The notes beneath the pieces were generated by a model, which was not told where the DNA came from, made no database searches, and worked only from the letters and a program-made list of their open reading frames with translations. The position numbers were made by a program, and so were the translations under genes. Positions 1 to 64,000 of a stretch of 64,000 nucleotides of DNA are shown here, piece after piece (within the stretch, counting starts at the first letter, position 1; the number at the start of each line of letters is the position of its first letter). Source of the stretch: Chlorophyllum brunneum (taxonomy: Eukaryota > Basidiomycota > Agaricomycetes > Agaricales > Agaricaceae); NCBI GenBank assembly GCA_963576785.1, contig OY756145.1, forward strand, positions 1,116,001 to 1,180,000, given 5' to 3'.

Positions 1-197
1 GCCCCCCCACGCCCTCTCTCCATCTCCCTCCTGTCTGACCATCTCGTCAGACAGGTCAAAGGTTCCCTTATGGAAGCCACTTCCATGCTCCCATCTCTTA
101 CTGAGCAGTTTGACCCCTGCTCTGCAGTGGCTCAGCCTGGTCACCATCTCCTGGACCGCTTTGTGGCCTAGGTCTCCTTCCACAACTCTCCTCGGTC
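1..197 (+). mobile_element. LINE-B copy B0, left piece (ORF2 before RNase H)
   Basis: Reading plus, this encodes the LINE-B ORF2 stretch LLSD..VKGSLMEA..LPSLTEQFDPCS..LLDRFVA that lies between RT and RNase H in intact copies. One TAG breaks the frame after FVA. The same protein resumes at 15995 after the B1 insertion and again at 21150 after the B2 insertion, and finishes with poly(A) at 22451. B0 begins outside the window. Many CpG sites of young copies read TG or CA here, so this is an old, inactive host copy. Confidence 0.85.
185..197. repeat. TSD of B1, left (partner 15995-16007)
   Basis: ACTCTCCTCGGTC stands directly before the poly(T) at 198 and again at 15995-16007 just outside the 5' end of B1. 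Joining the two copies restores a continuous B0 sequence. Confidence 0.9.
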
Positions 198-305
198 TTT
201 TTTTTTTTTTTTTTTTTATCATGGCCTAAGGCCAATTTATTACACGGCACTCAAACACAGCCCGCGGCCAGAATACAAATGAGTACTCTAGCAGGTATCT
301 ATGGA

Positions 306-320
306 GACGGTGGTAACTAC
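306..320. repeat. TSD of A1, left (partner 5178-5192)
   Basis: GACGGTGGTAACTAC here and GATGGTGGTAACTAT at 5178-5192 flank A1. The two differences are both C/T. Fusing the copies restores the LINE-B 3' UTR as seen at 16330. Confidence 0.85.
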
Positions 321-621
321 TTTTTTTTTTTTTTTTAAATCGTCATGTTTAAGGTGGTGCGTGATCGCAGTCCACCTGTATCTACTGTGACATGTAGGCT
401 ACAATGTAAGGATATACGAAGATAGGCTCTCCCCTGGCCGAACTAGACTGCCGACAGGCGGTCTGGGTGAATGGTCGCGGAAACACGCATGAACGTGCGA
501 GTCCTAGACCAGATGTGTAGAGCGACCCCTTGCCTCCCCTCCCTAAGGAGAGTATGCATCAATTCACAATTAACTTCTACACACGCCAGAGACGTGGGAA
601 GCTAGCAGGGGTCGCGCTGCA

Positions 622-3600
622 TTATCCAACTCCCGCAAGTGGTGTGTTGGCCTTAAACGCGAATGCAGAAGGATTGCGCTTAAAAAAATTAACCAGCTGG
701 TCGATGGAGACCGGCAGGCCATGACGTCTCTTGTACAAAGGACAAGAGCACAAGATATGAGTACGGGTCTCCAGAGGAGCCCCACACCCGCAGCCAATGG
801 GCTCTAGAGGATGGAACCGGGAGCAATACTCGCCGGTTGGAGCATGCCCGAGGATGGCACGGTTCGCTCTCATCGCAATAGACTGAGAGGGAAAAGAAGG
901 AAGCCAAGAACCCCCATGGAGGTACGTCGGCTGTAGAACTTTGTCCTTACTGTCCTTGAGAACAAGGAAGTTCGAACCGCGATAAGAGGAGTCCTGGAAA
1001 GTGACTTTCCAGGCCTTCTGAATAGCTGCTACGTTGACTTTACGCAGTGAATCAATTGATGTCACTGGACGGCGTCCAGTGGCAACCTGTAAATCGGTGG
1101 CAAATGCATGCACACCCTGATGAATGGACCATTTCGCCGATGACGGAACGGACCAGAAAGTGAGGGAGCGGTCAGGACGATTCCCGAACCACTCCACCAA
1201 AAGACGACACACAGCCAGGGAATGTCCCTGGCCAGAGTGTACGGACGGGTCAAGAGCTTGCTTGGCGGAGCCAATCAAGTCCGTGAAGACTGCAATGTGT
1301 ACAGCCTCAGAGACCGCCGCAGCAGTTCCCAAGGCCATACGAATGGCAAAGAGTTCAGCATCTGGGGCTGTAACCTTGCCAGCTGGGTGACGCGTTGCAT
1401 GAAGCAAGCGTGTCCCCCTATAAACATGGGCAGCAGAAACTGCCTGGAAGTCTCCAACCAGAGGCAGACTCGCGTCCGTCGCTGCATAGACAACCTGCCT
1501 ATCCTCACAATACCCACGAAGGGTATCATTGAGCAAATCCACTTGACGACCCGCAGGGTTTCCACCGAGCGAGGCGTCGTACGTTTTATAAGTCACCTGG
1601 GCCGCGAAGCGGTCCATGAGACGAGAACCTGGGGACGCCTCCAGCGCAAACGGCTCGAACATCTCCGTTAGGTCTGGCAAGCGTAAGTTTGCCTCCATGA
1701 CCGGCCCCTTGACCTTACCCGCCTGGGTGGGGGTCATGAGAGCGATCGATCTGGGGTGTGGAACACAACCCCCTATATACTGATGCCCCATAACGGAACG
1801 AACAGGGTGATTATCAGAAAGCGTAGCCACCCTGTGGACGGCACGGGCAGCTAACTTCCTAAGATGAAGGTGGATGGGGATGAGGCCAGCCAAGGCTTCA
1901 GCTCCTCCGGTAGGGCTGGTGCGGAATGCACCAGTGATCCACAGTGCAGCTTTGCGCTGCATAGTGTTAAGTTGCTTCAGAAGGGCCTTGTTACGGGCAC
2001 CTTCAAAGAACCAGAGTCGAAACCCATACGTAGCGATGGGTACTACGCATGAGCAGTACAGAGTCCTCTTCTGGGAAGGAAGAAGGCCTCGTGAAGAGTT
2101 ACCAAGCATGCCCATGGCCTTGACCGTAGACAAAGACTTAGTAGCGTAATGCCGAATGTGCTCTTTAAACGTAAGAGCGCGATCGAAGAAAAAGCCCAAG
2201 TACCTCCAATGGGTCTTAGGGCGAAGCGGAGTATCGCCGGTATGGGGAGGATACCCCAGATCCAGCGGTGGGTTGTCGTCTCCCCGTTTATGGGAGAAAT
2301 GAAAAACTTCGGACTTGTCGTGTTCGATAGCAAGCCCAAATGAAGTAGTCAGGCGATAAATAATCTGGTATGCCTGCCTAAGGCACACCAAATTAGGTTC
2401 CCAAGTCTTGGCTTGGGCGATGACAAGGCTATCGTCGACGTATGAGAGCAAGGTGCTCCCAAGGGCGGTTGCCTCCCTATCATAAAGCTTCATGAAGGGA
2501 GCAAGATAGAGGCCGGAGAGGACAGGAGAGAGCAAAGAGCCCTGACCTACCCCAACGTCCGCCTGCCTGAGATCAGACTTGTGGTCTCCCCATGCATATT
2601 GCGTAGAGTGGCCAACCAAATAAGAGGCAAAGAATCTACCCACACAGGGGTCGAATCCTTGCTTCCGTAAAATCGCCAACAACATAGAGTGGTTGAGTGA
2701 AGGAAAGAACTGAGCGATGTCAAATGCGACAACGCTAGTCTTGAGGCCCTTGGCCCACCCCGCGCGAACGATGTGAGTTAGGAGCATCCCAGCATCGTTA
2801 GTGGACCTCTGATGGATACCACCAAGCTGATTTGGATGAAAAACTCCATGCTTGACAGAGTCAAACTGGAGGCGATTCGAGACCATCTTCTCGATGAGTT
2901 TACCGAAGGTGTTCAAGAGCACAATGGGTCTGAACGCCTTGGGTGTTGAATAGGACGGCTTGCCCGGCTTCGGTATGATAACCGACAAGCTTTCCTTAAA
3001 ATGAGACGGCCAATGACCCACACTCATGCAGGCATTGGCTATCCCGATGAATAGCCGAAGGACATCGGGGTCCTCGGTGATCTCCTTGAGGTGGGTCCAT
3101 GTTACACGGTCCGGCCCCGGGGCGGACACACCTGAGCATGCGCTAAGGGCATCCATCAGCTCTAAGGCTGAGAATTGGACCCACTCCCGCGCCGAAAGGC
3201 TCGGCAGTGGATCAAGAACAGAAACATCTACAGCTCGGCCAGAAGCCGAGTTGTAGGTATTGTGGAGTGCGTCCCAGAGATCCGGGAGCGCGTGACACGG
3301 CTCTCCATTGTACTGGATAGCCTCGCAGGGTGGAAGCTTCCGCTTTTGGACCCATTCCATAAGGTCCCACAGTCGCTTGTTTGTAGAAGCAATCTCCTCG
3401 ATGCGAGCATCAAAGAAGTTGCGCTTTGCGCGCTTCTTAGCACGTCTAAAGTCAGAGTAGTCATCGTGAGAACGAGTCTCACGATATCTCCCGAAAGTTT
3501 CGCAGCATTCCTGGTTCCACCAGGGCTTAGAGCGGCGAGTGATCATGACGTCCACTGCATGGACTTCCCACGCGGTGGAGAAGGCCTCCACCACGGCATG

Positions 3601-4494
3601 AACCGCGGCCTCAACCTCATCAGCAGTGGTAGGTTCCGGAAGTTTAGCTACTTCACGGAGATCCCGAATAACATCAGTGAGGAAGAGCGCTACCTCTTCG
3701 CCACCATCATGTGGCAGGGTTTTCCTGTGAGTCTCCACTATCGTGGAAGTGACTGGAAGCACCAGAACCAGTGGAACGTGGTCTGACGGACCCCTAAGGG
3801 AGTAATCCAACCTGGGTCTATGGGAAATAGACAGGTCTGATGGAACAAACGCAAGATCAATGACTGACGGTCGAAGATCCTCATTGTGCGGAATGTGAGT
3901 AGGCCCAGGCTCGACCGGAAGGGCGAGGTCTAGACCAATGTCTGTCCCGATGGAGATCAGAGACTGCGAAGTACCTGAGTGGGAGCCATAATTAGGGTCC
4001 CACAACTCAGAATGGCAATTGAAATCACCGCCCATATAGACATGCTTGGGCAATGTGGCAGCTCGGTCTGCCAGGAACCGAATTGCCGTGTGCTCCGAAT
4101 CAGAGTAAACATTCATGAGATTCAGGGTCTCACCCCCCAGAAAAAGGGAGAGAACCATGATGTCACAGTGGTTGATGAGATCCGTCCGATAGGACGGTCT
4201 CAGAGAAGACAACCGGTTATGGACAAATGTCATAACCCGTGGGTAAGAGCCAGGCTCCGGGGCCCGAACCATGCACAGCCACTCGGGGTGCTTGGGGGCG
4301 CCAACAACGTCGTCCCCCTCAACAGAAGTTGTGGAGGGAGCGGACCTAATAAACCGCCAGGGAGGTTCCTGAATAAAGAGAACATCAAAGTGATCTTTGA
4401 GGTCCTCAAGTAATGTGTCCAATAAATCATAATTTTTGTTAAGATTCTGTTGGTACAATCGGATGCTACGTAGTTCTAGAGGTTGCCTATTCAT
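622..4494 (-). CDS. LINE-A ORF2 polyprotein: endonuclease, reverse transcriptase, RNase H (intact)
   Basis: About 1290 residues with no stop. An N-terminal EEP endonuclease (about 1-250) shows IQEPPW, GGDFNCHS, SVIDLAF and PSDH, residues that in this family bind metal and nick the target. The RT (about 470-770) contains KPGKPSYS, AFDIAQFFPSL, GVGQGS and the catalytic YVDD (Y near 685). RNase H (about 995-1130) shows TDASL, the E of APDAEL and FTD. The C-terminus has a Cys/His motif (CGCGAPLE..H..C). The ATG at 4494 is chosen because ATGAATAG overlaps the ORF1 stop in every LINE-A copy. The upstream TTG at 4500 is the alternative. Function is by family; activity is not shown. Confidence 0.93.
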   Translation of the reverse strand: MNRQPLELRSIRLYQQNLNKNYDLLDTLLEDLKDHFDVLFIQEPPWRFIRSAPSTTSVEGDDVVGAPKHPEWLCMVRAPEPGSYPRVMTFVHNRLSSLRPSYRTDLINHCDIMVLSLFLGGETLNLMNVYSDSEHTAIRFLADRAATLPKHVYMGGDFNCHSELWDPNYGSHSGTSQSLISIGTDIGLDLALPVEPGPTHIPHNEDLRPSVIDLAFVPSDLSISHRPRLDYSLRGPSDHVPLVLVLPVTSTIVETHRKTLPHDGGEEVALFLTDVIRDLREVAKLPEPTTADEVEAAVHAVVEAFSTAWEVHAVDVMITRRSKPWWNQECCETFGRYRETRSHDDYSDFRRAKKRAKRNFFDARIEEIASTNKRLWDLMEWVQKRKLPPCEAIQYNGEPCHALPDLWDALHNTYNSASGRAVDVSVLDPLPSLSAREWVQFSALELMDALSACSGVSAPGPDRVTWTHLKEITEDPDVLRLFIGIANACMSVGHWPSHFKESLSVIIPKPGKPSYSTPKAFRPIVLLNTFGKLIEKMVSNRLQFDSVKHGVFHPNQLGGIHQRSTNDAGMLLTHIVRAGWAKGLKTSVVAFDIAQFFPSLNHSMLLAILRKQGFDPCVGRFFASYLVGHSTQYAWGDHKSDLRQADVGVGQGSLLSPVLSGLYLAPFMKLYDREATALGSTLLSYVDDSLVIAQAKTWEPNLVCLRQAYQIIYRLTTSFGLAIEHDKSEVFHFSHKRGDDNPPLDLGYPPHTGDTPLRPKTHWRYLGFFFDRALTFKEHIRHYATKSLSTVKAMGMLGNSSRGLLPSQKRTLYCSCVVPIATYGFRLWFFEGARNKALLKQLNTMQRKAALWITGAFRTSPTGGAEALAGLIPIHLHLRKLAARAVHRVATLSDNHPVRSVMGHQYIGGCVPHPRSIALMTPTQAGKVKGPVMEANLRLPDLTEMFEPFALEASPGSRLMDRFAAQVTYKTYDASLGGNPAGRQVDLLNDTLRGYCEDRQVVYAATDASLPLVGDFQAVSAAHVYRGTRLLHATRHPAGKVTAPDAELFAIRMALGTAAAVSEAVHIAVFTDLIGSAKQALDPSVHSGQGHSLAVCRLLVEWFGNRPDRSLTFWSVPSSAKWSIHQGVHAFATDLQVATGRRPVTSIDSLRKVNVAAIQKAWKVTFQDSSYRGSNFLVLKDSKDKVLQPTYLHGGSWLPSFPSQSIAMRANRAILGHAPTGEYCSRFHPLEPIGCGCGAPLETRTHILCSCPLYKRRHGLPVSIDQLVNFFKRNPSAFAFKANTPLAGVG

Positions 4495-5177
4495 TGGCAA
4501 GCTGTAGAGTACGAGGGTTGGTGAGGGGAGATCGCCGCCGAAGACAGTTGTTACTCACCTCGCAATAAAACTTCTTGATCTTCTCGGGTTCGAACCGAGC
4601 GTCAAAAAATTTACACTTCTTCGAGGTCATATGGTGGGGACCCCGACAGTTGAGACAACGCGGTGTATGAGGACAGGGCTCATCCGCCAGTGTGGGAGGG
4701 ATTGGGGGCTGCACATTGGAGTTACCCTTGCAGCGCCCACAGAGAGTTCGGTGATGTTCCTCGTGATGAGGACCACCACAGGTCGGGCATTTCAAGGCCT
4801 GCGCCTTGCAGAATTGCATGGGGTGGCCCCAGTGGAAGCAACGCTTGCACTGAGACACCCCCGGGGAGGCTGCGGATGGCCTAATAGGACAGGCGTATCC
4901 ACCAATATGGAGCGACTTCCTGAGGAGGAGGTTCGCCCGCTGACCCTTCTGAGAGTCGTGAATATTGAAGTACACCGTGGCAGTATCAGACGCCTCGGAG
5001 TTCCTCGAAATACGGGGGGGTCCCGTTAACGTGAAGAGGTCAGAAAACGCGGAGCGTTTCATGATCTGTTCGATCTCAAACGAGGACCAGCGAGTCTCAC
5101 CGATCCTGAAGAAAGGGACGTCGATGACCTTGAGATAGGACTTTGACTGAGGGAGGCCGACTGTAAAAACAGTTCCC
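4487..5177 (-). pseudogene. LINE-A ORF1, C-terminal part, zinc-knuckle RNA-binding protein
   Basis: The 3' third of LINE-A ORF1, cut at its 5' end by truncation of A1. It keeps VGLPQSKS..KVIDV, a conserved central segment ending in SDTATVYFNIHDS, then three Cys/His clusters: CKRCFHWGHPMQFC (CX2CX4HX4C), CPTCGGPHHEEHH and CLNCRGPHHMTSKKC. In LINEs such proteins bind the element's RNA as part of the ribonucleoprotein. It ends in TAG at 4487-4489, inside the ORF2 start. There is no start codon of its own. Confidence 0.88.
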
Positions 5178-5209
5178 GATGGTGGTAACTATGCCCTACC
5201 AAGCATAAG

Positions 5210-5233
5210 TACCGTTGCCCAAGACCAACGGTA
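5210..5233 (-). other. 3' UTR hairpin of LINE-B (copy B1)
   Basis: TACCGTTG and CAACGGTA form a perfect 8-bp stem around an 8-nt loop. The same hairpin is in B2 (about 16362), B4 (34224-34247) and B5 (about 44138). LINE 3' UTR hairpins often serve as the landmark by which the RT recognises its RNA. That role here is inferred. Confidence 0.6.
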
Positions 5234-5623
5234 GGAGGAATTGCATCCTACTCCCGAGCCTGAAGGGCAAGGGGAGTGGACGCCAGAAGAGGTGAGTGGG
5301 CAGGGAGGTCCCCCAACCAGTGACCCAGTCCAAAGACCAGGCCCGGTCAGTAGGTGTTAATTCACTGTAAATGCCCAGCAGTGGAAACGCCCCAGTTACC
5401 GGTCTGGTTACTAGCCTCCGGAGTTCTTCTTACTGAGAGTCAACCCCCCGGCCATGGTTACCCTTGCCAGAGTAATAGGCCGCACCATTTGTGTGGCTAT
5501 CGGCGTCTTCACCACACCTAGTCGCCAAAGGGGACAACTCCATTCATAAAACTCCGACGGTCTTCACCGGACTTTTACCGGAGTTCTCCGGCGCCGGACA
5601 ATAACCCACCTACCCTGAGCCAG

Positions 5624-8600
5624 TTATCCAATTCCCTGAGAAACAGATGGGAAAGCGAACGCCTGAGGGTTCGCTTTCAAGAACTTGACGAGGGCACCCG
5701 GCGTGGCAGGGTACCCCCTAGAGGTGTCAAACCGACTACAGTTGGTAAGAATATGCACATGAGACTCGAAAGGAGCCCCGCATGGACACCAGAATGGTTT
5801 GTCCTGGAAGAACCGAGACCTATAGGCCCCGATAGGCACATGGTTGAGTATAACCCTACACATGCGGGCGGACAGTGAGTTGGACTCTGCTGTGGCAGAA
5901 GGCAGCCACAAACCTCCATGGAGGTAAGTGGGCTGGAGGGGCTTACCATTACGCCCTTCAAGAGCCATGAACTGGCTACCTGAGTAAGTAGGATCCTGGA
6001 ATCGAGTGATCCAGGCATCCTGGCAGGATTTGACAACCCTCTGACGAAGGGAGTCAAGGGAGGTTTGCGGACGGGAACCTGCAGTGACCTGAAGCTCGGT
6101 GCAGTACTGGTGTATGGTACCATGAATGGCCCACTTCTCCGAAGAGTAGGTGTGCCAGATGTGAATGGAGTGTTCGGTGTGACCCCCGAACCACTCCATA
6201 AGAGCATTACACACGGCGAGCGAGTGAAGCTGGCCAGAGTGAACAGAAGGGTCCACCGCTCTCTTGGCAGAGCCAAGGGAGTCAGTGAACAAGACAATGG
6301 AGTCGCAGTCAGGAAGGCCAGTGGCCTTTCCAATCGTGATCTGGATAGCGTACAGCTCTGCATCAGGAGCCATTACTCGACCTGCCACATGTCTCGTCTG
6401 GAAGACATGCAGGCCTGACCGGTAGATATGGGCAGCGGAGACTGCCTGGAACTCCCCCCGCAATGGTAGACTAGCGTCCGTGGCCACAGTGAGAACTCGA
6501 GGATTGGCATTGGCATGTTCCAAGGTGCCATTCAGATGCCGTATATGTACAGCCCTCTCGTCACGAGAATGAGGAGAGTTGTGGAAGAAGACCTGGGCCA
6601 CAAAGCGGTCCAGGAGACGGTAACCAGGCTGAGCCACTACAGAGCAGGGATCAAACTGTTCAGTAAGAGATGGGAGCACGGAAATGGCTTCCATAAGGGA
6701 GCCCTTGACCTGCCCAACAAGGCGGTCAGACAGGAGGGAGATAGAGAGAGGGTGTGGGGGGCACCCTTGGAGTTTGGATGATTGAGGAGGGACCGGAGAG
6801 GATGAGTATTGGAGAGGGTGGAGAGATGGTAGTTCGCTCTTGAGGCCAACTTCTTCAGATGGAGGTGGACGGGGATGAGACCAGCTAGGACTTCGGTGCT
6901 GCCAGAGGGGGAGGTGCAAAATGCACCAGTGATCCACAATGCAGCCTTGCATTGCATAGTATTGAGGGATTTGAGGAGGCCCTTACACCGAGCCTTATCA
7001 AAATACCACAGACGGAAGCCATATATTGTGATAGGCATGATGCATGACCTGAAAAGGAGCCACTTCTGCCTGGGGGTCAGACCACGGGAGGAGTTACCCA
7101 GCATCCCCATCACTTTCACGGTGGAGAGGGCCTTGGTAGAATAACGTCGAACATGTTCCTGAAAATTCAGGGCACGATCGAAGTAAAAGCCCAGGTACCT
7201 CCAATAGGTCTTAGGGTGAAGAGGAGTGTCCCCTGTGAATGGACCGAAGCCCAAGTCGAGGGGGGGATTGACATCTCCAGACTTCCTGGAGAAGTGGAAA
7301 AGCTTGGACTTGTCATGCTCCATGACAAGCGCGAATGCTACAAAAAGATTAAAGAGAACAATGTATGCCCCCTTGAGGGTATCCAAGTTCTCGTCCCAGG
7401 TCTTAGCCTGGGCAACGACAGTACCATCATCGACATACGACAGCAGAGTACTCCCAGGGGAAGTGATCTGCAAGTCAAAAACCTTCATAAGAGGCGCGAT
7501 ATAGAGGCCAGAGAGGATGGAGGACATGGCAGAGCCCTGTCCAACGCCCACATCTGCGCCCCAGGGATCAGAGGAGAAGCCATTCCACATATAGACAGTG
7601 GAGCGGCCCACCAGGTATGAAGCAAAAAAGGTTCGCACGTTAAGTGGGAACCCCTGCTTGGCAAGAATAGCCATGAGCATCTCATGGTTAAGAGAGGGGA
7701 AGAACTGAGCAATGTCGAAGGCGACAACGCTCGTCTTGAGGCCTTTAGTCCACCCAGCATGAACCAGGTGAGTAAGGAACAACCTGGCGTCCTCAGTGGA
7801 ACATTGGCGAATGCCTCCAAGTTGATGGGGATGAAAGATGTCATGTTTAATGGTATCAAACTGGATGCGGTTGGAAAGCATTTTCTCAACCAGTTTACCC
7901 AGCATGTTCAGGAGGACAATTGGCCTGAACGCCTTGGGGGTAGAGTAGGAGGGCTTCTCTGGCTTTGGAATGATAACCAAAAGCAACTCCTTGAAACTGC
8001 GAGGCCAGTGCCCAACCGTGAGGCAAGCATTGGCCAAGCACAGGAACACCGTCAAACAATCCTCATCGATGACAATGTACTTAAGGTGGGACCACGTAAC
8101 ATGGTCCGGCCCTGGAGAGGACGTATTAGAACAGGAGGACAGAGCCTCCTTGAGTTCCAGCACCGAGAAGGGGGCCCACTCCCTGACTGGAAGGTCTGGG
8201 AGGGGGTCGAGGACAGATGTATCACACCGCCGATCAGCAGCAGAGTTGTACGTCAAGTGAAGGGCATCCCAGAGGGAGTCCATGGTATGACAAGGCTGTC
8301 CATTAAACTGGATAGCCTCACAGGGAGGTAACTTGCGCACCTTGACCCACTCCATGAGGTCCCATGGCCGCTTGTTAGTGGAGGCGATCTCCTCAATCTT
8401 AGAATCGAAGAATCGTTGTTTGGCAGCTGTGCGAGCATGCCTGAAGTCCCCCTAGTCCCCATGACTACGAGAGTCTTGGTACCTGGAGAAGGAGGTAGAG
8501 CACGTCTTGTCCCACCAGGGACGAGTGCGGCTAGTAATCTGGATCTCCTTCGAGTGGAGGGTCCACGCGTTGGAGAAGGCTTCCACTACGGCCGAAGCCA

Positions 8601-9489
8601 GGGCATCCACTTGATCCAGGGATTCCGGAGAGGGACGACCAGAAAGATTAGTCACCTCATCAATGACATGTCCCAGAAAGGCCTCTTCTTCCTCGGAGCC
8701 CTTCGGCAGGACGGACTTGACAACCCCAATGCCAACAGGGGTGATGGGAAGGGTGACGGTCAGCAGAATGTGATCCAAAGTACCCTGCAGAGATGTATCC
8801 CAATAAGGAAAAGTCCTTGATACATCGGGAGATGAGACAAACACCAGATCGATCACCGATGGGCAGAGATCTGGGTTGTGGGAAATAAATGTCGGACCCG
8901 GGTTAGTTGGAATAACCAAATTGAGACCAAGATCGCAGCTCATTTCCATGAGCCTATGAGCTGTCGTTCGATAATGCAGAACCTCAGGGTCCCACTCCAA
9001 AGAATGACAGTTAAAGTCCCCACTCATAAAGTTGAATGGGGGAAGAACATCAACCTTCCCATGAAGGAAGTTGATGGCGGTATGCTGATCATCTGAGTAG
9101 ACGTTCAGGAAATTAAGGGCCTTCGCATCAGTGAAGAGCGTCAGTGCCAAGATATCAGGGTGATCCACGAGGTCCCTCCTCATTGATGGCCTTAGATGTT
9201 GCAGCCGAGTGTGTACATACGCCATCACTCGGGGCAGGGACCCCTGGGTAGGGGGACGCACCACCATAAGCCAGTCAGGGTGCTTAGGTGCACCAGTAAC
9301 GTCATCCCCTTCCATGTCAGTGGTCGAGGGAGCGGTGCGAATCAACCTCCATGGAGGTTCTTGGAAAAAGAGAATGTCAAAGTCATCTTTTAACTTCTCG
9401 AGCAGAGTGTCAACGTATATATAAGATTTAGCAATGTTAAACGAAAATACCCTAATGCCCTCCAGATGGTCCAGGTTGTTCCTAGACAT
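5624..9489 (-). pseudogene. LINE-B ORF2 of B1, broken by one stop and one frameshift
   Basis: Three open pieces cover the whole ORF2. 9489-8452 encodes the endonuclease (FFQEPPW, GDFNCHS). 8451-6637 encodes the RT (AFDIAQFFPSL, YVDD). 6950-5624 encodes RNase H and the Cys/His tail. A TAG at 8449-8451 replaces a Trp found in B2 and B4 (GDWGDFRRA). A one-base loss in the G run near 6756 shifts the frame relative to the longer G run of B2. The product would not be functional. The ATG at 9489 lies in the ATGTCTAG overlap with ORF1. Confidence 0.88.
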
Positions 9490-9595
9490 AAGGGGGGTTA
9501 TGAGGGGGGATGGGAGAGCGACAACGTCTGTCACGCACCTCTTGATAACGGGCTGTCAGCCAGGCCCGGTCATGTTTGTGGTTCCAGAAAGTGCA

Positions 9596-9609
9596 CTTCC
9601 TGGAATCAG
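9596..9609. repeat. TSD of chimera 1, left (partner 14007-14020)
   Basis: CTTCCTGGAATCAG lies directly before X1a and is repeated exactly at 14007-14020, directly after the LINE-A poly(A). It is part of the B1 ORF1 sequence and brackets X1a plus A2 as one insertion. Confidence 0.95.
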
Positions 9610-10105
9610 CATCATTTGCTCCTTGACTTGTTACCACCACCATCACTTTTCCACTTCCCTTTCCTCATCGCACCATTTGTTTCTCGGGCTCTCTCTCATG
9701 GGCTCGTGTCTTTTCTGAGCCTTCGCTGGCTGTAGGGGGGCGGTCCGGGTGGCAACGTTAGTCGGTCGATGGGCGGCGCGCCCTTGGTGAAGGCGATTAA
9801 AGGTGGGCATATCCCCACCGTTCATCTGACTGATGCCTATACGCACAGGTCGACGAGGCGGCCCCTTGGTAAAGGGCCTTAAAGGCTGGGATACTGGCCA
9901 CCTCGCTCGCTTGCACTTGCTGGGTCGTCAGTGGTGGCGGCCCTTCTATTAATTAGATGGGCTTGCAGTCCCGTATAGGGTTCGCATGTGGGTTTTACTC
10001 CTACTGCAGGTCAAGTCTGGCTAGTATCTCGAGGCTGGGCTATACCAGCTGACGACGGACATCCAGGCCCACCCCCAATCGTGCGTGCACGTCGGTGGGG
10101 AGCGT

Positions 10106-10121
10106 GCTGAAAAAAGCCACC
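10106..10121 (+). repeat. X motif, first copy in X1a
   Basis: GCTGAAAAAAGCCACC, one base different from the form GCTGAAAAAAGCCGCC found in the other copies of X1 and X2. Confidence 0.8.
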
Positions 10122-10614
10122 CTGTCGCACCCGAAAGGGACCGAAAGGATAGGGGACGATAATAGGGGGAACGGAGTGATAACAAGCCGACCGAAAGGAC
10201 AGGCCACCCCCCACCAGTGTCGCCATGCCTTCGGGAACCCCTCTGGGGGTAGCGTCTGGTCGTTAGTAGGGATACGCCAAACTCCAGGGCACAGGCGGGT
10301 TCGGGTTGACTTGGGGAAACTCGGGTTGATTGGCGCCCGTTCCGTGGAATGCTTAAGTAATCCGTTCCGCGGGTTCCTTAGGTAATCCAATGTGAACACC
10401 ACCCTGGTAGCGCCCCCTGCGAGACAGAGATCCCTGCCAGTATTAGCATGCGGATCCGCGCCCAAAGACAAGTCACCTCCTCCGGGGGTAGGGCATAGCG
10501 AAAGCGGCTGCGGGGGAACGGGAAGCTAGTCCAGGGGTCGCGCCTTGGAGGTACGCCTTTGTGGCCTCTGCCTGCCCAACTAGTGGACCGTAGCGGGCCG
10601 TTTACTAGGAGCGT

Positions 10615-10630
10615 GCTGAAAAAAGCCGCC
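10615..10630 (+). repeat. X motif, second copy in X1a
   Basis: GCTGAAAAAAGCCGCC, followed by CGGTTACTGAGA and GCTCGAGAGG. These also follow the second motif of X2a, so the similarity extends well past the 16 nt. Confidence 0.85.
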
Positions 10631-10926
10631 CGGTTACTGAGAAGGAGCGGCCCAGCTCGAGAGGTCAAAATCCTCTGTCGGTGGGTCCCCGTGAAGATCG
10701 GAGTGTACCCATTTGAGTTGTTACCACGCGAGAGGTCTGGGTTTGGGGTGGCAACGTGCGCAGTCAAGCGGTGAGATCCCGTCTGTGCACCATATAGGAA
10801 GGATGCCTCAAGCAAACGGCGGGCTGGTCCTCAGGGATACCGCGCTCTCTCAGTAGCGGGGTGTTCGCCCAAGCTAAAGGCTTTACCTCTTAGGAGGGAG
10901 GGGCAAAGTCCCCGCAACATGGCCGG

Positions 10927-13689
10927 ATGCGACACCAATATGGGAGCCTGGGAACATGCTGGGCATTCTACAGGCACACGACGTCTCAAGACCCCCATTT
11001 CTGGGCCTCTAGGAGCTTTATTCCCTCAAGGGGCTCCGTACGCGGGCACAATACCTACAACTCGGCTTCTGGCCGAGCTGTAGATGTTTCTGTTCTTGAT
11101 CTGCTGCCAAGCCTTACGGCACGGGAATGGGTCCATTTCTCAGCCTTAGAGCTGATGGACGCCCTTAGCGCATGCTCGGGTGTGTCCGCCCCGGGGCCGG
11201 ACCATGTAACATGGACCCACCTCAAGGAGATCACCGAGGACCCCGATGTCCTTCGGCTATTCATCGGGATAGCCAATGCTTGCATGAGTGTGGGTCATTG
11301 GCTGTCCCATTTCAAGGAAAGCTTGTCGGTTATCATACCGAAACCGGGCAAGCCGTCCTACTCAACGCCCAAGGCGTTCAGACCCATTGTGCTCTTGAAC
11401 ACCTTCGGTAAGCTCATCGAGAAGATGATCTTGAATCGCCTCCAGTTTGACTCTGTCAAGCATGGAGTGTTTCATCCAAATCAGCTCGGTGGTATCCGTC
11501 AGAGGTCCACTGATGATGCTGGGATGCTCCTAACCCACATTGTTTGCGCGGGGTGGGCCAAGGGCCTCAAGGCTAGCGTTGTCGCTTTTGACATCGCTCA
11601 GTTCTTTCCTTCGCTCAACCACTCTATGTTGTTGGCGATTTTACGGAAGCAAGGATTCGACCCCTGTGTGGGTAGATTCTTTGCCTCTTATTTGGTGGGA
11701 CGCTCTACGCAGTATGCGTGGGGGGACCACAAGTCTGATCTCAGGCAAGCGGACGTTGGGGTAGGTCAGGGCTCTTCGCTCTCTCCTGTCCTCTCCGGCC
11801 TCTATCTTGCCCCCTTCATGAAACTTTATGATAGGGAGGCAATCGCTCTTGGGAGTACTTTGCTCTCATACGTTGATGATGGCCTTGCCATCGTCCAAGC
11901 TAAAACTTGGGAACCTAATTTGGTGTGCCTCAAGCAGGCGTACCAGATTATTTATCGCCTGACTACTTCGTTTGGGCTTGCCGTCGAGCATGACAAGTCT
12001 GAAGTCTTTCATTTCTCCCGTAAACGGGGAGATGACAATCCACCGCTGGACCTGGGGTATGCTCCCCACACCGGCGACTCTCCGCTTCACCCCAAGACCC
12101 ATTGGAGGTACTTGGGCTTCTTCTTCGATCGCGCTCTTACGTTTAAAGAGCACGTTCGGCATTACGCTACTAAGTCTCTGTCCATGGTCAAGGCCATGGG
12201 CATGCTTGGTAACTCCTCGCGAGGCCTTCTTCCTGCCCAAAAGAGGACTCTGTACTGCTCATGCGTAGTACCTATTGCTACATATGGGTTTCGACTCTGG
12301 TTTTACGAAGGTGCCCGTAATAAGGCCCTTCTGAAGCAACTTAACACTATGCAGCGTAGAGCTGCGTTGTGGATCACTGGTGCGTTCCGCACCAGCCCTA
12401 CCGGAGGAGCTGAAGCCTTGGCTGGCCTCATCCCCATCCACCTTCATCTCAGGAAGTTAGCTGCCCGTGCCGTCCACAGGGTGGCTACACTTTCTGATAA
12501 TCACCCTGTTCATTCCATTATGGGGCGTCAGTATGTAGGGGGTTGTGTTCCACACCCCAGATCGATCGCTCTCATGACCCCCGCCCAGGCGGGGAAGGTC
12601 AAGGGGCCGGTCACGGAGGCAAACTCTCGCTTGCCAGAATTAACGGAGACATTCGAGCTGTTTGCGCTCGAGGCATCACCAGGTTCTCGTCTCATGGACC
12701 GCTTCGTGGCCCAGGTGACTTTTAAGACGTATGACGCCTCGCTCGGTGGAAACCCTGTGGGTTGTCAAGTGGATTTGCTCAATGATACCCTTCGTGGGTA
12801 TTGTGAGGATAGGCAGGTTGTCTATGCAGCGACGGACGCGAGTCTGCCTCTGGTTGGAGACTTCCAGGCAGTTTCTGCTGCCCGTGTTTATAGGGGGATG
12901 CGCTTGCTTCATGCAATACGTCACCTAGCTGGCAAGGTTACAGCCCCGGATGCTGAACTCTTTGCCATTCGTATGGCCTTGGGGACTGCTGTCGCAGTCT
13001 CGGAGGCTGTACACATTGCGGTCTTCATGGACTCGATTGGTTCTGCCAAGCGAGCTCTTGACCCGTCCGTACGCTCTGGCCAGGGACACTCCCTGGCTGT
13101 GTGTCGACTTTTGTTGGAGTGGTTTAGGGATCGTCCTGACCGCTCCCTCACTTTCTGGTCCGTTCCGTCATCGGCGAAATGGTCCATTCATCACGAGGTG
13201 CATGTATTTGCCACCGATTTACAGGTTGCCGCTGGACGTCGTCCAGCGACATCAATTGATTCGCTGCGTAAGGTCAACGTAGCAGCTATTCAGAAGGCCT
13301 GGAAAGTCACTTTCCAGGACTCCTCTTATCGCGGTTCGAACTTCCTTGTTCTCAAGGATAGTAAGGACAAAGTTCTACAGCTGACGTACCTCCATGGGGG
13401 TTCTTGGCTTCCTTCTTTTCCCTCTCAGTCTGTTGCGACGAGAGCGAACCGTGCCATCCTCGGGCACGCTCCAACCGGCGAGTATCGCTCCCGGTTTCAT
13501 CCTCGAGAGCCTATTGGCTGCGAGTGTGGGGCTCCTCTGGAGACCCGCACTCATATCTTGTGCTCTTGTCCTCTGTACAAGAGACGTCGTGGCTTGCCGG
13601 TCTCTATCGACCAGCTTGTTAGTTTCCTTAAACGCAATCCCTCTGCGTTTGCGTTTAAGGCCAACATACCGCTTGCGGGAGTTGGATAA
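10927..13689 (+). CDS. X1-LINE-A fusion ORF: reverse transcriptase and RNase H (920 aa)
   Basis: An open frame starts at an ATG inside X1a (MRHQYGSLG..) and crosses the junction at 11046/11047 after about 40 residues. It continues as LINE-A ORF2 from NTYNSASG to the normal stop. The endonuclease is missing. The full RT is present (AFDIAQFFPSL, GVGQGSSLSP, YVDDGLAIV), as are RNase H (TDASLPL, APDAEL, VFMDS) and the Cys/His tail CECGAPLE. VFMDS has a Met where A1 has VFTD. Whether this frame is translated is unknown. Without an endonuclease it could act only on pre-nicked DNA or in trans. Confidence 0.6.
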   Translation: MRHQYGSLGTCWAFYRHTTSQDPHFWASRSFIPSRGSVRGHNTYNSASGRAVDVSVLDLLPSLTAREWVHFSALELMDALSACSGVSAPGPDHVTWTHLKEITEDPDVLRLFIGIANACMSVGHWLSHFKESLSVIIPKPGKPSYSTPKAFRPIVLLNTFGKLIEKMILNRLQFDSVKHGVFHPNQLGGIRQRSTDDAGMLLTHIVCAGWAKGLKASVVAFDIAQFFPSLNHSMLLAILRKQGFDPCVGRFFASYLVGRSTQYAWGDHKSDLRQADVGVGQGSSLSPVLSGLYLAPFMKLYDREAIALGSTLLSYVDDGLAIVQAKTWEPNLVCLKQAYQIIYRLTTSFGLAVEHDKSEVFHFSRKRGDDNPPLDLGYAPHTGDSPLHPKTHWRYLGFFFDRALTFKEHVRHYATKSLSMVKAMGMLGNSSRGLLPAQKRTLYCSCVVPIATYGFRLWFYEGARNKALLKQLNTMQRRAALWITGAFRTSPTGGAEALAGLIPIHLHLRKLAARAVHRVATLSDNHPVHSIMGRQYVGGCVPHPRSIALMTPAQAGKVKGPVTEANSRLPELTETFELFALEASPGSRLMDRFVAQVTFKTYDASLGGNPVGCQVDLLNDTLRGYCEDRQVVYAATDASLPLVGDFQAVSAARVYRGMRLLHAIRHLAGKVTAPDAELFAIRMALGTAVAVSEAVHIAVFMDSIGSAKRALDPSVRSGQGHSLAVCRLLLEWFRDRPDRSLTFWSVPSSAKWSIHHEVHVFATDLQVAAGRRPATSIDSLRKVNVAAIQKAWKVTFQDSSYRGSNFLVLKDSKDKVLQLTYLHGGSWLPSFPSQSVATRANRAILGHAPTGEYRSRFHPREPIGCECGAPLETRTHILCSCPLYKRRRGLPVSIDQLVSFLKRNPSAFAFKANIPLAGVG

Positions 13690-13969
13690 CACAGCGCGGC
13701 CCCTGCTAGCTTCCCACGTCTCTGGCGTGTGTAGAAGTTAATTGCGAATTGACGCATACTCTCCTTAGGGAGGGGAGGCAAGGGGTCGCACTACATATCT
13801 GGTCTAGGACTCGCGCGTTCGTGCGTGTTTCCGCAACCGTTCACCCAGACCGCCTGTCGGCGGTCTAGTTCGGCCAGGGGAGAGCCTATCTTCGTATATC
13901 CTTACATTGTAGCCTACATGTCACAGTAGATACAGGTGGACTGTGATCGCGCACCACCTTAAACATGAC

Positions 13970-13974
<5 letters not shown>
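13690..13974 (+). other. LINE-A 3' UTR (copy A2) with conserved hairpin
   Basis: 284 nt between the ORF2 stop and poly(A), nearly unchanged in A1, A5, A9 and A10. At 13847-13866 AGACCGCC and GGCGGTCT form a perfect 8-bp stem with loop TGTC. It lies about 110 nt before the poly(A), and the same hairpin is at 26119-26138, 48215-48234 and 50575-50594. It is a candidate RT recognition site. No AATAAA is seen. The tail follows CATGACGATTT, with poly(A) at 13975-14006. Confidence 0.75.
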
Positions 13975-14008
<34 letters not shown>

Positions 14009-15861
14009 TCCTGGAATCAGTGGGATGCTTCTTCTTGCAGTGACGACAATGAGGAGGATGGGGGCATGGTTGACCAGTAGGGGTAGCAGGAACCGGAGGC
14101 GTAGCCTTCGGTTGACCCTTACAACACAGTGCAAAGGTGCGGTGGTTAGCATGAGAGTGCACACCACCGCAGTCGGGACATGCAGGGCCATTGGCCTTGC
14201 ACCAGGAGGAGGCATGGCCCCACTTGTAGCAGCGGGTACACAACGACTCATTGCGGCGAGGGTTAGCAGAGAGTATAATGCACTGCTTGTTCCCAAACAT
14301 GATCTTCTTATTCAGAAGACCAAGGGCTCGGGTACCCCTCATGGAGTCCCAGATGTCAAAGAACGCTGTACACGAGTCGGACGTCTTGGAGTTGCGCACC
14401 AGCCTAGGGGGACCCCTCAGGCTGATAAGAGGAGTATACACCGACGAGGTGAGAACCTCCTCGACGTCTGCTGGGGTACACTGAACTCCAGTGGCAGAGT
14501 TCTTGAGATACGGGACGTCGACCACATGGAGGTACGACACCGAAGATGGGAGTCCAATCCAGAAGGGAGCTCCTGGAGGGGACAGATGTTCAACCAATGC
14601 CCTAAGGATCTCAATATCCTTGGTTATGGTGAGTTTATTAGTGGCCATGGAATAGCCATCGTATGCGAGCGTGGCACCTTCCACAATCAAAGAGCTTCTC
14701 CCAGCCTTCAACACCTTACAGGCCTGCTGGGTAAGAGTATGGAGACCAGCCGAGGCATTCGACTTGTCTTCATAGGAAACTAGGACCTGCTTACGCGACA
14801 GACCAGGAATTGTGAATGCTGGCTTCTTAGGGCAAGCGTTCGACGAGGGAGATTGCTTTGCAGCCTCAGCCTGTGAATGAAGGCTGAGGAGCTGCTCTGC
14901 GGAGAGATGAGGGAAGGCCGCTTTCAATGCAGAAAACGGCCCCACCCCAGACTTGGACGAGGCCGGTTGTTTCGCTGCAGCCGAATAAGCCTTCTGTCCT
15001 GGCTTAGGCTTCGAAGCGATCGTGGAGGGAGGAGGTCCAGAGGGCCTCTCATAGGGGACCTGAGGCTTTGTAGGGGCCTTAACAGGTCAGACAGGTGCCT
15101 TTCCCTTAGGGTCCGTGCGCGGGCGTTTGACCGGAGTCTTCTCTGGATCCATAAGGTTGTCCTCCTCCTGCACAGAAGCTCTGCGCTGGGGGGGGGCCAA
15201 GGATAGAAGGCCCTGGTACCCTGGGGGGGGTAGCCGAGGGCCTATAAGTCACCACTGGGAGAGCAGGAAATGCCGAAGCGATCGAGTCCCTCAGGGAGAG
15301 AGAGTCACTTGCCCCTGTGTAGGTTTCATGCCACATGGGGGAGGATGCGACTGTCTGGACTATCTCAGATAGTCGAGAGGCGATAGGATGGAAGGACAGA
15401 GCATCCTCCTGAGGAATAAGATGTGCCGTCTTCATAAAGTCGGCGACAATCTCAAGCGACCGTTGGATCGCATCGGTGTCCTCTCTGGCACTAATATTAA
15501 TGCCCAAAATAGAGAGGGGGGCGGCAGTAGGCTCCTCCTGGTCATCCTGTTCCATATCCTCCGGGAAGGCAGGGGGAGGGGAAGACGGGGGGAGGAACGA
15601 AGCCCTGGCTTCTGCACCAGTAGCTGGGATAGGTCGAGAGGGGGTTGGGGACCCATGTCATGACGGAGTGTGTCCCCTCTGCTGAAGGGGAACTGTGGGG
15701 GCATAGGTATCCCTGGCACTGCTGCCGTAGAGGGGGATACCCAGAGAGTAAGGGCCTGGGGTGGACCTGGGGGGGGGACCGGCTGCTGCCTCGAAGGCAG
15801 TGGCCATGTCATCGTCGTCTGAGGAGGCCTCACGATGGGTGCTCGAACTGCGAGTAGGCAT

Positions 15862-15994
15862 GGGGGCTAGGGGCCCATACGGAAATCTGCACTAGGAGCG
15901 CTCACTGTCTTGGACATGTAGGACGTTAAGAGTGTCGACGAAGGGGTGATCATGTGATCGACAGGTAGGAGTTCTGGGAAAAGAAGCAATGATG
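15862..15994 (-). other. LINE-B 5' UTR (copy B1)
   Basis: About 130 nt between the element's 5' end and the ORF1 start, closely matching 40471-40599 of B4. LINE 5' regions usually hold an internal promoter, but I see no TATA-like or other definable motif. Confidence 0.6.
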
Positions 15995-16212
15995 ACTCTC
16001 CTCGGTCTTGAGACAAGAGAGCTGTGCATATAAGGCACTTGAATAGCACCTTGGAATGTACTATTGCCGATTCTCAGGTTCTTACTGTGGCCACAGACGC
16101 CAGTCTACTGCTGCGGGGGGAGTTCCAGGCAGTTTCCACTGCCCATATCAACCAGTCAGGCCGGCATGTCTTCCAGACAAGGCATGCAGCGGGTCGAGTG
16201 ACAGCTCCTGAT
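15995..16212 (+). mobile_element. LINE-B copy B0, middle piece (RNase H start)
   Basis: Plus-strand coding continuation of B0: MHIRHLNSTLE.., then VATDASLLLRGEFQAVSTAHI and HAAGRVTAPD, which is the first half of RNase H with its first catalytic Asp. It is cut at 16212 by B2 and bounded on the left by the B1 TSD. Confidence 0.85.
16198..16212. repeat. TSD of B2, left (partner 21150-21164)
   Basis: GTGACAGCTCCTGAT is repeated exactly at 21150-21164. It falls within the RNase H codons of B0 (VTAPD). Confidence 0.95.
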
Positions 16213-16766
16213 TTTTTTTTTTTTTTTTTTTTTTTTTAATCATGGCCTAGGGCCAATTTATTACGCGGCGCTCGAACACAGCCCGCGGCCGGGATACAAA
16301 AGAGTAAACTAGCGGGTATCTACGGAGAGAGTGGTAGCTACGCCCCACCAAGCAGAAGTACCGTTGCCCAAGACCAACGGTAGAAGGAACCGCGACCTAC
16401 TCCCGAGCCCGAAGGGCGAGGGGGTGGACGCTAGAGGAGGCGAGTGGGCAGGGAGGTCCCCCAACCAGCGACCCAGTCCAAAGACCAGGCCCGGTCAGTA
16501 GGTGTTGATTCACTGTAAATGCCCGGCGGTGGAGACGCACCCAGTTACTAGCCCAGCTGAGCCCCAACCCCTTTTACTAAGACCCAGTCCCCCAGCCACG
16601 GTCACCCTTGCCAGAGTAATTGACCGCACCATTTGTGTGGCTATCGGCATCTTCACCACACCTAGTCGCTGTGGGGTCCAGGCCCGTTCATCGGTCGTCG
16701 GAACTGTCGCCAGGTCTTCGCCAGGGGTCACCGGTGCCGGACAATAACCCACCTACCCTAAGCCAG

Positions 16767-19700
16767 TTATCCAATTCCCTGGGGAACGGATGGGAAAGCG
16801 AACGCCTGGGGGTTCACTTTCAAGAACTTGACAAGGGCACCCGGCGTAGCAGGGTACCCCCGAGAGGAATCAAACCGACTGCAGTTGGTAAGAATGTGCA
16901 CACGGGACTCGAAAGGAGCCCCGCATGGACACCAAAATGGTTCGTCCTGGAAGAATCGAGACCTATAGGCCCCGATAGGCGCATGGTTGAGTATAACCCT
17001 ACACATGCGAGCAGACAGCGAGTTGGACTCTGCTGCGGCAGAAGGCAGCCACGAACCTCCATGGAGGTAAGTGGGCTGGAGGGGCTTACCGTTACGCCCT
17101 TCGAGAGCCATGAACTGGCTACCCGAGTAAGTAGGATCCTGGAATCGAGTGACCCAGGCATCCTGGCAGGATCTGACGGCCTTCTGACGAAGGGAGTCGA
17201 GGGAGGTCTGCGGACGGGAACCCGCAGCGACCTGAAGTTCGGTGCAGTACTGATGTACAACACCATGAATGGCCCACTTCTCCGAAGAATAGGTGTGCCA
17301 GATGTGAACGGAGCGTTCGGGGTGACCCTCGAACCACTCCATAAGAGCGGTACACACGGCAAGCGAATGAGCCTGGCCTGAGTGAACGGAAGGGTCCACC
17401 GCTCTCCTGGCCGAACCAAGTGAGTCAGTGAACACGACAATGGAGTCGCAGTCGGGGAGGCTGATGGCCTTCCCAATTGCGATCCGGATAGCGTACAGCT
17501 CAGCATCAGGAGCTGTCACTCGACCTGCCGCATGTCTCGACTGAAAGACACGCCGGCCCGACCGGTAGATATGGGCAGCAGAGACTGCCTGGAACTCCCC
17601 CCGCAGCGGCAGACTAGCGTCTGTGGCCACAGTGAGAACCCGAGGGTTGGCATTGGCACGGTCCAGGGTGCCATTCAGATGCCTTAAATGCACAGCCCTC
17701 TCGTCACGAGAACGAGGAGAGTCGTGGAAGAGGACCTGGGCCGCAAAGCGGTCCAGGAGACGGTGACCAGGTCGAGCCGCTGCAGAGCAGGGGTCAAACT
17801 GTTCAGTGAGGGAAGGGAGCATAGAAACAGCTTCCATAAGAGATCCTTTAACCTGCCTACCAAGCCGGTCAGACAGGAGGGAGATGGAGAGAGGGTGTGG
17901 GGGGGCACCCTTGGCGTTCGGACGATCGAGAAGGGACCGAAGAGGGTGGGTATCGGAGAGGGTGGAGAGACGGTAGTTCGCTCTTGAGGCCAGCTTCTTC
18001 AGATGGAGTTGGACGGGGATGAGGCCAGCGAGGGCCTCGACGCCGCCGGATGGGGAAGTGCGGAACGCACCGGTGATCCACAATGCAGCCTTGCGTTGCA
18101 TAGTGTTAAGGGATTTGATGAGGCCCTTGCACCGAGCCTTATCAAAATACCACAGACGGAAGCCATATGTCGCGATAGGTACGACGCAAGACCTGAAGAG
18201 GAGCCGCTTCTGCTTGGGGGTCAGACCGCGGGAGGAGTTACCCAGCATCCCCATTGCTTTCACGGTGGAGAGGGCCTTGGTAGAATAGTGTCGAACATGT
18301 TCCTGGAAATTCAGGGCACGATCGAAGTAAAAGCCCAGGTACCTCCAATAGGTCTTAGGGCGAAGAGGAGTGTCCCCTGTGAATGGGCCGAAGCCAAGAT
18401 CAAGGGGGGGATTGACGTCTCCAGGCTTCCTAGAGAAGTGGAAGAGCTCGGACTTATCATGCTCCATGACAAGCGCGAACACTACAAAAAGATTGAAGAG
18501 AACGATGTACGCCCCTTTGAGGGTGCCCAAGTTCTCGTCCCAGGTCTTAGCCTGGGCAACGACGGTCCCGTCGTCGACATACGACAGCAGAGTACACCCA
18601 GGGGAGGTGATCCGCAAGTCGAAAACCTTCATGAGGGGTGCGATATAGAGGCCAGAGAGGACGGGGGACATGGCAGAGCCCTGCCCGACGCCCACATCTG
18701 CACCTCGGGGGTCAGAGGAGAAGCCGTTCCATGTGTAGACAGTAGAACGGCCCACCAAATACGAAGCAAAGAAGGTTCGCACGTTAAGTGGGAACCCCTG
18801 CTTGGAAAGAATAGCCATGAGCATCTCATGGTTAAGAGAGGGAAAGAACTGAGCGATGTCAAAAGCAACCACGCTCGTCTTGAGACCCTTGACCCACCCA
18901 GCACGAACCAGGTGGGTAAGGAACAACCCGGCGTCCTCAGTGGAACGTTGGCGAATGCCTCCAAGTTGGTGGGGGTGAAAGATGTCATGTTTAATGGCAT
19001 CAAACTGGATTCGGTTGGAAAGCATTTTCTCAACCAGTTTGCCAAGCGTGTTCAGGAGGACAATTGGCCTGAACGCCTTGGGGGTAGAGTAGGAGGGCTT
19101 CCCCGGCTTCGGAATGATAACCGAAAGCGACTCCTTAAAGCTGCGTGGCCAATGCCCCACCGAAAGGCAGGCATTGGCCAAACGCAGGAACACCGTCAAG
19201 CAATCCTCATCGATGACGATGTACTTCAGATGGGACCACGTAACGTGGTCCGGACCTGGAGAGGACGTATTAGAACAAGAGGACAAAGCCTCCTTGAGTT
19301 CCAACGCCGAGAAGGGGGCCCACTCCCGGACCGGAAGGTCGGGGAGGGGGTCGAGGACGGACGTATCACACCGCCGATCAGCAGCAGAGTTGTACGTTGA
19401 GTGGAGGGCATCCCAGAGAGAGTCCATAGTGTGACAAGGCCGTCCGTTAAACTGGATGGCCTCACAGGGAGGTAACTTGCGTGCCTTGACCCATTCCATA
19501 AGGTCCCATGGCCGCTTGTTAGTGGAAGCGATTTCCTCAATCTTAGAGTCGAAGAACCGGCGCTTGGCAGCCGTACGAGCTCGCCTAAAGTCCCCCCAGT
19601 CACCCCGACTTCGAGAGTCCTGGTACCTGGAGAAGGAAGTAGCACACGCCTCGTCCCACCAGGGACGAGTGCGGCGCGTAATCCGGATCTCCTTCGAGTG

Positions 19701-20633
19701 GTGTGTCCACGCGTCGGAGAAGGCTTCAGCCACGGCCAAAGCCAAGGCATCCACTTGATCCGGGGATTCTGGAGAGGGCTGATCAAGAAGCTCAGTCACC
19801 TCATCAATGACGTGTCCCAAAAAGGCCTCCTCTTCATCGGAGCCCTTCGGTAGGACAGATTTGACAACCCCGATGTCAACAGGGGTGATGGGAAGGGTGA
19901 CGGTCAGCGGAACGTGATCCGAAGTACCCTGCAGAGATGTGTCCCGATAAGGAAAAGTCCTCGATGCATCGGGAGACGAGACAAACACCAGATCGATCAC
20001 CGACGGACGGAGATCTGGGTTGTGGGAAACAAACGTCGGACCCGGGTTGGTTGGCATAACCAAATCGAGACCGAGATCGCAGCTCATTTCCATAAGCCTA
20101 TGAGCTGTCGTTCGATGATGCAGAACCTCAGGGTCCCACTCCGAAGAATGACAGTTGAAGTCCCCACTCATAAAGTCAAATGGGGGGAGGACATTGACCT
20201 TCCCATGGAGGAAGTTGATGGCGGTATTCTGATCATCTGAGTAGACGTTCAGGAAATTAAGGGCCTTCGCATCAGTGAAGAGCGTCAGCGCCAAGATATC
20301 AGGGTGATCCACGAGGTCCCTCCTCATTGATGGCCTTAGACGTTGCAGCCGAGTGTGTACATACGCCATCACTCGGGGCAGGGACCCCTGGACAGGGGGA
20401 CGCACCACCATAAGCCAGTCAGGGTGCTTAGGTGCGCCAGTAACATCATCCCCTCCCACATCAGTGGTCGAGGGAGCGGAGCGGATGAACCTCCAAGGAG
20501 GCTCTTGAAAAAAGAGAATATCGAAATCATCTTTCAATTTCTCGAGTAAGACATCAACGTATATATAGGATTTAGCGACGTTAAATGAAAAAACCCTAAC
20601 GCCCTCCAGACGGTCCAGGTTGCTCCTAGACAT
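16767..20633 (-). CDS. LINE-B ORF2 polyprotein (intact)
   Basis: About 1288 residues, uninterrupted. The EEP endonuclease (1 to about 245) has FFQEPPW, SGDFNCHSSEWDP, SVIDLVF and TSDHVPL. The RT (about 470-765) has IPKPGKPSYSTPKAFRPI, AFDIAQFFPSLNHEM, GVGQGSAMSPVLSG and YVDDGTVVA. RNase H (about 1000-1135) has TDASL, APDAELYAI and FTDSLGSA. The tail has CPCGAPFESRVHILTNC. The ATG at 20633 (MSRSNLD) is preferred because ATGTCTAG overlaps the ORF1 stop. An in-frame start 15 codons upstream (20678) is possible. It is expected to nick target DNA and copy LINE-B RNA there. Confidence 0.92.
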   Translation of the reverse strand: MSRSNLDRLEGVRVFSFNVAKSYIYVDVLLEKLKDDFDILFFQEPPWRFIRSAPSTTDVGGDDVTGAPKHPDWLMVVRPPVQGSLPRVMAYVHTRLQRLRPSMRRDLVDHPDILALTLFTDAKALNFLNVYSDDQNTAINFLHGKVNVLPPFDFMSGDFNCHSSEWDPEVLHHRTTAHRLMEMSCDLGLDLVMPTNPGPTFVSHNPDLRPSVIDLVFVSSPDASRTFPYRDTSLQGTSDHVPLTVTLPITPVDIGVVKSVLPKGSDEEEAFLGHVIDEVTELLDQPSPESPDQVDALALAVAEAFSDAWTHHSKEIRITRRTRPWWDEACATSFSRYQDSRSRGDWGDFRRARTAAKRRFFDSKIEEIASTNKRPWDLMEWVKARKLPPCEAIQFNGRPCHTMDSLWDALHSTYNSAADRRCDTSVLDPLPDLPVREWAPFSALELKEALSSCSNTSSPGPDHVTWSHLKYIVIDEDCLTVFLRLANACLSVGHWPRSFKESLSVIIPKPGKPSYSTPKAFRPIVLLNTLGKLVEKMLSNRIQFDAIKHDIFHPHQLGGIRQRSTEDAGLFLTHLVRAGWVKGLKTSVVAFDIAQFFPSLNHEMLMAILSKQGFPLNVRTFFASYLVGRSTVYTWNGFSSDPRGADVGVGQGSAMSPVLSGLYIAPLMKVFDLRITSPGCTLLSYVDDGTVVAQAKTWDENLGTLKGAYIVLFNLFVVFALVMEHDKSELFHFSRKPGDVNPPLDLGFGPFTGDTPLRPKTYWRYLGFYFDRALNFQEHVRHYSTKALSTVKAMGMLGNSSRGLTPKQKRLLFRSCVVPIATYGFRLWYFDKARCKGLIKSLNTMQRKAALWITGAFRTSPSGGVEALAGLIPVQLHLKKLASRANYRLSTLSDTHPLRSLLDRPNAKGAPPHPLSISLLSDRLGRQVKGSLMEAVSMLPSLTEQFDPCSAAARPGHRLLDRFAAQVLFHDSPRSRDERAVHLRHLNGTLDRANANPRVLTVATDASLPLRGEFQAVSAAHIYRSGRRVFQSRHAAGRVTAPDAELYAIRIAIGKAISLPDCDSIVVFTDSLGSARRAVDPSVHSGQAHSLAVCTALMEWFEGHPERSVHIWHTYSSEKWAIHGVVHQYCTELQVAAGSRPQTSLDSLRQKAVRSCQDAWVTRFQDPTYSGSQFMALEGRNGKPLQPTYLHGGSWLPSAAAESNSLSARMCRVILNHAPIGAYRSRFFQDEPFWCPCGAPFESRVHILTNCSRFDSSRGYPATPGALVKFLKVNPQAFAFPSVPQGIG

Positions 20634-21149
20634 AAGGGGGGTTATAAGGGGGGATGGGAGAGCGACGACGTCTGTCACGCACCTCTCGATAGCGGGCTGT
20701 CAGCCAAGCCCGGTCGTGTTTGTGGTTCCAGAAAGCGCACTTCCTGGAATCAGCGGGATGCTCCTTCTTGCAGTTACGGCAATGAGGAGGATGGGGGCAC
20801 GGTTGACCAGTAGGGGTAGCAGGAACCGGAGGCGTAGCCTTCGGTTGCCCCTTACAACACAGAGCAAAAGTGCGGTGGTTAACACGAGAGTGCGCACCAC
20901 CGCAGTCGGGACATGCCGGGCCATCGGCCTTGCACCAGGAGGAGGCGTGGCCCCACTTGTAACAGCGGGTACACAGCGACTCGTTACAACGAGGGTTAGC
21001 AGAGAGTATCACGCACTGCTTGTTCCCAAACATGATCTTCTTGTTCAGAAGACCGAGAGCTCGGGTACCCCTCATGGAGTCCCAGATATCAAAAAACGCC
21101 GTACATGAGTCAGACGTCCTGGAGTTGCGCACCAGCCTAGGGGGACCCT
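20626..21149 (-). pseudogene. LINE-B ORF1, C-terminal zinc-knuckle part
   Basis: The final 170 codons of ORF1, beginning at the truncation point of B2. It contains SCTAFFDIWDSMRGTRALGLLNKK, then CTRCYKWGHASSWC, CPDCGGAHSRVNH and CRNCKKEHPADSRKC, with a basic end REVRDRRRRSP. There is no start codon of its own. It ends with TAG at 20626-20628, overlapping the ORF2 ATG. Confidence 0.88.
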
Positions 21150-21902
21150 GTGACAGCTCCTGATGCGGAGTTGTACGCTATCCAGATTGCAATTGGGGAG
21201 GCTACCAGCCTCCCTGATTGTGATTTCATTGTCTTGTTTACTGACTCCCTTGGCTCTGCTAAGAGAGCGGTGGACCCCTCCATTCACTCTGGTCAGGCTC
21301 ATTTGCTTGCCATGTGTAATGCTCTTATGGAGTGGTTTGGGGGTCACCCTGAATGCTCCCTTCACATCTGGCACACCTACTCCTTGAAGAAGTGGGCCAT
21401 TCATGGTACCATACACCAGTACTGTACTGAGCTTCAGGTTGCTGTGGGTTCCCGTCCACAAACCTCCCTTGACTTCCTTTGTCAGAGGGTTGTCAAATCT
21501 TGCCAGGATGCCTGGGTCACTCGATTCCAGGATCCTACTTACTCGGGTAGCCAGTTTATGGCTCTCGAAGGGCGCAATGGTAAGCCCCTCCAGCCTACTT
21601 ACCTCTATGGAGGTTTGTGGCTGCCCTCTGCCACAGCAGAGTCCAACTTGCTGTCTGCCTGCATGTGTAGGATTATACTCAACCATGCACCTATCGGGGC
21701 CTATAGGTCTTGGTTCTTCCAGGATGAACCATTCTGGTGTCCATGTGGGGCTCCTTTTGAGTCTCGTGTGCATATTCTTACCAACTGCAGTCAGTTTGAC
21801 ACCTCTAGGGGGTACCCTGCAACACTGGGTGCCCTTGTCAAGTTCTTGAAGGCAAACTCTCAGGCGTTCGCTTTCCCATCCATTCCTCAGGGTATTGGAT
21901 AA
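21150..21902 (+). pseudogene. LINE-B ORF2 of B0, RNase H remainder and C-terminus
   Basis: Open from APDAELYAIQIAIG through FTDSLGSAKRAVDPSIHSGQ to the Cys motif CPCGAPFESRVHILTNCSQ and the family ending PQGIG. It is the last part of the B0 protein, whose earlier parts are at 1-197 and 15995-16212. Codons with CpG in B2 often read TG or CA here, for example FGGHPECS against FEGHPERS. Confidence 0.85.
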
Positions 21903-22451
21903 CTGGCTCAGGGTAGGTGGGTTATTGTCCGGCACTGGGAAACTCCAGTGGAAGTCCAGCAAAGACCTTCAGGGTTTTATGAATGGAGTTGTCCCCTTTG
22001 GCGACTAGGTATGGTGAAGATGCCGATAGCCACACAAATGGTGCGGCCTATTACTCTGGCAAGGGTGACCATGGCCAGGGGGATGGTGCCTAGTAAGACG
22101 AACTCCAGGGGCTAGTAGCAGGACCGGTAATTGGGGGTCTCTGGTACTGGACATTTACAGTGAGTCAACACTTACTGACCAGGCCTGGTCTCTGGACTGG
22201 GTTGCTGGTTGGGGGACCTCCCTACCCACTTGCCTCCTCTGGTGTCCACTCCCCTCGCCCTCCGGGCTCAGGAGTAGGATGCAACTCCTCCTACCATTAG
22301 TTTTGGGCAACAGTACTTTTTCTTGGTAGGGTGTAATTACCACTTTCTCCATAGATACCTGCTAGAGTACTTGTTTGTATTCCGGCCATGGGCTGTGTTT
22401 GAGCACCGCATAATAAAATGGCCTTAGGCCGCGAAAAAAAAAAAAAAAAAA
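21903..22451 (+). other. LINE-B 3' UTR and poly(A) of B0
   Basis: About 530 nt of degraded LINE-B 3' UTR. The family hairpin near 22300 is damaged (TACCATTAGT..). AATAAA lies in CATAATAAAATGGCC about 20 nt before the poly(A) at 22434-22451. What follows is unrelated to the B0 3' end, so this is the true end of the insertion. Confidence 0.85.
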
Positions 22452-22797
22452 GAGGGAAAGAACTGAGTAATGTTGAAAGCAACCATGCTTGTCTTGAGAC
22501 CTTTAGCCCACCCAGCACAAACTAGGGGGGTAAGGAACAACCCGGCATCCTCAGTAGAATACTGGCAAATACCTCTGAGTTGATGGGGATGAAAGATGTC
22601 ATGTCTAATGGCATCAAACTGGATTTGGTTGGAAAGCATTTTCTCAACCAGTTTACCAAGTGTGTTCAGGAGGACAATAGGCCTGAATACCTTGGGAGTA
22701 GAATAGAAGGGCTTCCCCAATTTCAGAATGATAACCGAGAGCGACTCCTTGAAACTGCAGGGCCAGTGACCCACTGAAAGGCAGGCATTGGCCAGCT
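22452..22797 (-). mobile_element. LINE-B fragment B3 (RT region), host of B0
   Basis: Minus-strand LINE-B RT: LANACLSVGHW, FKESLSVIILKLGKPFYSTPKVFRPIVLLNTLGK.., ending at FNITQFFPS against the B0 poly(A). The rest lies left of the window. It joins plus-strand LINE-A at 22797/22798, so B3 was probably a 5'-truncated insertion in A3. It is rich in CpG decay (FDI reads FNI). Confidence 0.75.
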
Positions 22798-23505
22798 GCA
22801 TTGTGGATCACTGGCACATTCCGTACCAGCCCCACTGGAGGAGCTGAGGCCTTGGCTGGCCTCATCCCCATCCATCTTCATCTCAAGAAACTGGCTACCC
22901 ATGCTGTCCATAGGATAGCCACACTTTCTGAGAGCTATCCTGTTTATTCCATTATGGGGTGTTAGTACATAGGGAGTTGTGTTCCACACCCCAGATCATT
23001 TGCCCTCATGACCTCTGCTCAGGTGGTCAAGGTCAAGGGGCCAGTCACAGAGGCAAACTCTCATTTGCCAGACTTAATGGAGACATTCGAGCCATTTGCA
23101 CTTGAAGCATCCCCAGGTTCTTGTCTTCTGGACTGCTACATGGCCCAGGTGACTTATAAAATGTACAACACCTCACTTGGTGGAAACCCTGCAGGCTATC
23201 AAGTGGATTTGCTCAATGATACTCTTTGTGAGTATTGTGAGGACAGACAGGTTGTCTATGCAGCAACAGATGCAAGTCTGCTGCTGATTGGAGACTACCA
23301 GGTGGTCTCAGCTGCCCACATTTACAGGGGGATGCATCTGCTTCATGCATCATGTCACCCAGCTGGTAAGGTTACAGCCCCAGATGCTGAACTTTTTACC
23401 ATTCGTATGGCTTTGGGAACTGCTGTGGTGGTTTCTGAGGCTGTACATATTGCAGTCTTTATGGACTCGATTGGTTCTGCCAAGCAAGCTCTTCACCCCA
23501 TCCAT
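22798..23505 (+). mobile_element. LINE-A fragment A3 (after RT to RNase H)
   Basis: Plus-strand LINE-A ORF2 starting at LWITGTFRTSPTGG and broken by a stop near 22965. It then opens from 23008: VKGPVTEANSHLPDLMETFEPFALEASPGS.., RNase H start TDASLLLIGDYQVVSAAHIYRG and APDAELFTI, to VFMDSIGSAKQALHP. There it meets the 5' end of A4. The rest of its RNase H is not found downstream in the window. Old copy with strong CpG loss. Confidence 0.8.
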
Positions 23506-23632
23506 ACATCGCTTCTTTATCCGGCACTTCCACCAGTAAACAAGTGTAAACAAAGTTGCTCATCGTCTCTACTGTTGTACTCACTTGCTCTGGTGTCCTA
23601 GCTCCCTAGGAACATGCCCGCAGCCATTCCGC

Positions 23633-25618
23633 ATGTCATCGCAACCCCCATTCGGCGGGGGGACCGGGCGCCAAGTCCCTGAGTCCCCCGACACCCTCAA
23701 TACCATCCGCGGGTCCTCAACAGGACCCATCCATCGTCAGTGCGAATCTAGTCGTACTAGAGGACCGCCCGACATTCTTCGAACTCCCACCGGTAGGAGG
23801 GGTTCACACAACCCTTCACACGCAACCTCGCCATCACCTGGGCCCGCTGTGGAGGATTTTGGCAAGTTAGGAGGGTTCGACAAAGATCCCATGACTCCCT
23901 CTCGGGGCCCTACCCCCAGTGCACCTAGCCCTATGCCCTCCTCCTCCAGCTCCTCATCCCCATACTCCTGTCATCTTCTGAACACTGCTGAAAGTATTGC
24001 AGGGGACCTCGAAGCGGCCTCGGACTCACTGGACCTCATCTCCACCTTCCTTAACAAGACGGTGGAGAATATCGACTGGACTACCCTCCTGGGTAAGTCT
24101 GTGTACCCCCTTGCGCGATTGATTATTTGGTTGTACAAGGCTATCGACGACAGTGGATGGTCCACTGTCGAACTTGGCTTCGGGATGCCTACCATTGGTA
24201 CCATCCTGAGCGTATCTATGGGACTGGCCCCCGCCGCTCCCGCTCCCTTGCCTCCTGCTCCTTGTACTCCTCCAGTACCAAGGGCTCGAGCTACTCCCTG
24301 GCCTCCCCAGGCTGGACCTCCCCCCCAGGACCCAGACGTTCCGATACCTGGTCCAGAGGGTGCTCTGAGCAATTCTCGCCCCATAGGGGTTGGACCGTCT
24401 CCTCTCGCAGGCAAGGGGACCTACCAGCACAAGCCAGTGGCTCCTCCTGCTCCTGCTACTCCAGCCGCCAAATCGGGGAACAAGAGAACATTCTCTGCGG
24501 TGGCTAAGGAGCCTGCTCCCCAACCAAAAGGAAAAGGGAAGGCTACTACAGCGTCGGGTACTGTTGTGCAGCTTGCACAAATGTTCCCTTTGCTTCCTCC
24601 GGACAGGATTCTCGCAATGGGCGAGCAAGCCTCTCCTCCCAAGTCCAAAGCCTCTCCTCCCAAGTCCAAAGCCTCTAAGAAGAGGCCCAGGATGACCACC
24701 GCTGGCCTCTCACGGTGCCAGTTGATCGTTGACTTCGAGGCTACCCCCGAAGTCTTCTCTTTCCACCTCGAGACCATGGTTAACTGTGGTTTTGTGGACT
24801 CACACCTTCATATTCGAGTAGAGTCTACCTCTGCTGAGTATGGGGGTTTTGCTCTGTGTACCAATGCCGTTCCCACTCCTGCCAACCTAGAGGTTTCCAG
24901 GACGTGGATCTCAAAGGCCGTCCCTCAGGGAACTGTGTTTACAGTTGGCCTTCCTCAGTCGAAATCCTATCTCAAGGTCATTGACGTCCCCTACTTCAGG
25001 ATCAGTGAGACTCACTGGTCCTCTTTCGAGATCGAACAGATCATGAAGCGCACAGTGTTTTCTGATCTTTTCACATTAACGGGACCCCCCTGTATTTCGA
25101 GGAACTCCGAGGCGTCTGATACTGCCACAGTGTACTTCAACATTCACGACTCTCAGAAGGGTCAACAGGTGAACCTCCTCCTCAGGAAGTTGCTCCATAT
25201 TGGTGGATACACCTGTCCTATCAGGCCATCTGCAGCCTCTCCAGGGATGTCTCTGTGTAAGTGATGCTTCCACTGGGGTCACCCCATTCAATTCTGCAAG
25301 GCGCAGGCCTTGAAATGCCCGACCTGTGGTGGTCCTCATCGCGAGGAACATCACCAAACTCTCTGTGGGCGCTGCAAGGGTAATTCCAGTGTGCAGCCCC
25401 CCATCCCACCTACACCGGCGGATGAGCCCTGTCCTCATATGCCGCATTGTCTCAACTGCTGGGGTCCCCACCATACGACCTCGAAAAAGTGTAAATTTTT
25501 TGATGCTCGGTTTGAACCTGAGAAAATCAAGAAGTTCTATCGCGAGGTGAGTAACAACTGTCTTCGGCGGTGATCTCCCCTCATTAACCCTTGTACTCTA
25601 CAGCTTGCCAATGAATAG
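23633..25618 (+). pseudogene. LINE-A ORF1 of A4, two in-frame TGA codons
   Basis: About 660 codons in one frame from MSSQPPFGGG. A Ser/Pro-rich N-terminus is followed by SPYSCHLLNTAESIAGDLEAASDSLDLISTFLNKTVENIDW, a proline-rich linker, QLAQMFPLLPPDRILAMGEQ, and a 21-bp tandem duplication (SPPKSKA twice) absent from A9. The central segment VGLPQSKSYLKVIDVPYF follows, then three knuckles. TGA at 25262-25264 replaces the Arg of CKRCFHWGH. A second TGA at 25571-25573 replaces an Arg near the end. The stop TAG overlaps ORF2. Confidence 0.85.
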
Positions 25619-25990
25619 GCGACCTTTAGAACTACGAAGTATCTGTGTATATCAGCAGAATTGTAATAAAAATTATGATTTAGTTGATACTCTACTTGAG
25701 GATCTCAAAGATCACTTTGACATCCTCCTTTTTCAAGAACCTCCCTGGCGGTTCATCAGATCCGCTCCCTCCTCAACTTCTGTTGAGGGGGATGACGTTG
25801 TTGGCGCCCCCAAGAACCCCAAGTGGCTGTGCATGGTTCGGGCCCCGGAGCCTGGCTCTGACCCATGGGTTATGACATTTGTCCATAACCGGTTGTCTTC
25901 TCTGAGACCGTCCTATCAGACAGATCTCATCAATCACCGTGACATCATGGTTCTCTCCCTCTTTCTGGGGGGCGAGACCCTGAATCTCAT
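25611..25990 (+). pseudogene. LINE-A ORF2 of A4, endonuclease N-terminus
   Basis: Starts at ATG in ATGAATAG. It encodes MNRRPLELRSICVYQQNCNK.., LFQEPPWRFIRSAPS and up to LGGETLNL at the chimera 2 insertion. The next codons (MNIYSDSEH..) are at 32232. Confidence 0.85.
25976..25990. repeat. TSD of chimera 2, left (partner 32217-32231)
   Basis: GACCCTGAATCTCAT is repeated exactly at 32217-32231. The left copy touches the LINE poly(T). The right copy touches the 5' end of X1b. Confidence 0.95.
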
Positions 25991-26295
25991 TTTTTTTTTT
26001 TTTTTTTTTTAAATCGTCATGTTTAAGGTGGTGCGCGATCGCAGTCCACCTGTATCTACTGTGACATGTAGGCTACAATGTAAGGATATACGAAGATAGG
26101 CTCTCCCCTGGCCGAACTAGACCGCCGACAGGCGGTCTGGGTGAACGGTTGCGGAAACACGCACGAACGCGCGAGTCCTAGACCAGATATGTAGTGCGAC
26201 CCCTTGCCTCCCCTCCCTAAGGAGAGTATGCGTCAATTCGCAATTAACTTCTACACACGCCAGAGACGTGGGAAGCTAGCAGGGGCCGCGCTGTG

Positions 26296-29200
26296 TTATC
26301 CAACTCCCGCAAGCGGTATGTTGGCCTTAAACGCAAACGCAGAGGGATTGCGTTTAAGGAAACTAACAAGCTGGTCGATAGAGACCGGCAAGCCACGACG
26401 TCTCTTGTACAGAGGACAAGAGCACAAGATATGAGTGCGGGTCTCCAGAGGAGCCCCACACTCGCAGCCAATAGGCTCTCGAGGATGAAACCGGGAGCGA
26501 TACTCGCCGGTTGGAGCGTGCCCGAGGATGGCACGGTTCGCTCTCGTCGCAACAGACTGAGAGGGAAAAGAAGGAAGCCAAGAACCCCCATGGAGGTACG
26601 TCAGCTGTAGAACTTTGTCCTTACTATCCTTGAGAACAAGGAAGTTCGAACCGCGATAAGAGGAGTCCTGGAAAGTGACTTTCCAGGCCTTCTGAATAGC
26701 TGCTACGTTGACCTTACGCAGCGAATCAATTGATGTCGCTGGACGACGTCCAGCGGCAACCTGTAAATCGGTGGCAAATACATGCACCTCGTGATGAATG
26801 GACCATTTCGCCGATGACGGAACGGACCAGAAAGTGAGGGAGCGGTCAGGATGATCCCTAAACCACTCTAACAAAAGTCGACACACAGCCAGGGAGTGTC
26901 CATGGCCAGAGCGTACGGACGGGTCAAGAGCTTGCTTGGCAGAACCAATCGAGTCCATGAAGACCGCAATGTGTACAGCCTCCGAGACTGCGACAGCAGT
27001 CCCCAAGGCCATACGAATGGCAAAGAGTTCAGCATCCGGGGCTGTAACCTTGCCAGCTGGGTGACGTGTTGCATGAAGCAAGCGCATCCCCCTATAAACA
27101 CGGGCAGCAGAAACTGCCTGGAAGTCTCCAACCAGAGGCAGACTTGCGTCCGTCGCTGCGTAGACAACCTGTCTATCCTCGCGATACCGCCGAAGGGTAT
27201 CGTTGAGCAAATCCATCTGACAACCCACAGGGTTTCCACTGAGCGAGGCGTCATACGTCTTAAAAGTCACCTGGGCCACGAAGCGGTCCATGAGACGAGA
27301 ACCTGGTGATGCCTCGAGCGCAAACAGCTCGAATGTCTCCGTTAATTCTGGCAAGCGAGAGTTTGCCTCCGTGACCGGCCCCTTGACCTTCCCCGCCTGG
27401 GCGGGGGTCATGAGAGCGATCGATCTGGGGTGTGGAACACAACCCCCTACATACTGACGCCCCATAATGGAATGAACAGGGTGATTATCAGAAAGTGTAG
27501 CCACCCTGTGGACGGCACGGGCAGCTAACTTCCTGAGATGAAGGTGGATGGGGATGAGGCCAGCCAAGGCTTCAGCTCCTCCGGTAGGGCTGGTGCGGAA
27601 CGCACCAGTGATCCACAACGCAGCTCTACGCTGCATAGTGTTAAGTTGCTTCAGAAGGGCCTTATTACGGGCACCTTCGTAAAACCAGAGTCGAAACCCA
27701 TATGTAGCAATAGGTACTACGCATGAGCAGTACAGAGTCCTCTTTTGGGCAGGAAGAAGGCCTCGCGAGGAGTTACCAAGCATGCCCATGGCCTTGACCA
27801 TGGACAGAGACTTAGTAGCGTAATGCCGAACGTGCTCTTTAAACGTAAGAGCGCGATCGAAGAAGAAGCCCAAGTACCTCCAATGGGTCTTGGGGTGAAG
27901 CGGAGAGTCGCCGGTGTGGGGAGCATACCCCAGGTCCAGCGGTGGATTGTCATCTCCCCGTTTACGGGAGAAATGAAAGACTTCAGACTTGTCATGCTCG
28001 ACGGCAAGCCCAAACGAAGTAGTCAGGCGATAAATAATCTGGTACGCCTGCTTGAGGCACACCAAATTAGGTTCCCAAGTTTTAGCTTGGACGATGGCAA
28101 GGCCATCATCAACGTATGAGAGCAAAGTACTCCCAAGAGCGATTGCCTCCCTATCATAAAGTTTCATGAAGGGGGCAAGATAGAGGCCGGAGAGGACAGG
28201 AGAGAGCGAAGAGCCCTGACCTACCCCAACGTCCGCTTGCCTGAGATCAGACTTGTGGTCCCCCCACGCATACTGCGTAGAGCGTCCCACCAAATAAGAG
28301 GCAAAGAATCTACCCACACAGGGATCGAATCCTTGCTTCCGTAAAATCGCCAACAACATAGAGTGGTTGAGCGAAGGAAAGAACTGAGCGATGTCAAAAG
28401 CGACAACGCTAGCCTTGAGGCCCTTGGCCCACCCCGCGCAAACAATGTGGGTTAGGAGCATCCCAGCATCATCAGTGGACCTCTGACGGATACCACCGAG
28501 CTGATTTGGATGAAACACTCCATGCTTGACAGAGTCAAACTGGAGGCGATTCAAGATCATCTTCTCGATGAGCTTACCGAAGGTGTTCAAGAGCACAATG
28601 GGTCTGAACGCCTTGGGCATTGAGTAGGACGGCTTGCCCGGTTTCGGTATGATAACCTACAAGCTTTCCTTGAAATGGGACGGCCAATGACCCACACTCA
28701 TGCAGGCATTGGCTATCCCGATGAATAGCCGAAGGACATCGGGGTCCTCGGTGATCTCCTTGAGGTGGGTCCATGTTACATGGTCCGGCCCCGGGGCGGA
28801 CACACCCGAGCATGCGCTAAGGGCGTCCATCAGCTCTAAGGCTGAGAAATGGACCCATTCCCGTGCCGTAAGGCTTGGCAGCGGATCAAGAACAGAAACA
28901 TCTACAGCTCAGCCAGAAGCCGAGTTGTAGGTATTGTGGAGTGCGTCCCAGAGATCCGGGAGTGCGTGACATGGCTCTCCATTGAACTGGATAGCCTCGC
29001 AGAGTGGAAGCTTCCGCTTATGGACCCATTCCATCAGGTCCCACGGTCGCTTGTTTGTAGAAGCAATCTCCTCGATGCGAGCATCAAAGAAGTTGCGCTT
29101 TGCGTGCTTCTTAGCACGTCTAAAATCAGAGTAATCATTGTGAGAATGAGTCTCACGATATCTCCCGAAAGTTTCACGGCATTCCTGGTTCCACCAGGGC

Positions 29201-30168
29201 TTAGAGCGGCGAGTGATCATGATGTCCACTGCGTGGGCTTCCCACGCGGTGGAGAAGGCCTCCGCAACGGCGTGAACCGCGGCCTCAACCTCATCAGCAG
29301 TGGTAGGTTCCGGAAGCCTAGCTACTTCTCGGAGATCCCGAATAACATCAGTGAGGAAGAGCGCTACCTCTTTGCCACCATCATGCGGCAGGGTTTTCCT
29401 GTGAGTCTCCACTATCGTGGGAGTGACTGGAAGCGCCAGAACCAGTGGAACGTGGTCTGATGGACCCCTAAGGGAGTAATCCAACCTGGGTCTATGGGAG
29501 ATAGACAGGTCCGATGGAACAAATGCAAGATCAATGACCGACGGTCGAAGATCCTCATTGTGCGGAATGTGAGTAGGCCCAGGCTCGACCGGAAGGGCGA
29601 GGTCTAGACCGATGTCTGTCCCGATGGAGATCAGAGACTGCGAGGTACCTGAGTGGGAGCCATAATTAGGGTCCCACAACTCAGAATGGCAATTGAAATC
29701 GCCGCCCATATAGACATGCTTGGGCAATGTGGCAGCCCGGTCCACCAGGAACCGAATTGCCGTGTGCTCCGAATCAGAGTAAACGTTCATGAGATTCAGG
29801 GTCTCACCCCCCAGAAAAAGGGAGAGAACCATGATGTCATGGTGATTGATGAGATCCGTCCGATAGGATGGTCTCAGAGAAGACAACCGGTTATGGACAA
29901 ATGTCATAACCCGTGGGTCAGAGCCAGGCTCCGGGGCCCGAACCATGCACAGCCACTTGGGGTGCTTGGGGGCGCCAACAACGTCATCCCCCTCAACAGA
30001 AGTTGAGGAGGGAGCGGATCTAATGAACCGCCAGGGAGGTTCCTGAATAAAGAGAACATCAAAGTGATCTTTGAGGTCTTCAAGTAATGTGTCCAGTAAA
30101 TCATAACTTTTGTTAAGATTCTGTTGGTACAATCTGATACTACGTAGTTCTAGAGGTCGCCTATTCAT
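26296..30168 (-). pseudogene. LINE-A ORF2 of A5, full length with two stops
   Basis: The frame matches A1 codon for codon (3873 nt) and is broken only by TGA at 28909-28911 (Arg of SGRAVDV) and TAG at 28657-28659 (Ser of ESLSVII). The endonuclease, RT (YVDDGLAIV), RNase H and Cys/His tail are all present. With two point changes it is a recent but inactive copy. Confidence 0.9.
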
Positions 30169-30910
30169 TGGCAAGCTGTAGAGTACGAGGGTTGGTGAGG
30201 GGAGATCGCCGTCGAAGACGGTTGTTACTCACCTCGCGATAAAACTTCTTGATCTTCTCGGGTTCAAACCGAGCGTCAAAGAATTTACACTTCTTCGAGG
30301 TCGTATGGTGGGGACCCCGACAGTTGAGACAACGCGGTGTATGAGGACAGGGCTCATCCGACGGTGTGGGAGGAATAGGGGGCTGCACGCTGGAGTTACC
30401 CTTGCAGCGCCCACAGAGAGTTCGGTGATGTTCCTCGCGATGAGGACCACCACAGGTCGGGCATTTCAAGGCCTGCGCCTTGCAGAATTGCATGGGGTGG
30501 CCCCAGTGGAAGCAACACTTGCACTGAGACACCCCCGGAGAGGCTGCGGATGGCCTGATAGGACAGGCGTATCCACCGACATGGAGCGACTTCCTGAGAA
30601 GGAGGTTCGCCCGCTGACCCTTCTGAGAGTCGTGAATATTGAAGTACACCATGGCGGTATCAGACGCCTCGGAGTTCCTCGAAATACGGGGGGGTCCCGT
30701 TAACGTGAAGAGGTCAGAAAACGCGGAGCGTTTCATAATCTGTTCGATCTCAAACGAGGACCAGCGAGTCTCGCCGATCCTGCCCGCGTACGGAGCCCCT
30801 TGAGGGAATAAAGCTCCTAGAGGCCCAGAAATGGGTGTCTTGAGACGTCGTGTGCCCGTAGAATGCCCAGCATGTTCCCAGGCTCCCATATTGGTGTCGC
30901 ATCTGGCCAT
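30161..30910 (-). pseudogene. X1-LINE-A ORF1 fusion frame with three zinc knuckles
   Basis: A 249-codon frame starts at an ATG in X1b (MARCDTNMGAWEHAG..) and crosses the joint at 30782/30783. It continues in frame as ORF1 from RIGETRWSSFEIEQIM to the three knuckles (CKCCFHWGHPMQFC, CPTCGGPHREEHH, CLNCRGPHHTTSKKC), and ends in the TAG that overlaps ORF2. The X-derived leader uses a different X frame from chimera 1, so an ancestral X protein is unlikely. Confidence 0.6.
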
Positions 30911-31198
30911 GTTGCGGGGACTTTGCCCCTCCCTCCTAAGAGGTAAAGCCTTTAGCTTGGGCGAACACCCCGCTACTGAGAGAGCGCGGTATCCCTGAGG
31001 ACCGGCCCGCCGTTCGCTTGAGGCATCCTTCCTATATGGTGCACGGACGGGATCTCACCGCTTGACTGCGCACGTCGCTACCCCAAACCCAGACCTCTCG
31101 CGTGGTAACAACTCAAATGGGTACACCCCGATCTTCATGGGGACCCACCGACAGAGGATTTTGACCTCTCGAGCCGGGCCGCTCCTTCTCGGTAACCG

Positions 31199-31214
31199 GG
31201 CGGCTTTTTTCAGC
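31199..31214 (-). repeat. X motif, second copy in X1b
   Basis: The reverse strand reads GCTGAAAAAAGCCGCC. Confidence 0.85.
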
Positions 31215-31707
31215 ATGCTCCCAGTAAACGGCCCGCTACGGTCCACTAGTTGGGCAGGCAGAGGCCACAAAGGCGTACCTCCAAGGCGCGACCCCTGGAC
31301 TAGCTTCCCGTTCCCCCGCAGCCGCTTTCGCTATGCCCTACCCCCGGAGGAGGTGACTTGTCTTTGGGCGCGGATCCGCATGCTAATACTGGCTGGGATC
31401 TCTGTCTTGCAGGGGGCGCTACCAGGGTGGTGTTCACATTGGATTACCTAAGGAACCCGCGGAACGGATTACTTAAGCATTCCACGGAACGGGCGCCAAT
31501 CAACCCGAGTTTCCCCAAGTTAACCCGAACCCGCCCATGCCCTGGAGTTTGGCGTATCCCTACTAACGACCAGGCGCTACCCCCAGAGGGGTTCCCGAAG
31601 GCATGGCGACACTGGTGGGGGGTGGCCTGTCCTTTCGGTTGGCTTGTTATCACTCCGTTCCCCCTATTATCGTCCCCTATCCTTTCGGTCCCTTTCGGGT
31701 GTGACAG

Positions 31708-31723
31708 GGCGGCTTTTTTCAGC
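31708..31723 (-). repeat. X motif, first copy in X1b
   Basis: The reverse strand reads GCTGAAAAAAGCCGCC, where X1a has CACC at the end. The two motifs of X1b are 509 nt apart, the same spacing as in X1a. Confidence 0.85.
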
Positions 31724-32216
31724 ACGCTCCCCACCGACGTGCACGCACGATTGGGGGTGGGCCTGGATGTCCGTCGTCAGCTGGTATAGCCCAGCCTCGA
31801 GATACTAGCCAGACTTGACCTGCAGTAGGAGTAAAACCCACATGCGAACCCTATATGGGACTGCAAGCCCATCTAATTAATAGAAGGGCCGCCACCACTG
31901 ACGACCCAGCAAGTGCAAGCGAGCGAGGTGGCCAGTATCCCAGCCTTTAAGGCCCTTTACCAAGGGGCCGCCTCGTCGACCTGTGCGTATAGGCATCAGT
32001 CAGATGAACGGTGGGGATATGCCCACCTTTAATCGCCTTCACCAAGGGCGCGCCGCCCATTGACCGACTAACGTTGCCACCCGGACCACCCCCCTACAGC
32101 CAGCGAAGGCTCAGAAAAGACATGAGCCCATGAGAGAGAGCCCGAGAAACAAATGGTGTGATGAGGAAAGGGAAGTGGAAAAGTGATGGTGGTGGTAACA
32201 AGTCAAGGAGCGAATG

Positions 32217-32437
32217 GACCCTGAATCTCATGAACATTTACTCTGATTCAGAGCACATGGCAATTCGGTTCCTAGCAGACCAGGCTGCTACATTGCCCAA
32301 GCATGTCTATATGGGCGGTGATTTCAATTGCCATTCTGAGTTTTGGGACCCTAATTATGGCTCCCACTCAGGCACCTTGCAGTCTCTGATCTCCATTGGG
32401 ACAGACATCGGTCTAGACCTTGCCCTTCCGGTCGAGT
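32217..32437 (+). mobile_element. LINE-A copy A4, second piece (endonuclease)
   Basis: Continues the A4 endonuclease after chimera 2: LNLMNIYSDSEHMAIRF.., MGGDFNCHSEFWDP and ISIGTDIGLDLALPVE. It stops where X2a begins. The expected next codons (PGPTHIPHNEDL) are not found after chimera 3, so the rest of A4 is missing from the assembly here. Confidence 0.85.
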
Positions 32438-32752
32438 ACCAGTGCGCAAGGTGTGGTTGCTTAGCAATATTCCCGGATAACACCGGATTAGGTTGTGTGG
32501 TCCTGTTTGGCATTGTTTGGTGCTGTCACAGGCTAGCGTGGGAGTTGTCACACCCAGCCACATAGCAAGTCACATAGTAACGTCACACTGTCACGGTGTG
32601 ACCCAGCTATGTGCATCGCCCAAGTCCAATATTGGCCAAAGGTGGTGGTGCCCTAATGCCGGGGCCTAACTTGGGAGGATTACCTAAGCTACTGCTGGAG
32701 ATAGGGCATTATAAGAAGGGGAATGTCGTGATAACAGTCCGACTCGGGGCGT

Positions 32753-32768
32753 GCTGAAAAAAGCCGCC
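32753..32768 (+). repeat. X motif, first copy in X2a
   Basis: GCTGAAAAAAGCCGCC. Confidence 0.85.
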
Positions 32769-33039
32769 GAGATAGGATACCCCTCCCGGTCCGCTTTGGC
32801 ATAGTTCCGGTAGTTAGTAGACATAACCCAATCTCCAGATTGAGGATGCTGACTAAGTTGGCTTAAAATAACCTCAGGACCAATCTGGTAGCGGTGTCTG
32901 CAAGGTGTAGATCTCAGACAGTTAAGCACGGGGATCCGGGCCATAAGGCATACCGAACCGGCTGCTGAGGAACGGAAAGCAACTCCGGGGTAGCGCCTGG
33001 GTGAAGTTGTGGGCCGTAGCAGGTGATGTACCGGGGCGT

Positions 33040-33055
33040 GCTGAAAAAAGCCGCC
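33040..33055 (+). repeat. X motif, second copy in X2a
   Basis: GCTGAAAAAAGCCGCC, in a context that aligns with 10615-10630 of X1a. Confidence 0.85.
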
Positions 33056-33211
33056 GGTTATCAGAGAATGCTCACCTGGCTCGAGAGGACTAAATCCTAC
33101 ATCGGTTGGCCTGGTACAGGAAAAATAGCCAGGTTCCAGCTCAAGTTGATTCCACGTCGCCATTGGCTAAGGCTGGTGGTAAGAGACCCCTCAAGGGGCT
33201 CCGTAGACGGG

Positions 33212-34081
33212 TGTTATTGGCGCCCCCAAGCACCCCGAGTGGCTGTGCATGGTTCGGGCCCCGGAGCCTGGCTCTGACCCACGGGTTATGACATTTGTCC
33301 ATAACTGGTTGTCTTCTTTGAGGCCGTCCTATCGGACGGACCTCATTAATCACCGTGACATCATGGTTCTCTCCCTTTTTTTGGGGGACGGGACCCTGAA
33401 TCTCATGAACGTTTACTCTGATTTGGAGCACACTGCAATTCGGTTCCTGGCGGACCGGGCTGCTACATTGTCCAGACATATCTATATGGGCGGCGATTTC
33501 AATTGCCATTCTGAGCTCTGGGACCCTAACTATGGCTCCCACTCAGGTACCTCGCAGTCTCTGATCTCCATCGGGACAGACATCGGTCTAGACCTTGCCC
33601 TTCTGGTCGAGCCTGGACCTACCCACATTCCACACAATGAGGATCTTCGACCATCGGTCATTGATCTTGCATTTGTTCCATCAGACCTGTCTATTTCTCA
33701 TAGACCCAGGTTGGATTACTCCCTTAGGGGTCCGTGAGACCACGTTCCACTGATCCTGACGCTTCCAGTCACTCCCACGATAGTGGAGACTCACAGGAAA
33801 ACCCTGCCGCATGATGGTGGCAAAGAGGTAGCACTCTTCCTCACTGATGTTATTCGGGATCTCCGAGAAGTAGCTAGGCTTCCGGAACCTACCACTGCTG
33901 ATGAGGTTGAGGCCGCGGTTCACGCCGTGGCAGAGGCCTTTTCCACCGCGTGGGAAGCCCATGCGGTGGACATCATGATCACCCGCCGCTCTAAACCCTG
34001 GTGGAACCAGGAATGCCGCGAAACCTTCGGGAGATATCGTGAGACTTGTTCCCACGATGACTACTCGAGCTTTAGACATGC
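33212..34081 (+). pseudogene. LINE-A ORF2 of A6, endonuclease part
   Basis: Starts at GAPKHPEWLCMVRAPEPGSD (about residue 57), with MGGDFNCHSELWDP and SVIDLAFVPSDL. TGA at 33735-33737 replaces the Ser of the catalytic PSDH. It continues to RSKPWWNQECRETFGRYRE and is cut by B4. The same frame resumes at 40615. Confidence 0.85.
34067..34081. repeat. TSD of B4, left (partner 40600-40614)
   Basis: GAGCTTTAGACATGC is repeated exactly at 40600-40614 and belongs to A6 ORF2. Confidence 0.95.
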
Positions 34082-34121
34082 TTTTTTTTTTTTTTTTTTT
34101 TGAATCATGGCCTAGGGCCAA

Positions 34122-34127
34122 TTTATT
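34122..34127 (-). terminator. Polyadenylation signal of LINE-B (B4)
   Basis: The reverse strand reads AATAAA in CGTAATAAATTGGCC, about 20 nt before the poly(A). The same signal is in B1, B2 and B5. Confidence 0.7.
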
Positions 34128-34223
34128 ACGCGGCGCTCGAACACAGCCCGCGGCCGGGATACAAAAGAGTAAACTAGCGGGTATCTACGGAGAGAGTGGT
34201 AGCTACGCCCCACCAAGCAGAAG

Positions 34224-34247
34224 TACCGTTGCCCAAGACCAACGGTA
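34224..34247 (-). other. 3' UTR hairpin of LINE-B (B4)
   Basis: TACCGTTG/CAACGGTA, 8-bp stem and 8-nt loop, inside a well-kept 3' UTR. It is a candidate recognition structure for the LINE-B RT. Confidence 0.6.
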
Positions 34248-34631
34248 GAAGGAACCGCGACCTACTCCCGAGCCCGAAGGGCGAGGGGGTGGACGCTAGA
34301 GGAGGCAAGTGGGCAGGGAGGTCCCCCAACCAGCGACCCAGTCCAAAGACCAGGCCCGGTCAGTAGGTGTTAATTCACTGTAAATGCCCGGCGGTGGAGA
34401 CGCACCCAGTTACTAGCCCAGCTGAGCCCCAACCCCTTTTACTAAGACCCAGTCCCCCAGCCACGGTCACCCTTGCCAGAGTATTTGACCGCACCATTTG
34501 TGTGGCTATCGGCATCTTCACCACACCTAGTCGCTGTGGGGTCCAGGTCCGTTCATCGGTCATCGGAACTGTCGCCAGGTCTTCGCCAGGGGTCACCGGT
34601 GCCGGACAATAACCCACCTACCCTAAGCCAG

Positions 34632-37600
34632 TTATCCAATTCCCTGGGGAACGGATGGGAAAGCGAACGCCTGGGGGTTCACTTTCAAGAACTTGACAAG
34701 GGCACCCGGCGTAGCAGGGTACCCCCGAGAGGAATCAAACCGACTGCAGTTGGTAAGAATGTGCACACGGGACTCGAAAGGAGCCCCGCATGGACACCAA
34801 AATGGTTCGTCCTGGAAGAATCGAGACCTATAGGCCCCGATAGGCGCATGGTTGAGTATAACCCTACACATGCGAGCAGACAGCGAGTTGGACTCTGCTG
34901 CGGCAGAAGGCAGCCACGAACCTCCATGGAGGTAAGTGGGCTGGAGGGGCTTACCGTTACGCCCTTCGAGAGCCATGAACTGGCTACCCGAGTAAGTAGG
35001 ATCCTGGAATCGAGTGACCCAGGCATCCTGGCAGGACCTGACGGCCTTCTGACGAAGGGAGTCGAGGGAGGTCTGCGGACGGGAACCCGCAGCGACCTGA
35101 AGTTCGGTGCAGTACTGGTGTACAACACCATGAATGGCCCACTTCTCCGAAGAATAGGTGTGCCAGATGTGAATGGAGCGTTCGGGGTGACCCTCGAACC
35201 ACTCCATAAGGGCGGTACACACGGCAAGCGAATGAGCCTGGCCTGAGTGAACGGAAGGGTCCACCGCTCTCCTGGCCGAACCAAGTGAGTCAGTGAACAC
35301 GACAATGGAGTCGCAGTCGGGGAGGCTGACGGCCTTCCCAATTGCGATCCGGATAGCGTACAGCTCAGCATCAGGAGCTGTCACTCGACCTGCCGCATGT
35401 CTCGTCTGAAAGACACGCCGGCCCGACCGGTAGATATGGGCAGCAGAGACTGCCTGGAACTCCCCCCGCAGCGGCAGACTAGCGTCTGTGGCCACAGCGA
35501 GAACCCGAGGGTTGGCATTGGCACGGTCCAGGGTGCCATTCAGATGCCTTATATGCACAGCCCTCTCGTCACGAGAACGAGGAGAGTCGTGGAAGAGGAC
35601 CTGGGCCGCAAAGCGGTCCAGGAGACGGTGACCAGGTCGAGCCGCTGCAGAGCAGGGGTCAAACTGTTCAGTGAGGGAAGGGAGCATAGAAACAGCTTCC
35701 ATAAGAGATCCTTTAACCTGCCTACCAAGCCGGTCAGACAGGAGGGAGATGGAGAGAGGGTGTGGGGGGGCACCCTTGGCGTTCGGACGATCGAGAAGGG
35801 ACCGAAGAGGGTGGGTATCGGAGAGGGTGGAGAGACGGTAGTTCGCTCTTGAGGCCAGCTTCTTCAGATGGAGTTGGACGGGGATGAGGCCAGCGAGGGC
35901 CTCGACGCCGCCGGATGGGGAAGTGCGGAACGCACCGGTGATCCACAATGCAGCCTTGCGTTGCATAGTGTTAAGGGATTTGATGAGGCCCTTGCACCGA
36001 GCCTTATCAAAATACCACAGACGGAAGCCATATGTCGCGATAGGTACGACGCAAGACCTGAAGAGGAGCCGCTTCTGCTTGGGGGTCAGACCGCGGGAGG
36101 AGTTACCCAGCATCCCCATCGCTTTCACGGTGGAGAGGGCCTTGGTAGAATAGTGTCGAACATGTTCCTGGAAATTCAGGGCACGATCGAAGTAAAAGCC
36201 CAGGTACCTCAAATAGGTCTTAGGGCGAAGTGGAGTGTCCCCTGTGAATGGGCCGAAGCCAAGATCAAGGGGGGGATTGACGTCTCCAGGCTTCCTAGAG
36301 AAGTGGAAGAGCTCAGACTTATCATGCTCCATGACAAGCGCGAACGCTACAAAAAGATTGAAGAGAACGATGTACGCCCCTTTGAGGGTGTCCAAGTTCT
36401 CGTCCCAGGTCTTAGCCTGGGCAACGACGGTCCCGTCGTCGACATACGACAGCAGAGTACACCCAGGGGAGGTGATCCGCAAGTCGAAAACCTTCATGAG
36501 GGGTGCGATATAGAGGCCAGAGAGGACGGGGGACATGGCAGAGCCCTGCCCGACGCCCACATCTGCACCTCGGGGGTCAGAGGAGAAGCCGTTCCATGTG
36601 TAGACAGTAGAACGGCCCACCAAATACGAAGCAAAGAAGGTTCGCACGTTAAGTGGGAACCCCTGCTTGGAAAGAATGGCCATGAGCATCTCATGGTTAA
36701 GAGAGGGAAAGAACTGAGCGATGTCAAAAGCAACCACGCTCGTCTTGAGACCCTTGACCCACCCAGCACGAACCAGGTGGGTAAGGAACAACCCGGCGTC
36801 CTCAGTGGAACGTTGGCGAATGCCTCCAAGTTGGTGGGGGTGAAAGATGTCATGTTTAATGGCATCAAACTGGATGCGGTTGGAAAGCATTTTCTCAACC
36901 AGTTTGCCAAGCGTGTTCAGGAGGACAATTGGCCTGAACGCCTTGGGGGTAGAGTAGGAGGGCTTCCCCGGCTTCGGAATGATAACCGAAAGCAACTCCT
37001 TAAAGCTGCGTGGCCAATGCCCCACCGAAAGGCAGGCATTGGCCAAACGCAGGAACACCGTCAAGCAATCCTCATCGATGACGATGTACTTCAGATGGGA
37101 CCACGTAACGTGGTCCGGACCTGGAGAGGACGTATTAGAACAAGAGGACAAAGCCTCCTTGAGTTCCAACGCCGAGAAGGGGGCCCACTCCCGGACCGGA
37201 AGGTCGGGGAGGGGGTCGAGGACGGACGTATCACACCGCCGATCAGCAGCAGAGTTGTACGTTGAGTGGAGGGCATCCCAGAGAGAGTCCATAGTGTGAC
37301 AAGGCCGTCCGTTAAACTGGATGGCCTCACAGGGAGGTAACTTGCGTGCCTTGACCCATTCCATAAGGTCCCATGGCCGCTTGTTAGTGGAAGCGATTTC
37401 CTCAATCTTAGAGTCGAAGAACCGGCGCTTGGCAGCCGTACGAGCTCGCCTAAAGTCCCCCCAGTCACCCCGACTTCGAGAGTCCTGGTACCTGGAGAAG
37501 GAAGTAGCACACGCCTCGTCCCACCAGGGACGAGTGCGGCGCGTAATCCGGATCTCCTTCGAGTGGTGTGTCCACGCGTCGGAGAAGGCTTCAGCCACGG

Positions 37601-38498
37601 CCAGAGCCAAGGCATCCACTTGATCCGGGGATTCTGGAGAGGGCTGATCAAGAAGCTCAGTCACCTCATCAATGACGTGTCCTAAAAAGGCCTCCTCTTC
37701 ATCGGAGCCCTTCGGTAGGACAGATTTGACAACCCCGATGTCAACAGGGGTGATGGGAAGGGTGACGGTCAGCGGAACGTGATCCGAAGTACCCTGCAGA
37801 GATGTGTCCCGATAAGGAAAAGTCCTCGATGCATCGGGAGACGAGACAAACACCAGATCGATCACCGACGGACGGAGATCTGGGTTGTGGGAAACAAACG
37901 TCGGACCCGGGTTGGTTGGCATAACCAAATCGAGACCGAGATCGCAGCTCATTTCCATAAGCCTATGAGCTGTCGTTCGATGATGCAGAACCTCAGGGTC
38001 CCACTCCGAAGAATGACAGTTGAAGTCCCCACTCATAAAGTCAAATGGGGGGAGGACATTGACCTTCCCATGGAGGAAGTTGATGGCGGTATTCTGATCA
38101 TCTGAGTAGACGTTCAGGAAATTAAGGGCCTTCGCATCAGTGGAGAGCGTCAGCGCCAAGATATCAGGGTGATCCACGAGGTCCCTCCTCATTGATGGCC
38201 TTAGACGTTGCAGCCGAGTGTGTACATACGCCATCACTCGGGGCAGGGACCCCTGGACAGGGGGACGCACCACCATAAGCCAGTCAGGGTGCTTAGGTGC
38301 GCCAGTAACATCATCCCCTTCCACATCAGTGGTCGAGGGGGCGGAGCGGATGAACCTCCAAGGAGGCTCTTGAAAAAAGAGAATATCGAAATCATCTTTC
38401 AATTTCTCGAGTAAGACATCAACGTATATATAGGATTTAGCGACGTTAAATGAAAAAACCCTAACGCCCTCCAGACGGTCCAGGTTGCTCCTAGACAT
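34632..38498 (-). CDS. LINE-B ORF2 polyprotein of B4 (intact)
   Basis: About 1288 residues from MSRSNLD (ATG at 38498, inside ATGTCTAG). Endonuclease: FFQEPPWRFIRSAPS, SGDFNCHSSEWDP, SVIDLVF, TSDHVPL. RT: AFDIAQFFPSL, GVGQGSAMSPVLSG, YVDD with Y at 685. RNase H: D1005 of VATDASL, APDAELYAI, FTDSLGSA. The Cys/His tail begins near 1233. Differences from B2 include LSTDAK for LFTDAK and YLRYLGF for YWRYLGF. The second changes a Trp kept in most copies and could matter. It acts with ORF1 at chromosomal nicks. Confidence 0.93.
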   Translation of the reverse strand: MSRSNLDRLEGVRVFSFNVAKSYIYVDVLLEKLKDDFDILFFQEPPWRFIRSAPSTTDVEGDDVTGAPKHPDWLMVVRPPVQGSLPRVMAYVHTRLQRLRPSMRRDLVDHPDILALTLSTDAKALNFLNVYSDDQNTAINFLHGKVNVLPPFDFMSGDFNCHSSEWDPEVLHHRTTAHRLMEMSCDLGLDLVMPTNPGPTFVSHNPDLRPSVIDLVFVSSPDASRTFPYRDTSLQGTSDHVPLTVTLPITPVDIGVVKSVLPKGSDEEEAFLGHVIDEVTELLDQPSPESPDQVDALALAVAEAFSDAWTHHSKEIRITRRTRPWWDEACATSFSRYQDSRSRGDWGDFRRARTAAKRRFFDSKIEEIASTNKRPWDLMEWVKARKLPPCEAIQFNGRPCHTMDSLWDALHSTYNSAADRRCDTSVLDPLPDLPVREWAPFSALELKEALSSCSNTSSPGPDHVTWSHLKYIVIDEDCLTVFLRLANACLSVGHWPRSFKELLSVIIPKPGKPSYSTPKAFRPIVLLNTLGKLVEKMLSNRIQFDAIKHDIFHPHQLGGIRQRSTEDAGLFLTHLVRAGWVKGLKTSVVAFDIAQFFPSLNHEMLMAILSKQGFPLNVRTFFASYLVGRSTVYTWNGFSSDPRGADVGVGQGSAMSPVLSGLYIAPLMKVFDLRITSPGCTLLSYVDDGTVVAQAKTWDENLDTLKGAYIVLFNLFVAFALVMEHDKSELFHFSRKPGDVNPPLDLGFGPFTGDTPLRPKTYLRYLGFYFDRALNFQEHVRHYSTKALSTVKAMGMLGNSSRGLTPKQKRLLFRSCVVPIATYGFRLWYFDKARCKGLIKSLNTMQRKAALWITGAFRTSPSGGVEALAGLIPVQLHLKKLASRANYRLSTLSDTHPLRSLLDRPNAKGAPPHPLSISLLSDRLGRQVKGSLMEAVSMLPSLTEQFDPCSAAARPGHRLLDRFAAQVLFHDSPRSRDERAVHIRHLNGTLDRANANPRVLAVATDASLPLRGEFQAVSAAHIYRSGRRVFQTRHAAGRVTAPDAELYAIRIAIGKAVSLPDCDSIVVFTDSLGSARRAVDPSVHSGQAHSLAVCTALMEWFEGHPERSIHIWHTYSSEKWAIHGVVHQYCTELQVAAGSRPQTSLDSLRQKAVRSCQDAWVTRFQDPTYSGSQFMALEGRNGKPLQPTYLHGGSWLPSAAAESNSLSARMCRVILNHAPIGAYRSRFFQDEPFWCPCGAPFESRVHILTNCSRFDSSRGYPATPGALVKFLKVNPQAFAFPSVPQGIG

Positions 38499-40470
38499 AA
38501 GGGGGGTTATAAGGGGGGATGGGAGAGCGACGACGTCTGTCACGCACCTCTCGATAGCGGGCTGTCAGCCAAGCCCGGTCGTGTTTGTGGTTCCAGAAAG
38601 CGCACTTTCTGGAATCAGCGGGATGCTCCTTCTTGCAGTTACGGCAGTGAGGAGGATGGGGGCACGGTTGACCAGTAGGGGTAGCAGGAACCGGAGGCAT
38701 AGCCTTCGGTTGCCCCTTACAACACAGAGCAAAAGTGCGGTGGTTAGCACGAGAGTGCGCACCACCGCAGTCGGGACATGCCGGGCCATCGGCCTTGCAC
38801 CAGGAGGAGGCGTGGCCCCACTTGTAACAGCGGGTACACAGCGACTCGTTACGACGAGGGTTAGCAGAGAGTATCACGCACTGCTTGTTCCCAAACATGA
38901 TCTTCTTGTTCAGAAGACCGAGAGCTCGGGTACCCCTCATGGAGTCCCAGATATCAAAAAACGCCGTACATGAGTCAGACGTCCTGGAGTTGCGCACCAG
39001 CCTAGGGGGACCCTTCAGGCTGATCAGGGGAGCATGCACCGACGAGGTAAGAACCTCTTCGACGTCTGCTGGGGTACACGGAACTCCAGCGGCGGAGTTC
39101 TTGAGATACGGGACGTCGACCACACGGAGGTACGACACCGAAGATGGGAGTCCGATCCAGAAGGGGGCTCCTGGAGGGGACAGACGTTCAACCAACGCCC
39201 TAAGGATCTCAATGTCCTTGGTCGTGGCGAGTTTGTTGGTGGCCATGGAATAGCCATCATACGCAAGCGTGGCACCTTCCACGATCAGTGAGCTTCTCCC
39301 AGCCTTCAGCGCCTTACAGGCCTGCTGGGTAAGAGTATGGAGACCAGCCGAGGCATTCGACTTGTCTTCATAGGAAACTAGGACCTGCTTTCGCGACGGT
39401 CCGGGAATCGTGAACGCTGGCTTCTTAGGGCGAGCATTTGACGAGGGAGATTGCTTCGCAGCCTCAGCCTGCGAATGAAGGCTGAGGAGCTGCTCTGCGG
39501 AGAGATGGGGGAAGGCCGCTTTCAATGCAGAAAGCGGCTCCGCCCCAGACTTGGACGAGGCCGGTTGTTTCGCTGCAGCCGAATAAGCCTTCTGTCCTGG
39601 CTTGGGCTTCGTAGCGATCGTGGAGGGAGGAGGACCAGAGGGCCTCTCATAGGGGACCTGAGGCTTAGTAGGAGCCCTAACAGGTCGGACTGGCGCCTTC
39701 CCCTTAGGGTCTGTGCGCGGGCGTTTGACTGGAGTCTTCTCCAGGTCCATAAGATCGTCCTCCTCCTGCACAGGGGCTCTGCGCTGGGGGGGGCCGAGGG
39801 TGGAAGGTCCTGGTACCCTGGGAGGGGTAACCGGGGGCCTATACGTCACCACTGGGAGAGCAGGAAACGCCGAAGCGATCGAGTCCCTCAGGGAGAGAGA
39901 GTCACTCGCCCCTGTGCAGGTTTCACGCCACATGGGGGAGGATGCGACCGTCTGGACTATCTCAGATAGTCGAGAGGCGATGGGACGGAAGGACGGAGCG
40001 TCCTCCTGGGGAATGGGATGCGCCGTCTTCATGAAGTCGGCAACAATCTTGAGCGACCGTTGGATCGCATCGGCATCCTCTCTGGCACTAATGTTGATGC
40101 CCAGGATAGAGAGGGGGGCGGCGGTAGGCTCCTCCTGGTCGTCCTGTTCCATAGCCTCCGGGGTGGGAGGGGGAGGGGAAGACGGGGGGAGGGACGAAGC
40201 CCTGGCTTCTGTACCAGGAGCTGGGATAGGTCGAGAGGGGGTTGGGGACCCATGTCGCGACGGAGTGCGTCCCCTCTGCTGAAGGGGAACTGCGGGGGCA
40301 TAGGTATCCCTGGCACTGCTGCCGTAGGGGGGGATACCCAGAGAGTAAGGGCCTGGGGTGGACCTGGGGGGGGGACCGGCCGCCGCCTCGAAGGCAGTGG
40401 CCATGTCGTCGTCGTCTGAGGAGGCCTCACGATGGGCGCTCGTCCTCCTCCTCGAACTGCGAGTAGGCAT
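38491..40470 (-). CDS. LINE-B ORF1, RNA-binding zinc-knuckle protein (intact, 659 aa)
   Basis: Starts at MPTRSSRRRTSAHREASSDDDD. The N-terminal 150 residues are basic, acidic and proline-rich, so probably disordered. NISAREDADAIQRSLKIVADFMKTAH may be helical. A Lys/Arg/Pro stretch (KRPRTDPKGKAPVRP) could be a nuclear-entry signal. FPHLSAEQLLSLHSQAEAAKQ and LGLPSSVSYLRVVDVPYL-like segments follow, matching LINE-A ORF1 in layout. It ends in CTRCYKWGHASSWC, CPDCGGAHSRANH, CRNCKKEHPADSRKC and a basic tail. Expected role: coating LINE-B RNA. It overlaps ORF2 by 8 nt. Confidence 0.92.
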   Translation of the reverse strand: MPTRSSRRRTSAHREASSDDDDMATAFEAAAGPPPRSTPGPYSLGIPPYGSSARDTYAPAVPLQQRGRTPSRHGSPTPSRPIPAPGTEARASSLPPSSPPPPTPEAMEQDDQEEPTAAPLSILGINISAREDADAIQRSLKIVADFMKTAHPIPQEDAPSFRPIASRLSEIVQTVASSPMWRETCTGASDSLSLRDSIASAFPALPVVTYRPPVTPPRVPGPSTLGPPQRRAPVQEEDDLMDLEKTPVKRPRTDPKGKAPVRPVRAPTKPQVPYERPSGPPPSTIATKPKPGQKAYSAAAKQPASSKSGAEPLSALKAAFPHLSAEQLLSLHSQAEAAKQSPSSNARPKKPAFTIPGPSRKQVLVSYEDKSNASAGLHTLTQQACKALKAGRSSLIVEGATLAYDGYSMATNKLATTKDIEILRALVERLSPPGAPFWIGLPSSVSYLRVVDVPYLKNSAAGVPCTPADVEEVLTSSVHAPLISLKGPPRLVRNSRTSDSCTAFFDIWDSMRGTRALGLLNKKIMFGNKQCVILSANPRRNESLCTRCYKWGHASSWCKADGPACPDCGGAHSRANHRTFALCCKGQPKAMPPVPATPTGQPCPHPPHCRNCKKEHPADSRKCAFWNHKHDRAWLTARYREVRDRRRRSPIPPYNPPYV

Positions 40471-40599
40471 GGGGGCTAGGGGCCCGTACGGAAGTCCGCG
40501 CTAGGAGCGCTCACTGTCTTGGACGTGTAGGACATTAAGAGTGTCGACGAAGGGGTGATCACGTGATCGACAGGTGGGAGTTCCGGGAAAAGAAGCGAT
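40471..40599 (-). other. LINE-B 5' UTR of B4
   Basis: 129 nt from the TSD-defined 5' end to the ORF1 ATG. It should contain the internal promoter of the element. I see no recognisable motif. Confidence 0.5.
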
Positions 40600-40614
40600 G
40601 AGCTTTAGACATGC

Positions 40615-43432
40615 TAAGAAGCGCGCTAAGCACAACTTCTTTGATGCTCGCATTGAGGAGATTGCTTCTACAAACAAGCGACCGTGGGACCTTATGGAAT
40701 GGGTCCAAAAGCGGAAGCTTCCACCCTGCGAGGCTATCCAGTACAATGGAGAGCCATGTCACGTGCTCCCGGATCTCTGGGATGCACTCCACAATACCTA
40801 CAACTCGGCTTCTGGCCGAGCTGTGGACGTTTCTGTTCTTGATCCGCTGCCTAGCCTTGCGGCTCGGGAGTGGGTCCAATTTTCAGCCTTAGAGCTGATG
40901 GACGCCCTTAGCGCATGCTCGGGTGTGTCCGCCCCGGGGCCGGACCATGTAACATGGACCCACCTCAAGGAAATCACCAAGGACCCCGATGTCCTTCAGC
41001 TATTCATCGGGATAGCCAATGCCTGCATGAGTGTGGGGCATTGGCCGTTCCATTTCAAGGAAAGCTTGTCAGTTATCATACCGAAGCCGGGCAAGCCATC
41101 CTACTCTACACCCAAGGTGTTCAGGCCTATTGTGCTTTTGAACACCTTTGGGAAGCTCATCGAGAAGATGATCTCGAATTGCCTCCAGTTTGATTCTGTC
41201 AAACATGGAGTTTTTCATCCAAATCAGCTCGGTGGTATCTGTCAGAGGTCCACTGATGATGCTGGGATGCTCCTAACTCACATCGTTCGCGCGGGGTGGG
41301 CCAAGGGCCTCAAGACTAGTGTTGTGGCTTTCAACGTCGCTCAGTTCTTTCCTTCGCTCAACCACTCTATGTTGTTGGCAATTCTGCGGAAGCAAGGATT
41401 CGACCCCTGTGTGGGTAGATTCTTTGCCTCTTATTTGGTTGGTCGCTCTACGCAATATGCATGGGGGGACCACAAGTCTGATCTAAGACAAGCGGACGTT
41501 GGGGTCGGTCAGGGCTCTTCGCTCTCTCCTGTCCTCTCCAGCCTTTATCTTGCCCCCTTCATGAAGCTTTATGATAGGGAGGCAATTGCTCTTGGGAGCA
41601 CCCTGCTCTCATACGTCGATGATGGCCTCGTCATCGCCCAGGCTAAAACTTGGGAGCCTAATTTGGTATGCCTCAAGCAGGCATACCAGATTATTTATCG
41701 ACTGACTACTGTGTTTGGGCTTGCCGTCGAGCACGACAAGTCTGAAGTTTTTCATTTCTCCCGTAAACGGGGAGATGACAACCCTCCGCTGGATTTGGGG
41801 TATGCTCCCCATACCGGCGGTACTCCGCTTCGCCCTAAGACCCATTGGAGGTACTTGGGTTTCTTCTTCGATCACGCTCTTACATTTAGAGAGCACGTTC
41901 GGCATTATGCTACTAAGTCGCTGTCCACGGTCAAGGCCATGGGCATGCTTGGTAACTCTTCGCGAGGCCTTCTTCCCGTTCAGAAGAGGACTCTGTACCG
42001 CTCATGTGTGGTGCCAGTCGCTATGTATGGGTTTCGACTCTGGTTTTACGAAGGTGCCCGTAACAAGGCCCTTCTGAAACAACTTAACACTATGCAGTGT
42101 AAAGCTGCGTTGTGGATCACTGGTGCATTCCACACCAGCCCTACTGGAGGAGCTGAAGCCTTGGCTGGCCTCATCCCCATCCATCTTCATCTCAGGAAGT
42201 TGGCTGCCCGTGCTGTCCACAGGGTTGCTATGCTTTCTGATAATCACCCTGTTCGTTCTGTTATGGGGTGTCAGTATATAGGGGGTTGCGTTCCGCACCC
42301 CAGATCGATTGCTCTCATGACCCCCGCCCAGGCGGGTAAGGTCAAAGGGCCAGTCACGGAGGCAAACACTCGCTTGCCAGACCTAACGGAGATGTTCGAG
42401 CCGTTTGCGCTGGAGGCGTCCCCAGGTTCTCGTCTCATGGACCGCTTCGCGGCCCAGGTGACTTTTAAGACGTACGACGCCTCGCTCGGTGGAAACCCTG
42501 CGGGTCGTCAAGTGGATTTGCTCAATGATACCCTGCGTGGGTATCGTGAGGATAGACAGGTTGTCTACGCAGCAACGGACGCAAGTCTGCCACTGGTTGG
42601 AGACTTCCAGGCAGTTTCTGCTGCCCATGTTTATAGGGGAACACGCTTGCTTCGTGCAACGCGTCACCCAGCTGGCAAGGTTACAGCCCCAGATGCTGAA
42701 CTTTTCGCCATTCGTATGGCCTTGGGAACCGCTGCGGCAGTCTCTGAGGCTGTACACATTGCGGTCTTCACAGACTCAATTGGTTCTGCCAAGCGAGCTC
42801 TTGACCCGTCCGTACACTCTGGCCAGGGACACTCCCTGGCTGTGTGTCGACTTCTGTTGGAATGGTTCAGGAATCGTCCTGACCGCTCCCTCACTTTCTG
42901 GTCCGTTCCGTCGTTGGCGAAATGGTCCATTCATCAGGGTGTGCATGAATTTGCCACTAGTCTTCAGGTTGCCGCCGGACGTCGTCCAGCGACATCAATT
43001 GATTCGCTGCGTAAAATCAACGTGGCAACTATTCAGAAGGCCTGGAAAGTCGCTTTCCAGGACTCCTCTTATCGCGGTTCGAACTTCCTTGTTCTCAAGG
43101 ACAGTAAGAACAAAATTTTGCAGCCGACGTACCTCCATGGGGGTTCTTGGCTTCCTTCTTTTCCCTCTCAGTCGGTTGCGACGAGGGCGAACCGTGCCAT
43201 TCTCGGGCACGCCCCAACTGGCGAGTATCGCTCCCGGTTCTATCCTCTAGAGCCTATTGGCTGCGAGTGCGGGGCTCCTCTGGAGACCCACACTCATATC
43301 TTGTGCTCTTGTCCCTTGTACAAGAGACGTCGTGGCCTGCCGGTCTCCATTGACCAGCTGGTATCTTTTCTTAAGCGCAACCCTTCTGCGTTTGCGTTTA
43401 AGTCCAATACACCGCTTGCGGGAGTTGGATAA
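40615..43432 (+). pseudogene. LINE-A ORF2 of A6, RT and RNase H part
   Basis: After the B4 TSD the A6 frame runs without a stop to 43432. It covers KRAKHNFFDARIEEIAS, the RT (AFNVAQFFPSL, GVGQGSSLSPVLSS, YVDDGLVIA), RNase H (TDASLPL, APDAELFAI, VFTDSIGSA) and CECGAPLETHTHILCSC. In AFNVAQFF the first catalytic Asp of the RT (AFDIAQ in other copies) is Asn, a CpG to CpA type change that should inactivate it. Confidence 0.88.
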
Positions 43433-43580
43433 CGCGGCGCGGCCCCTGCTAGCTTCCCACGTCTCTGACGTGTGTAGAAGTTAATTGCGAATTGACGCAT
43501 ACTTTCCTTAGGGAGGAGAGGCAAGGGGTCGCTCCACATATCTGGTCTAGGATTCACGCGTCCATGCATGTCTCCATGAC
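43433..43580 (+). other. LINE-A 3' UTR of A6 up to the gap
   Basis: Typical LINE-A 3' UTR as far as CATGTCTCCATGAC, then Ns. The missing part before GGCGGTCTAG is only about 35 nt in complete copies. Confidence 0.8.
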
Positions 43581-43780
43581 NNNNNNNNNNNNNNNNNNNN
43601 NNNNNNNNNNNNNNNNNNNNNNNNNNNNNNNNNNNNNNNNNNNNNNNNNNNNNNNNNNNNNNNNNNNNNNNNNNNNNNNNNNNNNNNNNNNNNNNNNNNN
43701 NNNNNNNNNNNNNNNNNNNNNNNNNNNNNNNNNNNNNNNNNNNNNNNNNNNNNNNNNNNNNNNNNNNNNNNNNNNNNNNN
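43581..43780. other. Assembly gap, 200 N
   Basis: Exactly 200 undetermined bases inside a LINE-A 3' UTR. The right edge starts at the 3' arm of the UTR hairpin (GGCGGTCT). The round length suggests a placeholder rather than a measured size. Confidence 0.95.
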
Positions 43781-43892
43781 GGCGGTCTAGTTCGGCCAGG
43801 GGAGAGCCAATCTTCGTGTACCATTACTTTTGTAGCCTACATGTCACAGTAGATACAGGTGGACTGCGATTGCGCACCACCTTAAACATGAC

Positions 43893-43926
<34 letters not shown>
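43781..43926 (+). mobile_element. LINE-A 3' end A7 with poly(A)
   Basis: The last 117 nt of LINE-A (..CACCACCTTAAACATGACGATTT) and poly(A) at 43898-43926, followed by plus-strand LINE-B 3' UTR. It may be the end of A6 or of a different copy. The sequence after its poly(A) does not match the left flank of chimera 3, and it differs from other copies in places (GTACCATTACTTTTGTAG). Confidence 0.75.
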
Positions 43927-43928
<2 letters not shown>

Positions 43929-44281
43929 GGGTCTTAGTAAGGGGGGGTTGGGGCTTAGCTGGGCCAGTAACTGGGTGTGTCTCCACCGCCGGGCATTTAC
44001 AGTGAATTAACACCTACTGACCGGGCCTGGTCTTTGGACTGGGTCACTGGTTGGGGGACCTCCCTGCCCACTCGTCTCCTCTGGCGTCCACTCCCCTCGC
44101 CCTCTGGGCTCAGGAGTAGGACGCAATTCCTCCTACCGTTGGCTTTGGGCAACGGTATTTTTGCTTGGTAGGGCGTAGTTACCACTTTCTCCGTAGATAC
44201 CCGCTTGTTTACTTTTTTGTACTCCGGCCGCAGGCTGTGTTCGAGCGCCACGTAATAAATCAGCCTTAGGCCATGATTCAA

Positions 44282-44307
<26 letters not shown>
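43927..44307 (+). mobile_element. LINE-B 3' end B5 with poly(A)
   Basis: Plus-strand LINE-B 3' UTR from CTGGGTCTTAGTAAG with the hairpin TACCGTTG..CAACGGTA near 44138, AATAAA in CGTAATAAATCAGCC, and poly(A) at 44280-44307. The rest of this copy is not contiguous in the assembly. It is inserted in the copia LTR. Confidence 0.85.
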
Positions 44308-44314
<7 letters not shown>

Positions 44315-44450
44315 TATCTGTCTATCCGAATTACCTTTCTACAGGTATCAGATAGAAGCTTATTATCTCGGTGAGTAGACCCTATGTTCTCTCCCACTGC
44401 GTTTACTGCTGCCCCCAGCAATACAACTCATTACAGTCGTTTCCTCAACA
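44308..44450 (+). repeat. Copia 5' LTR, 3' portion
   Basis: Non-coding sequence ending in TCAACA directly before the primer-binding site, with the CA expected at an LTR end. The 5' part of the LTR and the 3' LTR are not seen, so the boundary rests on the primer site. Confidence 0.55.
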
Positions 44451-44462
44451 GGTTATGGGCCC
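44451..44462 (+). promoter_or_regulatory. Primer-binding site for half-tRNA initiator Met
   Basis: GGTTATGGGCCC directly after the LTR end. It is the complement of the anticodon stem-loop of eukaryotic initiator tRNA-Met (GGGCCCATAACC). Copia and Ty5 prime from such a cut tRNA rather than from the tRNA 3' end. Confidence 0.65.
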
Positions 44463-44610
44463 CGGTAGCCTTACCAATGGTTAAACCATTATCATCCCCT
44501 CTAACTGAGATAGGATGATAGGGCTTTACCTGACAGAGTTATCCTTGCATCTTGATCATTGCTAATACGAGAATTTTCTTCTAGAAAGAAATACACTTGA
44601 CGAAGATATT

Positions 44611-45041
44611 ATGTCTACCAATAATGTTGTCGCTGGTTTACCTAAGCTCAATGGGCCTAAGAACTATGCGTTCTGGTCTAGAAGGCTTCAGGATGCCCTA
44701 ACCCTCATTTCTGTCACTGGTTCTGATCAGTCCAGATGGACTGTGACAAACCAGGATGTCTCTCCTGCAAATCCTACCACTTTAACAGAGGAGGATAGAA
44801 GAAGAGAACAATTGAGAGGTCAGGCATTGGCTGTTATTAATGGCACCTTACCTGATTCCCTGTTACTCCATGGACATGATGCTCCTGGATTCCTTTGGGA
44901 TGACTTGAAAACCTGCTTTGGAACACCTTCTCCTGCTGCAGTATATTCAATTCTCCAAAGAATGCTGTGAAAGCGCATTTCAGGGAATCAAGATCCAGCA
45001 ATGGATCTAGCTGAATTGAGAACAATGGCTTCTCAATTATT
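44611..45041 (+). pseudogene. Copia gag, N-terminal part
   Basis: MSTNNVVAGLPKLNGPKNYAFWSRRLQDAL.. followed by LRGQALAVINGTLPDSLLLHG and APGFLWDDLKTCFG. This is the usual copia gag start (L.G..NY..W...L) and the UBN2-like fold. TGA at 44968-44970 interrupts QRMLxKRISGNQDPAMDLAELRTMASQLF, which goes on in the same frame until A8 begins. Inactive. Confidence 0.8.
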
Positions 45042-45081
45042 TTTATTTTTATTTTTTTTTAAATTGTCATGTTTAAGGTGA

Positions 45082-45652
45082 GGATCTTTGACCATCAGTC
45101 ATTGATCTTGCCACGTTCCACTGGTTCTGGTGCTTCCAATCATACCCACGATTGTGGAAACTCACAGGAAAACCCTGCCACATGATGGTGGTAAAGAGGT
45201 AGCACTCTTCCTCACTGATGTTATCTGGGACCTTCGTGAAGTAGCTAGACTTCTGGAACCTACTACCACTGATGAGGTCAAAGCTGTGGTTCATGCCATG
45301 GCAGAGGCCTTCTCCACTGCATGGGAAGCCTATGCAGTGGACATCATGATCACTCGCTGCTCTAAGCCCTGGTGGAATCAGGAATGCTGCAAGACCTTTG
45401 GGAGATATCATGAGACATGCTCTCACGATGACTACTCTAATTTTAGATGTGCTAAAAAGTGCGCTAAATGCAACTTCTTTGATGCTTGCATCAAGGAGAT
45501 TGCTTCTACTAACAAGCAACTGTGGGACCTTATGGAATGGGTCCAAAAGCGGAAGCTTCCACCCTGCAAGGCTATCCAGTATAATGGAGAGCCATGTCAC
45601 GCACTCCCAGATCTCTGGGATGCACTCCACAATACCTACAACTTGGCCTCGG
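45082..45652 (+). pseudogene. LINE-A ORF2 of A8, end of endonuclease to linker
   Basis: Encodes IVETHRKTLPHDGGKEVALFLTDVI.., RCSKPWWNQECCKTFGRYHE and EIASTNKQLWDLMEWVQKRKLPPCKAIQYNGEPCHALPDLW..NTYN. Cys and His replace Arg at many CGN codons, a clear sign of CpG decay. Confidence 0.8.
45639..45652. repeat. TSD of C1, left (partner 61499-61512)
   Basis: CAACTTGGCCTCGG here and CACCTTGGCCTTGG at 61499-61512, with two differences. Both correspond to CAACTCGGCTTCTG of young LINE-A copies, so C1 is an old insertion. Confidence 0.75.
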
Positions 45653-45737
45653 CAATCCCTTCTTTGACTCATACCACCACCATCGATTTGCGAAACTCAA
45701 TTATACGGTACCAGTCTATAGCACTAGGATACATTTC

Positions 45738-47951
45738 ATGCCTGCACTGCATTCTAATCTCTCTCCGAGAGATCCTACACCTGATGGTGATGGAGACGTC
45801 TTTGGGGACACAACACGTGTTCCATCCTCCTCTATATTCGCAGCCTCTGCGGCTCTGCCCCCTCCAGGCATCCTATTCCCTAGGATGCCAACTGCACCTA
45901 GGCCTTTTGTTCCCACCGATCAGGCCTACAGCAATATGATTCCCCTGTTGGTCCTCAGCAGAAGATCGACCACACCTCTGATGTCCACGACGTCCCTCTC
46001 TGGCGATGGAGAGAAAACAATCCATCGAGTTTCTAAACGAGTAAAGCCAGATGGCGACCAGTATTACTCAGGAAAAGACTGGGCAGACCAGGTCGAAGAA
46101 GAATTGGAACCCAAAGTTCAACATGAAGACGAGGAGCGAGGGGATGCTCCTGAAGAATATTACGAAGATGCGGTAAGGGAAGTGGGCAAGATTTCAGAGT
46201 GGGTCAAAGCCTGCAATACCTTCAACATGAGCAGTGATGAAGGCCTCGCTTTTGGACGAGCCTTTACAGAACTAACGGGGACCTTGATGAAGGCGGGATG
46301 GCTCAAGGTTGCTATCGATGAGAAGAAGAACAATCTCTACAGTTGATTGGGGGTCAATTTTGGTAAGATCATTGTCCATGCTGAGGAAACCCCCCAGCCG
46401 GATGTTTCTCCCCTTCACTGCGTGGTCCCCCAAAGCCCCACGCACAAACCTGACAATGTCCGCATGGAGGTCGTCGAGCACATTGTCACCCCTGGTGTCA
46501 TCACTCATTCGGGTATCTCCATTGATGACGCACCAGTCGGCAATGAAGTCACTCATTCGGGTATCTCCAATGATGATGTGCAGATGATCACTGAGGCGGA
46601 ATTCAAGACCATCGTCAACAACAAGAAGTGTGGGGGCCAGAAGCCCAAAGGGGCAGTCATGAAGACTGCTAATGCTGGACAGAAGACATCCAAAACCCCC
46701 ACCCCTCCCCCTCCCACTGTGCCTGCCAAGGCTGCCAAAACTCCGGTGTCTCAGCCTAATGCCAATGATGCCAAAAAACCCCAGGAAGGAACAAAGACTT
46801 CCTATACTGCAGCTGTGGCAAAAAAGGGTAACAATGCTGCTCCTGCTGTCGCCCCTTCTACAAACACCCGGGACCCTCTCAAACTCTTGGAGTTTGCGAG
46901 CAAATTCCTGGAATTGTCCAATGAGAAGATAGTAGCAATGTACGATGCTGCTTTCTCCTCCTCCTTCTCCCCCGTGAACAAGAAGCCGGCTAAGAAAGCT
47001 GGCACTATCCGCTCCACTTTAAATAGTCCATCGCACAAGCAAGTGATCATTCCCCTTCTCACTGGACCCAATGTCACCAACTTTGGGGCTATCATCGATT
47101 CTCTGAATGCATGCCTCATAGTGGAGAAGTCCAAAATGAGGGTTATTGCTGCCTCACAGGGTAAGCTGGGCCTTATGGTCCACACCTCGGAGGTATTAAC
47201 CCCCACAGAGCTGAATGTCATCAAGGCATGGCTCAAAGATAAATTCAGAGGAGTCACCATGGGCAACATATCCCTCCCAAAATCGAAATCGTTCATGAAA
47301 GTCACAGATGTTAATTACATCACACCCCGAGGACAGATCCTCACAGAGGCCGATGTTGTCACCAGCATCAGGAATTCAATCCATTCTGATGCCATACAAT
47401 TCGCAACGCAGCCACAAGTGTGACGCAACTCCAAGCACTTGGACACCTGTATGGTATGGTTCGAGATCTGGGACTCCAAAGCAGGGTCCAACATTGCCAA
47501 AATCAAGGATAAGTTCCTCAACATCTACGGAGGACTCTTCCGCATCAGGAGGGCCACCGCCAATCCGGGAGTACCATTCTGCGGAAAATGCTACAGATGG
47601 GGCCACCCTCTAGTCCGCTGCCGAGCAAGGCTCTTCACCTGCGTACACTGCAAGGGGCCACACTCCACAGCCAACCACTGATCATTCGCCCACTGTTGTA
47701 AGGGTAACGACAAAGCAGACCCGCCCATCATGGCTACCCCCGCTGGAGAGCCATGCCCTCATAAGGCTACATGCTCCAACTGTGGCAAGGACTACCTCGC
47801 TACTAACTGAAAGTGTCAATTCTGGAAGAAGCAATTCGACCACGACTGGCATGCCAACAAAGCACTCGAATTAAGAGCCAACAAAGGAGTCCCGTTGCCC
47901 CCCTCCTCATCATCCCCAGCTAGTCGAAGCCAGACTAACCCCCTGCAATGA
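45738..47951 (+). pseudogene. LINE-C ORF1, zinc-knuckle protein, four in-frame TGA codons
   Basis: One frame of 738 codons from MPALHSNLSPRDPTPDG. It has an acidic stretch (EEELEPKVQHEDEERGDAPEE), FGRAFTELTGTLMKAGWL, and a Pro/Ala/Lys linker. AVAKKGNNAAPA, KLLEFASKFLELSNEKIVAMYDAA and ISLPKSKSFMKVTDVNY follow, then the knuckles CGKCYRWGHPLVRC, CVHCKGPHSTANH and CSNCGKDYLATN. TGA at 46344, 47421, 47679 and 47808. The last three align with Arg codons of LINE-B (VRNS, NHRTF, SRKC), as expected from CGA to TGA. The ORF1 stop TGA overlaps the ORF2 ATG (ATGA). Confidence 0.88.
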
Positions 47952-48082
47952 ATAATGCCCCCGACAATCAAGACAGGCATCCTCGCTCACTCCTGAGTGA
48001 GTTGAAGGTCTGCTCTCACAACGTTGGAAGATCATATGGAGTGATGGAGACAGTCCTCGTGTGTAGAGGTGACGTTGACCTC
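47948..48082 (+). pseudogene. LINE-C ORF2, N-terminus before A9
   Basis: Starts at ATG in CAATGAATAATG: MNNAPDNQDRHPRSLLSELKVCSHNVGRSYGVMETVLVCRGDVDL. The endonuclease continues at 55402 with the duplicated GDVDL codons and then LLIQEPPW. Confidence 0.85.
48068..48082. repeat. TSD of A9, left (partner 55402-55416)
   Basis: GGTGACGTTGACCTC is repeated exactly at 55402-55416, in the LINE-C ORF2 codons GDVDL. Confidence 0.95.
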
Positions 48083-50428
48083 TTTTTTTTTTTTTTTTTT
48101 TTTTTTAAATTGTCATGTTTAAGGTGGTGCACGACCGCAGTCCACCTGTATCTACTGTGACATGTAGGCTACAATGTAAGGATACACGAAGATGGGCTCT
48201 CTCCTGGCCAAACTAGACCGCCGACAGGCGGTCTGGGTGAACGGTCGCGGAAACACGCACGGACGTGCAAATCCTGGACCAGAAAAATGAGCGACCCCCA
48301 GCCTCCCCTCCCTAGGGAGGGTATGCGTCAATTCGCAATTAACTCCTACACACGTCAGAGACATGGGGAGCTAGCAGGGGCCGCGTCGCGTTATCCAACT
48401 CCCGCAAGCGGTGTGTCGGACTTAAACGCAAACGCAGAAGGATTGCGCTTAAGGAAACCTACCAACTGGTCAATAGAGACCGGCAGGCCACGACGTCTCT
48501 TGTACAAAGGACAAGAGCACAAGATATGAGTGCGAGTCTCCAGAGGAGCCCCACACTCGCAGCCAATAGGCTCTAGAGGATGAAACCGGGAGCGGTACTC
48601 GCCGGTCGGAGCGTGCCCAAGGATGGCACGATTCGCTCTCATCGCAATGGACTGAGAGGGAAAGGAAGGAAGCCAAGAACCCCCATGAAGGTACGTTGGC
48701 TGTAAAACTTTGTTCTTACTATCCTTGAGAGCAAGGAAGTTCGAACCACGATAAGAGGAGTCCTGGAAAGTGACTTTCCAGGCCTTCTGAACGGTTGCAA
48801 CGTTGATTTTACGTAGCGAATCAATAGACATTGCTGGATGACGTCCAGCGGCAACCTGTAATTCAGTGGCAAATACATGCACATTATGATGAATGGACCA
48901 TTTCGCTGGTGACGGAACGGACCAGAAAGTGAGGGAGCGGTCGGGATGATTCCCGAACCACTCCAACAAGAGACGACACACAGCCAGGGAGTGTCCCTGG
49001 CCAGAGTGCATGGATGGGTCGAGAGCTCGCTTGGCAGAACCAATCGAGTCCGTGAAGACCGCAATGTGTACAGCCTCAGAGACTGCCGTAGCAGTTCCCA
49101 AGGCCATACAAATGGCAAAAAGTTCAGCATCTGGGGCTGTAACCTTGCCAGCTGGGTGACACATTGCACGAAGCAAGCGCGTCCCCCTATAAACATGGGC
49201 AGCAGAAACTGCCTGGAAGTCTCCAACCAGTGGCAGACTTGCGTCCATCGCTGCGTAGACCACCTGTCTATCCTCACGATACCAACGAAGGGTATCGTTG
49301 AGCAAATCCACCTGACAACCCACAGGGTTTCCACTGAGCGAGGCATCATATGTTTTATAAGTCACCTGGGCCGCGAAGCAGTCCATGAGACGAGAACCTG
49401 GCAATGCCTCGAGCGCAAATGGCTCGAACGTCTCCGTTAGGTCTGGCAAGCGAGAGTTTGCCTCCGTGACTGGCCCCTTGACCTTACCCGCCTGGGCGGG
49501 GGTCATGAGCACAATCGACCTGGGGTGTGGAACACAACCCCCAATGTACTGATGCCCCATAATGGAGCAAACAGGGTGATTCTCAGAAAGTGTAGCAACC
49601 CTGTGGATGGCATGGGTAGCCAACTTTTTGAGGTGAAGGTGGACGGGGATGAGGCCAGCCAAGGCTTCAGCCCCTCCGGTAGGGCTGGTGCGAAATGCAC
49701 CAGTGATCCACAATGCAGCTTTACGCTGCATAGTGTTGAGTTGTTTCAGCAGGGCCTTGTTACGGGCACCTTCATAGAACCAGAGTCGAAACCCATACGT
49801 AGCAATGGGCACTACGCATGAGCGGTACAGAGTCCTCTTCTGAACAGGAAGAAGGCCTCGCGAAGAGTTACCAAGCATGCCCATGGCCTTGACCGTGGAC
49901 AGAGACTTAGTAGCGTAATGCCGAACGTGCTCTTTGAACGTAAGAGCGCGATCGAAAAAGAAACCCAAGTACCTCCAATGGGTCTTAGGGCAAAGTAGAG
50001 TATTGCCGGTGTGGGGAGCATACCCCAGATCCAGCAGTGGGTTATCATCTCCCCATTTACGGGAGAAATGAAAAACTTCAGACTTGCCATGCTCAACAGC
50101 AAGCCCAAACGCAGTAGTAAGGCGGTAAATAATCTGGTATGCCTGCTTGAGGCATACCAAATTAGGTTCCCAAGTCTTGGCCTGGGCGATGACAAGGCCA
50201 TCGTCGACGTATGAGAGCAAGGTGCTCCCAAGAGAGATTGCCTCCTTATCATAAAGCTTCATGAAGGGAGCAAGATAGAGGCCGGAGAGGACAGGAGAGA
50301 GCGAAGAGCCCTGACCGACCCCAATGTCCGCCTGCCTGAGATCAGACTTGTGGTCCCCCCACGCATACTGCGTAGAGCGGCCAACCAAATAGGAGGCAAA
50401 AAATCTACCCACACAGGGGTCGAATCCT

Positions 50429-50443
50429 TGCTTTCGTAGAATC
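50429..50443. repeat. TSD of A10, left (partner 51483-51497)
   Basis: TGCTTTCGTAGAATC here, TGCTTTTGTAGAATC at 51483-51497. The one difference is CpG to TpG. Confidence 0.9.
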
Positions 50444-51482
50444 TTTTTTTTTTTTTTTTTTTTTTTAAGTCGTCATGTTTAAGGTGGTGCTCGATCGCAG
50501 TCCACCTGTATCTACTGTGACATGTAGGCTACAATGTAAAGATATACGAAGATAGGCTCTCCCCTGGCCGAACTAGACCGCCGACAGGCGGTCTGGGTGA
50601 ACGGTCGCAGAAACACGTACGGACGCGCGAGTCCTAGACCAGATATGTAGAGCGACCCCTTGCCTCCCCTCCCTAAGGAGAGTATGCGTCACTTCGCAAT
50701 TAACTTCTACACACGTCAGAGACGTGGGAAGCTAGCAGGGGTCGCACCGCATTATCCAACTCCCGCAAGCGGTATGTTGGCCTTAAACGCGAATACAGAT
50801 GGGTTGCATTTAAGAAAACCTACCAGCTGGTCAATAGAGACCGGCAGGCCACGACGTCTCTTGTACAAAGGACAAGAGCACAAGATATGAGTGCGAGTCT
50901 CCAGAGGAGCCCCACACTCGCAGCCAATAGGCTCTAGAGGATGGAACCGGGAGTGGTACTCGCCGGTTGGAGCGTGCCCGAGGATGGCATGGTTCGCTCT
51001 CATCGCAATAGACTGAGAGGGAAAAGACGGAAGCCACAAACCCCCATGGAGGTACGTTGGCTGTAACAATTTGTTCTTACTATCCTTAAGAGTAAGGAAG
51101 TTAGAACTGCGATAAGAGGAGTCCTGGAAAGCAACTTTCCAGGCCTTCTGAGTAGTTGCTACGTTGGCTTTATGCAGCGAGTCGATCAACGTCGCTGGGC
51201 TACGCCCAGCGGCAACCTGTAGTTCGGCAGCAAAGACATGCACGCCCTGATGAATGGACCATCCCGCTGATGACGGAACGGACCAGAAAGTGAGGGAGCT
51301 ATCAGGACGGTTCCTGAACCACTCCAATAAGAGACGACACACTGCCAGGGAGTGTCCCTGGCCAGAGTGCACAGACGGGTCGAGAGCTCGCTTGGCAGAG
51401 CCAATCGAGTCCGTGAAGACCGCAATGTGTACAGCCTCAGAGACCGCCGCAGCAGTTCCCAAGGCCATACAAATGGCGAAAA
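50444..51482 (-). mobile_element. LINE-A copy A10, strongly 5'-truncated
   Basis: A 1.04 kb minus-strand insertion of LINE-A into A9 RT codons. It has poly(T) to 50466, the 3' UTR with the hairpin at 50575-50594, and the ORF2 C-terminus from RNase H (FAICMALGTAAAVSEAVHIAVFTDSIGSA) to CECGAPLE and GVG (50752 stop side). The A9 codons on both sides join correctly when it is removed. Confidence 0.93.
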
Positions 51483-53309
51483 TGCTTTTGTAGAATCGCC
51501 AACAACATAGAGTGGTTGAGCGAAGGAAAGAACTGAGCGATGTCAAAAGCGACAACGCTAGTCTTGAGGCCCCTGGCCCACCCCGCGCGAACGATGTGGG
51601 TTAGGAGCATCCCAGCATCATCAGTGGACCTCTGACGGATACCACCAAGCTGATTTGGATGAAAAACTCCATGTTTGATGGAGTCAAACTGGAGGCAATT
51701 CGAGATCATCTTCTCGATGAGCTTACCGAAGGTGTTCAAGAGCACAATGGGTCTGAACACCTTGGGTGTCGAGTAGGATGGCTTGCCCGGTTTCGGTATG
51801 ACAACCGACAAGCTTTCCTTAAAATGGGACGGCCAATGACCCACACTCATGCAGGCATTGGCTATCCCGATGAATAGCCTAAGGACATCGGGGTCCTCGG
51901 TGATCTCCTTGAGGTGGGTCCATGTTACATGGTCCGGCCCCAGGGCGGACACACCTGAGCATGCGCTAAGGGCGTCCATCAGCTCTAAGGCTGAGAATTG
52001 GACCCACTCCCGCGCCGTAAGGCTTGGCAGCGGATCAAGAACAGAAACATCTACAGCTCGGCCAGAAGCCGAGTTGTAGGTATTGTGGAGTGCGTCCCAG
52101 AGATCCGGGAGCGCGTGACACGGCTCTCCATTGTACTGGATAGCCTCGCAGGGTGGAAGCTTCCGCTTTTGGACCCATTCCATAAGGTCCCACAGTCGCT
52201 TGTTCATAGAAGCAATCTCCTCGATGTGAGCATCAAAGAAGTTGCGCTTGGTGCGCTTCTTAGCACGTCTAAAGTTAGAGTAGTCATCGTGGGAACGAGT
52301 CTCACAATATCTCCCGAAAGTTTCGCGGCATTCCTGGTTCCACCAGGGTTTAGAGCGGCGAGTGATCATGATGTCCACTGCATGGGCTTCCCACACGGTG
52401 GAAAAGGCCTCTGCCACGGCATGAACCGCAGCTTCAACCTCATCAGTAGTGGTAGGTTCCGGAAGCCTAGCTACTTCACGGAGGTCCCGAATAACATCAG
52501 TGAGGAAGAGCGCTACCTCCTCACCACCATCATGCGGCAGAGTTTTTCTGTGAGTCTCCACTATCATGGGAATGACTGGAAGCGTAAGAACCAGTGGAAC
52601 GTGGTCTGACAGACCCCTAAGGGAGTAATCCAACCTAGGCCTATGGGAAATAGACAGGTCTGATGGAATAAATGCAAGATCAATGACCGAAGGTCGAAGA
52701 TCCTCATTGTGTGGAATATGAGTAGGCCCAGGCTTGACCAGAAGGGCAAGGTCTAGACCAATGTCTGTCCCGATGGAGATCAGAGACTGCGAGGTGCCCA
52801 AGTGGGAGCCATAATTAGGGTCCCAAAGCTCAGAACAGCAATTAAAATCACCACCCATATAGATATGCCTGGGCAAAGTAGCAGACTAGTCCGACAGGAA
52901 CCAAATCACTGTGTGCTCTGAATCAGAGTAAACATTCATGAGATTCAGGGTCTTGCCCCCTAGAAAGAGGGAGAGAACTATGATGTCACAGTGATTGATG
53001 AGATCCGTCCAATAGGACAGTCTCAGAGAAGCCAACCAGTTATGGACAAATGTCATAACCCATGGGTCAGAGCCAGACTCCGGGGCCCGGACCATGCACA
53101 GCCACTTGGGGTGCTTGGGGGTGCCAATAACGTCGTCCCCCTCAACAGAAGTTGTGGAGGGGGCGGATCTGATGAACCGCCAGGGAGGTTCTTGAAAGAA
53201 GAGGATGTCAAAGTGATCTTTGAGATCCTCAAGTAGAGTATCGACTAAATCATAATTTTTATTACAATTCTGCTGATATACACGGATATTTCGTAGTTCT
53301 AAAGGTCGC

Positions 53310-55275
53310 CTATTCATTGGCAAGCTGTAGAGTATGAGGGTCAGTGAGGGGAGATCGCCACCGAAGACGGTTGTTACTCACCTCGCGATAAAACTTCTTG
53401 ATTTTCTCGGGTTCAAACCAAGCATCAAAGAATTTGCACTTCTTCGAGGTCATATGGTGGGGACCCCAACAGTTGAGACAACACGGCGTATGAGGACAGG
53501 GCTCGTCCGCCGCTGTAGGAGGAATGGGGGGCTGCACACTGGAATTACCCTTGCAGCGCCCACAGAGAGTTCGGTGATGTTCCTCGCGATGAGGACCACC
53601 ACAGGTCGGGCATTTCAAGGCCTGCGCCTTGCAGAATTGAATGGGGTGGCCCCAGTGGAAGCAACGCTTGCACAGAGACACCCCCGGAGAGGCTGTGGAT
53701 GGCCTAATAGGACAGGCGTATCCACCGATATGGAGCGATTTCCTGAGAAGGAGGTTCGCCCGTTGACCCTTCTGGGAGTTGTGAATATTGAAGTACACCG
53801 TGGCGGTATCAGACGCCTCGGAGTTCCTCGAAATACGGGGGGGTCCCGTTAACGTGAAGAGGTCAGAAAACGCTGTGCGCTTCATGATCTGTTCGATCTC
53901 GAACGAGGACCAGCGAGTCTCGCCAATCCTGAAGAAGGGGACATTGATGACCTTAAGGTAGGACTTTGACTGAGGAAGGCCAACTGTAAACACAGTTCCC
54001 TGAGGGACGGCCTTCGAGATCCACGTCCTGGTGACCTCAAGGTTGGCAGGGGTGGGGACAGCGTTGGTACGCAGAGCAAAACCCCCATACTCGGCAGAGG
54101 TAGACTCTACTTGAATGTGGAGGCGTGAGTCCACAAAGCCACAGTTAACCATGGTTTCGAGGTGGAAAGAGGAGACTTCGGGGGTAGCCTCGAAGTCCAC
54201 GATCAACTGGCGCTGTGAGAGGCCAGCGGTGGTCATCCTGGGCCTCTTCTTAGAAGCTTTGGACTTAGGAGGAGAGGCCTGCTCACCCATGGCGAGAATC
54301 CTGTCCGGAGGAAGCGAAGGGAACATTTGTGCAAGTTGCACAACAGTCCCCGACACCGTAGTTGCCTTCCCCTTCCCTTTCAGTTGGGGAGCAGGCTCCT
54401 TAGCCACTGCAGAGAACGTTCTCTTGTTCCCTGGCTTTGGCAGCTGAAGTAGCGGGAGCAGGGGGAGCCACCGGCTTGCGCTGGTAGGTCCCTTTGCCTG
54501 CGAGAGGGGACGGTCTGACCCCAACAGGGCGAGGACCACTCGGAGCACCCTCCAGACCAGGCATCGGAACGTCTGGATCCTGGGGGGGAGGCCCAGCCTG
54601 GGGGGGCCGGGGAGTAACTCGAGCCCTTGGTACTGGAGGGGTACGAGGAGCAGGAGGCGGAGGAGTGGGAGCGGCGGGGGCCAGGCCCATAGATGTGCTC
54701 AGGACGGTACCAATGGTAGGCATCCCGAAGCCAAGCTCGACAGTGGACCATCCACTGTCATCAATAGCCTTGCACAACCGAATAATCGATCGCACAAGGG
54801 GGTACACAGACTTACCCGGGAGGGTAGTCCAGTCGATATTCTCCACCGTCTTGTTAAGGAAGGTGGAGATAAGGTCCAGCAAGTCCGAGGCCGCTTCGAG
54901 GTCCCCTGCAACACTTTCAGCAGTGTTCAGAAGATGGCAGGAGTACGGGGACGAGGAGCTGGAGGAAGAGGGCGCAGGGCTGGGTGCGCTGGGGGTAGGG
55001 CCCCGAGGGGGAGTCAAGGGATCTTCGTCGAACCCTCCTAACTCGCCAAAGTCCTCCACAGCGGGCCCAGGCGATGGCAAGGTTGCGCGTGAGGGGTTGC
55101 GTGAACCACTCCTACTGGTGGGAGTTCGGAGAATGTCAGGCGGTCCTCTAGAATGGCTAGATTCGCGCTGACGATGGATAGGTCCTGTTGAGGACCCGTG
55201 GATGGTGTCGAGGGTGTCGGGGGACTCAGGGACTTGGCGCCCGGTCCCCCCGCCGAATGGGTGATGCGATGACAT
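53310..55275 (-). pseudogene. LINE-A ORF1 of A9, one frameshift
   Basis: About 655 codons from MSSHHPFGGGTGRQVPESP. Ser/Pro-rich N-terminus, AESVAGDLEAASDLLDLISTFLNKTVENIDW, a proline-rich linker and QLAQMFPSLPPDRILAMGEQ. Then VGLPQSKSYLKVINVPFF and the knuckles CKRCFHWGHPIQFC, CPTCGGPHREEHH and CLNCWGPHHMTSKKC. One extra base near 54431-54440, compared with A4, shifts the frame at AAK..NKRTFSAVAKEP. The stop is in ATGAATAG. Confidence 0.88.
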
Positions 55276-55401
55276 GCGGGATAGCCGCGGGTGTATTCCT
55301 AGTAGACTAGGACACCGAAACAAGCGAGTACAATGGATAAGACGATGAGGACGATTTGTTTACACTTGTTTACTGGTGGAAGTACCAAATCAAGAAGCGT
55401 T
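55276..55401 (-). other. LINE-A 5' UTR of A9
   Basis: 126 nt defined by the TSD on one side and the ORF1 ATG on the other. It matches 23506-23632 of A4 in part, with CTTCCACCAGTAAACAAG conserved. The promoter is presumably here or in ORF1. No motif is recognised. Confidence 0.55.
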
Positions 55402-55416
55402 GGTGACGTTGACCTC

Positions 55417-58284
55417 CTCCTCATACAAGAACCCCCATGGAGATTTCTCCGTAACATTCCCTCATCCATCTCTAATGATAGATCACTCCTTGTGGGAGGC
55501 CCAGTTCACCCGGACTGGACGCTCCTTTCATATCCAATTATCGCCAAAGAAGTTCTCCAAGTGGGGTGCCGACAATATCCTCAACGGACGGTCAACATGG
55601 AACACCATACCACTCCCCAAGTCCTCGCCTTTGCCCATAAGAGACTGAAGCGACTCCGACCCTCCATTAGAAGAGATTTAATAGAACATCGAGACCTCTT
55701 GTGTATCTTCTTATACACAGGAGGAGAAGAATTACTGCTGCTAAACGTCTACAATAACAGCCATAACACCGCTCTCCACTTCCTCGAGGAGCGCCTCTTC
55801 GACCTCCCGCCTTTTCTTTTAATGGGCGGAGATATCAACATCCGATCGGAGTTATGGGACCCTTCAACGGATCAACATTTGGCAAGTGCGGACCATCTCC
55901 TTATGATCACCAAAGCCCTCAACCTTGTGAGGATGACCCCATCTATGGCCATACCAACTTGGTACGTCTTGGACCCTAATTTACCAGACACAGTCATCGA
56001 CCTGTTGTTTGTCTCGGGAATGTTACCATACATCCCCACCCACAATATCCAGGCAGGCAATCGGTACAACTCTGACCACGTCCCCCTCTTAATTAGGTTG
56101 CCTATTCTGCAAATGGATATTGTTGTCAAAAGGTTGACTATCCCCAAGGATTCGGATGAGGAAACCAAGTTCCTGACAGACATAGTGGAAGGAATCAACA
56201 ACAAGAACTGGCCAATGAATGACGCAGAAGAGCTGGAAAGAGCTGTCGCAGAATTGGAGGTTTTATTTGACAGATCCTGGAACCGGAATGCGAAGAAGAC
56301 CAAGATCACCACTAGATCCAAGACCTGGTGGAACAAGGAGTGCTCCACTGCACTCGCTACGCACCATGCGGACCGCAAGAACAAGCGCAAATGGAATGCT
56401 TTTTGCAAGACCATGAGGAAAATGAAAAGAGCATATTTTGACAAGAAGATCCAAGAAATCTCGGTCGAATGAAAACGTCCGTGGGATTTAATGCCATGGG
56501 TTAAAGATTGTGCACTCCTGGCTACGGAAGCTATGCGTCATAACGGCCGACCTTGTCTTACTCTGGACAACCTGTGGATGGCACTTGACCAACATTATAA
56601 TGCTGCCTATGATAGACCAACTAATGCAGTGGTCTTGGATGAACTTCCTCCACCGAACAGAATGGAGAATAGGACTTGGGTGAATTTCTCTCTCCTCGAG
56701 ATGATGGATTTGCTCAAGGATACCTCAAATTCTTCTTCCCCTGGTCCCGACCATATTTCCTGGTCCTATCTTAAGCAGATCGTCGCCGATGAAACTTGCA
56801 CCGATCTCTTCCTCAAAATCAGTAGTGCATGTCTAAACATCAGATACTGGCCTGCACATTTCAAAACGTCAACATCGGTGATCATCCCCAAACCTAACAA
56901 ACCTGACTACTCCACCCCGAAGGCATTCAGACCAATCGTCCTCCTCAATATGCTTGGTAAACTAATAGAGAAGATGTTCGCCAAACGACTCCAATTTGAG
57001 GCGGTGAAATTCAAAGTTCTCCACCCTCACCAACTGGGAGCCATCCGCCAACGATCTACTGAGGACACGGGACTCTTTCTGACATATATCATCCGGGGAG
57101 CTTGGACGAAGAAGAAGAAGACATCGGTGCTTGCATTTGATGTGGCCCAATTCTTCCCCTCCCTCAATCATGATCTCCTTATCGACATACTGAGATGACA
57201 GGGATTCCTCCCACAAGTCGCAGTGTTCTTCAACAATTACCTTAAAGAACGCCGCACAACCTACCAGTGGAATAACGAAACCTCCCCAGAATACGACGCA
57301 GCAGTGGGAGTAGGTCAAGGTTCTGCCCTTAGTCCCATCCTCTCCACCTTATACCTCGCCACCCTCCTTCACATATTTGACGCACATATGGAGGAACACC
57401 ATGACAGATGGGACTTTGATGTCCTTTCGTTCGTAGACAATGGCACTTTAGTTGCACAGTCTCCGTCCCTTGAATGGAACGTCAAAATCCTTCAACACAT
57501 GTACTGTGAAATGGAGTGGCTCATGAATGAATTTGGTCTAGAAATTGAACATGGCAAGTCTGAAATCTTTCACTTCATGCATGCAAGACAGGACTCAAAC
57601 CCCTCTATTGATTTGGGATCACCACTGTTTACTGGCCGCACTCCCCTCAAACTGAAAACCCATTGGCGTTACCTCGGTTTCTACTTTGACTGGACATTGA
57701 CCTTCAAGGAACACATTTGATTCTACTCTGCCAAAGCGATATCCACAATCAAGGCAATGAAAATGCTAGGGAACTCCATGAGAGGTCTGTCCCCTGGCAA
57801 CAAAAGACTACTGTACTGTTTGTGTGTTGTACCTGTGGCGACATATGGATATAGACTATGGTTTTACAATAAGTCACGAACTAAAGGGACTTGTGAAATC
57901 CTCAACAAAATGCAACAAAGTGTGGCACTCTGGATTACTGGAGCCTTCCAGACCTCTCCTACAGGCAGCATAGAGTCCCTTGCGGGGCTCATGCCCATCA
58001 AACTCCATCTTCGAAAGTTGGCCAAACGACAAATGTCGAGGCTTCATACGTTAGACGATGAACACACATTGGCAAGATTGACAAAAGGGTATCATTCTTC
58101 CCCCCACCAACTTCACATCAAGAATTTCACAGAGATTCAAAAGAAGAAGACACTTGGAGCTATGATGGATATTTCGCGCCCCAACCCCGAGACTCGGTAT
58201 ATAGAACATTTTAACTCTGTCTCTAAATCTCTCTGGCCTGGACGTAAGTTACTTGACTGTTTCTCTACTAATGTATCTTTTACA
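55417..58284 (+). pseudogene. LINE-C ORF2, endonuclease, RT and start of linker, three TGA
   Basis: One frame from LLIQEPPWRFLRNIPS. The endonuclease has MGGDINIRSELWDP, DTVIDLLF and NSDHVPLL. The RT has IPKPNKPDYSTPKAFRPIVLLNMLGK, AFDVAQFFPSLNHD, GVGQGSALSPILS and FVDNGTLVA. The second Asp of the active site is Asn (AAT at 57439-57441). TGA at 56470, 57196 and 57718. The last aligns with the Arg of EHVRHY. It runs to VSFT at the C2 insertion. Confidence 0.88.
58271..58284. repeat. TSD of C2, left (partner 59978-59991)
   Basis: ATGTATCTTTTACA precedes C2 and recurs after its poly(A). The first A of the right copy is shared with the tail. Confidence 0.85.
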
Positions 58285-59528
58285 AGAGTATCATTCTTCC
58301 CCACATTGACTTCACATCAAAAATTTCACCGAGATTCAGAAGAAGAAGACGCTTGGAGCAGTGATGGACACTTCCTGCCCCACCCCCGAGACTCATTATG
58401 TAGAATCTTTCAACTCTGTTTCAAAGACTCTCTGGCCTGGACGTAGGTTACTTGACCGGTTTCCCACTAATGTTTCTTTCATAGGCTTCAACCAAGACAA
58501 ACCCCACCTCTCGAAGACCCTTTGGGATGACATGACGACAAACGCGACGATGGACCCCAAGTCCATCACTATTGGCATGGATGGCTCGGTCCACCCCAAC
58601 CCAACCCGCTCGCCAGCCAGTATACGGCGGTGGCCACCATATGACATCTGGACGGAGGTACATCTATCATGAAGAGGCTCGGAGGGACCACCTCCACTGA
58701 CACAGAGCTGGTTGCGCAGTACCTAGGCATCACTAAGGTTCTTGCCTCCACCAATTACGACCAGGTTGAACACATCCATGTGTTCACCGACTCCCTCGTA
58801 GCCTCCCGACTACTACTCGATTGCTCGCCGCACTCCTGCCAGCGGCAGTCTATCCTCACTTCGAAGGCGCTCCTGGCCTGGTTCAGCGAATCCAACCAGC
58901 GCTGCCTTCCTTCTACCACACTCCGTCCAAGTGCAAATATGGGTTGCAGAAAGCCACTCACGACTGGATCCAAACAGTCGCCTGGCTGAACCAAAGTTGA
59001 AACCACCGAGTCCCCAACTCGATCGACTACCTCCGAAAGAAATCCACTGAACGCGCCACCCACGCATGGCAGGCCATGTTCGGTTTCAAAAGCTACAGCG
59101 GTAGCTCCTTCCTCCACTTACCAGTGCGAGCGAATGGGGCCTCTGCCTTACTGTCACACATCAAGTCTGGTCCCTGGATATGAGAATGTGGCTACCAGCC
59201 ACAGCTCTTTGCGAGAGCTTGCCATGCCATACTTTGCCATGCCCTGATCAGTGAATACTGCTTAAGGTTCTTCCCCAACGAGGATCTGGCATGCCACCAT
59301 TGCGACAGTCAGATGGTTCAGACCAGGTTGCACATCCTATATCGGTGCCAGAACTTTGACCACCACTTCGGCATCAGCACTATCAAGGAGTTCACCAACT
59401 TCTTGTGCCGCAATCCCTCCGCATTCGCCTTCCCCCCAGAAGCTGAACGACCTCGTATCTGGGTCAGGTCAATTCCCCCACCATGTCGTCGCCAAGATTG
59501 TCAGAGGTTTGGGTTGGCTCCGGTTTGA
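58285..59528 (+). pseudogene. LINE-C ORF2 of C2, RNase H and C-terminus
   Basis: Pieces in shifting frames. GMDGSVHPNPTR and LGGTTSTDTELVAQYLGITKVLAS..HIHVFTDSLVASRLLLDCSPHSCQRQSI carry the RNase H acidic residues. AMFGFKSYSGSSFLHLPVRANGA and CHHCDSQMVQTRLHILYRCQNF form the Cys/His tail. Stops and frameshifts near 58640, 58990 and 59180. Confidence 0.8.
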
Positions 59529-59977
59529 TTCCTTTCTCTCTTCCCCCTTTTTTTTCTTGTGCTCTCCCAGTTATGGACTTCTATTCCATTTCTCTATTTT
59601 CCCCTTCCTCGCTCGTCTACTATTATATATAGTCTTCATTCAACTTCCACCTCTCCCATGGTGTCTGGGTAAATACCCGCCCACACGCTATGTACCGTTT
59701 GATGTTTCCCCTTGTGATTGCGAGTTGGTAGTTTCTTTTCTATCAGTTCCTCTCTCTCACTCTCTCTCTCTTCTTTTTGCTAAACACCATAGGTACCAAA
59801 CATCTCTCTAGTGTACGCGCTAGATGTCGTCGAGTCTCGTGGGGTTTGTTTCCTTTTAGTTTACCTTCTCTTCTCTGAACATTCTGTACGTTCTGCATTT
59901 GTATGTATGTACACGCGGACTGCGTTCGAGCACCACTATATAAATTGATGATTTTAAAAAAAAAAAAAAAAAAAAAA
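59529..59977 (+). other. LINE-C 3' UTR of C2
   Basis: Pyrimidine-rich 3' UTR with CT repeats (CTCTCTCACTCTCTCTCTC near 59750) and ending CACTATATAAATTGATGATTTT before poly(A). It closely matches 61039-61478 of C1. There is no clear AATAAA. Confidence 0.8.
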
Positions 59978-59991
59978 ATGTATCTTTTACA

Positions 59992-61038
59992 GGATTTAAC
60001 CGGGACAGCCCTCACCTCTCGAAGATGCTTTGGGATGGTGTTATGACGAATGCAGCGACGGACAAAAAATCCATCATTATCAGCACGGACGGCTTGGTCC
60101 ACCCCAACCCCAACCCACTTGCCAGCCAGTTCACGGTGGCAGCTACTATTTGACACCTAGATGGCAGGAGCTCTATCATAAAGAGGCTTGGAGGAACTAC
60201 GTCGACGGACACCGAACTGGTTGCACAGTACTTAGGAATCACCAAGGTACTCGCAACCACAGAATACAACCAGGTTGAGCACATTCACATGTTCACCGAT
60301 TCCATCACAGCCTCTTGGCTCCTACTCAATTGTTCACTGCATTCCTGCCAGCAACAATCCATCCTCACATTGAAGGCACTCCTAGCTTGGTTCAACAAAT
60401 CGGACCAGCACCACCTTTCCTTTTATCATACACCATCAAAGTGTAAACACGGTATACAGAAAGCCACCCACGATTGGATCCAAACAGTCGCCTGGCCTAA
60501 CTGGGGTAGAAATCACCGAGTCCCCAACTCCGTGGACTACTTACGCAAGAAGTCCGCCGAATGAGCAATCCATACATGGCAAGCCATGTTCGGCTTCAAG
60601 AAATACAGCGGTAGCTCCTTCCTCCACCTCCCGGTGCGAGTGAATAGGGCCTCCGTTCTACCGTCACACATCAAGTCCGGTCCCTGGATACGAGAATGCG
60701 GTCCCCAGCCTCAGCTCTTCGCAAGAGCATATTGCACCATCCTCTGCCATGCCCCGATCGGGGAGTTTCGACTTCGATTCTTCCCCAACGTGGACCTATC
60801 ATGCCACCACTGTAACAGTCAAATGGTACAGACTAGGTCGCACATCCTCTATCGTTGCAACAACTTCGATCATCACTTTGGCATCGACACCATCAAGACT
60901 TTTGTCAATTTCTTGCATTGTAACCCTACCGTGTTCAGCTTCCCTCCAGAGCCTGACTGCCCTCATATCTGCACCGGGTCAATACCCCCGTTACATCGTC
61001 GTCAAGTCCAAAGGAGGTTTGGGTCTGCACCTACGTAA
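59992..61038 (+). pseudogene. LINE-C ORF2 of C1, RNase H and C-terminus
   Basis: Continues C1 after C2: GFNRDSPHLSKMLWDG, STDGLVHPNPN (first RNase H Asp), TDTELVAQYLG, HIHMFTDSITAS, then HHLSFYHTPSKCKHGIQKATHDW. The tail is CHHCNSQMVQTRSHILYRCNNFDHHFG. TGA at 60151-60153 and 60562-60564. At the second, C2 has Arg (TERATHAW). Confidence 0.85.
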
Positions 61039-61498
61039 ATCCTTTTCTTTTTCTCTTTTTTCTTATGTTCTCCCGGTTATGGATTTCAAACCCATTTCTC
61101 TATCTCTCCTTTCCTCGCTCATCTACTATGTTATATATAGTTTTTATTCAAAATCCATCTCTCCTGTGGTGCCTGGGCAAATGCCCTCTCACATGCTAGT
61201 ACCGTTTGTTGTTCCCCCTTGTGATTGCGAGTCGGTAGTTTCTTTCTATCAATTTCTCTCTCTCACTCTCTCTCTTTCTGAATTCCTCTTTTCCTATTTC
61301 TTGCTGATCAACGTAGGTACCAAACATCTCTCTAGTGTATGTGCTAGATGGTGTCGAGTCTCGAGGGATTAGTTTACACATAGTTTACTTTCCCTGCTCT
61401 GAACATTCTGTACATTCTAACTTTGTATGTATGTACATGCGGACTGCATTTGAGCACTGCTATATAAATTGTTGAAATAAAAAAAAAAAAAAAAAAAA
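61039..61498 (+). other. LINE-C 3' UTR and poly(A) of C1
   Basis: T-rich 3' UTR with CT repeats, ending CTATATAAATTGTTGAAAT, and poly(A) to 61498. It is followed directly by the right TSD and LINE-A of A8. Confidence 0.85.
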
Positions 61499-63294
61499 CA
61501 CCTTGGCCTTGGGCTGAACTGTGGATATTTCTGTTCTTGATCCACTACCAAGTCTTCTAGCTAGGGAGTGGGTCCATTTTTCAGCCTTAGAGCTGATGGA
61601 TGCCCTGAGTGCATGCTCGGGTGTGTCCGCCCTGGGGCCAGACCATGTAACATAGACCCACCTCAAAGAGATCGCCAAGGACCCCGATGTCCTTCGGTTA
61701 TTCATTGGGATAGCTAATGCCTGCATGTATGTGGGTTATTGGCCATCCCATTTCAAGGAGAGCTTGTTGGTTATCATACCAAAGCCAGGCAAGCCATCCT
61801 ACTTGATGCCCAAGGTGTTCAGGCCCATTGTGCTCCTGAACACCTTTGGCAAACTTATTGAGAAGATGATCTTGAATCACCTCCAGTTTGATTCGGTCAA
61901 ACATGGAGTTTTTCATCCAAATCAGCTCGGTGGTATCCATCAGAGGTCCACTGATGATGCTGGGATACTCCTAACCCACATCGTTTGTGCGGGGTGGGCC
62001 AAGGGCCTCAAGACTAGCATTGTCGCTTTTGACATCGCTCAGTTCTTTCCTTTGCTCAACCACAATATGTTGTTGGTGATTCTATGAAAGCAAGGATTTG
62101 ACCCTTGTGTGGGTAGATTCTTTGCCTCTTATTTAATTGGCTGCTCTATGCAGTACACATGGGGAGACCATAAGTCTGATTTCAGACAAGTGGACGTTGG
62201 GGTAGGTCAGGGCTCATTGCTCTCTCCTGTCCTTTCCGGCCTTTATCTTACCCCCTTCATGAAACTCTATGATAGGGAGGCAATCGCACTTGGGAGTACC
62301 CTTCTCTCATATGTCGACAACGGCCTTGCCATTGCCCAGGCAAAAACCTGGGAACCTAATCTGGTATGCCTTAAGCAGGCATACCAGATTATATATTGCC
62401 TGACTACTTTGTTTGGACTTGCCGTCGAGCATGACAAGTCCAAAGTGTTTCACTTCTCCCATAAACAGGGAGATGACAACCCACCGCTGGATTTGGGGTA
62501 TGCTCCCCATACCAGTGATACTCTGCTATGCCCTAAGACCCATTGGAGGTACTTGGGTTTTTTCTTTGACTGGGCTCTTACTTTTAAAGAGCATGTTCGA
62601 CATTATGCTACTAAGTCTCTGTCCACTGTCAAGGCCATGGGCATACTTGGTAACTCATTGCAAGGTCTTCTTCCTGCTCAGAAGAGGACTCTGTATCGCT
62701 TATGTGTAGTGCCTATCGCTACATATGGGTTCCATTTGTGATTTTATGAAGGTGCCCGTAACAAGGCCCTTCTGAAACAACTTAACACTATGCAGTGCAG
62801 AGCTGCATTGTGGATCACTGATGCATTCTGCACCAGCCCCACTGGAGGAGCTGAAGCCTTAGCTGGCCTCATCCCCATCCACCTCCATCTCAAGAAACTG
62901 GCTATCCATACCGTCCACAGGGTTACCACCCTCTGTGAGAACCATTCGGTTTGCTCTGTTATGGGGTGTCAGTATATAGGGGGTTGTGTTCCATACCCCA
63001 GATCGATCACTCTCATGACCCCCGCCTAGGCAGTCAAGGTCAAGAGGCCAGTCACGGAGGCAAACTCTCATTTGCCAGACTTAATGGAGATGTTCAAGCC
63101 ATTTGCACTCGAAGTGTCACCAGGTTCTCGTCTCCTGGACCACTATGTAGCCCAGGTGATTTTCAAGATGTATGATGCCTCGCTCGGTGGAAACCCTGCG
63201 GGTTGTCAGGTGGATTTGCTCAACAATACCCTTCATGGGTATCGTGAGGATAGACAGGTTGTCTATATGACGACAGATACAAGTCTGCCATTGG
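61499..63294 (+). pseudogene. LINE-A ORF2 of A8, RT to RNase H
   Basis: Resumes after C1 with ELWIFLFLIHYQV-like codons in a decayed linker. The RT follows (IPKPGKPSYLMPKVFRPIVLLNTFGK, AFDIAQFFPLLNHN, GVGQGSLLSPVLSG, YVDNGLAIA) and then the start of RNase H (MTTDTSLPL). AAC at 62319-62321 replaces the second active-site Asp. Stops include TAG at 61653-61655 (Trp of VTWTHL), TGA near 62087 (Arg of LRKQGF) and TGA near 62741 (Trp). It ends where the tRNA-like sequence begins. Confidence 0.85.
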
Positions 63295-63299
63295 CCTAA

Positions 63300-63310
63300 T
63301 GGTCAAGTGG
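63300..63310 (+). promoter_or_regulatory. RNA polymerase III A box
   Basis: TGGTCAAGTGG fits the A-box consensus TRGYNNARNNG. It is followed by a 5-bp anticodon-like stem GTAGG/CCTAC (63318-63334) with a 7-nt loop CTTAATT, giving a UAA 'anticodon' and suggesting a tRNA-Leu ancestor. Confidence 0.6.
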
Positions 63311-63358
63311 TTTGGGTGTAGGCTTAATTCCTACCAGGCTGCTTGGCTAGAAGGTCCT

Positions 63359-63370
63359 GGGTTTGAAACC
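63359..63370 (+). promoter_or_regulatory. RNA polymerase III B box
   Basis: GGGTTTGAAACC resembles the B box GGTTCGAANCC, with C to T in the CpG. The spacing from the A box (about 58 nt) is within the tRNA range. Confidence 0.55.
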
Positions 63371-63719
63371 TGTGGAGGGGGATTTATTCTCAACCGTGGG
63401 AAGTACCAGTGCGCAAGGCGTGGTTGCTTAGCAATATTCCCAGGTGACACCGGATTAGGTTGTGTGGTCCTGTTTGGCATTGTTTGGTGCTGTCACAGGC
63501 TAGCGTGGGAGTTGTCACACCCAGCCACATAGCAAGTCACATAGTGACATCACACTGTCACGGTGTGACCCAGCTATGTGCATTGCCCAAGTCCAATATT
63601 GGCCAAAGGTGGTAGTGCCCTAATGCTGGGGCCTAACTTGGGAGGATTACCTAAGCCACTGCTGGAGATAGGGCATTATAAGAAGGGGAATGTCGTGATA
63701 ACAGTCCGACTCGGAGCAT

Positions 63720-63735
63720 GCTGAAAAAAGCCGCC
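63720..63735 (+). repeat. X motif in X2b
   Basis: GCTGAAAAAAGCCGCC, in the same context as 32753-32768. Confidence 0.85.
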
Positions 63736-64000
63736 GAGATAGGATACCCCTTCTGGTCCGCTTCGGCATAGTTCCGGTAGTTAGTAGACATAACCCAATC
63801 TCCAGATTGAGGATACTGACTAAGTTGGCTTAAAATAACCTCAGGACCAATCTGGTAGCAGTGTCTGCAAGGTGTAGATCTCAGACAGTTAAGCACAGGG
63901 ATCTGGGCTGTAAGGTATACCAAACCGGCTGCTGAGGAACGGGAAGCAACTCTGGGGTAGTACCTGGGTGAAGTTGTGGGCCATAGCAGGTGATGTACCA

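Follow-up and report, generated by a model that had tools for sequence, protein, structure and literature searches.

Lineage-specific joining sites of non-coding RNAs on truncated LINEs in Chlorophyllum brunneum suggest a short RNA guide

In the window, the 64,000-nucleotide stretch of Chlorophyllum brunneum DNA analysed here, a non-coding sequence, X1, and a 5'-truncated LINE, LINE-A, lie between two copies of one target-site duplication (TSD), which raises the question of how two such RNAs came to be inserted as one unit. Fungal LINE chimeras have so far been read as products of template switching by reverse transcriptase (RT), and the initial annotation likewise invoked RT template jumping.

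X1 and truncated LINE-A inserted between target-site duplications

The observation of X1 and truncated LINE-A between TSDs is confirmed (Table 1), and the initial claim that a single event inserted both holds: perfect 14-bp TSDs flank the pair, and the empty site is kept in a LINE-B paralogue. The 14-mer CTTCCTGGAATCAG occurs three times in the window, all on the + strand (starts 9596, 14007 and 20740); the 20740 copy lies within the uninterrupted LINE-B paralogue (16218-21149, - strand), and the host of chimera 1 is itself a LINE-B copy on the opposite strand (5182-9610 and 14006-15991). X1 opens with CATCATTT, then GCTCCTTGAC, and terminates in GTACGCGGG. The joint at 11046/11047 (here and below, a slash marks the joint) falls at LINE-A position 3314, about 290 nt ahead of the Pfam RT match, and so shortly before the RT, as first described. 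TSD testing covered only the X1 chimeras: exact repeats of 12-15 nt followed the poly(A) run in 9 of 27 copies, which argues that the TSD of chimera 1 is not due to chance, while the other 18 lacked a poly(A) run or had a repeat of at most 8 nt; in several cases the cause is that the available stretch is interrupted or cut short. Where TSDs can be read, each chimera is one insertion.

Table 1. Positions of the chimeras, X copies and putative guides in the window
Feature	Position	Strand	Remarks
Left TSD of chimera 1, CTTCCTGGAATCAG	9596..9609	+	
X1 of chimera 1, X1a lineage, full length, without long open frame	9610..11046	+	
Putative X1a guide	10173..10176	+	G (would pair with LINE +1), GAG (LINE -1 to -3), then UGAUAAC
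X1 3' terminal hairpin (11012-11037) and fixed 3' end	11012..11046	+	X1b and X2 similar
LINE-A of chimera 1, 5'-truncated, from LINE-A position 3314	11047..13974	+	RT match about 11335-12120
Poly(A) tail of chimera 1	13975..14006	+	
Right TSD of chimera 1, same 14-mer	14007..14020	+	
Single copy of the 14-mer in LINE-B paralogue (empty site)	20740..20753	+	
LINE-A part of chimera 2, from LINE-A position 1470	26011..30782	-	
X1a copy of chimera 2	30783..32215	-	putative guide G31656 and GAG 31655-31653
X2 copy without tRNA-like head	32435..33211	+	putative guide G32725 and TCG 32726-32728
LINE-A joined to headless X2, from about position 2270	33213..34082	+	resumes 40603-43897
X2 copy with tRNA-like head, ends at window edge	63293..64000	+	putative guide G63692 and TCG 63693-63695

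Chimera 2 has its own TSD (ATGAGATTCAGGGTC, 32217-32231 and 25976-25990), and its site in another LINE-A copy reads CTT/C. For the headless X2 the corresponding site reads TGA/C; the LINE-A downstream of it is interrupted by a nested LINE-B (34083-40600, - strand). This X2 is part of a LINE-A, X2, LINE-A arrangement (23510-43926) whose 5' joint likewise reads TCGA/; a TSD was looked for around it and none found, leaving a single event unproven.

X RNAs and their joints with LINEs

The bodies of X1 and X2, two non-coding RNAs that appear to hitchhike on LINEs, are related, and the X2 head is tRNA-like. A protein-coding X1 is ruled out by stops in all six frames, none of which is open over most of its length. 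At the gathering score, Rfam assigned neither X1 nor X2 to any family (ribozyme, group I or group II intron, tRNA or other), its six matches being at chance level (E up to 5). By eye, a box A-like stretch is seen in 11 X2 5' ends and a box B-like stretch in the X2 of locus L033 and of the window copy (63300-63310, TGGTCAAGTGG, and 63360-63370, GGTTTGAAACC, for boxes A and B of the latter); ARAGORN and Rfam find no tRNA. Promoters are probably located in the X heads. The lack of TTTT in eight X2 copies was set aside as a Pol III sign, since 17-43% of simulated sequences also lack it. A search of viral contigs with the X motif gave 0 matches. Compensatory differences among X1a, X1b and X2 in CCaCGNN and NNCGGG hint at a terminal helix closing the X 3' end; some of the changes are CpG-type, MAFFT put the X2 strand elsewhere and folding favours other partners.

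The partners are non-LTR LINEs, with endonuclease and RT domains, poly(A) and, in a LINE-B, a TSD; relatives of LINE-A (44-60%) occur in named mushrooms including Cyclocybe and Psilocybe. First-look searches gave 89 candidates for X1 and 109 for X2. The 57 X1 ends that were read continue into LINE-A or LINE-B, at a wide variety of positions, and the 47 X2 ends into LINE-A, LINE-B or LINE-C, giving two partner families for X1 and three for X2. The fixed X 3' end is found at 104 joints (71 LINE-A, 27 LINE-B, 6 LINE-C); among the best 40 candidates per search there was no solo X copy, all 104 intact X 3' ends read entering a LINE. How often a LINE insertion carries X cannot be counted cleanly, as nested fragments dominate. 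In a set of 78 junctions, 61 LINE positions are distinct, with TSDs where testable, the pattern that the initial annotation had looked for; the constant LINE position of an X1 that is simply part of one element did not occur, and LINE-A and LINE-B have 5' ends of their own. As in MINE-type chimeras, a full-length non-coding RNA lies on the same strand as a 5'-truncated LINE with a variable joint.

The joints are blunt, 40 of 47 lacking microhomology. AG precedes the joint in 2 of 47, the background frequency, so the joints are not spliceosomal and trans-splicing by the spliceosome is ruled out. Hand alignment of one locus (L037) shows an X2 fused to X1 at TCGA/, the motif typical of X2. Exceptions are the X1 of L008 and the X2 of L030, which broke at other places; at L008 the joint has TGGG common to X1 and LINE-A and looks like a true RT jump.

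Site rule and putative guide

X has fixed ends and variable LINE sites, and the LINE letters directly upstream of the joint, which are missing from the chimeras, follow a lineage-specific rule: CUY/ for X1a, CCU/ for X1b and CGA/ for X2. Three lineages share a homologous fitting spot of 4 nt (G-GAG in X1a, G-AGG in X1b, G-UCG in X2), placed in X1 and X2 as G-NNN ahead of UGAWAA, that would pair with LINE -3 to +1. Over 72 sites, 253 of 288 pairs fit, and none of 20,000 label shuffles did as well. From the 102 mapped joints this count omits 13 at which the LINE alignment started more than 2 nt away; the distance was 60 nt in L096 and 16 nt in L086. At the 72 distinct sites the -2 letter is T in 22/23 for X1a, C in 15/18 for X1b and G in 26/31 for X2. 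The full 4-bp fit to the RNA's own guide is seen at 16/23, 9/18 and 16/31 sites, against backgrounds of 5.2, 5.0 and 3.4% (P 6e-16, 6e-8 and 7e-16); it is missing at 31 of 72 sites, and CGT is often taken by X2.

Before the spot was located by eye in an alignment of the X RNAs, GAG, UCG and, tentatively, AGG/GGG had been predicted as guides. The terminal helix had been the first candidate spot and was wrong. The spot ranks first among 838 aligned columns with one nt of slack allowed; an earlier automatic scan of the alignment had left it unranked, and within each RNA alone other 4-mers fit equally or slightly better. Among joints fetched after the spot was located, at least three pairs fit at 7/7 new X1b sites (P 2e-4) and 6/7 new X2 sites (P 7e-4), the fit being full in 2/7 of the latter. 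The X1b guide also fits 5/23 X1a sites (P 0.005). Adjacent sites shift according to the guide, as in ACTC/CT/CTTATC (X1a, then X1b 2 nt on) and ATCGA/TCGCTC/T/CATG (X2, X1a, X1b). By predicted folding the guide is partly paired, mostly so in X2. On these sequence fits, guided target choice is well supported.

Possible joining mechanisms and comparison with known systems

We consider it probable that X is joined to LINE RNA in an RNA-guided reaction resembling reverse splicing, followed by LINE retrotransposition. The 4-nt guide would pair with the LINE mRNA from -3 to +1 of the site, and the fixed X 3' end would be joined to it exactly between -1 and +1, with loss of the 5' part of the LINE. 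Because the X-LINE RNA would retain the poly(A) and 3' end of the LINE, the LINE endonuclease and RT could copy it by target-primed reverse transcription up to the X 5' end, the outcome being a single insertion flanked by TSDs. Such joining would most resemble the first step of group II intron reverse splicing, with EBS1 and an adjacent delta base; in IIA introns the delta base is adjacent to EBS1, and LINEs and group II introns have common ancestry. The joining presumably takes place at the RNA level, X may be its own catalyst without a recognised ribozyme core, and chimeric transcripts may release X with its usual 3' end. A bolder reading, which we offer tentatively, is that X1, X2 and by extension WEIRD of Magnaporthe belong to a class of splicing ribozymes of the nucleus that has so far gone unrecognised and whose members attach themselves to LINE mRNAs by a short internal guide. 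Every chimera would then act as a fresh source gene, its transcript releasing X with the 3' end unchanged, and the LINE carrier would change with each generation.

The same X guide could instead direct a host or LINE enzyme to cut and an RNA ligase to join, which would explain the site rule and the blunt joints without a ribozyme core. We think this unlikely: a duplex-directed nuclease would have little to recognise in 4 bp, and the cut falls within the paired stretch, like reverse splicing. Ligation, by RtcB in one proposal, is among the routes listed for LINE-1 chimeras (PMC13174262). RT template jumping, with the LINE RT pausing on LINE RNA and jumping to the X RNA 3' end, fits the fixed X ends, variable LINE ends and TSDs, the clustering of sites (P 0.005) and the L008 joint. 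Template jumping by R2 is known in vitro and counts in its favour. However, the uncopied upstream LINE letters track the X lineage and fit the X guide, and the outcome of a jump would not be expected to hinge on template letters that the RT does not copy; moreover, joints fall inside the proposed X:LINE duplex, where a stalled RT would halt earlier, and most lack microhomology. Chance template jumping is thus not supported as the main cause and appears quite improbable; of the initial interpretation, the single event, foreign X1, many joints and MINE parallel stand.

It is scarcely credible that X1 and the LINE form one composite element, with X1 as its 5' UTR and internal deletion behind the varying LINE ends. 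A start like CATCGCTYCTT is common to X1, LINE-A and LINE-B, and ten sites recur, each in two to five loci, but the 5' ends of LINE-A and LINE-B differ from X1, three LINE families carry X and the joints lie at many positions of several families. Within X1a, the X1 parts are 0.2-0.6% transversions apart and their LINE-A parts 0.8-3%; the two halves therefore differ in their history.

The joint is partly predictable from the partner RNA's own sequence, and should X join itself, it would be an RNA-catalysed mobile element in the eukaryotic nucleus, carried by LINEs. Like tRNA-derived SINEs, X2 relies on LINEs, and by eye its head resembles a tRNA; SINEs have their own fixed 3' tail, whereas X2 has none and its 3' end meets many different LINE sites. 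Group I introns have U at target -1 opposite a guide G; X has the terminal G, but -1 is mostly C in X1a, U in X1b and A in X2, and Rfam gives no group I match.

The group II intron Ll.LtrB reverse-splices into cellular mRNAs at sites chosen by IBS/EBS pairing, yielding chimeric RNAs (PMC6248898). X appears to choose its mRNA sites in a similar way: by statistical fit only, there is EBS1-IBS1-like pairing upstream of the joint and an adjacent base that pairs with +1. Unlike Ll.LtrB as described there, X has a putative guide of 3-4 nt and no long open frame, and relies on the LINE for DNA integration; Rfam finds no group II core or domain V in X, which ends in GGG, unlike the AY of group II introns (PMC8393795). 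In LINE-1 chimeras, U6, tRNA, 28S or other RNAs likewise lie 5' of the LINE, often in sense and with TSDs, explained by ligation, trans-splicing, template switching or twin priming; the accessible text gives no partner-specific pairing rule (PMC13174262).

MINE of Magnaporthe, a chimera of WEIRD with the LINE MGL, proves the apt parallel that had been proposed: a full-length non-coding RNA of ~1.1 kb lies 5' of a 5'-truncated LINE with TSDs, at many LINE sites, with solo copies not found, one tripartite case and a short motif, GCC/A or GCC/U, at the joint, and template switching was the explanation given (PMC2104539). Common to both are the non-coding RNA on a truncated LINE, the TSDs, the many sites and the failure to find solo copies; unlike MINE as described in the accessible text, the present case involves RNAs of two families and LINEs of three, a site rule that differs by lineage, and a putative guide whose place in the RNA has been located. 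Against the representative rows of the MINE Table 3, a hypothetical GGC/GGU guide would pair in full with 12 of the 13 distinct ones, G-U counted, and the Magnaporthe sites would thus fit the same guide logic as X1 and X2. The WEIRD/MINE puzzle standing since 2007 (why no solo gene, and why GCC ahead of the joint?) thereby becomes a testable guide-target problem.

Chimera 1 and the nested mosaic

The 14-mer CTTCCTGGAATCAG occurs at 9596, where it abuts the start of X1, and at 14007, where it abuts the end of the poly(A). A third occurrence at 20740 lies inside an unbroken LINE-B paralogue and therefore marks the empty site, so that the perfect 14-bp TSD which the initial annotation had placed around X1 and the LINE-A poly(A) is borne out. 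The host of chimera 1 is a LINE-B copy on the opposite strand, and most of the window consists of nested copies of LINE families A, B and C, which show endonuclease and RT matches. A similar start, CATCGCTYCTT, is present in X1 (window 9614), LINE-B (40600(-)) and LINE-A (55400(-)), and is perhaps a shared initiator.

Features located in the window
Feature	Position	Strand	Remark
X1 of chimera 1	9610-11046	+	
LINE-A of chimera 1	11047-13974	+	from LINE-A position 3314
Poly(A) of chimera 1	13975-14006	+	
LINE-B	34083-40600	-	full length, 15-nt TSD
LINE family C	55300-61498	+	

X1 and X2 across the genome

In the 38.9-Mb assembly (14 contigs, the window lying in C7), at least 57 X1 places were counted from lists merged by eye, some possibly being pieces of one copy, and a later search added more; per search, only the best 40 of 78 to 243 first-look candidates were scored. 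On each contig concerned (C1-C7, C9-C11), most of the listed places form a single block, which suggests centromeres. The related RNA X2 (~886 nt, 109 first-look candidates) has a 3' end of the same kind and a tRNA-like head, and its body aligns with X1 in blocks scoring 77, 44, 33 and 31, whereas none of 100 shuffles scored above 29.

Searching the genome with the X1 3' end gave the pattern anticipated for chimera 1, a constant end running into differing LINE positions. LINE sequence lay beyond the joint in all 104 intact X ends examined (57 X1 and 47 X2; 102 mapped rows plus chimera 2 and L036), the partner being LINE-A in 71, LINE-B in 27 and LINE-C in 6. The LINE match begins at the joint or within 2 nt of it in most of the mapped joints and later in 13 (by 3 to 16 nt, or by 60 nt in L096). 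Set outside this count were loci with fragmentary X1 or X1 interrupted by antisense LINE inserts (L023, L030, L057, L058), an X1 broken at 1388 (L008), a broken X2 (L030) and the X2-X1 joint of L037; no solo X was seen among the intact ends and these loci. LINE-C is the partner of six X2 copies away from the X1 blocks (L061, L063, L074, L080, L087, L089).

Within lineage X1a, the X1 parts show 0.2-0.6% transversions relative to the window copy, compared with differences of 0.8-3.0% for the attached LINE-A parts, of which up to 700 nt were used. CpG-type transitions, a loose class counting CpG, TpG and CpA contexts, make up 928 of the 1133 differences in X1a and predominate among X1 copies; genome-wide, this divergence may be methylation decay. 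X1 thus derives from a small number of almost invariant sources rather than having been inherited as part of LINE-A. Both LINE-A and LINE-B have 5' ends of their own.

Lineage-specific sites and a candidate guide

When the joints were split by X family, the LINE triplet directly upstream, which is absent from the chimera, varied with the family: CTC/CTT for X1 and CGA/TGA for X2, the rule sharpening once X1a and X1b were separated. Expected guide triplets were recorded before any spot was found (X1a GAG, X2 UCG, X1b perhaps AGG or GGG). A first candidate close to the 3' helix, considered after this prediction, proved incorrect. The correct spot was not ranked by an automatic column scan, owing to a single additional G at that place in X1b. 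Read by eye, the alignment holds one homologous spot: AACG-GAG-UGAUAAC in X1a, UAUGG-AGG-UGAAAAC in X1b and AAUG-UCG-UGAUAAC in X2. In all three a G precedes the triplet, matching the C/U preference at LINE +1. When one nt of slack was permitted to accommodate the extra X1b G, this spot had the top score over 838 aligned columns (10.57; next 10.09). Other 4-mers fit equally or slightly better within each RNA alone, so the strength of the spot lies in the three-way agreement.

Site statistics used 90 joints (the 102 mapped, less the 13 whose LINE alignment starts >2 nt from the joint, plus chimera 2), representing 72 distinct sites. Own guides form 253 of 288 pairs, G-U allowed; the highest count among 20,000 label shuffles was 220. 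A full 4-bp fit was found at 16/23 X1a, 9/18 X1b and 16/31 X2 sites; one LINE-A and one LINE-B stretch served as background, with 5.2, 5.0 and 3.4% of their positions fitting. Guides of the other families do no better than background, with one exception, the X1b guide, which fits 5/23 X1a sites. Among 24 new joints collected after the guide prediction, at least three pairs form at 7/7 distinct X1b sites (CCT, TCT, CCT, CCC, CCT, CCT, CCT; four full fits) and 6/7 distinct X2 sites (CGT, CAA, CGA, CGT, CCA, CGA, CGA; two full fits), validation being clearly weaker for X2 than for X1b.

Several neighbouring joints shift with the lineage. At LINE-A 5590-5592 (GGACTC|CT|CTTATC, bars marking joints), ACTC precedes the joint of two X1a copies, and CTCCT that of three X1b copies 2 nt further on. 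The joints near 4833-4840 fall behind ATCGA for X2, CGCTC for X1a and GCTCT for X1b, and near 4390 those of X1a and X1b are again 2 nt apart. Among eight neighbouring pairs listed, L066 (X2 CCA|C), L038 (X1b TTT|A), L034 (X1b CCC|C) and L031 (X2 CGT|C) are exceptions without a full guide fit. The window's three X-LINE joints obey the rule (chimera 1 CTC|C, chimera 2 CTT|C, X2 TGA|C). Tripartite L037 (C4:2543157-2545085, -) runs from X2 into X1 from about 237 and LINE-A 4495; hand alignment places its X2-X1 joint at TCGA|, the motif of X2 itself, and the BLAST match begins 3 nt later.

Window 23510-43926 (+) comprises LINE-A 1-2665, a head-less X2 (110-886) and LINE-A 2270-6241 with poly(A), later interrupted by chimera 2 and a LINE-B. 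Its 5' joint, GGTCGA|GTACCAG, shows the motif targeted by X2, resembling the trace that a second splicing step would leave; a TSD was looked for around this unit and not found. At L008 (C11:888335), the broken X1 is joined to LINE-A near 5247 with TGGG common to both, which looks like an ordinary template switch.

Joining mechanism and known systems

RT template jumping, proposed earlier for chimera 1, is not favoured as the main cause of the joints. These are blunt and lie inside the span of the proposed X:LINE pairing, whereas an RT falling off or stalling at a duplex would not be expected to produce a cut within it; nor should it sense letters that it never copied, yet the uncopied upstream LINE letters follow the X family. 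In group IIA introns, exons are held by EBS1 (-3 to -1) and by delta, the base just 5' of the guide, which pairs with +1. X would likewise pair -3 to -1 with its guide and +1 with the adjacent 5' base. Group II introns invade foreign mRNAs at such base-paired sites (PMC6248898). Given this parallel and a pairing that straddles the blunt joint, we favour a reverse-splicing-like reaction in which the 3' end of X becomes linked to LINE RNA, after which the X-LINE RNA would undergo ordinary LINE retrotransposition. The same chemistry on chimeric transcripts could free X with an exact 3' end, and a solo gene would then not be needed.

X might itself be the catalyst, but an Rfam search for a catalytic core in it gave no match; the GGG 3' end of X does not fit group II, and the base at -1 of its targets does not fit group I. 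The literature listings searched, chiefly of open-access papers, showed no earlier description of guide-directed joints in LINE chimeras. MINE of Magnaporthe has the same anatomy as the X-LINE chimeras. Its authors report GCC|A/U at joints and no solo WEIRD, and why RT departs before GCC remains unclear to them (PMC2104539). Their Table 3, the authors' own selection, has 13 distinct rows, of which 12 can pair fully with GGC (or GGU) if G-U is allowed.
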